Shown piece by piece: positions 1-64,000 of a DNA stretch of 64,000 bases. A program made the position numbers and the translations under genes. Each line of letters starts with the position of its first letter. Position 1 is the stretch's first letter. The stretch is from NCBI GenBank assembly GCA_009760855.2, contig WPIO01000033.1, forward strand, positions 1,078,001 through 1,142,000, read 5' to 3'. Origin of the DNA: Cristatella mucedo. Taxonomy: Eukaryota; Bryozoa; Phylactolaemata; Cristatellidae. The notes under the pieces were generated by a model. That model saw nothing but the letters and a program-made list of their open reading frames with translations. It made no database searches and was not told where the DNA came from.

Positions 1-239
1 CTGTTTTGACAGCAAACGAAGGCGGAAGGAGCGCTCAGCGAGGAGTCTCGACCAGGAGTGGGGCACGCGCGCCGCCGCCGATGGGGGACCGATTTAATGT
101 CCGCACGCTGCCTAACTGGTTAATTTAAATTAATTGGCCCCCTCTTTCGTTTTCCACGGCGCTCGTAGCCATTCGGACGTAAGCGATTAAGGGCAGCCGG
201 AGGCTGCGACACGCTATCCCCTCTGAGGTGTTCTCGGCG

Positions 240-730
240 CACGCTTCTTTGTGTGGCCGCGCCCCGATCCGCCGCGCCCCGATCCGCTGCTGATACGCCT
301 TGTGTCGTACTTTCCGGCGCGGCCCTCTGAAGCCACGATGTGCGGGCGGCGGGAGGGGGGCCGGCTGTGCAGCATCGGGCTCGGAAAAGCAGCTGCACTG
401 CGCATGTGTATAGCCGTTCTGCGGTGGCGCTGGCGATACGCTAGGCCGAGCTATGCCGACGCACGCCGCCGCAGCCCCTCAACGCCGGCCGCCCACCTTT
501 CGTCGAGGCTGCGCTGGGCAGACCAAAACATGCGGCGCCACCGGGACAGTCGGCGGGCAGCCGGCGGGCGGGCGTGGGGATTGATTAACGGCGGCGCTCG
601 CTCGTCGGCAAATGCAAGCACCGCCTACAGTAGTGCTTGGAGCGTCTGCAACGCCTGTGCGACCGGTCCATGGCGCCGCAGCGACTCGCCTTGCTTGGGG
701 CTGTCGGCCTCGTTAGCCTCTGCTCAGTAG
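240..730. other. CpG-rich patch without recognised gene
   Basis: Rich in CG dinucleotides with open frames on both strands, the usual effect of high GC. None shows a known protein motif. Bases 1-239 are likewise unremarkable. Confidence 0.4.
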
Positions 731-889
731 TAGCCAACGTGCGCGCTTTCATGTTTAAACGTAAAGCTTTTAAGTTCAGAATCATTCGCGTCTTAGGTCG
801 AGCAAAGATTCGAGATGGCGAGCGGCCGAGTTCACGAGACTCCTCGCTTTGGGGCAAGGTCCGGGATGGCAGGTCACCTGCGAGCTCAT

Positions 890-2631
<1,742 letters not shown>

Positions 2632-3345
2632 GGTTAATAATAATAATAATAATACGCTTGATAAAGCGCCCTCAGAGAACTCGTCTCTTTCTAGGCGCAA
2701 TACATTTGCTGCAAAGGAAATGCGATCGAATGGTGAATGGTATCATGCTTGATAAACAACGTGAATAACATGGTGAGGGCTGACATGCAGAGTCAGCATA
2801 CGAATGTGGTTAGTGGCAGCATGCACAATATCAACACGCATAAGCACATGAAGGACGAATCACAGGGACCCACTAAATGCCATCATAAGTGTAAGCGTTT
2901 TTAGTTTTTTTTTAATTGTGGACAAGTCAGGAGATGTCGTGATGCAAGTAGGGAGTGAGTTCCAAGCTTTGGGAGCATACGAACTTAAGGCACTGTCTCC
3001 AAAGGATTTGAGGTTTGTGCGAGGTATTGGTAAACTATTCGATTCCGAAAAGCGGGTGGTACCATGCTTGTCCTGGTGGGGGAGTAGATCTAATAGGTAG
3101 GCTAGAGCCAAACAATGAACGGACCTAAAAGTGAGCAACATAACCTTGAAGTCGATCCGTTGCTCGACTGGTAGCCAGTGCAGGTCGGCGAGAAGTGGTT
3201 TGATGTGGCAACTACGACGCTCACGACAGACAAGTCTTGCTGTAGAGTCTTGCACCAGCTGTAAGCGCCTGATTGCGCACGCCGGTAGGCCAGCAAGCAG
3301 TGAGTTCTCGTACGGAGCCGCGGCCCCGAAGCCTGACTAGCGCTT
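2632..3345 (-). mobile_element. LINE 3' fragment (same CR1/L2-like family)
   Basis: Minus strand: LADLHWLPVEQRIDFKVM, LPIPRTNLKSFGDSALSS, APKAWNSLPTCITTSPDL, then the 3' UTR with GCATGC motifs and an ATT-repeat tail at 2635-2653. The C-terminal RT region of the family, here with long open stretches. Bounded on the left by GC-rich unique sequence. Confidence 0.8.
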
Positions 3346-4027
3346 GAGAATGGAAGAGATCTATATCTATTTTCGCTTTCCGGCGTCGCAATTCGACGCT
3401 GACTCTTAACCCAACCATGATTTGTTGTTACCGGAAATGCTCGACTGCCTCTCGCAGCAAGGCTCTCTGACGACACGGAGCCTGGTTGACGGCGCCAGCG
3501 GCAAGCCCGTGCGGCGGCGACCGCGAACTGCTCCCTCCAGGAGACTCGGCGGCGGCGGAGGCCGAGGACGGCGGCCGCGGGCAGCTCGCTGCCCGCAGGA
3601 TGTCGGGTTCAGGCGCGGCGGCGACGGAGGCGGCTGCGGTCGCTGGCAGCTGGCCGCTGCGGCTCCGTGGCGCCGGCAGCCTCTCAGCCCTCTCCTCCGC
3701 CCCCCCCCCGCCCCTCCTGTCCGGTCTGGCGGGGTCCCCAATGTCTGACACCTGCAGTCACGCCTGATCGAGTGAGCGATCGGCAAACGAGCCGTCAAGG
3801 GCTGAGTGCATGCTGCCGTCGGCAGAGCGTCGTGGGAGCTCGCGGCGTCGTAGTCTCGCGCCTCTCGCTGGTCCGAGAACCTCGCCGCTCGCTCGTTCTT
3901 CAGCATTTCGCCAAGTACTGCCCGCACAGTTAATCTTCTGCGGCCGCCTGCCAGCCGCGGTGTCTGTGGCGGGCGCCGCCGTCATCGTCGTTGTTTCAGG
4001 CCTCTCGACCAAAGAAGGCCGGTGCCT

Positions 4028-4030
<3 letters not shown>
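3346..4030. other. CpG island-like patch
   Basis: 3480-3730 is extremely GC-rich with Gly/Arg/Pro/Ala-type frames on both strands, then GC-rich unique sequence to the (CT)n at 4031. No motif supports a specific gene. Confidence 0.4.

Positions 4031-4065
<35 letters not shown>
4031..4065. repeat. (CT)n microsatellite
   Basis: About 17 uninterrupted CT units, at the edge of a GC-rich patch. Confidence 0.95.
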
Positions 4066-4069
<4 letters not shown>

Positions 4070-4194
4070 GCTTTCAAATTGACTCAAAATCCAGCGCCAT
4101 CTACAAATGGCTCGACTTGATCGCCATGGACGACTGCGAACTGATGCTCTGCGAAAAAGAGGAAATGACTTGCGAGATTTTTGGAATCTAACTG

Positions 4195-4498
4195 CTTACA
4201 ATAAACGTACAAAAAAAGAAACAAAAACGCTTATACTTATGAGAGCATTTATTGGGTCCCTGCGATTCGTCCTTTATGTGCTTATGCGTGCTGGCACTGT
4301 GCATGCTGCCACTAACCAAACTTGCATGCTGACCCTGTGCATGTCACCCCTAACCATGTTACTCATATTGTTTATTGAGCATGCTACCACTAGGCATTCG
4401 ATAGTGCTTCCTTTGCAGCAAATGTAAAGTGCCTAGAAAGAGATTGAATTCTCTGAGGGCGCTATATCAAATGCATTATTGTGCAAATGCATTATTAC
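4195..4498 (+). mobile_element. LINE 3' UTR fragment
   Basis: Plus-strand 3' end with the GCATGCTGACCCTGTGCATG block and GTAAAGTGCCTAGAAAGAGA, ending ATTATTG. Only the 3' UTR and last codons remain. Confidence 0.75.
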
Positions 4499-5689
4499 GA
4501 GGACGAGGAGGAATATTGAATCATTTGTGAAACAAACTAAAGCAAAACTTATTTTTATGATCAACATTCAACAATAATTTTATTAAAAATCCAAATCAAT
4601 ATATTGTATTGGCTTCGATGACAATGAAAATATATTGTATGTTTTCAATTACGATAACATTATATTGTATTATTTTGCTGTGAAAATATAAATATATTTC
4701 TTGCTAGCTTTGAAAATTGGAAATGCAGTAACAATAGTATTGTTGCTCGGTTGGGCCGCGTGTGCGAACGCTGGCCTCGGTGCGGAGAGGCGGAGCTTGC
4801 GAAAGTACTTCGCGAAACTCGGGAAACACGCCACCGCTAGTAAGTTGAGCGCCCTCTACAAGTTGAGGCCGTTGAGGCCCTGACTACCCCTGAGATCCTC
4901 GGACGTGCGTACTAGTTCTGATAAGCGAGCGCAGAAAATATCTGCGGGGCCGTCGGTCTTCGCCTTGAGGCGCTTATCTTTATCAACCTCAATTATTTTG
5001 GATGTACATATACGGGTACTGAGTTCTGGGATCGGAAACGGAAGTCGCCAAGAAAATGTGAAGAAAAATCTATCTATACCAAACTACAGGGCTCTTTAAA
5101 GATCCCCGAGCTAAAGACAATAATTGCTCGGAAAGCTTTAAAGGGTGATTAACTTAAATATCTCTTAAGAGTTTCAAGCGACTACCAATTTTTGTGTAAA
5201 ACTTTAGTTTCCGCCCGCCATTGCGGATCGACTAGCCTTTCATGGCAATGGAAGAGAACAAAGCAAGCATAATATACTCGAGACTATCGCTGGCAGCGAC
5301 GAGAAAAGCAAGGAGAAAGTCACTTAGCGTCACACTCTGCAACGTACGACATACTTTACAGCCGGAAGAAAAGACTGAAGGCGACGCCCAGGAGCTTCGC
5401 TCGTGCTGTCAAAGCTCATGAACGCCTCACTTATGACAAGTCAACGACAGGAAGAGACTGAAGGTAACCTTGGAGCACTTCCTGACCCAAGTCGAGCGTT
5501 TGAGTTCTCATCCGACCCTAGGCCGCCCGGCGCGCCAGCACGGCTGGGCTTACCACTAAGTCGGCGAACACTCAGGCCCGTATTGCAACGCAACTCGGGA
5601 ATTTCCCGCGATTTTTCTAGGCCTTAGGCAAGTCAACAAAATGAAGACGCCAGAGAATCTATACCGCCGGCATCTGGTAAGTATGAGCG
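4499..5689. other. Gene-free stretch, AT-rich at left
   Basis: 4540-4700 is strongly AT-rich with three ATATTGTAT motifs; the remainder is unique-looking sequence with no recognised feature. Confidence 0.4.
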
Positions 5690-6090
5690 TTGCCCCATGA
5701 GTAAGACAGCCAAACTAGCTCATGCATTTGTGATATCGCGCCTAGATTACCAATATTCCCTTAATTCAGTACTCCCGGTCAATGCCGTTGATCTGCATGC
5801 AGCTGGCGCCCAACTCAGTAGCTCTTACGGTCTGTTATCTACAGCGTACCTGCTTGCCACTTGGTATCCTTTCTGGCAGAGCTTCACTGGCTCCCTATTA
5901 AGCAGCGAATCGATTTCAAAATCCTGTCTTGCTTGCAGGTCGCTCCACTGACGCACCAGTGCATCTATGCGACCACGCTGCTCCTCCATTGTGCTTTCGT
6001 ATCACCCGCTCCTCGGCTTCTAGTCATTTCGCAGCACCTCGCGCTAAATTGAAATCTTCGGCGATCGGGCCTTTCTCTCGTAAGCATCGA
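5690..6090 (+). mobile_element. LINE RT C-terminal fragment, divergent
   Basis: Plus strand codes AHAFVISRLDYQYSLNSV, then LAELHWLPIKQRIDFKIL, both hallmarks of the region downstream of RT in this LINE group, with frameshifts between. A SINE-B copy follows directly. Confidence 0.65.
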
Positions 6091-6242
6091 TAGTCTGGAG
6101 CTCACACTTGCATCTTTGGTCGACCGAGGTCGTGGGTTTGAGTCCTGCAGTGGGCGATCCTGTATTGCCCTCTGCAAGCGGTTGTGGCAGCCACTAAGGC
6201 TCTTCTTTCGCTATGTAAATGAGGCTGTCTGATCGGCTATAT
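6090..6242 (+). mobile_element. SINE-B (tRNA-derived), head decayed
   Basis: GACCGAGGTCGTGGGTTTGA with B box, CAGTGGGCGATCCTGTATTG body, GCTCTTCTTTCGCTATGTAA and GGCTGT end typical of the family. Confidence 0.65.
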
Positions 6243-6420
6243 AGTAATAATAACACGCTTGATAAAGCACCCTCAGGGAACTCAATCTATTTCTTGGCGC
6301 TTTACATTTGCTGCAAAGGAAACACGATCGAATGGTTAAATAAATTGGTAGCATGCTCGATAAAAAACAAGAGTAACATGGTTAGGAGTGACATGCACAT
6401 GTGTTGCATACTGGTCTCAG
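6243..6420 (-). mobile_element. LINE 3' tail fragment
   Basis: ACGCTTGATAAAGCACCCTC then GGCGCTTTACATTTGCTGCA and ACATGCAC motifs: the family 3' tail in reverse orientation. Confidence 0.65.
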
Positions 6421-6559
6421 CACGACAATCGTTTGCTTTTTCATGCTAGTCTAAGCACGATACCAAGCATGTAATTAACCTTTGATTACTGATTCTTGTG
6501 CAGCGGACTGTAAGGCACCTGGATAGAGCCAAGAACAGTCGTGGCTTGCGTTTCTATGC

Positions 6560-7460
6560 CGAAGACACCGAGCTCTAAATATCTTATGATCCTCTAAGCC
6601 CTGCTTCTCATCCAACTCACATGATCCCCTTACATCCTGCGCCGACGAAATTCGCATCTGAATATCTACTGACTTCCTAAAGCTTAACGGTGATCGGACT
6701 AACTTAACAGTTATTGGACTAACATAATAGTCATGGGCAAACCTAGCGTCAACCGAACGTGAAGACCTAACCCTCCAGATTGCTTCGGCTAGCAATACTT
6801 CCGCGATGTCTGCCCAAAATCTAGACGTACAATTTAATAAAGACTCGCTTTTAGAGCACATTTTCCCCACTGTTAAGTCGACCTATTTTTAATTAAGGAA
6901 CAACGCCAAAATTGGGGTGTGCACAGGTGAGAGTAAGGCAGCTAGAACAGTTCACGTATGTAATTACATCGCGTTTAGATTATTACAATTCCCACCAGTC
7001 TGGACTTTCGGCCTTTGCCCTTGATCGTCTGCAACAGGTACATAGCTAGGCAGCTCGGTTGGTCTTTGCCAACGGCGCTGCTGCCACATCATCCCACTTC
7101 TGTCTGAGCTTCGTTAGCTCCCTTATACTGCATTGAATCAATTTCAAGACCCATTCCCAGTCTGGTTTATATGTCACTTCATTCGCTTGCACCGCCTATG
7201 TATCCGACTTCCTTGCTCGTCCGTCGTGCTCTTGTACCACCCTGTTTTACAGCAACATTATCTATTTATCTCGCCGTCTTTCGAAGTAAACGGAAATCCT
7301 CTGGTGATCGAGCCTTCAGCTTGTACGCACTAAACGTCTGGAACTCACTGGCAGGTACAGTGACTACCTGCTAGGACATGGCATCAGAAAATGCAAAGTA
7401 ACTAGAAGACTTTGGCCTCTCTGAGGGCTTTATAAAAACGAGTTTTTATTATTCTATAAG
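6560..7460 (+). mobile_element. LINE RT/C-terminal fragment with 3' tail, divergent
   Basis: Starts at a decayed RT box (FYAEDTEL, from FYADDTQL), continues through DYYNSHQSGLSAFALDRLQQ-like sequence and ends with GTAACTAGAAGACTTTGGCC, CTCTGAGGGC and ATTATT near 7455. Several stops. Confidence 0.6.
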
Positions 7461-9594
7461 TCTCAGATAAAGATGCGTCCACTGCGGTCAGCTATTCCTT
7501 CACCTTAGCGAAATTGTCGGCTTTTGTTCCTATGTGTTTTGCTCGATTACCTGGGCATGATTCAGTGAACTTGAACGTGAACCAGGGGTCCTACTCAACA
7601 GGGGCCGTGTGTGTCTTCATACTCGCTTTAGCATGGTTACTTAATATTTGTTTGTTTGCTTGTGCGCGATATTTGTTTACTTGCGCACGCTTGATACCGT
7701 GCACAAGAAAACAAATATCGCTCACTAATACAACTATCGCGCGAGTACTGATTCTCTTGTTGTAAAGCGCCCGGATACAGATTAAGTTCTCTTAGGGCGT
7801 TAAGCAACTACCTACTATTATTACCATTAATATTATTATTTTCATTATCACTATTAGCAGTACCTTCCTCCCACAAAAGCAGCGTCAAGTCAATTACTAT
7901 ATAGTACATGTCTCGAGCTAAGTACGTGCTAAGAGCTCCTCCGCCTGCTCCACCAACGTCAGGCCTTCGCCGGTGCTACTCTGTCCGAGCCTATCAGACT
8001 ACCCATCTCGCTGTCCGCCCATCGCTCGGGTGAACTTCGGGCAGCGGCAGAATACCTCGTAGCTCTTACGGTTGGAAAGTGAGATTGGGCGAGTCGTCCG
8101 TGTGGAGTGCGGGTCAAATGTTTGAATTTGCTGGAGGGGTCGGAGCCAGCGTCGGACTGGCATTCTTGCAATTGACGTTTCTGCCGCCCAGACGTCTGAC
8201 GCTCCGACGCTCTTACTCGTCGGTCGAGTCGGAAACGCTGCTGAACGCAGCGCTAAGAAATAAGCTTCCGAAATACACTCCAAATGGTCTATTTCGCAAT
8301 AACTCGGGCGTGTGCGCCGCTCACAGCGTCTGCTCGTCGGTCTCGGCTGCCAGTAACGACGCACCGCGAGAAGGCTCACAGTGAACGTTAGGCGCTCATT
8401 TCTGCGAAGCAGCAGGCTAACGGGTCTTCTCGAACGATCTTCGAATGCCAAAACACCTGCCCAGCCGCCTTTGTCCGAAACGCCATGCCGCGGCAGCTAC
8501 GTACAGGTATAGTGAGAGGGACATTTCTACCGGGACATTTTGGCGGAAGGCCGTGCAATCTTTTCCGTGTAAACTTTGTTTCTAGAACCTCTAGGAATTA
8601 AACGTCCTTCGCCGAGCTGTCCGATTACCGCCTATCATTTGAGACAGCGAGCCGCATCTCGCCTTTTATATTGTTCTGTCTTTCGTCTCAGAATGAAATC
8701 AGTCGGTACGCTCGTACCTAGCGCTCGAAAGTGCCCAAAATCTATTTTTTTGCTTCCTGTGCAACACAATTCACCAGTAAGTTGACTTCTCAGCGGGCTT
8801 GCTTTTCGGGCTACTTCTATACGTTATGCACACGGCCATTAATCCTGAACGCAGCTATTTACTCACACAACTGGAGTGGAGGTCTACTTTTCCATGTTCC
8901 GCTATGCGACGCTTTATTATCCGGGCCTTGATGAGGGAAATGAATTTTCATGCGGACATTTTGGCCGGGAAATTTCAGTGCCCGGACGTTTCTACATTTC
9001 GGCAAAGCAATCCTGGCCTCGGTCTGTGAAATCCAAGTCGTACTGTATTTTAGGGTAAAAACATGTAGGGCGTTGCCCAGGGAAGCAGGATGAAGCACGT
9101 GAAATACTCGGGAACAAAAAAGACAAGTTCACTGAGGGTGGGAGGCAAAGGGAGAGTAGGGTGGAACAGATGCCTCTGTAGCTGATGAAAAGTCAATGCA
9201 GGTGGGGGACAGAAGCCGCAAGCGAGCTGCACTTTGTCGTATGCACGAACAGTAGACCCGATTGCGAAAAGATTTCAATCAAACTCGAGGAACGGCGAGA
9301 TGACTAAAAGCAGAGAAGGGCGTGGTTCAAGACCACCCGCCGGCCGAGAAACGCGTAATTAAGCTCACACTCCTCGTATTAGCCGCTGACTGACGCCTCG
9401 AAGAGAATCGGCAGGAGTTACCCCGCCAGTCGTAGCCGAAGCAACCCAAAGCGAAATGGCTTAGTACCTCGGAGTGGAGGCTGTCCTAACTGGCTCAACG
9501 CATGTGAAATCCAGATGGTTGAAACAAGAGTCCATACCCCGACCGAGTTGAGACTATGGTCAAATTCGCTAACGTAGCATTCCCGGTCACCCTT
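7461..9594. other. Gene-free stretch, CpG-rich at 7920-8480
   Basis: A short LINE/SINE-type tail (AAAGCGCCCGGATACAGATT, GTTCTCTTAGGGCGTT) lies at 7763-7830. Frames in 8000-8450 overlap on both strands without recognisable motifs. Confidence 0.35.
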
Positions 9595-9653
9595 CTAGCA
9601 GAGTGAGCGATGAGGGACAGAGGCGGACGGAGAGCGTGAGTGGGGAAAAGGTG

Positions 9654-9654
<1 letters not shown>

Positions 9655-9692
<38 letters not shown>
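9655..9692. repeat. (GA)n microsatellite
   Basis: About 19 GA units at the start of a GC-rich stretch. Confidence 0.95.
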
Positions 9693-9694
<2 letters not shown>

Positions 9695-10985
9695 AGTGAG
9701 GCTGGGAAATCGCTTAAGCGGCGCCAGGACTCAAGTGTGGCAATACCGATGGGATCAATCGCTCGCCGCCGACGGAACGAGATGTGCAGAATAGCGGCCG
9801 ACCGAGTGCAGCCCGGCGGGCAAGGATCGGGGTCGGGAGCGATGCGCTGAGCGGAAATTGAGCCGTTCGTCCAGCGGATGGATTGGAGGGGTGCGAAAAT
9901 GGAGCGCTGAGCCTCGGCTGCAGGAGATGAGACGAATATGCGGGTGGGTGAACCGAGTGGAGTTTTGCGGTCCCTCTGGTGGCCGCCCATAAATTGACAC
10001 GCGACTCAGTGGCGGCAACCGTTTGCGGTGCTTCGGGCTCGTGCGCCCATCGACTGGCCGTTGAAGGGGCGTGCAGGAACCGTGGGTAGTAAATAGCGAC
10101 TGGCTCGGCAGCGGCTGCAGTGGTTGAGCTGAGCGGTGTCGGTTGGTTCGGCGGCAGCGGTTCGACGGATAGGAGTGGAGAGCGTTCGATGGACGGGCTT
10201 CCACCCAAGCCCGAATCCTCGAGCTGGAAGCCCGGGCTTGGGCCTTAAACCTGACCGTGCAGATTATCAGCGCCCCGTCTATTCAGAGGCGACAGGACAG
10301 ATCGTGTCCTGGTGAGAGTCGGTGACCACGCCCACTAGCGACCCCAGTGGCGTCGTCCGGCTGTAAATCGGCTGGGCAGCAAGTTGTGGCGAGCTGCCGG
10401 CGGGGTTTTTTGCCTCCACCGCCGCGACCCCCCCCCCCCCAGCCACCGCCGTGGAAAGAGCAAGGAGGGAGAAGCTGACTCGGGTTACCAGAGGTTGGAG
10501 CGTGCGGTCGGAGCCTGCCTCCCCTCCACAGCCATCTTTGGGCCAGCGCCGGTGCATCCGAACGGACGAGCGAGCGCCTACTCGGTCAGGCGACGAGCCG
10601 GGCATTTTGCGCCAACAAAGAAAGGATTCGCCCGCGAGCGCCCTCGTTGCTCGGCCGATGGCTCAGGGGGCTCACTTGGCGCCCCGGCTACTCCATCTGC
10701 CTGCACGCGCCTGCTGAGCGTGCATGCACACGTTAATAACTTACCTATCGGGAAAGAGCGAACGAGCGAGAAAGAGAGGCCATACCGCAGTTCCGGCCTC
10801 AAAATTCTTGCTACCGTCTTTTGTCTGCATCCGGGCCGGCACCTTTGCACTATGTGCATTGCCGGCTAGCGAACGATGCAGCGAGGCTAAGCAAGCCTAG
10901 CAAAGCATAGCTCCCGAACCCACCGAGCCTCAATTGTATTGCTTCTATCGCCCCTGGTCTATCTCTCCTGGTCTGCCCGGATTTT

Positions 10986-10989
<4 letters not shown>
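9693..10989. other. CpG-rich patch between GA and CT tracts
   Basis: About 1.3 kb of high GC with overlapping frames on both strands and a C10 run at 10430-10440. It has the composition of a promoter or first exon but no supported gene. Confidence 0.35.
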
Positions 10990-11075
<86 letters not shown>

Positions 11076-11118
11076 TTCTCTCTCCCTCTCTCCTCTCTCC
11101 CCCTCCCTCTCTCTCTAG
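10990..11118. repeat. (CT)n microsatellite
   Basis: About 40 CT units followed by CTCC/CTTT variants, at the right edge of the GC-rich stretch 9600-10900. Confidence 0.95.
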
Positions 11119-12194
11119 CCCTTTGCCGTCCCCAATGCTCCCTGCACGTTCCCTCATATATTTCCTCCGACTCCCCATCCACATCTAATTTTAATAATCA
11201 ACTCTGAGCTGCCTTCGAGAAAGGACGGAAACTTTTCCAATGCGTTTGTATAGCAGCTGCAGAAATGCTTCTGATAACACATCTCGGAAGATTTGCTCAC
11301 CCACGAAGGCGTAAATCGGATTTAATCGATTCAATTTAATGTATATATTTTCCTTTCCCGCTTTGCTCGCCGAAAAATCGGGTGGGCAACTGCTGAGAAG
11401 CGAATAGCAGAGGAGCTCGAGGAACGTTAATATTAGCTGGATCGGCAGGCCCACTGTACCTGAGGAAGCAATCGAGCATCGACGTAGTTACATTCTGTGG
11501 GAAGCAAGTGCACAAGTTCCTCGAGGCGGCCCAGATACTGCTGTATTTCTCTTTCTATCTTGCGGAGCAATCTCGTTGAAGGCAGTCTCTATTTGGGAGT
11601 GATGGCTTAAATTAGCCATGGCCAACTTAAGAACCTTCGCGGCTAAAAACTGTCCAAAGTTTGGACAGTGCTGGGGTGGTACGGGAACCGTCAAGTTTCC
11701 TTTAGCAGGCGTTGGGAGTGTCACACGTGTTGGCCGTTCTGGTGATCTACTCAATTTCTTGTCACCACCAGGTGACGAGATATTTCAACAGGACTAGTCG
11801 GCGAGAATTGTATTATATATTACGTATTACATTACCCCTCATCGTATTAAAAATGATTGCTTAGATATTCTACGCCCCTTCAAGTAACGGCTGAAACGAC
11901 GCAGCTTGAAAACCACCGCAGCTACTTTTGGTTACAGATAGTAAACGATTCGATGACAATTTTGCGTACCCCTTCCTTCACTGATCTCTTCAACGAAGTA
12001 TCCGTTGAAGGTAATCGAGGATGCGTGCAGCTGTGTGAAAATCGGATGAAAGTGAACTCTCGGATCTCATCGGATATCCGATTCTAACTTCCGAAATGGC
12101 ATAACTTTTAATCATACAATGAATCGCTAAGTTTACTATTTCTCCCCCCAAAATCCGAGTCTTCTATGCAGTGACTCTTATAAAAGAGATACTA
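11119..12194. other. Mostly featureless spacer
   Basis: Apart from the weak minus-strand frame at 11490-11775 I see no gene or named repeat. Confidence 0.35.
11490..11775 (-). other. Unrecognised open frame resembling the tail of a transposon-linked MADF/BESS protein
   Basis: The minus strand reads SPGGDKKLSRSPERPTRVTL and later HCPNFGQFLAAKVLKLAMAN then IETAFNEI; after that a second frame reads RKIEREIQQYLGRLEELVH. The pattern Phe-Gly followed by an amphipathic helix and an I-x-x-x-I-Q-x-x-L helix is reminiscent of C-terminal BESS-type helices of MADF proteins, often found with PIF/Harbinger transposons. This is pattern memory only. A probable frameshift separates the two parts. There is no ATG in a convincing place. 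Confidence 0.2.
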
Positions 12195-13445
12195 CTACTA
12201 ATAACAACGCATTTGATATAGCACCCTCGGAGAACTCAATCTCTTTCTAGGGACTTTACATTTGATGCAAAGGAAGCACGATCGAATGGTTAGTGATGGC
12301 ATGCTCAATAAAAAACGAGAATAAGCTGGTTAGGGATGACATGCACATGGTCAGCATGCAAGTTTCGTTAGTGGCAACATCCGCAGTGTCAGCACGCATA
12401 AGCACATTAAGGATGAATCACAGGGACCCACTAAATGCTGTGATAAGTAGAAGCGTTTTCAGTTTCTTTTTAAATGTGGACAAGTCAGGAGATGTCGTGA
12501 CGCAAGTCGGGAGTGAGTTCCAGGCTTTGGGTGTATACGAACTAAAGGCCGGTCTCCAAAAGATTTGAGATTTGAACGAGGTATGGGTAAACAGTTTGAT
12601 TCCCATAAGTGGGTGGTACAATGCTTAGCCTGGTGGGGCAGTAGATCTGATAGGTAGGCTGGAACCAAAGAATGAAGGAACCTAAAATTGAGCGACAAAA
12701 CCTTGAAGTTGATGTGTTGCTTGCCTGGGAGCCAGTGCAGGTCGGCGAGATGTGGCAGCGGCGACGCTCACGACAGAAAAGCCTTGCTTCAGAGTTTTAC
12801 ACCAGCTGTAAGCACCTGACCGCACAGGTCAGTAGACCAGCAAGCAGTGAGTTACAGAAGTCAAGACAGGATGTCACTAATGCATGGACCAATTTAGATG
12901 TGGTATCCCTGTCTAAACAAGCCCGAATTTTAGCAATATTATGTAGCTGAAAGTAGGCAGACTTTACAGTGGAGCTGATTTGGTTGTCTTATGAAAGGTC
13001 ACTTTGGAAAATGACACCTAGATTTCGTGCAGATTCAACACGATATACGCTGGCAGAGTCAATTTTGAGCATTAGCCTTTCTAATTTCTGAATCTCACTT
13101 TGTTTCCCCATAACTAGTAAGTTGGTTTTATCATCATTATACTTTGGAAATTTTGCTGCCATCCATGTGTGGATGTCATCCATACATGTAGCAAGGGAGT
13201 TGAGAGAATTTGGTGTGCTCGAGGGCTGGGAGGGGTCAAAGAAAATTACAGCAGAGTGTCATCTGCATAGCAGTGAAAGCCTAGATTGTGCTTCGCAATC
13301 ACATCGGCAAGAGGTTGAGTATAAACCGTGAAAATAACGGGACCAAGCACAGATCCCTGAGGCACCCTATATTTCAGAGTACATATTTAAGAGTTTCCTC
13401 GGATGATTTTAGTCCATTCACATTAATAATTTGGAGTTAAGAGAA
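12195..13445 (-). mobile_element. LINE 3' half, degenerate
   Basis: From the tail at 12195 to the RT region around 13380 (near the V-P-Q-G-S position). Recognisable pieces on the minus strand: DIHTWMAAKFPKYNDDKTNL, ARNLGVIFQSDLS, LPIPRSNLKSFGDRPL. Frameshifts throughout. Confidence 0.78.
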
Positions 13446-13547
13446 GAAGGTGGTACGTTGCTAAACCTGACGGGGAAATATTTTTGGTAGCTAGGCCAGA
13501 ATGAGAGTATAGAGGTACCTCAAAATGAGTGACAGAACCTTGAATTC

Positions 13548-14535
13548 GATAATAATAATAATAATGCACTTGATAAAGCGCCGCCCTCAGAGAACTCAAT
13601 CTCTTTCTAGGCGCTTTACATTTACTGCAAAGGGAAATGCAATTGAATGGTGAGTGAAATCATGCTTGATAAACAAACAAAATGAATAATATGGTTAGGG
13701 GTGACATGCACACGGTCAGCATGCAAATGTGGTTAGTGGCAGCATGCACAGTGTCAGCATGCATAAGCACATCAAGGACGAATCGTAGGGACCCACTAAA
13801 TGCTGTCCTAAATAGGTGTGTTTTTAAGTTCTTTTTAAATGTGGTCAGGTCAGGAGATGTTGTGACGAAAGTCGGGAGGGAGTTCCAGGCTTTGGGAGCA
13901 TACGAACTAAATGCACGGTCTTCAAAGGATTTGAGGTTTGTACGAGGTATTTGTAGACTGTTGGATTCCGAAAAGCGGGTGGTACGATGCTTGGCCTGAT
14001 ATGCTGCTTGATGACAAACCAGTGCAGGTCGGTGAGAAGTGACGTAATGAGACAGTTGTGATGTTACATTTAGACCTACCTAGCTACAGAGTTTCGCACG
14101 AACTGTAAGTATGCCCAGGAAGACGTGCCTCAAGTGAGTTATGAAAGTCTAGTCGGGATGTCCCAAATGCATGGATCAGCTTGGATGTGATATCCTTATG
14201 TAAGCAGGCCTACATTTTTGCAACGGCACGAAGCTGAAAGTATGCTGACATTAATGTGAAGGTGACGTGCGTATCTAGTGAAAGGTCACTTTGAAGAGGA
14301 CACCCAAATTTCGTGCAGATGCAACAGAAAATATGCTGGTAGAGCCCATTTCGAGGGATAGTGTCCCCGATTTTTGAGTCACCACAGGTTTGCCCATGGC
14401 TAGTAAGTTGGTTTTATCGTCATTCAATTCGAGTAAATTTGCTGCCATCCAAGTGCTGATAAAAGTACATGCTGCAAAGGAGTTGAACATGCAGAAGGCA
14501 AGGAAGGATCAAACCACAGGTACAGCTGTGCCATC
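13548..14535 (-). mobile_element. LINE 3' half, degenerate, tandem to previous copy
   Basis: A second copy starting with (ATA)n at 13548 and the tail motif, same order of blocks as the copy at 12195, with TWMAANLLELNDDKTNLLAM-like sequence near 14400. It lies only about 100 bases from the previous copy in the same orientation. Confidence 0.75.
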
Positions 14536-15147
14536 TGTATTCAAATGAAAGTTTGATTGCTCGTTAATTCAAAGGATGCCTTGAACAGTTTAACCTCTCC
14601 ATAGAATTAAGTAAATACTTTCTCGTCTAGTCAGTCACAATTCAATCGCAGTCTTTCGCCCAATTACTGTTCACTACCTCGGCCTAGCTCCTTGTGTAGC
14701 CATTCCTCTCATTTGTCTTCACTTACTTCAGATGGGCGTTGCTTTCTGTAATAAAATTACGCCTCCCCCCGAAGCAGCTCGGCGAGCAAAAATATCCAGC
14801 CTACCACGGTTTCATTAAGTAGAAGGTGCCGATGCAAACGCGCATCCAAAGGCAGATCACACCACCTTTATATGATGGACTGAACGATCAGCTTGTGTCG
14901 CTTTAGAGAGCGATGGTGAAACTTCCGTCGCGAGACTAAAAGCGCTAGGCTGGTGTCTTTTTACTTTTACATTAAACTAGAGCAGTTTTTTAAGTGAATC
15001 ATTCGCTCCGGTTACATATTGTGGAGATCTCCGAGCAAACCGTGATGGAACCTGCTTCTGCTGCTTCCAGCTGCTGATCAGTTAAAATATATCTGTAATT
15101 ATTCCATAGCCAGGTCATTGTGGAAGGGACTATAATAGAGTTTCGGC
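14536..15147. other. Featureless spacer
   Basis: No coding signal or recognised repeat family seen between the LINE fragment and the 15148 frame. Confidence 0.35.
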
Positions 15148-15348
15148 CTAAACAAGACCGATTGTCGAGGTTACGGCGCCTGGGAAGCCTAGACGAGAAA
15201 CCTTGAACAGAAGGAGCTCCGGAGAATAAACCCTTACATCTTGCAAGCGTATTTTTCTAATGAGTCTATGATCTCCATAATCTAGCCAGCTCACATCCTC
15301 ATAAGCAAAGCGTATGGAAACCCCTCGCCTCAAGTACGTTGTCTGCAC
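15148..15348 (-). other. Unrecognised open frame, 66 residues
   Basis: The frame contains YEDVSWLDYGDHRLIRKIRL and is not made of simple or interspersed repeat. Its apparent first codon is GTG, so as a eukaryotic gene it would need an upstream exon. It lies just outside the left inverted repeat of the 15365-16143 unit. I do not recognise it. Confidence 0.15.
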
Positions 15349-15364
15349 GGAGCCTTTAGCATTT

Positions 15365-16143
15365 GAGCCCGATGGCGGTAACCCATGGTAACCCGGGTTC
15401 GCGAAGACTGCGTGTGATAACTACCTGAATATTGGTCCAAGTTATATGCAAATAGGCTAAAAATGTGGGGGTCGTCGGTTCTATTCGTCAGCAGAAAGAC
15501 GGCGATTTCGAAAACGATGATTTTTGTTTCGCAAGTTCACAGCGGCTTAGCAGGTCTAGGGCAAGGATCCAGGGGTCGATCACTAAATTTGAGCCTGTTT
15601 TTTTCGAGAAATGGCTCAAGATTTATGGCTGATTTGGGACAACCGCTGGAGCCTTCTTCGGGCGCCCCACAGAGCGTATTTGCACGTCCGGAGAACTTTT
15701 CTGCCACGAGTCTGCACCACATCGGATGCCGCCAATATTGTCGGGATCTTCGTCCTCACTACCAGCGATACTACCCATGCAAGCACTGGTGCCGTGATTC
15801 CAGACCTCCTGCATAATCTTTTCAGACCAGCGGGTGGCAATGAAGTTCCCGGGAAATGCTTCCAATAACTTGCACACCAGTTCAATTGCGTTGTTAAGAA
15901 CATTATTGGTAACATATTTTATATAGTCATTATAGCCAACCGTATCGCGCATCCTTTCATTGAGCTCTTTCGCACATAGTTTTTCAGATTGCTTCGACAT
16001 GATTCTGACAGTGCTGCTCTTGAATCAGGTCAACGGCGTTTTGGACTTATAACGCTATATATTTTAGAGCAGCTATCCGCAAAATAAATGATTGCGATTC
16101 TCCTTTCGGAAATTCGGTAACCCGGGTTGCTGCCATCAGGCTC
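15365..16143. mobile_element. 779-bp unit with 20-bp terminal inverted repeats, candidate small DNA transposon
   Basis: The left end GAGCCCGATGGCGGTAACCC (15365-15384) and the reverse complement of the right end (16124-16143) match at 17 of 20 positions. Both ends are flanked by ATTT in direct orientation (15361-15364 and 16144-16147), which looks like a 4-bp target duplication. An AACCCGGGTT palindrome sits near each end. The interior carries one 125-codon frame. Too small for a normal transposase gene, so if real it is non-autonomous. I do not recognise the family. Confidence 0.4.
15623..16000 (-). CDS. Hypothetical protein, 125 residues
   Basis: A true ATG starts a 125-codon frame, starting MSKQSEKLCAKELNERMRDT. 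Residues 1-66 look helical (VTNNVLNNAIELVCKLLEAF), residues 78-90 are acidic (SEDEDPDN) and the C-terminus is Pro/Lys-rich (GRPKKAPAVVPNQP). The helical pair with a central Pro has a faint resemblance to Dpy-30/RIIa dimerisation hairpins, which is a guess. The frame has no simple repeats or LINE similarity, unlike most long frames here. A TATATATTTT stretch about 50 bases upstream could serve as a TATA box. It lies within the inverted-repeat unit and downstream of the CEP131 3' end on the same strand. It may be an exon fragment rather than a whole gene. Confidence 0.4.
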   Translation of the reverse strand: MSKQSEKLCAKELNERMRDTVGYNDYIKYVTNNVLNNAIELVCKLLEAFPGNFIATRWSEKIMQEVWNHGTSACMGSIAGSEDEDPDNIGGIRCGADSWQKSSPDVQIRSVGRPKKAPAVVPNQP

Positions 16144-16429
16144 ATTTATCTAGCCATGATTATGGCTTGTTTCGGTAGCTGCAACTCGATCTGCCTTTAA
16201 CTACAGTCTGGCTTAAATGTAATTGGCTTTTGGCTTAAATGTAATTGGCTCAATCATCCGATATTGTACGATGGCAAATGCTGACTAAGCAAAAACAGCA
16301 GAGCCATTAAATGCTAGCAAGGTACGATTCCTCTCACCCTCACATGCTAGCACCAGGTGCATTTAAGTTATTGCAAACAAAAAACAATGTCTCGAGGAAA
16401 CAGGCAAACATTTAGCGGACAATGAGAGC

Positions 16430-17137
16430 AACTGCAGTCATCTTTTTATTCACAAAATCTCATATTCATCACAGTCATGGAAGAAAGCACCCGAGTGACG
16501 AGTGACACAGACGACAGCAAAGGCACAAAAACGTGCAAACAATTACAAGAGCAAGTATATCAAGCAGAATACGAGCGTTGGTCCTCGATCCAACAAGCAA
16601 ATGCAGCTGGCAGCACTGTCCACTTGCGTGGGTGGGTTAGTACTGCACACTTGCGTCGGCAGTACTACCCACCCACGAGCCACGTGAAGGAAATGGCCGA
16701 GAGTGTGCTGATACTTGCAGCTACAGCCAGCGGTCGTGGCTCCAGCCTCCGTAGAAATATAGGAAAAAAGAATGGCTCGGAAATTTTTTTGCGGCACCCT
16801 GCACTACGACGGGCTGGATGCTGTTGGACACTCGGGACTGCAGTGAGACATCGCGAATGTGTGTCTACCAGCATGCCGAAGTGTACTAGATTGGCCTGCA
16901 GCCTGAGGCAGCCGATCAGACCCTACTCACGAGGATCGAGGAGCATTTGCTAATACTTGTGAGATGGACTACACAAGTTCAACTGGAAGTGGAGGCTGTC
17001 TCTCCCTCTCCACGAGATCACGGTGGCTGCTGACCCACTCACAGTGATTGAGGCAACACCGCTCGACGCGAAACCAGACAGCTCGATGACAGCATTATTG
17101 GCTCCATGCCTTCTGGTGAACTGTAACTTCGCTGTGC
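16430..17137 (-). other. CEP131: CEP131 3' UTR with probable polyadenylation signal
   Basis: After the stop codon there is about 700 nt with no conserved coding signal. On the minus strand an AATAAA hexamer lies at 16450-16445, the first good poly(A) signal I see below the stop. The actual cleavage site is unknown. Confidence 0.5.
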
Positions 17138-17282
17138 CTACTTCTTTCCGCCACCACCGAGAAGCTGTTTTCGCTGCTGCTCGAGCAATCCCTCCAGGTG
17201 GTCGGCGCGCTTCACAGCTGCCTGGTATTGCTGCTTCAGCTGTGCCATAACCTCCTCTTTCTTGACGATAGCTTGTTTTACC
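17138..17282 (-). CDS. CEP131: CEP131 coding exon 15 (stop codon)
   Basis: 145 nt entering in phase 2 after TTCCAG. The peptide VKQAIVKKEEVMAQLKQQYQ, then AAVKRADHLEGLLEQQRKQ, is the conserved C-terminus; it ends in a short Gly run and two Lys before a TAG stop at 17140-17138. Confidence 0.95.
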
Positions 17283-19961
17283 CTGGAATTGAAAGCAGTG
17301 GAACATAGCAGAAATCCCAGCGAATTCATCACAGGCTAGGGCTTGCATCGTGCTGGAAGCCAACATCATCATAGAAAATGAATGTGACATTGTTACGGAC
17401 ACCATACAGGTACGGGTGGTTGTCATGCCTTATTACCAGCAACTGTCAAGTACATAGAAGAAAATGAGATCTCTCAGGGTGCTATAAAGATGTTTGGTTA
17501 TTATTATTGCATTACCGGTGGGACGCTAGGAAAACGATTTATCTATTTTCAACAACAACGGCATGTGAACCTTGGCACAGGTCATCAGCACTCATCTACT
17601 AAGTCACATTGGGCAGTGGTGGCCCAGGAGGTAAGGTGCTTGCCCTTCACGACCGAGGTCGTAGGTTCGAATCCTCCAGTGGGCGACCCTTTATTGCCAA
17701 CTGCGAGTGGTGGTGATAGCCGCTAAGACTCTTCCATCACTATACAAATGGAGCTGTTAATTAGCTAATATATATATATATATATTAGCTAATTATATAT
17801 ATATATATATATATTAGCTAATTATATATATATATATATATCAAATGTGCTGGTTTGGTCTAGCGGTTAAGGTGCTTGCCCCGACCAAGGTCTGACTGAG
17901 GTCATGGGCTCGAGCCCCGAGGCGTATGTGAAGCGCCTGAATAGAGATTAAGTTCTCTTGGGACGCTATATAAATGAATTATATATTTTTATACCACAAC
18001 AATACAACCAACTGCATATGTACGGCTTAAAAACAACGGGTATTATTTTGATTGGTGGCCAAACAAGTTAAGTGTATCAACTTGCCAAAGTCTCTTGGAA
18101 TAACTTGTGATCAATGGAAGCACTTGATTCGAGTATTTTCGAGTGTCAACTGCTTCAATGATAGGCATGGTTTGACCGTGTATAACAACAGTTCATCAAC
18201 TGGAGAATTTAATGGTAGAATGTGACCATGACGGCTGGTTAGCAGCTTCGGCAGCTTTATCTTGATCCTGATGGCTATCGAAGATGGTGAAAGAGTGGTT
18301 GACTAATGGCTCAGATTAGTTCCACTAACTTCACTTCTGTAGGTTAGCCACTCCTTAACTTGGACTTGAAGGCTTTTCGCTGGGTAGTGGCAACACCAGC
18401 TACTCTATACAGAATAGAGGCAGCCACACACACACTATCAGGAAAACGTATTTAATGTCATAGGGCGTTGCACACCCACCAGGTCTATCCTATCATAAGG
18501 AGACAGCATAGCATCCACAGTTTTTATTGTCAATCTCACAGCTGCTCCCTCCTGTTACATGCCACCAAGCACAGTGGCAGTTTTCGGAGCTGTACACCTC
18601 TCCGAGGGTGGGCCAATGACAATGGACGTGCTGTCACTGCCGGCCGTGACGAGCAGCCTTAATCATGGTCGTGTGGCCCCACTGGCTGGCAGGGTGCTAA
18701 TGAGTGCAGCTTCTTGACAGCTAGTAACCTAGTACGGCCCCGAGGTCGGAGGCCCACCAGTGCCCGGGGGCAGGCAAAGGGCTCCCTCCCTCAAGTCCAA
18801 ACCCGACCCAAAACGGAAGCGCCGTCGACGACACGATCGAGCACGGCTGAGGTAAGCGTGCCAAATGTTATTAGCACAAGCAACACAAACACTGACCACA
18901 GCTTGGCCACAGCCCAGTGTGGTGTGTGCAATGCTAGTCAATTATTAAGTTAACAAGCCCAGCTGAGACTGCAGAGCTTGAGCCTCTAGTGCTGCCTGCT
19001 GGATGAAGCAAGAAAAACGCTGCCAGGGCCACGCTCGGGCAGCCACGTTCTCACTGCAGGAACTGGTCAGCTGTGCATGTGCCTCGGTAATATTAACAAA
19101 GATATTTTTCGAGCTTTCATGAATGCCCAAAGGAAGTAAATGACGTGGAGCAACTAAAGTTGCATGTTGGACCTCAGGCTCTTAGCAGGCGGTGCTGGCA
19201 AAGATAGGACTCATGTTTGCTGCGGCACCATGACTGCCAACCATCAAAACCGTCATCATTATGGCAAAAGTCACACGTAATCAAAAGTAACTGCCACACA
19301 TACACACACATGTAATAGCTACCTACATGTATGTCATATTGACCATCTCTGTCTCTGTCTCTCTTCTTTCCCTACCATTCCTGGGCTTTTTTTATAGCTT
19401 AAAAAGCACTTTCTCGGCAGGCCTTAAGTTTCAACAGAAAGTGGAGTGTTGCAGTGAATCGCTTTCGTAAGCTGCCAGGTTCTCCCGGACCTACTGTCTC
19501 TACCAGTGTCCGGACTTCCACTATCACTCACCCCTGCTTGTCTTCAGCAGGCATGCGTTTGGGTGGTGGCAGCTTGCCGTGTTTGCATGGCGACAAACAC
19601 CCAAGCGGCTGCTTCACCTTCCCCGGTGCCAGCCACGTAGGGCCCACATTTCTTATGGATAAAACGTCTCCGATAATAACTTCAGTCAGTGAACCAACAC
19701 AATTTACTATGCGAAACACCAACAACCTATCCTTGGCTTATTAGCAAACTGCAGAGATCTATAGGCCGTGACAGCGGCACTGGCACAGACATCTCCAGCA
19801 CTGGCACGAATAGTATCCTACAGTGCAGCTCCGTAGCCCCGACCCTGTAGACCAATTGAGCTAATGGAAGTCATTTTGAAGGGAACCAGGAACGGTTGCA
19901 GTAGGTACTTGGCTGCTGTGAGACCAATTGTGTACCCCTATAACTAAAATTCGATCGACGA

Positions 19962-20044
<83 letters not shown>

Positions 20045-21802
20045 AAACACGTACATCTGTATGTATGAAACGAATGCATACAGAGCAAAATAGGTCATTT
20101 CTAGGATAAGAATAACTAGCTATTAACACTCTTAATCATATCTCATTTGACAGATGCAGCAGGGGGAACAGCCAGAGCACTGCATCAAAACTGCAGCACT
20201 CGACCGTGCAGTAAGCATAAGCAAGCAAGGTATTCATGGAAAGTGTGATTTCAATGCAGCTCTTGTGGGCAGGACACGAGCTGCATTCGGTGGCAAATGC
20301 AACGTAGCAGTGCACAGCAGACGGAGGCGGGCATGGTCGCACACTTGGCATTTCAGAAAGTGATTTCGGGCTTTAATCCGGCAATGTCAGCCATGCGATG
20401 AAACTAGAGTTGAGCAGAAATGCTCTTAAGTCCTTGGCGACCAGTCTTACTCTGTGGCACGATGTAAGTCCTTATAGTTGTTTACGCTCACAATAAGTTT
20501 ACCGAGCTGTCTTTATGTAAGAGAACGCAATATCGTGCCAAGCCAGCGTGCAAAAGTGGCTACTCTGCATTAATGCAATTCCGTCCCACAGAAATGGTAA
20601 ATCATTACTGCTATTATTGTTGATTTTATTATTGCTATTATTCTGACCGGTGAGCAAAGCTCTCGGCGGCAGAGTTTGCTGAGTTGCCGGCGAGCGAAAC
20701 GCACAGCTGAGCAGGCGCCGGGTTCTGCGCTCGCTCGAGCGAGGCTGGCTCACCTCTTGTGCACTTCCTCCATCTCCTCTTCCTTGCTTTTCTGCGCCAC
20801 GTCAACGTCGAGCTTCATGCGCTCGATCTCTAGCTTGTGCTTGGACCTGAGCTCGGCCATGTCCTGCTTCACGCGTCGGTTCTCCTCCTCGGTGGCCACC
20901 AGGCGGTCGGCGAACTCCTGCCGCACGACCTCCTGCACCTGGTCCCTTTCGCGATACAGCTTCTCCGACATCTGACGGACACGTAACGAACGGCACTCGT
21001 CAGAATGCACGGCCAACGGCAGGGGGGGTGAGTAAGTGAGGTGCCTTCCGGCAGACTGCTGGATGAAAGCGCTAGATTTTCCGAGTCACTGTGTGTGGCA
21101 TGTGCATAAATAAAATAAATCAATCCTAGCTGATTTAACAGCCTCTTTTTGTATGGCGACAGAAGAGCCTTGACGGCTATCACCACCGCTTGCAGCTGCG
21201 ATAAAGGATCGCCCACCACAGGATTCGAACCCGCAACCTCGGGGTCGAGGTCGTGAAAAGCAACCACCTTACCTAGTGAGCCATTACGGTGCTCTCGCAT
21301 TCACCACTTGCTCGTGCCCAAAAAGTAATAATAATACATTTATATATATCCTCAGAGAACTGAATCTCTTTCTAGGCACTTTACAGATGCTGCATAGAAA
21401 GCATCACATCGGCAAGAGGAATAGTCGTACGAGGTATGGCTAAACGATTATAACGAAAATAACGACCCGACCAAGGTCTGGCCGAGGTCGTGGGCTCGAG
21501 GCATATGTGGAGTGCCTGAATAGAGATTCTTAGGACACTTTACAAATGAATTATATATAAGGATAAATCACAAAGACCCACTAAGTGCTATATGAGAAAG
21601 AAGGCCACTAACGCAGAAGGCAGACATGCAAGAAGTCCAACACACGACTCTCACTCGGGGCCTGGGTTTCGAAACTAGAAAGTCGCGTGTCTAGCCACTC
21701 GAAGCATACCGTTGGAGCTCGAGAACGAGGAACAAGAACGAAAACGAGAAGGCAGCCGTGAGGCGATCGCCCTTCGAACAACAGCGTGGGCCAACAGAGC
21801 GA

Positions 21803-21852
<50 letters not shown>

Positions 21853-22778
21853 CCTTCTTGACGTCGTCAATCTCGTGATCTTTCTGCTTGAGCAGTGCGC
21901 GACAGCGTTCGAGCTCGGCGCCGACATCCACCAGCTTGGCCTTGGCTTCGCCATACTTCTCCGCGGCCTGCCTCTCCGAGCGCTCCAGCTCGGCCATCTC
22001 GCTCTCGTACTTGTCCCTGACGCGCCTGCACGAAGCAACAGCAATCAAAGCCGCTCATCGGCTGACGGACTGCCGACTGAGGTGTTCGAGCCACCACTCT
22101 CCGGCTCGCTAGGTGGCAGGCCCCGGCACAGGTCGCAGCAGCAACGGCAAAATCGCGAGCTGCTTGCTAGTGAACGCGGCATTGGCAGGGTGAACGAGGT
22201 GGTAGGGGCGCGAGCCGGCACACGCTGAGCGACATGAAAGGACTGGGGTGCGACGGCCCGCCCCTGCAGGCGTGCTCACTCACTTGATCTTATTCTCGGC
22301 GGCACGCTCCGACTCCTCGCGTGCCGTGGCAGCATCGTCCTCGAGGCGCGCTATGACCAGCTCGATCTCCTTGTCGCGCTCGCGACGCACCTGCTCCTTG
22401 AGCTCTCGCTCTCGCTGCGCCAGCCACGCCTCCTGCTTCTTCAGCACGTTCTGCTCCCAAGCCTCGCGCTCGACCGCCTGCCGCTCCTTCAGCTCCTGCA
22501 GCTCGGTCTGGGAGGACACAAAGCAGACCCTGCTCAGCAAGGAGCCCTGCTGCTGCCTGCTGCTACCGCCACTAGTCATTTAGTGGAGCCACTGAAAGTC
22601 AGGAGTGGCGAAGCGCTTTTGCAAAACGATATTCTGACGTGCGACGAGAGCGTAATCGAGCACTTTCACAGCTCGGCCTAAACGTGCTTGCTTAGCAAGT
22701 GGGCAGAGTCTAAAGTACCAACCAGTACCAATCCCCTTCCATAAAAGGGTCGGTGTTGCCGTGCTGCAGTTCGAACAG

Positions 22779-22860
<82 letters not shown>

Positions 22861-25800
22861 CGCTAAGAGGCAGCAAGTCTGCAAGGGGTGCCGTGTGTCG
22901 TGGGCCACGGTGAGTCTAGAAAAGAAAAATTATGGCTACGATTTTGTACAATTCTCGTTTACGACCCTGGAAACAGAGGTTTTCAATGATCGATACTTGG
23001 CTGACTGCTGCAGCAGCAGCCACTATGCCGACTTGCAGAGAGAGCAAAATAAATCGTCGCATTTTATAAATGCCATTAAAGATAATCACAGAATGTTAAC
23101 TGTTGCTCCAAGACGTGCAGTTCACAAGCCTCGAATCAGTATGTATCAGGCTGTAGCAAAATTCCCTCTCGCAGCCCCCCAATATGAATGCAGCTGATCG
23201 ATGGTTCGAGAATTGAACCGTTGATCTAGACTAGATCCGATTCGGTCATCACACTTGAGTTAAAAGATGCATTTGGGCCCAGTTACGCCAAGAAACCTAG
23301 CGATACACGTCGAACAAGCAACAGGCAGCAAGCAAGTCGAGCACAGAAGCTCGAAGAGCAAAGTCACTTCGAGCTTCGAGTCAAAGGTCACGACTGCAGC
23401 CATTGCTACAAGCGATTCCACCACCCTGGGCGACGACGACGGTGGCGGTGCGCAGGTGACTCTAGACTTTTGACCTTGGTCTAGCTGAGACCGGCTGAGA
23501 TGCCGAGCGAGTGACATTGCACGACAGATCGCTGCTAAGGCGTCACCATTACCCGTAGCAAGCCCGGCGGAGCGCAGCGGTGGTGCGACAGCGTCCCCCC
23601 CCCCCGATATCGCCACCTTTGCAGCACCACACAGACAGTGCAGTCTGTCCGACCAGCTCGGGAGCATGCAGCGCTCAGTCGTGTGCTCCACAGGCAGCAG
23701 CCGCTGCGAATCTCACCGCGTGCCGGCGCTCCTGCTCCTCGCGAGCCTTCTCGTATTCGGCCCTCGAGGCGGCAGCGGCGTAGGCTTGCGAGTCCTCGCC
23801 CTGCCGCAGCAGCTTGTCCATGTCGGCGCGCTGCCGGCTGGCCTGTTGCGCCAGCCTCTCCTTCTCCTCTTGGACCTCGGCGTACAGGCGTCGCCGCTGC
23901 TGCTGGTATGCCTCCTCCTCTGCCTGCAGCTGCTTCTCATACCTGAGCAAGTGCGCAGGTGCTTAGCAACTAAGCGACTAAGGGCGAGGGATGGACGGCA
24001 GAGAGGGAGGGGGAGGTTCGGGCAGCGCCGCCGCCGAGGCTGACCTCTGCGCCGAGGCTTCGCGCTCTCGCTGGCACGCCAGCTCCTTCTCCTTGGCCAG
24101 CTGGTCGCGCAGCTGCTCCGTCATGTCGACGTAGCGCTGGCCGGCACGCTCGTCCGCCTGCAGCAGCTCGGCCTCGTGCGCTGCTCGCAGCTGCTTCAGC
24201 TCCGACTTGTGCTTGCCGATGAGCCGCTGGATTTCCGGCTCGAGACCCTTGACCGTCATCTCCTGCTCAGGAGGAGGAGGACAGAGGAGAGCAGACGAAA
24301 TGAGCCGCCGGCAGACGAGGGTGGGGAAGGTGTGAGAGATGCAGCCGCCACCGGACCGAACCGCACGCGCGGTGGCTGCAGCATTGGGGCGAGAGCGACA
24401 CGGTGGGACTCGAAGCAGCTGCAGCTGCAAATGCCCTGGCGAGGTCATCTATTTGAGCCAGCCCTGCTCGCCCCACTGCGCGAGAAGGCTGCATGAAAGT
24501 AATGAATGACAGCACACTTGCATCCTTCCGATCAACTAGAGCTCGCCCCTCGCCTTCACGGTCCTTCCCTTTCCGACCTTTTGCTTCCCGATCATTCCTT
24601 TTCCGATCCTTTCCCGGGCGCACTCGAAGGCCTCATCACATGCCACTCAGCACCCGAACAGCAGGAGAGAGAGGGAGAGAGAGGGATAGAAAAAGAGAAA
24701 ACGAGTGAGAGAGAGAGAAAAGCTGTGCGCAACTACTGCTGGCAAGCTTCGCGGAGTGGCCCGAAGGTCAAGGAAGTGTTTAGGAGCAGGCTGCCGAAGC
24801 AGCTGGGGACCGGGCAGTCGATCCACTTGAGGTAGGAGAGAACACGCACCTTGATCTTCTTTGTCTTCTCTTCGATCCACTTCTCACGCTTGAGCTTCTC
24901 CGACGCGGCGAGCACCTCCTTGGTCTTGGTCAGCTCGGCTGCGTGGCCGTCTTCCAGCGCTCGAATTTTGTCCACGTATTTCTTCTCCATCTGCTTGAAG
25001 TCCTTTACCAGTTGCTCGCACTTTTCCGTCAACCCTTTCTTGTCATCTATGAGCTACGCGACGACAAATGAAAGGTGAGCAGCCGTCCGAGTGGCAGCAG
25101 CGATGCGGTAGCGCTCGGGACTGTGGCAGCCGAGCGCTGCTGGGGGGGGATTGACGGGCGGACGCTGCATGCTACAGCGAGCCACTGCATGGTGGCGTGA
25201 GACAGCTTGCCGGCGTGCCTGGTCTATGAACGACAGGTGCCGCTTGATCGTCTCTTCGTACTCGTCCTTTTGCACGCTCAGGCGCTTCTTCATCTCCTTT
25301 TCTGTCTCCTTGGCATGTCTTATTGTCAGCTCGCGCTGCTGATTCTGCAACAACGGGAAGCTGCTGTCAGCTGCTAGCAGACAGCCAGGTAGAGGCAGCA
25401 GCAAACTCGAGCAGCAACATTGGCCACGCATCATCAAGCACACATCCGCAGCCCAGCCCACTCTCCATGCACCGTAGGCACCGTAGGCCACTGCTGCCTC
25501 ACGTGCCAGCTACGGTATGGATGCGCCGCCCGCGCAGAACTTGCACTCGTTAGGCCCTGCTGCACAGTGGCTCCCGGTCTTGCTTATCGGTCTCGGCTTG
25601 AGCAGCCACCGCCCCCTCCTGACCGCTTGCCAGACCAAAGGCACGATGCTGGATGAGACAATTGAGTCCCTGCTCCAATGGCAAGCAGTGGCACTTGCCC
25701 GAGATGGCTGCGACTAGATCGGTTAACTTTGTTCAATAACAAAAATCTGCTTGCATTGCCAGTCACTACATTCGTTTAGTTTTTAAGTTCAGAAGCTATA

Positions 25801-28800
25801 GGGTGTATGTCAATGGCTGTCAATGGCTGCGAATCTCATCAGCTAGGAGTTGTTAGCCAGGAGTGACTAACTTAGTTCCGTGTTTGCAAGACTGCAAAAT
25901 GATAATACTAATAGCAATGTGAGAGACATTCATATAGCATCGTAAGAGAACTAAATCTCTTTCTAAGCACTTTAACTAGGCTGTAAAGGAAGCATGCCAA
26001 TAGGTTAGTGATAGCATGCTCAACGTCAGCAACCCTACGCACACCAAGAACAATTCACACTGATCCAGCAAATGCTGTGAGGAATAGGTGCAAAGTTAGC
26101 TTCTTTTTTAAATGTCTAGTCTGTCAAAACATCTGTCGGGAGTGAGTTCAAGTCTTAGGGAATACGAACTGAACGCACGACCTCCAAAGGATTTGAGGTT
26201 ATAATAATAATAATGCACTTGATATAGCACCCTCGGAGAACTCAATCTCTTTCTAGGCGCCTTAAATTTGCTGCAAATAGAAACGTGATTGAATGGTGAG
26301 TAATATCATGCTTGGTAAACAACATGAATAACATGGTTAGGGGTGAAATGCACAGAGTCAGCATGCAAATGTGGTTAGTGGCAGCATGCACAGTGTCAGC
26401 ATGCATAAGCACATCAAGGACGAATCGCAGGGACCCACTAAATGCTGTCCTAAATAGGTGTTTTTAAGTTCTTTTTAAATGTGGTCAGGTCAGGGGATGT
26501 TCTGACTCAGGTCGAGAGGGAGTTCCAGGTTTTGGGAGCATACGAACTAAATGCACGGTCTCCAAAGAATTTGAGGTTTGTACGAGGTATTGGTAAACTG
26601 TTGGATTCCGAAAAGCGGGTGGTACGATGCTTGGCCGGGTGGGGAAGTAGATCTGAGAGATAGGCTGGAGCCAAAGAATGAAGTGACCTAAAAATGAGTT
26701 GAGAGAATTCAAGGTGCTCGAAGGTTGGGAGGTATCAAAGCAAAGATACAACTGAGTGTCATCCGCATAGAAGTGAATGCCTAGATTGTGCTTGGCAATC
26801 ACACCAGCAAGAGGGAGAGTATAAACCGTGAAAAGAACCGGACCTAGCACAGAGCCCCGAGGTACCTTATATTTCAGAGGTACCTCGGAAGATCTTTGTC
26901 CATTCATGTCAATACTCTGTAGTCTCCCACTGAGATAGGATCTGAACCATTGCAGAGCATTGCCAGTGATGCCCAGGCGAGATGAGAGGCACTCAAGAGG
27001 AACTTTGTGGTCGATAGTTTCAAAAGCTGCCGAAAGATCGAGCAAAACAAGCCGAGACACTCTACCCATGTCTGCATTCCTAAGTAGGTCGTTGTACACC
27101 CTAAGCAATGCTGACTCTGTGGAGTGAGTAGCTCTGAAGCCAGACTGGAACTTACTAGCAATGTGTTAAGTTTCAATATATGAGTTCAGCTGGTCCACCA
27201 CGACCCGTTCCAGTGTCTTTGATAGGAATGGTAGAAGGGAGACTGGGCGGTAGTTGCTCAAGTTCTCTCGGTCTAGTGTCGCTTTCTTGAGAAGTGGCCT
27301 GACAACAGCTTTTTTGAAAGGTGCTGGGGCATGACCTGAGGCTAATGACATATTAATTATGTTAGTTATGCATGGCAGCAGCAGATCAATGCAACGTAGG
27401 AGCAGGACAGTGGGAATGGGGTCCAGAGGACTTGTCTTCTTTGATTGGGATATGAACTTCAGGACGAGATCACCAGTGACCTGCTTAAATGTAGACATTG
27501 AGGTGCAGGCAGGAATCGGGGAACAGCATTATACTGGGATGTTGTCATCGAAGGGATGGACTCCCTGATCTTGTCTATCTTCTGCACAAAGAATCGAGAG
27601 AAGCGATCGGCTAGATCATCACAAGTAACACCTGGTAAGGAGCTAATCTGGGAGCGGTTGAGATGATTGATCGTCGGCATCAGCATTTTTGGATTGTGCA
27701 TCTGTGATTCAAAAATTATTGTATAGAAGCTAGACTTGGCCTTTGCTAGGATCGATTGGTACGACCTACAGTAGTCTTCATATGCCTGTCGATGGACAGT
27801 CAGTCCTGATCTTTGTATGCTTTTTCAAGCTTGCGCTTAGTAGACTTGGCTAGTTTAATGTCTGCAGTAAACCATAGGCCGTCTGGGCTAGGGCGCACAG
27901 TGCACTTAGTCAGAAGTGCAAATTCGTCGAGCGTGTTAGCTAGTGTCGTGTTGTAGCTATCTACCAATGATGACAGATCGGAGGGAGGACTGAGCAGCAG
28001 AGGCAAAATAGATATTTTCGCATGGACAGCATCGATGTCAAGGGTCTTGAGGTTTCGTGATTCACAGGTTATTTTGGAGGAGCGGGTGGGCACACACTGT
28101 AGATTGAATGAGATTTGCATGTTGTCAGATAAGCTGGATCTGGTAATAATTGGTGATGACAAGGTGGTTGTATGAGAAAATCTGGTTGAGTGTGATACCC
28201 TTGATGTGAGTAGGGCCATGCACATGAGTCACAAGAGACAATGAGTCAGTCAATGCACGAAATTCAGTGCTGAAGGCATCAGATAAGTGATCAAAGTGAA
28301 CGTTGAAATCACCCATAACGAGGAAGGATCGATTTCTTGCACACAGAATCGAAATGACTGGGTTGAAAAATGAAAAGGTTGGTTCGAGGTACAGTTAAAT
28401 GACTTGAATCAGAAAAGCTGTAAGGGTAAGATGCCTAGCCTGGTTAGGGATCAGTACATATAGGTAGGCTGGAGCAAGAGAATGAAGGAGCCTAGAAGTC
28501 AAAGGTAAAATCTCGACGTCTAAATGTTGCTTGATGGGGAGCCAGTGAAGGTCGGTGAGAAACAGTGTAATGTGGCATGCATGGCGTCCCTGACAGACGC
28601 TTCGGATGCACCTTCAACAGCCATCGATTACTTCGGCTGCTTCTTTCTTACAGACTTCCGGAGCCGACATGATGCTCCGAGCAGCAGCCATGCTTGCTCT
28701 CCACTTTCAATGTGTAGGATAGGAGCTGCTGGTCATCGATGGAATACCAAAGGTGGCAGTGCAAACTAGAAAATGCAGAACTTTCTGGTGCAACATCCAC

Positions 28801-31800
28801 ACAGTTGCTGGTGACTATTGATGACACAGTGCATCATTACAGTAGGCATTCGATCAACAACGGATGATACGGTGAAACAGAAATTGATGACTATATAGCA
28901 AGTACGACATAGTGAAATAGTGAAACGACCCGGCAGAGCAGCAGTCAAAATCAAGCCCTTGGCCAGTGAGAAGCAACTTGCTATTCAATTCCATAGAGAG
29001 GCGGGGTTCTGTGCAGCGCTAAAGTGCATACATTTGGCATCGAATGAAGGGCCCGATATGAGGCCATGCCGAGTTCAGCATAGCTGTTCCGCCCTATTAG
29101 TGGCAGCCAGCCTTGTCCTTGCATCGACTTTTCGCAGCTACATGCGACTTGCGCCGCACAGCTTGCACGTGTACGCGAGTGCAAGTCGCTGTGCGACTGT
29201 CGGGTTAAAGCAAGCAGCTACACCTGCGGCAAAAGAACTAAACTCCTTGCACAGGTACAGTGGTGTGTGCGCGCTTGTGCCTCCGAGCGTTTGCCCAAGC
29301 TCTCGCTCATTCCCACCAAACGGCGCAGCCGAGCCGTTACAACGATTGAAGCAATTCAAGTCAGCCGCGATGGCGCACTAGGTAAGGTGGTTGCTTTTCA
29401 CGACTTCGATCCCGAGGTCGTGGGTTCGAATCCTGCTGCGGGTGATTCTGTATAGCCGCTGCAAGAGGCGACGATAGCCGTAAAGGCTCTTCTGTCGCTA
29501 TACAAAAGAGGCTGTTAAATCAGCTAGTATTTTTTTGTAAGTCGGCGTAAGGGTTGCGGCAGCCACACATGTGGCGCTTCGAGCGCCAACGAGGCGAGGG
29601 CTTGGCAAGCGGCAGACACTCGCTGCACGCATCGTGTTTGCGGGCTCCCTACCAGCGCTTTCTGCAGCATCTGCAAGGTTCGAGTCTTCTCCTCGAGCTC
29701 GAGCCGCTGACTGATGACGGCGTTGGCCACCTCGCTGGCAGCCTGCGACGCCTGCTCCATCTGTGCCAGGTCGCCAGGCGACGGCACGACCAGAGCCGGT
29801 AAAGCGGTGGCCGCAAAGCTGACCGTCACCTTTTCGACCTCCTGGCAAGGAAGAACGAGCATTGTAGCGCCAGAGAGCTGACAGCGCGACAGACTTCGGC
29901 AGGAGGCGACCAGCAGCAGCAGTGTAGGACTTTAGGATCGAGCTGCAGATCAATGGGACCGACGCTCTCGCAAAAGCCTGGCAAAAGCATCGTCTGGCCG
30001 AGCAAGTGCTTGAGAGGCAAGCTGTCTGCAAAAGTCGCTCAGGCTCTGCACCATCAAGCGAATGGCTGCCTTGCACAATCGACAAGCAGTTCGGAGTGGG
30101 GAGGGGGACACGTCCGTCTCTTGTGCTTATGCATGCTGACACAGTGCATGCTGCCACTAACCACACTTGCATGCTGACCCTGTGCATGTCACCCCTAAGC
30201 ATGTTATTTATGTTGTTTATCAAGCATGATATTACTCACCATTCAATCGTGTTTCCCTTTGCAGCAAATGTAAAGCGCCTAGAAATAGATTCGAGTTCTC
30301 TGAGGGCGCTTTATCAAGTGCATTATTATTATTGAAAGATTCAGACCCCTCAGCAAACTCCTGGCCATGTTCTACGGAGAGGGATCTTGAACGGCTGGCT
30401 GATGAGCCTACAAACAAGCACTGAGTCAAAATAAAGTTAATAGCAGCTGATGTGACAGTATTACTTATACATGGAGGCAGATAAGCCTTTTAATTTTAAT
30501 TTTTACCACGAATTTTACCACGCCTACAGCAGTCAATAAGAGGACTGCCTGCTGCAGCACCAAAAAACGTGCAAGCACCTTGCTCGTAGATTCCGTAAGC
30601 CTGCAGTGCGCATAACTTCTCCTTACTCTATCCATTCTCTTCATCAGGCGAGGCCGCATCAGAGGACAGCAGCTGCTCAGGGGTAGGGCTCGACCGGTGC
30701 CACAAAAACTGGTCAGCCATAATTTTTTCAAGCAAACCACTGAGTACTAGCTAGTGTGAGCGTGACAAGGAATGAAAAGGTGAAAGGGTCTACAAGAAAC
30801 TTAGTTATTTCTTATCGGCTAGGCATTCAGTTTGCACATAGCTTGTGAGTGCAGCAGTGCCGACTCCATTTGTCATTTAACTCACGCACGACCCGATGGG
30901 CCGGCCGGAGTAGTGAGACACGAAGCTAGGGAGGCCGAAGCTTGCCGACTCCATGCTAACTAGTGGCCTGTAACCCGTAGCTGGACACTAGTGGCCGGGC
31001 ACTCACCATCAGGATGAGCAGCGAATTCGTAAAACTGGTGGCAAAACTACATCGTGCTGTTTCGAATGCTCTGCATCTAACCCCGGCACCCCTAATCTCC
31101 CATTCCAGTCGACATTGTCACGAATGGCAGTAAGGAAAACCAACGTCCCAGCAGTGGCATCAACTGAGCACCAGTCACATTAGAAATGTGCTGCACAGCT
31201 ACAGAAGCCACTTGTCTCACTTTCTTCACTCTCATATCTCTTTCATATGACTGTACACACATGCATATGCACCTGGCACACATACATGCACGTGCGAGTG
31301 CATTAACACATACAAACCTAGTTAAACATACATTTGTGTCCTCTCTCATTTCATCTCTCTCTTTCTGTCTGTCTGTCTCTCTCTCTCTCTGTCTCTCTCT
31401 CTTTAACGTACCGTCTCGATGTCCTCGAGGCGGTTACTCGTGTCAACCTCATCAAGGAAAGAGAGGATGTTTCTCATTTTGGCATCGGTTAGGTTGGCAC
31501 TTCGCGAGACGGCGGCATCCTGATCTCCGGATGCACCAGCAGCCGCGGCTGCTGCCTCGGCCGCAGCTGCGTCGAGCCTGCGCAATCTCTCCTCCGACAG
31601 GCCGCCTCCTCCTCCTCCTCCCCTATCAGCCACCAGCGAGGCGGTCGGATTGCCGTCGTCGTCATCGTCTTCACCTGCAACCAGGACGGACGTCGAATTC
31701 GCGAACCCCGGCAAGCCGCCCCAAGGCAAGCCCGGCAAGCCGCTGCGCGGACGTGGTGGTGGTGGCCAGGAGTGGGTGGCTGCCGCCATCGCTCCACGCC

Positions 31801-34800
31801 ACGCGCACGAGAGCCGCCGAGGAAGTGACCACGTGCGAAACAGACCCCACGCTGTCGGGCGCAGCCCTTCCGGCGGCTGCAGGCGCTCTTCCTCCTCCAG
31901 CACCTTCAGCGTGCTCATCAGATCCTCGAGGGTGGTACGCGTCGCGGCGGCGCTGCTGGCAATCGAAACGCCCGAGGCCGCGCCGAGTGCGCTCCTTTCT
32001 GTCTGCTGACCGTCCGCGCCCTGCAGCGGCAGCGGGCATGAGCCAAGACCAGTGCGAGCAGCCGTAGCGTCGCCATCCACGACAGCGAGATGCAGTCGAT
32101 GCACGACCGGCCAATAAGCCAGGCGAGCGCAAGGGTGCCACAAATACAGACGTGCATTCGACTGCAGTTCACCGTGAGTCCGGTATTGACTAGGGGATTG
32201 CTGGATGGACCCTCGATACACCCGCTTGGTCTGACCGTCGGTCTGACTCGTAATGCCCGTCATTCGTTCACGCCAAAGCAAGACCGGCATGCTCATGCAT
32301 GGGTGGAATAGATAAAGTCTGGTACGTGCGTGCGAGCCTGCACTTGCTTGTGGGTCCGTGCTCACAGGTGCAAACACGCATGCCCCACGCTGGCGGAGGC
32401 ATCTGCCCAGTGCACGATGGGAAGCACGTGCGAGTGAGCCTGTGCAAGAGGCTAGCTCAACTTGCAAAATGTTAGCCACCGAGCCGGCGATGGCCGGCGA
32501 TGATGGCTGCGCTGGCGAGTGTGGCCATCGATTCGGCAGCTGGTTCGTGCTCTGGGCAACATCTAGTTGTGCCGACGACGGTTGCAACCTGAAAGTGCTA
32601 TCTCGGAGGTCGGCAGCCAATAGGAGGTGGGGGTGTTTGGGTTTTTTATCGGCTGCTCTTGGAATAACGAGCACGGCGGAGCTGCGGTGGTCTCTGCTGA
32701 CCGAGCATTTGAGCCGCGATTTAGTGCAACACAAGACCAGGGCAAGTTACTGGCCTAACGCGAGCAGGAGCTGCAGCAGCAGCTCGGCACCCAAGAGAAG
32801 TTGCTCCACATGCTGTGCTAAAATGCCGGCTAAAGGTCTACACAGGTGGCAGCACACGACAGCGAGACAGTTGAACTGCACCACCCTATTCCTATGCCGA
32901 ACGCTCCATAATTATAGGACCGGCATTAAGGAGTTTATGCCCGGCAATTTTCCCACCTTTTTGGTTCTGTGCTTCATTCGATCTACTAGCTATCACATGA
33001 TACTTGGTAATATTCGGGATTCTCCTTAGCACTCAAGGTACGATATACTGCTTTTCTCGAAACTTTGCTGGCTTCCCCATCAAGTAGAGCACCGACTTCA
33101 AGGCCACAGCGTTCACTTTTTTTTTTAAGCGAAACTTAAAGCTCCACGCGTTTCTTACGAAAGCACACATGCTCCACCACTACCACCTCATGCAAATCGC
33201 CCATTGCCTGCTTATGCCTGCTGCAATTGTGCATGCTAATACCAGCAATCCCTTGATATGCTTCTCTATAGCGTATGCCTCCGCGTGCCCAGAACAGAGT
33301 TAGTTCCTCGGAGTGCTATACAAATGCTTATGGAGTCGGTCATATTAGCTGCCATGAGTACACAGACCGAGATAGTCTACTAAGGAAGCAGCCCTCGAAG
33401 CAGGAAAAGCAGGGCGGAGGCCACTGCCAGGGCAGCCTGCTGCTACAGCGGAGGCGCCTGCCAACGCCACTATAAAAAAAGTACCAGCTGATTTAACAAC
33501 TTCTTTTGTATAGCGACAGAAGAGCCTTTTCGGCTACCACCACTGCTTGCAGTGGCGATACAGATTCGCCCACCGCAAGATTCGAATCCACGACCTCGGT
33601 ACCGAGGTCGTGGAAAGCAACTGCCTTACCTAGCGTGCCATAATGGCCCATCACTGTAGGCCAGTCATCGGCTGAAGGCCTGCGAGGGCACACGAGGACA
33701 AGGGAGAAGCGCAGCCGATAAAGGGGCGGCTGAGCTCTCAGCTTAAGTCTTAGCCAAGAAGGAGGCTCTCGGTAAGCGATCTTCACAAGAAAACCTGCTC
33801 ACAGAAGATGCGAGGGCTCCCACTGGGAAGCTAGTTAGGGCATTCAGATGTATTCTGCGAGCACTGACAAGAAAACCGACCTACTCGAACCGAGTTCAAC
33901 AAGAATGCTTATCGCTACTCCAATCGAGTGTATGTAGCGAGTACAAGCGGCGGACAGTCGAAAGCATTCTTGCAATTCTTGAAAGCCAACGAAGAGGCAG
34001 GCCACCATCTTATCAAAACTTATCCTATCTGCCATCTTATCAAAACGTGCCGAGTCTGACCATGCCAGGCTGCCTGGACAGGGTCAGGGCTGGCAGAGGC
34101 CCACTTGACCTAGAAGTGAATACGACCTAGGCCGAATAACAAGTTGGGATGTGGAGCAGGTGATTTCGAAGGCGGAGGCTGGCAGCCACGGGTCACGTGC
34201 AGGCAGCATGAGCTTCCGGCATGCAAGAAGCCTCCCCAAGCACCAAGATCTCTTGGCAGACCTAGATTCCTCGGCCTGGGGCTCTTGGATAAGAGGAGTC
34301 GTGCCAAGCAAACCGGGTGCTTATAGTCGCAGGGGAGAAGTCCAAAAAGCTCCGGCACATGACACACGTGACCTCTTAATATAAAGAAGTTTTCTTCAGT
34401 TCATCTCAATCAGGTTGACCAAGTTTGAAATAGGAAATGCTATCTGGGCCTAGCGATCCAGTAGGCTTGAATCACATGTCATCCAGGATGCTTCGTACAG
34501 GATAGCTTAATATGGAATTCCATTTGAATGCTTGCAGGCTGCAGACCGATATCAGTGTAGAGAGGCTTGACTTTGCTACTTCCGTGGGCTCAGCCCCCCA
34601 CCCCCGACATGGTGATCCAGGCCACAACCGGCTCACTGTTGGGTACCACAGAAGGCTAGATTTGTCAAACGATACAGGAAGTTCCAAATGAGGTTCTCCA
34701 TGTGTCAGAGTGCCAATCGCCTCGGGTAACCTGCCAAGGTTGATATCCCTATGGGATGCACTATTGCAGGGCTACTCTTTGTGACAGCTGTAGAAATGGT

Positions 34801-37800
34801 CAAATGTAATACGGCATCGGTAGTCCCATGAGATCCCGATCGCAGAGAATCGATGTGTGCACTGATGACATTGCCATCGCAATCCCCTTGTACAGACCAG
34901 GTCAGCAGTGTGCGCAGAAGCGCCTGATGCAGCTACTCACGAGCGTCCAGGTGGCTTCTCAGCCCGAGCAATCGTTGATTCCGAGAAAAAAGGATCGGGC
35001 TCTGTGCGGAACACGGCTCTATCTCCCACCCATGAAAACTAGCTCCGGTGACCGTCAAAGCTCTATTTTATCAAGCCTATCGATGCGCGCAACAAACACA
35101 GACAGGGTTATCCTTCCCCCTCCAGCCAGCCAGAGCTGCACACATGGATGCCACAGTCACCACGCAGCAAGCGCAAAACAGCTCCACAACACAATTGGTA
35201 CACACCTGCTGAAGCTGCTGCTGCTGCGGTTTCTGGTTGCCGTCGACACCAACATCACCACCAGCAGCCATGCCACTACCCAGCTGGTCGGCCCACTCGT
35301 CAGCCCAGGATGCCTGCGAGGCAGGGGCGGCGCTGCCGCGCTGCTTGGTGGCGCCGCTGCCGCCGGTGCTTCGGTCCAAGCTGGAGCCAGCCTCTTGCAC
35401 GACTGCAGCCGCCGCTCGTCCGGCCGACCTCGATCCAGAAGCCGCCGCCGCTGCGCTAGCTGCCGCCGCACCCCTCGGGGTCTTGGCTTTGCCACCCACG
35501 CCGACGGCGGCACCAACGCGGCCGCCTGCAGTGCCCGTGAGCTGTGCTAGCCGGCCGGAAGCCTTCAGCTGAGCGACCTCGTCCTCGGCCTTCTGGCGAA
35601 CGTCAAGCTTCTCTTTCTCTCGCTTCAGCCTCAGCTCCTGCAGTGAGAGCGGCAGCAACTCGCGGCCACGACCAATGAATGCGCCGCCGCAGCTCGTCGC
35701 AGCAGGCAGGCGACCACGCTGGCCGGCACGCTGCCGCAGCAGCCTGACAAATGATAGAGAGCGCGCTCGCGCCGTCGGAAGTACCTCGATGGCCTGCAAC
35801 CGCGCCTGCCGGGCACGCTCCTCACGCAGCTGCTGCCGCCGGCGGCCGTCCTGCTCGAGCTGCGCCGACGAAGCGCCAAGGCCGTCGCCCGCCAGGCGGC
35901 GCTGCTGCTGCTGCAGCTGTCGCTCCTTCTGCTCGTCCATGAGGCGCCGCATGGCCGCTTCGGCGCTGCGCCGCGCCTTCTTTTCGCGTGCGCAGTGCCT
36001 GTACCAGCGTTGGATGCGCGATGCGGCCGAATTCACGCTGCGTATATACTCCTCGGCAGCATGCTTGCTCACGCTGGGCACGGATGAGGCGGCAGTGGCA
36101 GCAGTAGCGGCGGGCCCAGACGACAGGCTGCGCACCAATGAGGCCGAGCCGGAAGCGCCGACGGCAGCTATTGCAGCAGCGGTCGAGCGAATCTCGTTCA
36201 CAGGAGTCTTGTGCATGATGTTCAGATACGAGTTCTCCATGTCGCTCAGCGACAGGCGAGCCGCTGCAGCTGGCCGACTGCTGCCGCCGCCACCAGCGGC
36301 ACCACTGCCTCCGCCCGCTTCTCCTGCCCAGTTCCGGCCGCTGGCGGCGGCACCAGCTGCCGCCGAGCTCTTCATCGTCACCGCATTGTTGGCCGCGTTG
36401 AGAGCCTTCTGAGCTGCCGTGCTTGCACGCAGCAAGGGCGCCGGCGCTGATCCGCTGCCACTTCCACCGGCCCTCGTGCTGTTCACGATCACCGCATCGC
36501 TACCTTGAGACAGTAGCCGAGACACGCGGGCTGCTGCAGCAGCAACGACGGGATCCACCTCGTTGTTCAGCATGCCGCCGTCGTCGTCACTGCTGGTGAA
36601 ACGCGGCGACGGCGTGCGAGCCGCGGCGGCTGCAGCAGCAGCAGCGCTGCCGCCGACCGCTGCAGTGGACGAGGGAGTGCCGGGAATGCTGCTGCCGTCA
36701 CCGTCGAAAGCGCTGCCACTCAGCGAGCTGTCCGGCCGGAACACGCTGTGGCTGTACCACGAAGAAGCGCGGCTCTTCTTGGATGCCGAGCTCGGCGTGG
36801 CGCCGGCAGCTGCTGCTGCGGCAGTGCTGCTGCTGCCGCTGCTTCTACTGCCGTGCTCGGCTGCCTTTCTCTGAAACAGGCAGTTTAGTGCCGACGGTGG
36901 TGCCTAGCAACACTTACCGAGGTGACAGCAGTGGCAGCAGTGGATGGATATTGGTCTACGTGCTGCGTGCGCAGACGAGCAACACGCCGCACGAGCAAGC
37001 AGCCGCCTGCAACAGAGCCCTGTGCGCATGCGCCTCCAGTCTCCCTCAAGGCTCGCTGACGGCCGACTCAGCCCAGACACATCCGCAGTCGTGCAGGAAG
37101 GGCATCATTGCCCAATAGCAGCAGCCATGCTCAACCTAGTGGTCAGCCTTGCAGCTTGCACAACTCAGCCGGCATAATACTTGCCGGTCCAAAAAAAAAA
37201 GATCAAGCGATTCCCTCCTTAGTTCTGTATTCCTTTTTTTGCTGTTGTTTCTGAACCCACTCACCACTGACCCTTAAATTCTCCCCCACATCCGTAGTTT
37301 TTTTTTTTTAATTTAGTCCTATCGGTCATTCGGTCGACTTGCCAGTGAGTGTGTTAATGTGTGTTTGCGTTAATGTGTGTGCACATGCATAAGCACATAC
37401 TCTCGAGTAGGGTAGATAGAAGTCGGAAGCATTGGCAACCCCTTGTTTATGAGAAGTATGCAGCCGACCAACATTAGACAGAAGCACTAAGAACGAATGG
37501 GCCCAATTAATCAAATGCCTTTCATGAGTGTTATCATAGCCCAGTGTATACAACCAAAGATAAAGAGAAAAAGCATTTTCGACACTTAAAATCCATTGAC
37601 AAATGGCAGCCCTCTCCATTTTATAGTGCCTTGAGAACGATTGCACTGTCTATTTTTGGAGGGTCCAAGACCTGCGAACTAGTATGAATACAGCGGTGCA
37701 CCGGTTATACTCATTTCCTGGCCTCACGCTGTCATAAACCAGCATTCCTAGGACTACCTAGTTGAGTGGCATTACGAAGGGCAAAATATAGGCTTGGTAC

Positions 37801-40800
37801 CAAATGGAACTTGGTAACGCCACAATCGCTATACAATTTCTAATTTTGGAGACAACGGTGGGGTACAAGCTGAAGAAGATGGCTACAACCGATGAATACG
37901 ATCGATAACACACAGAAATCCGGCCGCTTACATGTCACTACACCTGCTAGGATGGACATATAAAGAGTGAATCTGTAAGCAGCATTTCGTCCCTGCAAGC
38001 AAGCGCTCAAAGCCTGAAGGCTGCTGCTGGGAAGCTAGTCGGTAGGTATATGATCAAGTGTCGAAGTTTTTAAGTGTCAAAAAAGTTCAAAACAAGGTAT
38101 GCTTGCTCGGAACGTAAACAAGAAAAGGGGCCACTATTGCCTGTCATGCATAAAGTGGCTCGATTGGAGTGGGCTACGGCAAGAGCTGGGACACTGGGAC
38201 CACGAAGTGAAATCGAATGAGGCGATGAGAGTGAACTCACTGTTTTTGGTAACTGAAAATGTAAGCAGCACACGCATCATTGCTCCAAATAAGGTTTTAA
38301 TCTCGAAAGCAATTGCCATCTGTGGACACAAATTTGAGGAGGAAATTTGGCCGAAAAGGGGTCATGATCTGGGGCTGTTTGTGTAACCTATACCTGTTAC
38401 TATGATGAAAGACCTTTATTTAGAGATACTCCAAAAGCAGTACCTATCGAAATGAGCCTCCGTGGAGATAACTCGCTCTTCAAATAGGACAAGGAGTCTA
38501 AGCATGTGGCTAAGTGGGTTCAATTTAGTTTATGACCATTACCCTAGCAGAGTGGCCTAGTCAATTTACAGACCTTAACCCCATTGATTGTATCTGGGGT
38601 GAAGTGTATAACAGGCACAGATTGGGTCAAATGTGGTTCGTAGGACATCAAAAGAATCGTTTTTCTCAAGTTTGCCGGATGTTGGAAGAATTAGCTTGCT
38701 CTATGCCAGAGCTGCTCAGACAAGTTATTACCTATCTCGGTGATATAACTTCATTTTAGCAATAAAAATAAAAATAGCGACACAAAAAATTTGCTTACAT
38801 ATTAGATAAGCTTATTTTATATACTTCGCATGATTACAGCAGATTCCAATAACGTTTTTTATATCGGAGTTGGAACTTTTTGGGTCTGCTGGCCATTTTG
38901 GGCAGCCTCACCGATACTATCTGCTCTTGAATGTGCGTGTGTGGATGCCCGTGGGTGGTTGTCGGCCCACATGGACAACTGTCCCACATTATTTTACTTT
39001 CTGAACTTCAGACTTCCTTTCCTAACTTCTAGTTCCTTTGCAGAAAATTAAGAAGCATGCTGTGCAAATCACTCTCAACCTTGAAATAACACGTCACGTG
39101 AAACACCGCTATGCTCTGAGAAAGCAGACCGGAAGTTAAAGGAAGACCACTGCTTCCAGAAGCCGGTGAACAACACGAACCTCCCGCTATGCTTTGAGAA
39201 AGCAGACCGGAAGTTAAAGGAAGAGCACTGCTTCCAGAAGCCGGTGAACGACACGAACCTCAGAATCAAGCCAGCGTTCAGAGCTGTTTTTAGTCTTCCA
39301 CACACATTTGCTCATCATTGGCAATCATCGATCCCGAATATCACCGTCTTTCTCGATGCGAGTCCAAACAGTGCCTTATGTTAACATTTAGGGCAAAACA
39401 TCCACGGCTCTCTAGTTCTTTTTATTGAGGGTGTATATTGCAGATTCACTTCTTGGTATTACCGAAAGAAGCGATCCCGCTATTATTTGCCCGGCTTGAG
39501 AGACTCTAATACCTTCAGTTTTGCAAGACACTTACAAAATAATTAATTTCAGGCCTCGTCCCTACTTTTAAACACGTGTATAAGCAGATACATAAAATGT
39601 ACACACAGTGATACTAACAAAAATGATAGTATAGTACCCTATGAGACTTTAATCTCTAACCAGGCGCTTTACAACCCACTGCAAGAGAATCAGCACAGTA
39701 CCCAGGGCTTTGGGACATGCATGGTATCAAACATGAAAAGCAAGCGTCACGCTTAGGTTAGCATGTTAATGCAAACATGCTGACACTCTTTACCACGGGT
39801 TAGTAGGAACTCTGGCTAGCAATATGTACAGAATCATTTACAGACAGACATGCACACAAAGCACAAAGGAACCAAAAAAAAAGAGACAAGCTCACAGGAA
39901 GCCGAAGGGTAAGCTGACCTGAACCGACACGTCGTCTTGAGCTGAGACTTAGAGAGGATGCAAGGCAATTGCAGGTAGTGACCATACCCAGAGGCAAGTT
40001 ATACACTTTTGGTGCACACGAGCTGAAGACTCCATCCCCAAAAGATTACACACTGCAAGAATGCTTATTTATATAAACATATTGAGTTGAGGCATAAATC
40101 CATTCTGTCCGTTTCAACACACTTTTGAAGTACATGGACATTAAACCACTCGGAAATCGGCCGAGCAAAGAAATTGTAACTAGAAGACCATTTGTTGCAA
40201 CCTGGAGTCAATGAAAAAAGTTCAAAAGATGGGGCTGTGGGTGCCACATGAGTTAACAAAAAGCCAAAAACGAACGGACTTGAGACGCCGATAATTTTGC
40301 CTTGCCAAGTTTTGCTGCACCCAACAATGGCCACCTGGTCGACTACGGCTGTAGACAGTTTTGAAATCTACTTGCAGGGTCCAAACGAAGGAGAAAAAAA
40401 ACATATATATAATTCATATGTAATGTGCCCTAAGATAACTTCATCTCTATTCAGGCGCTTGACATATGCGCCGGGGCTCGAGCCCACGATCACGGCCAAA
40501 CCTTGGTCTGGGCGACCACCTTAACCACTGAGCCAAAAATGATGTCAAATAAACTCAACAGCCCAACACACGATTTATATAGCATGACACCCACAGACGG
40601 TAGTAGAAGCACTAATGGTAGTTAGATGTCGCCCATTGTTAATTAGCGATGTCCTCCTATTCGGGCTGACATGGACCCGACGAGTTTCAAAAATTATATC
40701 GAATGGTATAGCCAGCCTGCAATACCGCTTGCAATTTGTCCCATAATTCGGCCACTGGTCTTATGCTAGTGTCTAGAGGTCTCAGCCAATGCTGAACCTC

Positions 40801-43074
40801 CAATCCTGCAATCTTCGGTCCAGCGGCTGTCCTGCCACGCCCTGGCAAGGCTTGGTTCTTTGTCGGCTTTCGACAGTAGTGGAGCTTTCTTTGCTACCTT
40901 TGCCATACGCCCATATTCGCTGAGCTTTCGGCTCAGCTGTCTGCTCACTGTGGATCATGTGCTGGTGCTCGAGCTTGAGTGTTTTGGCATGGACTCGAGC
41001 GGGTGCAAATTGTGCGTTAAGGCACTCCATTTTCAGCAGCCGATCATCCCACTGATTGAAGCCCGAGGGCATCCAGACACAGGCCGGTTCTTCATTGTCT
41101 TCATTAAATGACGATAAAACCAGCTTACTAGTTATGGGCAAACCAAGAGTGACTCCGAAACTGAACAGATTATCACTCAAAATCGCCTCTGCCAGCATAT
41201 CTTCTGTTGCATCCGCACATAATCTAGGTGTCCTGTTCCAAAGAGACCTTTCACTAGATGAAAAAAAGCTTAGTTGATTAACAACCTCATTTATATAGCG
41301 GCAGAAAAGCTTTTACGGCTATCACCACTGCTTGCAGTTGGCGATAAAGGATCGCCCATACAGGACTCGAACCCACGACCTGGGTCGTGAAGAGCCAGCA
41401 TCTTATCTCCTTGGCTAAGATCCAGAGGCGCTGGCTTATAAGTAAACACATAAGCTCCACAGTTAAGGCGATTGGAAATCGATGGGACATCAAATGGGTT
41501 CAGCATCGGCTGCATGCTCTAGACAGTGACATCAGATCACTGGCCAAATTATGGGACACATTGCAAGCAGTCTGGCAAACTAGGCCACCCGATGTAACTC
41601 TTTTTGTACCTTGTAAATTCCATAATTAGGCCAATACTTGATGGATCAATGTGAAATTTCAAATGTGAGTTGAGATCTGCTCGTACACCATGGCAAGCGC
41701 TTCTTTCTGAATTCAGTTGGAAATGTTTTGCTACACATGTTCATTATTGCAGATAATAAAATTCGAGGACATTTGATTCCATGTATAGCAAAACCTATTA
41801 AACTGAAATAACAAATTCTCAGTTAAAGTGATTCACAAGCAGAGCTGGACTTAAATTTGAGGTTTTACGTCGTTGTTCCAACAAGTATTGGCCGAGTTAT
41901 GGAATTGGTAAGGTACAAAGAGCTGTAAATGAAGCTGTGCTAAAGTCACAAGCATGTACCTCGATGTACCGAGGTTCAACAAATTGGGACAAATCTTATA
42001 TATATATATATATATATATATAATGCAGAGATCGGTAAATTTATTACTTGTAGATATTTTCTTCCTGTTTACTTCCGGGTTAGACATAATGTAATGTAAT
42101 GTACCTCCGTCTGTAACTCCACAAAGCCATAAAGACTATGTGGGTGTTACGAAGGAGTTTTGTATAGAGCACTCACGGTGTGCATTCGGTAGCCAACAGA
42201 CTTCGTCTCTCGCAACAAAGAGAAATTGGGAAGATAGCACAGTCAGGAGAGCAGTTGAGGTTATGATTAGCATGGAAGTAGCAGCTCAGGACTGCTGGAA
42301 AGGATGGGCGATAGTCGGCAGCAGGAGGGTAGTTGTCGTTGTGTAAGAATTTTGGAAGCGAGTTCCACAGTCTAGGACCTGCAGCGCTAAAGCTTCTGTC
42401 ACCAACGGTCTTTAAGCGGAGGAATGGAACAGCTAATTTATTGTCCATACAGGACCTGAGGGCACGAAAAGGCTGAAACTGGTGCAGCAGTTCAGCCAGG
42501 TATGAAGGAACCAAGCCGTGGCGGGCCTTGTGGGTCAGCATAAGAACTTTGCTCTGTATCCTTTGATCCGTTGATTAACCGCCAGCCATCCTAGTTCTTT
42601 TAGCAAAAGAGACACATGCTCAAACCTCTGGGACTTGAAGACTAGCCTTGCAGCCATATTCATAGCCAGCTGCAGTAGCCTAGTATGGTTTGCCTAATAG
42701 GTTTTTCAATGCTTTCCTTGTAGATGGAAATCTTCAAAACTCCAAATCTCATTTCTAGCATGTTTGTCTTTTGAAAGGTACTCTAAACAACCATTCGATT
42801 GTTGGACCTATCTTCTCAGCATACAACTCGTTGAGTTCATGCCAGTCCGAATAGTTGGGGTGATCACTAATCGAGGAGGAGGCTACATCCTACTAGCTTT
42901 AGTGCGTCTACCGCCCTTGCTGTGGTTGACATGCTAAATAAACCACGTGTTGGGCTGGTGAGTTCATTTTGGCATCAATTTCACTCGCTTAGGCACTCCG
43001 GATAGATTTCTAAGCTGCCTGCAGCAATAGTCAACCAGGTGGCCATGGTTAGGGTTGGATGTGCCAAAACTTGT

Positions 43075-43112
<38 letters not shown>

Positions 43113-43617
43113 CCTACACCCATACTAGCCTATACCCGTGGAAAATTGGGGTAACTTCTCAACTTTGCATTAGAAGTCGGGCCTGAGTGTCTGCTGACCT
43201 AGCTCGTGACAAACGTCATGCTTTCGTCGACTCTCGGAGTGCAACTGTGAGGTGATTCCTCTATTGTTTATATCTCGGTGTTGTCTGCTATAGTTATTCT
43301 AAGTTGTCGTATGTAATAGTTACACTATATTGTATGTGGTTTGGTCTCATTTGTTACGGATCCTTTGCTATTAAAGGTAATTATCTACTCACACTTGGTC
43401 TTGTTTAAATGGGATTTAATTTCTTTTAAGTAAGAAATACAATTTGATGTAGGCTTTACATTCGTGCGAGCTCTCTTCTTATTAGTAAGTGCAGGCTAGC
43501 AAGTCGTTAGTGATTTCTGTTTATGAGACGTATGTACATTCAAAATTATATAGGTCGAATATACACGTGCTGCTCATCCACAGGTCAATAGGAATGCACA
43601 CTTGTGTCTCTGTGTGT

Positions 43618-43700
<83 letters not shown>

Positions 43701-46700
43701 TTCTACATTCATGCACACGGAAGTGGCACAGTGCCCCCCAAGCCGGGCCAAAGCAGCAGCAGGTCACAGCAACAGCAGAGTGAAGGGCCGAGCCAGGGCG
43801 GCAGTCACTCCACTGGCCCCATTGCTGCGCTGCTGCTGCTGTTCCGAGCATGCAGCCTCCTGCACGCACCTCGTTCTTGTCCTTGATCTTTGGTTTTGAG
43901 CCACCAGCAGTTTCATCGAAGAACGCCAGGAACTCGGCACTGCAAAAATTCGCATTCAGTCCCGTCATCTTCTGCATCGTCGCCACAGCAGCAGTAGCAG
44001 CAGTGCAGAAAACCGGTGCAGAGTTGGGCGAGAGGCTTGCCCCAAATTAAGCTTAGGCACTCAAGTGCTGCTGGCACAAATCGTCAGCCACCTCAGGTTA
44101 CGATTGCTGCTGGGTCTTGCTGAGGAATCGCCTGTGCCCAGATCTAGTGGCAGAACCAAGGCAGCACCTGCCAGTTGACTGCTTCGGTCAGCCACGGCCG
44201 CCAGGCCCGAGCTGGCCGCACCTGTGACCAGAAAAGGACCGTTAAGCACAAACAGCAATGGATAGCCTACCTGCACACGGAGTTGCAAAGACAAACGGCT
44301 GAATTAAAAATCACGTCTTATTTTTGCAAGGGCAGAAAACCTTCGAGCAGTAACCAGCTCAATATTGATGGCCACCTACCACCTACTTGCCAGGCAGTGC
44401 ACTGAAGTTAGCGGATTTAAGCAATTAATTAGCCTTAGCCCAGGGGTAAAGTGCTCCCACTTGACGACCCGGGTCGTGAATTCGAGTCCTGCAGTGGGCA
44501 ATCCTGTATTGCCCATTGTAAGTGCCGGTGACAGCCATTAAGGGTTTTCAGCTACATAAATAAGGCTGTTAAATCAATTAAACTTCAAAATTAGTGTTAC
44601 AGTTTCAAAGTCAGACAGTACCCATGAAAACCAAAGCCAGAGGTATCTCTGCAACCATTAAAGGATCATCTTGAGGAGTAGTAACGTCGAGTTAAAAAGC
44701 CCACCCTGCTCATTTCAAAGGATCCAAGTTTTTCAGCTGTATTAGAACAGAGCCAAGGCAAAATGGGGACTCCAAAAAGGAAGTAAAAGCATCAAACTAT
44801 GCCCAGCTAAGTAAGAAACCGACAGGACTTGAAACGTGGCCAAATCTGCAGCCTGACCTCTTTAGCGACCTCTATAGCTCTAGCCCACTAGCATAGTGCC
44901 ACCATCGTCTGTCATCTACAGCAAATTTTCAATCCTATAATAACAATAAGTGCTACATTTGAAATAATGCACTCAGAGAACTCAATCTCTTTCTAGTCAC
45001 TTTATATTTGCTGCAAAGGAAGCTAGGTCGAATGGTTAGTGGTAGCATGCTCACTAAACACCAAGAATAACATGGTTAGGGGTGACATGCACACTGTTAG
45101 CATGCAAGTATGGTCAGTGGCAGCATGCACAGCATCAGTACACATAAGCACATATAAGACGAATCACAAGGACCCACTACATGTTGTAATAAGGTAAGTT
45201 GGTTAATCATCATTCAATTTAAGAAAGTTTGATGCCATCCATGTGCAGATGTCATCAATACATGCTGCAAGGGAGTTGAGAGAATTCAGTGTGCTCGAGG
45301 GCTGGGAGGGATCAAAGCAAAGGTACAACTGAGTGTCATCTACATAAAAGTGAATGCCTAGATTGAGCTTGGCAATCATTTCGGTAAGAGGAAGAATATC
45401 AACCGTGAAAAGAACAGGACTAAGCACAGAGCCCTGAGGTACCCCATATTTCAGAGGTTCATCAGATGATCTTTGTCCATTCACATCAATACTCTGGAGT
45501 CTCATACTGAGACAGGACCTGAACCATTGCAATGCAGTGCCAGTGATGCCCAGGCGAGATGAGAGGCGCTCGAGAAGAACTTGGTGATCGATAGTATCAA
45601 AAGCTGCCGAAAGATCGAGGAAACCAAGGAGTGATACTCAACCAAAGTCTGTATTTCTAAGTAGGTCATACACCCGAAGCAATGCTGACTCTATGGAGTG
45701 ACTAGATCTCAAGCCAGACTGGAACTTACGAGCAAGATTTGATGTTTCAATATAAGAGTTCAGCTAGTCTGCCACTACTCGTTCAAGTGTCTTTGATAAA
45801 AACGGTAGAAGGAAGACCAGGCGGAAGTTGCTCGAGTTCTCTTGGTCTAGTGTTGCTTTCTTGAGTAGTGGCCTCACAGCAGCATTTTTGAAAGTGCTGG
45901 GACATGACCTGAGGCTAATGACATATTTATGATGTTAGTTATGCATGGCAGCAGCAGATCTATGCATCGTAGAAGCAGGACAGTGGGAATAGGGTCCAGA
46001 AGACTAGTTGTCTTCTTTGATTGGGATATGAACTTCAAGACGAGGTCACTAGTGACCTGCTTAAATGTAGACATTGAGGTGCTGCATGGAATTGATGGAG
46101 AGGATTCCAGGGGGGGGGGTGATGCCATCTTAGGGATGGACTCCCTGATCTTGCCTGTTTGTTGACAAAAAAGCTAGAGAAGTGATCACCTAGATCATCA
46201 CAGGGATCACTAGGTAAAGAGCTAAACTGGGAGCGGTTATGGAGATGGCTGACGGTCGACATCAGCATTTTTGGATTGTGCATCTGTGATTCAACAATGT
46301 TTTATAGAAGCTAGACTTGACCTGTTCTAGGATCGATTGGTACAGTTGTCCTCACATGACTGCTGATGTATGATGCCATGCCGATCTTTTGTATGCTTTT
46401 TCAAGCTCACGCTTAGTAGACCTAGCTAGTTTAATGTCTGTGGTAAGTAAATCCATAGGCCGTCTGGGCAAGGGCGCACAGTGAGCTAAGTCAGAGGTGC
46501 AAATTCGTCGACCATGTCAGCTAGTGTCGTGTTTTAGCTATCTACCAATGATGACAGGTCAAAAGGACTGAGCAGCAGAGGCAAAGCAGATATTATCGCA
46601 CGGACCGCATCGATGTCATGGTTTCACGATTCACATGCGATTTTAGATGAGAAGGGCACACATTGTTGACTGAATGAGATCTGCATGTGGTCATATAAGC

Positions 46701-48083
46701 AGGATTTGATAATGATTGGTGATGACAAAGTACAGTTGTATGAGAAAATCTGGTCGAGTGTGTTACCCTTGATGTGGGTAGGGCCATGCACATGAGCCAC
46801 AAGAGAAAATGAGTCAGTCAGTGCACGAAATTCAGTGCTGAAGGCGTCAGATAGGTTGTCAAAATGAATGTCGATATCACCCATAATGACGAAAGATTGA
46901 TTTCCTGCACACAGAATCGAAATGAGATCAGAGAAATCTGAGATAAAGGAGGGCCTGGTATCTGGTCGCGATAGACTACTGCCACCATCAGTAGCTAGTT
47001 GTCGGGTGAAATCAAGACAATCGATTCGAAAGACTGCTTCGAGGGTACTGCAAATGGCATGAAGTCGAAGTTCGAGCACGTGATAATAGCAACTCCACAT
47101 TCAGTGTTGATTGACCTAGGGGTATGAAAGAAAGAGAAACCAGTCGCGTTTGCGTCTTTAATTGTCGGGCAGTTTAACGATTTCAGCCAAGTTACACTAT
47201 ATAATCCTCGATCCAACAAGTTAATCAGCATACTCGAATCAAGTCGATAATGTTGCACGGGATCACAGGCATAGGGAGAGGGGGTTCAACAGACTTAGGA
47301 ACTCTATGGTCTGACCCAATGGGGTACTGTGTCTTGCAATGTCAAGGTGTGCCCACTAAGTGACTTGATCCCGCTTTGCCCACGAATGAGATGACGTCTC
47401 TTTCGAAGAGCTCTCTACATAACAACGGGTGCTGACTAAACATGCCAGCGCACTACTCGTAATGAACAAATAGCTGGAAGTGAAAAGAACAGCAATACGC
47501 CAGCCAGTGAATCTTTTTAATAAAAAGGTTCGCGAATAATGAAATTCATGTCCCTGATGTAAATATTCTCAACATCATCGAGCATCTGAGGTTGCATATA
47601 TCACTATCCACGAAAGGAGCTCACACCAGCAATGGCAGGCGATTGGACTAATACAAATTAAGGTTAAAATTTGCAAAACATGCATAGGTGACAATATTAC
47701 TCCTTTTCAGCATTTCAGCATCTCGGCGAATCATCGGCTACTACAATGCTTTAGCAATCCATATTTCATTACAGTCAGGCTCCTTTGATGAAAAATTATG
47801 CCTGCAATAGAATGTCATCGAGAAAGAATGCCTAGCCGGCACGACGCAGTGCCTGCTCACCCTTATGCGTTTGCCTGATATCGCTACCATGAGGTCGGCC
47901 ATCGGCGGACTCTCTGGACGGATGGTACTGATCGTGGCCTCTGCCACTAGTTCGCTGGTAATGACCGTCCGCGGACGTCACAGAGCTTGGCCGCTTTGCG
48001 ACTTGCGACTTGGACGATCGAGCCGAGCCGATCTGCGAGCCGGTCAGGCTGAGGTCGAAGTCATCCGGGTGCTTCCGTGCCAT
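17138..48083 (-). CDS. CEP131: CEP131 (AZI1) centrosomal/centriolar-satellite coiled-coil protein, 15 coding exons, complete
   Basis: In animals CEP131 is a centriolar-satellite and basal-body protein needed for cilium and flagellum formation. Here 15 exons joined from 48083 down to 17138 give 4272 nt including the stop, an exact multiple of three, or about 1423 residues against about 1080 in vertebrates. Order along the protein: an N-terminal DFDLSLTG motif (about residue 8), a low-complexity Ala/Gly/Ser region, an IQ-type motif RIQRWYRH (about 426-433), a SFLDEVDT motif (about 835), then a nearly continuous coiled coil (about 890-1410) ending AAVKRADHLEGLLEQQRK, all matching the vertebrate order. 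Extra length lies in Ala, Gly and Gln runs. All introns but one are GT..AG; the exception appears to be GC..AG. Introns hold LINEs, SINEs and a Tc1 remnant. The identification rests on remembered family sequence. Exon boundaries are inferred from homology and phase, not transcripts. Confidence 0.95.
17611..17770 (+). mobile_element. SINE-B, full copy
   Basis: GTGGCCCAGGAGGTAAGGTG A box, CGTAGGTTCGAATCCTCCAG B box, body CCGCTAAGACTCTTCCATCA and GAGCTGTTAATTAGCTAATA end, running into a TA repeat. In CEP131 intron 14. Confidence 0.75.
17767..17841. repeat. (TA)n with embedded TTAGCTAATT palindromes
   Basis: Three TAGCTAA units spaced by TA repeats between a SINE-B and a SINE-A. Confidence 0.9.
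17852..17992 (+). mobile_element. SINE-A (tRNA-derived, LINE-like tail), full copy
   Basis: TGGTCTAGCGGTTAAGGTGC is a pol III A-box region and GGGCTCGAGCCCC (about 17906-17918) a B box. The tail GCGCCTGAATAGAGATTAAG, TTCTCTTGGGACGCTATATA resembles the LINE 3' tail. Ends in AT repeats. Confidence 0.75.
19965..20040. repeat. (GT)n microsatellite
   Basis: About 37 GT units in CEP131 intron 14. Confidence 0.95.
20754..20971 (-). CDS. CEP131: CEP131 coding exon 14
   Basis: 218 nt, phase 0 in, phase 2 out (AAGAG|GTGAGC). The peptide starts MSEKLYRERDQVQEVVRQEF and continues ADRLVATEEENRRVK, matching the vertebrate SSERSNLAQVIRQEFEDRLAASEEE. The internal Met here is not a start. Confidence 0.94.
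21122..21297 (-). mobile_element. SINE-B, full copy
   Basis: Minus strand: TAATGGCTCACTAGGTAAGG, GCGGGTTCGAATCCTGTGGT B box, GCCGTCAAGGCTCTTCTGTC, ending AGCTAGGATTG. In CEP131 intron 13-14 spacer. Confidence 0.75.
21325..21462 (-). mobile_element. LINE 3' tail fragment
   Basis: AATAATAATACATTTATATA, CTCAGAGAACTGAATCTCTT, then TACGAGGTATGGCTAAACGA from the C-terminal coding end, with an internal deletion. Confidence 0.65.
21463..21562 (+). mobile_element. SINE-A, 5'-truncated
   Basis: CGACCAAGGTCTGGCCGAGG, B-box part GGGCTCGAG, then GAGTGCCTGAATAGAGATTC and ACAAATGAATTATATATAA. Confidence 0.65.
21804..21849. repeat. (GA)n microsatellite beside CEP131 exon 13 donor
   Basis: About 22 GA units; on the CEP131 sense strand this is (CT)n beginning about 5 nt into the intron. 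Confidence 0.95.
21854..22025 (-). CDS. CEP131: CEP131 coding exon 13
   Basis: 172 nt, phase 2 in, phase 0 out. The codons after the acceptor give RVRDKYESEMAELERSERQ, matching the vertebrate RLRDKYEAELSELEQSERK. The donor AAG|GTGCAT runs directly into a (CT)n tract on the sense strand. Confidence 0.94.
22284..22507 (-). CDS. CEP131: CEP131 coding exon 12
   Basis: 224 nt, phase 0 in and phase 2 out (ATCAA|GTGAGT). The peptide TELQELKERQAVEREAWE continues to RRERDKEIELVIARLEDDAA, aligned with the vertebrate GRDKEIELVIHRLEADMA. Confidence 0.95.
22787..22856. repeat. (GA)n microsatellite
   Basis: About 33 GA units, a CT tract on the sense strand, about 280 nt upstream of CEP131 exon 12. Confidence 0.95.
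23717..23942 (-). CDS. CEP131: CEP131 coding exon 11
   Basis: 226 nt, enters phase 2 after CTCAG and leaves phase 0 before GTGAGA. The peptide YEKQLQAEEEAYQQQRRRLY ends YEKAREEQERRHA, aligned with the vertebrate coiled coil (QQQRQRLYSEV and FEKGREEQERRHQ). A C-rich tract and GC-rich sequence lie just downstream. Confidence 0.93.
24045..24262 (-). CDS. CEP131: CEP131 coding exon 10
   Basis: 218 nt, enters phase 0 and leaves phase 2. It starts EMTVKGLEPEIQRLIGKHKS, matching the vertebrate EVTVRGLEPEIQKLIARHKQ, then HEAELLQADERAGQRY. This is the best-conserved exon in the gene. Confidence 0.95.
24850..25053 (-). CDS. CEP131: CEP131 coding exon 9
   Basis: 204 nt, phase 0. It starts LIDDKKGLTEKCEQLV and ends SEKLKREKWIEEKTKKIK, both near-identical to the vertebrate coiled coil (LIEDKKVLSEKCEAVV and ATEKARREKWISEKTKKIK). 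Acceptor GCGTAG|CTC, donor AAG|GTGCGT. Confidence 0.95.
25219..25344 (-). CDS. CEP131: CEP131 coding exon 8
   Basis: 126 nt, phase 0. The peptide starts NQQRELTIRHAKETEKEM and ends ETIKRHLSFIDQ; both ends align to vertebrate CEP131 (QQRDLTARRVKETEKAL and ATIQRHLAFIDQ). Homology ends exactly at CAG, followed by GCACGC, so the donor appears to be a GC donor. Confidence 0.9.
25905..26200 (-). mobile_element. Older LINE 3' fragment, left half, split by a later insertion
   Basis: It carries the family tail (ACTAAATCTCTTTCTAAGCAC at the plus-strand start, GCATGC motifs) and stops within the RT 3' end at CCAAAGGATTTGAGGTT, where the younger LINE starts. The sequence continues at 28375. Confidence 0.7.
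26201..28374 (-). mobile_element. CR1/L2-like LINE copy, 5'-truncated, nested
   Basis: The minus strand codes an endonuclease end (MGDFNVHFDHLSDAF), a connector, and RT with LLDLSAAFETIDHKVPLE, GSVLGPVLFTVY and GIHFYADDTQLYLCFD, then the 3' UTR and an ATT-repeat tail at 26201. The YADD active-site box is intact. Frames are split at several points. It truncates within the endonuclease. It is inserted in an older LINE fragment and lies in CEP131 intron 7. Confidence 0.88.
28375..28605 (-). mobile_element. Older LINE fragment, right half
   Basis: Resumes the LINE 3' coding sequence where 26200 stopped (TTCGAGGTACAGTTAAATGAC, then GGTAGGCTGGAGCAAGAGAATGAAGG and GAGCCAGTGAAGGTCGGTGAG), matching the same order in copies at 3000-3200 and 12600-12760. 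Confidence 0.65.
29366..29535 (+). mobile_element. SINE-B, full copy next to CEP131 exon 7
   Basis: GATGGCGCACTAGGTAAGGT A box, GTGGGTTCGAATCCTGCTGC B box, AAGGCTCTTCTGTCGCTATA, GGCTGTTAAATCAGCTAGTA and a T run. It ends about 120 bases from exon 7 and is among the least decayed copies. Confidence 0.8.
29653..29841 (-). CDS. CEP131: CEP131 coding exon 7
   Basis: 189 nt, phase 0 at both ends, acceptor TTGCCAG|GAGGTC and donor CTG|GTAGGG. The peptide ends RLELEEKTRTLQMLQKAL, matching the vertebrate LKLEVEEKKQAMLLLQRAL at the start of the coiled coil. Confidence 0.9.
30105..30335 (+). mobile_element. LINE 3' UTR fragment
   Basis: Plus-strand GCATGCTGACACAGTGCATG block, AAATGTAAAGCGCCTAGAAA and an ATTATTATT end, in CEP131 intron 6. 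Confidence 0.75.
31355..31404. repeat. CT/CTGT repeat beside CEP131 exon 6 donor
   Basis: A CTGTCTCT mix starting 7 nt into the intron on the CEP131 strand (GA-rich in sense). Confidence 0.9.
31412..32020 (-). CDS. CEP131: CEP131 coding exon 6 with SFLDE motif
   Basis: A 609-nt phase-0 exon. It contains TTLEDLMSTLKVLEEEE, matching the vertebrate PLEELLHTLQLLEKE, then an acidic EDDDDDGN stretch and a seven-Gly run. It ends DAKMRNILSFLDEVDTSNRL, matching AKLQSIMSFLDEMEKSGQ. The acceptor chosen is CCGCTGCAG|GGCGCGG; nearby alternatives at 3-nt-compatible AGs would shift it by a few codons. A CT/GT tract on the plus strand lies just past the donor. Confidence 0.85.
33180..33335 (+). mobile_element. 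Possible decayed LINE 3' tail
   Basis: GCTTATGCCTGCTGCAATTG, GCATGCTAAT and GAGTGCTATACAAATGC follow the order of the family 3' UTR but with many changes. Confidence 0.35.
33481..33648 (-). mobile_element. SINE-B, full copy with perfect palindrome
   Basis: Minus strand: GGCACGCTAGGTAAGGCAGT A box, GATTCGAATCTTGC B box, AAAAGGCTCTTCTGTCGCTA. Between the boxes lies a 26-bp perfect palindrome at 33588-33613. Confidence 0.75.
35206..35637 (-). CDS. CEP131: CEP131 coding exon 5
   Basis: The acceptor TCACTGCAG|GAG opens the peptide ELRLKREKEKLDVRQKAEDE, a charged helix, followed by Gly/Ala/Ser-rich sequence and a Gln run (KPQQQQLQQ) before GTGTGT. It is 432 nt, phase 0 at both ends. The charged start fits the coiled-coil-prone part of the protein; the rest is probably disordered. 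Confidence 0.8.
35785..36870 (-). CDS. CEP131: CEP131 coding exon 4 with IQ motif
   Basis: This 1086-nt exon (362 codons, phase 0 at both ends) starts after CTGTTTCAG and codes a low-complexity region with Ala runs up to nine, Gly runs and Ser-rich stretches. It then codes AAEEYIRSVNSAASRIQRWY, which aligns with the vertebrate ERFIHQVNQATVTIQRWY. The IQ-type motif may bind calmodulin. A basic helical stretch ending ARQARLQAIE follows. Vertebrate proteins code this region in shorter exons. The donor is GAG|GTACTT; the reading frame stays open through the next 147 nt. Confidence 0.9.
38080..38770 (+). mobile_element. Decayed Tc1/mariner transposase
   Basis: Plus strand codes, in shifting frames, PLLPVMHKVARLEWATARAG (38131 on), a VMIWGC-like box near 38360, and WPSQFTDLNPIDCIWGEV (38551-38604), matching the Tc1 signatures KARLEWA, GxMVWGC and WPxQSPDLNPIExLWGxL. 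The conserved D of the D-x-N-P-I box remains. Frameshifts and stops show it is inactive. Terminal repeats not found. It lies in CEP131 intron 3. Confidence 0.75.
39107..39262. repeat. 78-bp tandem duplication
   Basis: Two adjacent 78-bp units differing at only a few positions (CTCTGAG/CTTTGAG, GACCACTG/GAGCACTG, ACAACAC/ACGACAC). The length is a multiple of three and the minus-strand frame stays open (FTGFWKQ..SSFNFRSAF). Next to the Tc1 remnant in CEP131 intron 3. Confidence 0.9.
39615..40100 (-). mobile_element. Divergent LINE 3' fragment
   Basis: Tail-like TACCCTATGAGACTTTAATC and GGCGCTTTACAACCCACTGC, GCATG-rich 3' UTR, and minus-strand codons SSCAPKVYNLPLG, equivalent to SSYAPKAWNSLP in the other copies. 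Confidence 0.55.
40402..40540 (-). mobile_element. SINE-A, full copy
   Basis: Minus strand: TGGCTCAGTGGTTAAGGTGG A box, GGGCTCGAGCCCC B box, CGCCTGAATAGAGATGAAGT tail and an AT-rich end. Confidence 0.75.
41105..41272 (+). mobile_element. LINE RT fragment
   Basis: Plus strand codes NDDKTSLLVMGKPRVTPKLN and AHNLGVLFQRDLSLDE, the block just after the RT YADD box in the family. No tail. Confidence 0.7.
41274..41422 (-). mobile_element. SINE-B copy
   Basis: Minus strand: AGGAGATAAGATGCTGGCTC head, GTGGGTTCGAGTCCTGTATG B box, GGCGATCCTTTATCGCCAAC body, GAGGTTGTTAATCAAC end. Confidence 0.7.
42170..42700 (-). mobile_element. Fragment of a second LINE family
   Basis: Minus strand codes HKARHGLVPSYLAELLHQFQ and FSAAGPRLWNSLPKFLHNDN, an RT C-terminal region distinct in sequence from the main family. 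Homologous pieces occur at 49555-49990 and 50690-50935. Confidence 0.6.
43076..43109. repeat. (CA)n microsatellite
   Basis: About 16 CA units, intron of CEP131. Confidence 0.95.
43617..43697. repeat. (GT)n microsatellite
   Basis: About 40 GT units, 170 bases from CEP131 exon 3. Confidence 0.95.
43870..43939 (-). CDS. CEP131: CEP131 coding exon 3
   Basis: A 70-nt exon enters in phase 2 after TTTTGCAG and leaves in phase 0 before GTGCGT. The peptide AEFLAFFDETAGGSKPKI resembles the TDFLMLFEGSPSGKK segment of vertebrate CEP131. A (GT)n tract lies about 170 bases further along the following intron. Confidence 0.8.
44092..44221 (-). CDS. CEP131: CEP131 coding exon 2
   Basis: The acceptor TCACAG|GTGCGG enters in phase 1 and the donor CTGAG|GTGGCT leaves in phase 2, consistent with both neighbours. 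The peptide is Ala/Ser/Leu rich and ends PSSNRNL, which may correspond to the NNLRR start of the vertebrate NLRRSNSTT motif. This exon rests more on phase agreement than on sequence similarity. Confidence 0.65.
44430..44583 (+). mobile_element. SINE-B copy
   Basis: GCCCAGGGGTAAAGTGCTCC A-box region, GAATTCGAGTCCTGCAGTGG B box, GGCAATCCTGTATTGCCCAT, AAGGCTGTTAAATCAATTAA end. In CEP131 intron 1. Confidence 0.7.
44930..47270 (-). mobile_element. CR1/L2-like non-LTR retrotransposon, long degenerate copy
   Basis: Read on the minus strand from 47270: an AP-endonuclease part (FVIMGDIDIHFDNLSDAF and HGPTHIKGNTLDQIFSYN), then the connector (SSLPSDPCDDLGDHFSSFF), then reverse transcriptase pieces including LKYGVPQGSVLSPVLF and GIHFYVDDTQLYLCFDPSQ, and a 3' UTR with GCATGC-rich sequence ending in the stem-like GCGCC/TCTCTG tail near 44950. 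Several frameshifts and stops mean it is dead. In the RT active-site box the usual YADD is YVDD. It lies in CEP131 intron 1. The clade call (APE-type, Jockey/CR1/L2 group) is from motif style. Confidence 0.85.
47861..48083 (-). CDS. CEP131: CEP131 coding exon 1 (start codon)
   Basis: The ATG at 48083-48081 has G at -3 and G at +4, a good initiation context. The peptide starts MARKHPDDFDLSLTGSQIGS; the DLSLTG motif occurs near the N-terminus of vertebrate CEP131. The exon ends in phase 1 at AAGG|GTGAGC. Reading through the donor soon gives a stop. A separate upstream non-coding exon cannot be excluded. Confidence 0.85.
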
Positions 48084-49554
48084 CTCTCGTCGACTGCCAG
48101 CGTCCGACGCTCTGAGCAGCGGAGAAAGTCACGTGTACCATCCCCCTCATCGCGCACTGAGGCACAACACAACAACGAGCACTCGACAGGACAATCAAGA
48201 TAAAAACCGAGTGGGGGAGCCGATGCCGCTGTGCCAGCGCTAGTGCCAGCTGGTGACCTAATAGGGTAATAATTAACTCCGGTTCCCACTGCTTTTTGCC
48301 TAGTGCAAGCGACTGCAATAATTCTAGAGAGTATTAGTAAAAGATTCAACAACTCAGTGCCAGCGAATTCTAGCCACAGATGGGAACTTCGAAAGAGCTA
48401 ACTTCTGGCATCCAGAGGTTACCGACAGAATTCATTCAAATACCACACAACCTTGGTCTTACATTGATAATGGTCATACGCTGCTACGGTGCTAAAGATT
48501 TGGATGTAATAGTTTAGTATATATTCCAAGACACCGATTTCTGATCGTCCAGTTGCAAGATGGCAGCCAAAGGGGGGCTCATTTGTAGCAAGCAAATGCT
48601 GCAGCAAATGTCCCTTCCCCGATATGAGCTGCATGAGTGGTTCAATCAAGGGTGTCCAATGCAAAAGAGCATCTACTAGCAGATGCACGTCATCGGGTAG
48701 ATGGGAGAGAAAGAGAAAGAGGGGGAGAGAGAGATGACTGCTTTGACTCCAGGGTCCAAATTTGATTTATTTGTGTAAGGCCTCGAGGATTTCGAAACTC
48801 GGTTCAAAAATAAAACTATACCCAATGGCCTCCAAGTAGCCCAAGCATTTCTGCCCAAGCATGACGCCTTTGCCATACCCCACCAACTGATTTCATCTAC
48901 AGCGAGAGATCTTTCCATAGACACGCCTCCTTCAACCAGCAACCCTTTGGCCATGCAACATTAACACACTTGGTTGAGAGGGCACAACTGGCCCTTCTTG
49001 TGAGTGGATACCCACTGCATTGGCATATTTATCACGATTTATGAGCTAACCAAAGTGAGTCTGCATTCTGCAAGTATGCCACAGCTCAGAAACAAGGTGC
49101 TACACAGCACGAGCGAAACGACTGCATAGGCTTGTCATCACTCAGCACTCTCTGGATTCGACATTAAGTGGAAGAAAAAAGGAAAGTAAAATTGACAACA
49201 CGTATTTCCACGCGAACTTGGCAGCTTTTCGAGGCTTAGATGAAAAACAAGGTCGAGGATGCGCAGAGAACACCCTCAGCTCCTTAGCAGACATTCAATT
49301 GGTCAGGCTCCAATCAGCTGCTGAAGCATGCTCGAAATTCTTACAGACCCAGCCAACCTCCTAACCCACTGACTAGCATTTGACAATTATTAGTTCTATG
49401 AACTTAAAACAGTGCCGAAGAACATCAGGAAGTAAAATTTTGACAGGCGGGTCATGAAACCGCACGCCTGGCGCTATCGTGAAAGCTAGATTCGAGAACC
49501 AAGAGTGAAGCAGCAAACAGTGACAGCCAGTCAGAAGCAGGAGAGGAGATGTCC
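48084..49554. other. Upstream region of CEP131
   Basis: Probable CEP131 5' UTR/promoter within the first few hundred bases (GC moderate, no TATA evident); the remainder is unique-looking with a short GA-rich stretch at 48705-48735 and no gene. Confidence 0.35.
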
Positions 49555-49990
49555 CTGCAAAAGAATTATGAAAGTAAGTTCCACAGCCTAAAACCTAAAG
49601 AGCAAAAGCTACTCTCATCAACGGTATGTAAGCAAAGCACAGAAACAGGTAGTTATTGTCTATACCGGAATTGCGAGTATGAGGAGGCAGAAACTGGTGC
49701 AGCAGGTCAGCCTCTGTTTGAAAAACCCAAGCCCCATGCCACGGCAGCCTTTCGGGCGAGATAAGAATTTCACTGCAATATTTTCGTTGAGAACAAGAGA
49801 CAACGTCCGAAATCCACGAGGGGCAGCAGCAGTGTTCAGTGGAAGAGGTGACAGCACAATAAGTGAACAGCCGACAAAACATAACATGTGGACGAATATT
49901 AGTCTTTTCGGATGAAACATTCGATAGACCAATCACCTCCGAATAGGCCTTTCCATAATGTACAAGGGCCAGCGATTAGCTATCGAATAA
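49555..49990 (-). mobile_element. Decayed fragment of the second LINE family
   Basis: TAAGTTCCACAGCCTAAAAC and GAGGCAGAAACTGGTGCAGC follow the order seen at 42350-42500 (GCGAGTTCCACAGTCTAGGA, GGCTGAAACTGGTGCAGCAG). Confidence 0.45.
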
Positions 49991-50689
49991 TTCGGTGGCA
50001 GACGTTAAAACCGACTGTTCAGAGTCAAGACCCCAGCCTGAATGGATGTGCAAAAAGAAACAGTTTATTTTTTTACAAGGTAGAACAATGTGCCGGTAGA
50101 GCCAGCTGCAATACCGGATCACTGCAGGAGCACTCACTCCCACCTGCCCTATCAATCCTTGAAAATGCCAAACGTTTATGATTAGCATTGCTTTGCAACG
50201 ACTAACTCGCTGCAATGTCTCACAATTATGACCTTCAAGCTTGGCCTCGGAATGTGAACCTAGAAGCTGATTAGGGAATGGCTTCGATGACCAGGCACGT
50301 GAGCTGCGAGATATTTAATTGCACAGCCAAATTACTTGAGACTTGTGACTTGGCCATAACGTATCGCATAGTGAGATTGGCCGATCATTAACTGTTGTAA
50401 GCTCACAGTGAGCCTTTTGCACTTCTGCCAGAGGCGTGACAGAGCTGCTCGAGGCTGCTGCGCTCTCGCCCCCACGGTCCTTCCTACAAGGCTGCACATA
50501 TTGCAGGCGATGACATCCTATCTTAACTAGTAACAGTTCTGCCTAATGTCTTCCAAAAGAACCCTTCAAGTCGTGAAACAGGACCTGTCACATGCTGCTT
50601 CCAATCGACTGCAACAATTACTAGGCAACACTTTCTCCTCAACGCTGCTCTCCTCAAGGAGAATAGCTACTTCATTCTATTGCTGATCC

Positions 50690-50935
50690 TCTGTGGATAA
50701 GAAACTAACTGTTCGATTCCTTCGCTTAAGAGACCATTGGCGACAGAAGCTTTTGCTTTAGAGGTCCTAGATTGTGGAGTCACTTCCACAATTTGTATGC
50801 AACGACATCTACTTTCCTGCTGCCGACTGTGGCACATCCTTTCCAGCCATTCTGAGCTGCTTCCACACTGTTCACTACCTCAACTGCCCTTCTGACTCAG
50901 CTATGCTTCTCACTTTCTCTTTGTTGCGTGAGATA
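50690..50935 (+). mobile_element. Second LINE family fragment, plus orientation
   Basis: GGCGACAGAAGCTTTTGCTT through CCTGCTGCCGACTGTGGCAC is the reverse-oriented counterpart of 42190-42415 at roughly 80% identity by eye. Confidence 0.6.
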
Positions 50936-51285
50936 ATAATAATAATACATTTGTACAGAACTCTCAAAGAAATGAATCTCTTTCTAGGCACTTTACAGAT
51001 GCTGTTTAGAAAACGGTACCAAGTGATTGGTGGTAACATCCTAAAGCAGAAGGCACAGTTTAAGCAGGTAAATGCATGCAAACGACGAATCGCAAAGACC
51101 CACAAAATGTTGTAATCAACAGGTGCATTTTAAGCTTCTTTTTAAATGTCATGACAGGGGACGATGTTATATGGGTCGGTAATGATTTCCAGGCTTTGGG
51201 AGCATAGGAACTAAAAGCACGGTCTCCAGCGGTTTTGAGGTTCGTATGAGGTATGGCTAAACGATTCGAGTCTAAGTCCACTATC
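50936..51285 (-). mobile_element. LINE 3' fragment (main family)
   Basis: (ATA)n tail at 50936, CTCTTTCTAGGCACTTTACA, and minus-strand codons NRLAIPHTNLKTAGDRAFSS then APKAWKSLPTHITSSP. It abuts the plus-oriented second-family fragment. Confidence 0.7.
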
Positions 51286-51929
51286 GATATAGAAACCAAG
51301 TATTGGCAGATAAAGTACCGTAATATACAAGCATCGGCACAGTTTTTTTAAGTCATAGCGATATATTTGCACTGACGAAACCTCACATATTGATTCAATC
51401 AGATCCTGGGATCACATTTGATAACAACAGGGCATGTCTAGAAACATGTCACAGAGCGTGACCCAGTCCCAGAACTTAATCAGTAAGTTCACAGAATTGA
51501 TTCACACGATTTGATAATTTTTTGGATCACATTACACTTTAGTATTTAATAACAAAGAGGCTCGATGATTTAACTGAAGTAAGCCACCAAATTTGCAGGC
51601 AATAATCACGTACACACATGTGCAGTCACGTCACATGTCTGTTGGCTATCAAATGCGTACCGAAAGGCACTATGGCCTTGAGTGCGCTATAGGAAACACT
51701 CCTGCGTAACACCCACTTAGTCTTTGTGGCTCTGTGCAGTTACAGACGGAGATACATTACATTACATTATTTATATTTATGATCTGCCTTAGAACAGCTT
51801 ACAAGCTCCCAGTTCGCTTCGCGCGTCTCCTCGAAACACGTATAGACGGAGTGCACGCTAGCCAAATAGTTTATAAATGCTTAGCAGCTGCTTGTTATTC
51901 CGCAACATAAGTATAGCAGCACTTGGACG

Positions 51930-52500
51930 ACGGGATTACTCGTGGCGCTCTCACAAACTCAAAGTCGTTGCGCATCGAATCCATTACACACGAGCCCCCA
52001 ATCGGCAGTGCAAGTCCAACGTTAACAGCCTGCAGGCTGTCAACTCCGCGAAGCTGTGCACGAGTTCGACGCCCCGTCGGACCGGACACCGATCGGCGTA
52101 ACGCCGAGCCCGAACGCGCACGGTCACGGCCTCTCGACGCATATCGTCGCACACGCGCCTAGCTGGAAGCGAACTTGAGGAGATAGCTAACGAGACAAAC
52201 TCCGAAGTGCAATGAGATAGCCGGCCGCCAAGTTCGAAATGATCGCCCGTGAAGCCCGAGAAGCGCACGACGCCCGCTCCGACGCTCACCTCTGGTGTGG
52301 CGCCGGTGTGCGCCGGTCCACGCTAGGAGCCGCCACCTGCAGTCGGTTAAATGCAGTCCCTCGCGGTTTTTCAAAAACCACTGACCACGCTGCGTGCACT
52401 TATCCTTCCCACCGATGATTACTATTCTTGCTCCCACCGAAACGGAGGGTTTTTTGAACGAAAGAAGTACCACGGCTAACCTTGACCTGCTCCGGTCTTC
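51930..52500. promoter_or_regulatory. GC-rich, CpG-rich divergent intergenic patch
   Basis: This patch is GC-rich with many CG dinucleotides and lies 200-770 bases upstream of the CNOT3 start. Open frames cross it on both strands but none shows conserved protein sequence. It may hold the CNOT3 promoter or 5' UTR, and possibly a distal CEP131 promoter about 4 kb from the CEP131 start. No TATA box or other core element is clear. Confidence 0.35.
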
Positions 52501-52701
52501 CGCCTTGGATTTCCAGGGCGCATGAATTCACCATAAACAAAATAGTGCTACATGAGCAGCCATCTTGACAAGATACTGGGTTGGAATACTGGGAAAGTGT
52601 TAATAATATTCGGGTGGCGTGCGGTTTTTGCTGTCACCGCTGGGACCCATAGGGACAAGGGATATAATGCTGAGGATTTTCTCTTTGAAAAAAACGTAGC
52701 A

Positions 52702-62547
<9,846 letters not shown>

Positions 62548-63034
62548 GTAAGCTGGCCTGGCCTGTTGGTCCGCAAATTGCACCCTGTGCTGCCACCCCG
62601 GGTTTTACCACTGTGTGGTAGGCCGATTCGAAGCTCTACAAGTAAGTTGTACGGTGCGCTTCACGATTGCTTGCTTGCTGTCCAGTAGTTTCTATGCCAA
62701 TGCCATGCGCTGCTCAACCGTGCTCGGTCGGTCCTTGGCTGCCACCATAATTCAAACGTGATCGACCCTACCGGGCGCTTTACGACTGGCTGCAAAAGAA
62801 GCAGTAACCGAGAGTTAGTGGCAAGCATGGTATCGTGCTTGGACAGCATGCAAAAGCACAAATACTCTCGGGATTACTCCTTAGTAGCACCCGTGGTCAG
62901 TAGCCTGCACCGAATCATTATTAATAATAATAGCAGCAATAATAATAGCAATATTATTAATACTAATATTAAGCAACTAATATTAAATAAAAGACTAGTT
63001 CAGTAAGGTGAATGGAAAGCTTAGGGAAACATGT
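62548..63034. other. Sequence after CNOT3 exon 7
   Basis: Intron 7 start. An (AAT)n-rich stretch at 62915-62990 follows a possible decayed LINE tail (GGGCGCTTTACGACTGGCTG). No exon 8 seen here or up to 64000. Confidence 0.35.
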
Positions 63035-63570
63035 GCATCTTTAGTCGAGACTTTAATGATGCAAAGTCAATGCAAGTGGTGTTGGAAGCTGGGTGTTATT
63101 TCTGGACTTTCGGTGAATGCAAACTGAAGGCCCGATCGCTAAAAGATTTCGATTTAGTGTGAGGAAGTGAGATGGACTGGACGAAGAGCATGTGGCAGAG
63201 AGCACATTATAGGAGCATGGTGGTCAGATGACGTATAGGCCATTCGGAAGATGTTAAAGTCGATGCAGCACTTGATTGGGAGTAAATGAAGTTCAGACAG
63301 AAATAATACAATAAGGCAGCTACGCCGTTGATGACAGACCAGTCGACCTGCTGAGTTTTTCAGGCAGATAAGGGCAAACGAAGTGCGGGAGATTTGAGTA
63401 TAGATAATTGCAGTAATCCAGGCGAGGTGTCACTAACACATGAATTATTCGGGCAGTCTTGCTCTTGTCTTTTTAGTTGGCCCTAATTTTGGCAATGTTC
63501 CTCAGCTGAAAATAAGTGTGTGCAGCCTGCCATCCGTGCAAGCAGTGCCTTTCTTTGGTAAAGCACTGGC
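63035..63570 (-). mobile_element. Divergent LINE fragment in CNOT3 intron 7
   Basis: GGCCCGATCGCTAAAAGATT, AGTAAATGAAGTTCAGACAG, CAGTAATCCAGGCGAGGTGT and TTTTGGCAATGTTCCTCAGC follow the same order as blocks in the 12195-13000 copy, at low identity. Confidence 0.45.
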
Positions 63571-64000
63571 TTCTTGATAGTCGTTTTAGTCATGTCTAAC
63601 CTTGCGGGAACTCCAGTACTTTCTGGTTTGCATGCTGGCTATTAGTAGTGTGATAAATTTAGTGATAAATTCAGTAATCTAAAGGACGAAAAATCAAAGA
63701 TACCTCACCTCAGCATTTACCTTCACGGTTTTAGCACGAGTTACCGCCAAAAAGGTATTTCTTATATTTTACATCGGAGGCGTGACCTACTGAGCATCCA
63801 TTAAGTGTCTTCTCCTACTGTCATTTTGCTGCAGATGGAAATTGTGCCCGCAGATGCTTATTGCTTCAATTTTGTCCATTTTTGGACGTTATGGTCCGTT
63901 ACCAGAGTGGTGGGTTTAATTGTTCAGGTCCGAAAAATCTTTTTTCTATCCTTTATAGTGTAACGATAGCCTGAACCATTCTGTGGTAACGTCGTGCGAG

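Follow-up and report, generated by a model that had tools for sequence, protein, structure and literature searches.

As far as the excerpts of the cited papers go, Sola2 transposons have short TIRs and 4-bp A/T-rich target duplications of the form AWWT (ATAT, AAAT and ATTT) (PMC3627910). In P elements, the 2.9-kb parent has 31-bp TIRs, and the internally deleted, non-autonomous copies range from 0.5 to 2.8 kb, some of them coding for a truncated protein (PMC7776569). MITEs are under 800 bp, piggyBac duplicates a TTAA target and Tc1/mariner a TA target (PMC5199201), and Ginger elements have 5'-TG...CA-3' ends and TIRs of 40-270 bp (PMC10741241). We have analyzed a compact unit in a 64,000-nucleotide stretch of Cristatella mucedo DNA, hereafter the window. 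This unit is very probably a non-autonomous cut-and-paste DNA transposon, now dead, that arose by internal deletion from a DUF7869-coding parent with 28-bp TIRs.

The left end of the unit consists of ATTT followed by GAGCCCGATGGCGGTAACCC (window 15361-15384) and the right end of GGGTTGCTGCCATCAGGCTC followed by ATTT (16124-16147). The two ends match in inverted orientation at 17 of 20 positions, with an end-to-end length of 779 bp, and align at 26 of 31 once one 10-bp gap is allowed. The AACCCGGGTT palindrome, inside 13-mers, lies near both ends (15390-15399 and 16119-16128), and one ATG-started frame of 125 codons occupies the minus strand. Apart from the gapped alignment, this is the structure that a preliminary description had reported from the window, and it was confirmed. 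An inverted TTGAGCC/GGCTCAA pair just beyond the stop of the frame (15584-15625) echoes the GAGCC of the element ends. The features of the unit and of its longer relatives are collected in Table 1.

Table 1. Features of the unit (window positions) and longer copies with both ends found elsewhere in the genome
Feature	Position	Strand	Length	Remarks
Whole element	15365..16143	-	779 bp	Member of the 823-bp internally deleted family
Left target-site duplication ATTT	15361..15364	.		Identical to right copy; other copies have their own tetramers
Left TIR and subterminal repeat	15365..15399	+		8 bp lost from the left end relative to the family majority
Right TIR	16116..16143	-	28 bp	With AACCCGGGTT palindrome core
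Right target-site duplication ATTT	16144..16147	.
125-codon ATG frame	15623..16000	-		Deletion-fused remnant of the parent protein
Frame part from parent N-terminus	15771..16000	-	~77 residues
Frame part from parent C-terminal region	15626..15770	-		Shifted by the 14-base loss in the window copy
Internal deletion junction	15770..15771	-		Parents have ~1.9 kb more at this point, with the DUF7869-coding stretch in it
Longer copy L077			2545 bp	Both ends; tetramers AATT/ATCT
Longer copy L078			2702 bp	Both ends; tetramers ATAT/ATAT
Longer copy L079			3818 bp	Both ends; length includes nested repeats; tetramers AAAT/AAAT
Longer copy L082			2735 bp	Both ends; tetramers AAAT/ATAT
Longer copy L083			2823 bp	Both ends; tetramers ATTT/ATTT; extra DNA near the left end
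Longer copy L074			1162 bp	Both ends; shorter deletion form; unequal tetramers
Longer copy L075			1237 bp	Both ends; shorter deletion form; unequal tetramers

The unit lies ~1 kb beyond the likely end of a gene with minus-strand exons at 17138-36903, which resembles the centrosomal gene CEP131; three of its pieces (35077-36903, 31403-32746 and 17138-17332) had no Pfam match. Two related LINE copies, 84% identical, lie on the minus strand at 26485-28357 and 45203-46925 with Pfam RVT_1 frames, RVT_1 being found in two of the 10 window frames scanned. One short repeat family, presumably a tRNA-derived SINE, occurs at six sites that are ~71-87% identical (17620-17768, 21122-21284, 29370-29536, 33475-33641, 41266-41415 and 58015-58212), and a 78-bp unit is repeated twice in tandem at 39106-39261 (96%). 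Adjacent inverted-repeat units at 40734-41561 and 41600-41922, one flanked by TGCA and the other by AATT, have a similar CCATAATT-GGCC in their ends and are probably another short transposon family.

Within the window, a 20-mer pattern covering both ends had no third site at up to 3 mismatches, and blastn with the unit revealed no further copy. Rfam matched window 14000-18000 only twice, both times far under the gathering score. Forty dinucleotide-shuffled versions of the window were scanned as well for inverted 20-mers that pair at 17/20 or better over a span of 100-2000 bp. The shuffled windows contained a mean of 4.25 such pairs, and a pair with an equal 4-bp flank was present in 0/40, compared with nine flank-bearing pairs in the real window, the unit included. 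The other eight are tentatively read as repeats copied in inverted orientation, as low-complexity sequence or as belonging to another element.

We have then searched the window's own assembly (572 Mb, 688 contigs) with the 779-bp unit, which gave at least 41 match rows, a lower bound because only 40 of the 464 first-look candidates were scored. These rows represent 40 places, two being pieces of one place and one the window itself. Among the matches scored, the 39 other places were 77-85% identical to the unit; in 26 of them the match comes within a few bases of each end, and 13 are shorter at the left. We have aligned 35 copies with the window copy (36 sequences), leaving out the short L044-L047 and counting the near-identical neighbours L035 and L038 as two. 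The majority sequence is 823 bp long, with GAG...CTC termini and a perfect 28-bp TIR, GAGCCCGATGGCGGTAACCCGGGTTACC, the last 16 bases of which are palindromic. Identity to this form ranges from 84.6 to 92.1% (89.7% for the window copy), with a median pairwise identity of 83% among the aligned sequences. The tree of copies is star-like (summed terminal branches of 3.52 vs. 0.29 for internal ones), and therefore points to an old burst.

The end pattern GAGCCYGATGGCN{1,12}AACCCGGGTT had 57 exact sites in the same genome, compared with 0 for the reversed control. Ten of these sites, the window's own among them, fall in copies already found with the unit, and the remaining 47 are covered by 45 stretches. 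All 25 further stretches examined (26 sites) belong to the family, and L075 and L077-L079, which are also among the 45, carry the family ends too. Scaling the 57 sites by the ten pattern matches in 80 ends (window copy and L009-L047) gives a rough estimate of ~456 ends. The pattern had 0 sites in viral contigs, and the papers returned by a literature search on the end sequences dealt, in the text available from them, only with other subjects.

Identical flanking tetramers were found in 13 of the 36 aligned sequences, a further 12 differing by one base and 11 by more; in this count L023 was compared over 2 bases only, L010 sits in an AT repeat and truncated copies were scored as misses. With the partners shuffled 1000 times, 6.4 sequences on average, and never more than 12, had identical tetramers. 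The identical duplications were ATAT (six), ATTT (three), AAAT, AATT and ACTT (one each), with 11 of the 12 fully compared fitting AWWT, and the tetramers agree within a copy and vary between copies. Three of the seven longer two-ended copies (L078, L079 and L083) likewise have identical tetramers. L078 is inserted in TGACATAT/ATATGTCA, and in many copies a C precedes and a G follows the tetramer. Going by sequence, the palindrome CATATG may be a preferred target. The search with the unit and its ends that the preliminary description had proposed thus returned further copies that share the ends and have 4-bp duplications of their own, and its proposal of a non-autonomous DNA transposon is borne out by the many dispersed copies, their common ends and their 4-bp target duplications.

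Two copies (L058 and L062) have extra coding DNA at one common point. Used as a query against the genome, the L062 piece returned at least 42 rows (40 of 45 candidates scored), and 11 longer loci (L074-L084) were examined. Both ends were recognisable at up to 8 mismatches in seven of them, and L076, L080, L081 and L084 missed one or both ends in the end scan. L077, L078, L079, L081, L082 and L083 match the 823-bp form on either side of position ~375 (coding strand), with extra DNA in between; in L077 the right-hand match begins at 497. In the parents, the matches to short-form positions 1-~375 and 376-823 flank 1.8-2.2 kb, or ~3.0 kb in L079. The junction of the short form joins ..CTGGGTAG to TATCGC.. 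and falls in the window between 15771 and 15770. The extra DNA of L067 and of L050 was rejected as part of a longer parent, the former because its inserts match window repeats and the latter because it starts with a GA run and matches neither the other inserts nor the window. The earlier suggestion of a very small undescribed element was thus half right, as the unit is the shortened form of a 2.5-2.8 kb element. No unbroken full frame was present in any of the 11 longer loci; we therefore infer the parent's activity, and the lineage looks dead in the sample examined.

Nine protein pieces from the longer copies were scanned against Pfam. Two of them passed the DUF7869 cut-off of 26 bits (L078 with 30.7 bits and L082 with 26.3 bits), the L076 piece remained under it with 18.7 bits, and the other six, including the 490-codon L081 frame, had no DUF7869 match. 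A DUF7869 search of the whole genome gave three places over the cut-off (47.3, 34.4 and 33.6 bits), each of which overlaps a place hit by the parent's DNA, and two of these are L083 and L078, copies with both ends. The same search gave no match in 14 control genomes, which is a weak result if those genomes are not animal. THAP was not matched in the parent pieces scanned against Pfam, the L082 DUF7869 piece had no relatives in viral contigs, prokaryote contigs or the PDB, and the L076 frame matched only SHQ1 and kinesin in the PDB, at E 0.067 or worse. A literature search gave no naming paper for DUF7869, whose Pfam name states no function. The DUF7869 stretch sits between the N-terminal and C-terminal parts of the parents, and this domain would be an enzyme, the putative catalytic part of the parent protein.

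The N-terminal sequence of the 125-residue product also opens the L081 frame, and its C-terminal acidic region closes the frames of L075 and L079, continuing in L075 into a stretch like the GRPKK tail of the product. Since both parts match the ends of the parent protein, the 125-codon frame is made of the first ~77 parent residues and part of the tail. The window copy has lost 14 bases, which puts the tail of the frame out of register, and it has an early stop, TAA at 15623-15625, in place of the TCA of the family majority. In some other copies the frame continues as NQPSILSYFSKK or a near variant of it, a stretch that we take to resemble a PCNA-binding box. The profile search proposed for the 125-residue product matched no family in Pfam, NCBIfam or PHROGs, and the PDB gave no match either. 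PADLOC, viral contigs and prokaryote contigs returned nothing useful, and in phage genomes four records matched 42% of the query at E 0.6. For four of the other copies, longer frames had Pfam matches under the cut-offs or none. The AlphaFold model of the single 125-residue sequence had a mean pLDDT of 48, too poor for a fold search.

Three other explanations of the unit were weighed. A transposon that had captured a host exon, as the preliminary description considered, could account for the single ATG frame, with its RNY codon share of 0.37 (vs. 0.17-0.18 in four of the five other frames, although the antisense frame also reaches 0.37), and for a product without database match. However, elements with the same TIRs carry a longer protein whose two ends contain the two parts of the frame in the same order, which leaves the captured exon unsupported and makes it very improbable. 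A chance inverted match around a chance frame draws on the fact that shuffling the unit 1000 times yields a frame of at least 125 codons in 32 cases, and that 14 of 81 equal-sized window segments contain one, so the frame alone is weak evidence. Nevertheless, the reality of the unit is settled by the copies with the same ends elsewhere in the genome, each with its own duplications; they refute this reading, whose probability is vanishingly small.

The 823-bp form might instead have been selected for its fused protein, for instance as a repressor of transposition like the KP protein of P elements, for which there is precedent (PMC7776569). The deletion does join the N- and C-terminal parts without a change of reading frame, and a frame of at least 120 codons starting with MSKQ or MSEQ survives in 11 of the 36 sequences, but in-frame joining is expected about one third of the time by chance. 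Moreover, the short-form copies give no sign of protein selection in codon-position or substitution counts: changes are about even over the codon positions (373/303/345), and synonymous, nonsynonymous and stop changes (273/711/37) are close to expectation (256.8/720.6/43.6; p 0.34). Selection for the fused protein is thus decidedly unlikely. Among ten parent copies, the longest majority frame (161/373/18 vs. 162.5/370.0/19.5 expected) and the second-longest (108/270/10 vs. 107.9/262.1/18.0) look neutral, and the third, of 91 codons, leans synonymous by counts only (46/84/1 vs. 37.0/89.9/4.1). A broader proposal, that DUF7869 is the catalytic core of an AWWT-duplicating TIR family and that the in-frame fusion of N- and C-terminal parts was once a KP-like regulator, aiding the spread of the 823-bp form or silencing the parent, is unlikely as a whole.

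The unit is thus best read as a deletion derivative, and its family can be placed among known kinds. As in non-autonomous TIR DNA transposons, the TIRs are shared by dispersed copies and the target-site duplication is specific to each copy; larger relatives with the same ends and a putative enzyme gene are present as L077, L078, L079, L082 and L083, all decayed. The AWWT duplications and short TIRs are shared with Sola2, and membership of that group, compared on those features alone, appears somewhat probable. The family resembles internally deleted P elements (KP and others) in consisting of short, probably trans-moved deletion derivatives of a longer TIR parent. P elements make a target duplication of ~8 bp, whereas the family here has 4-bp duplications, other ends and no THAP match in the scanned pieces, and unlike KP its fused frame is without sign of selection. 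It is MITE-like in being short and present in many copies, with TIRs and no working enzyme gene, although 823 bp is at the long end of that class and the parent is traceable through the shared junction. Ginger was set apart by description, the family having GAG...CTC ends and a 28-bp TIR. TTAA, the piggyBac target, occurs in 0 of 13 identical duplications, and the 4-bp duplications, including ATTT, AAAT and AATT, do not agree with Tc1/mariner. A Pack-type element carrying host exons is not supported, since the gene that the inner sequence matches is that of the parent element.

The history of this deletion derivative would have started with a parent of ~2.5-2.8 kb, bounded by 28-bp TIRs and coding for a transposase-like protein with a DUF7869 domain. 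One parent copy would have lost ~1.9 kb within its gene, giving rise to the 823-bp form with both ends kept. The putative DUF7869 transposase would bind the TIRs and excise the element, with insertion occurring through 4-bp A/T-rich staggered cuts. The 823-bp form would then have been inserted at numerous sites, and the parent's enzyme is the most likely agent of this movement, acting in trans. Finally, the copies would have decayed, with the 125-codon frame as what survives of the beginning and the end of the enzyme gene. Of this history, the sequences show the ends, the duplications, the dispersal of copies, the deletion with its shared junction and the protein domain, whereas catalysis by DUF7869 and movement in trans are putative steps.

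As a find, the unit is ordinary, being one among the old copies of a deletion derivative. It illustrates how a deletion can bring the two termini of a longer protein together in a short frame without family match. Its longer relatives tie DUF7869 to a TIR mobile element with 4-bp duplications, and should the same link be seen elsewhere, DUF7869 proteins of this sort could be labelled transposon derivatives and not host genes.
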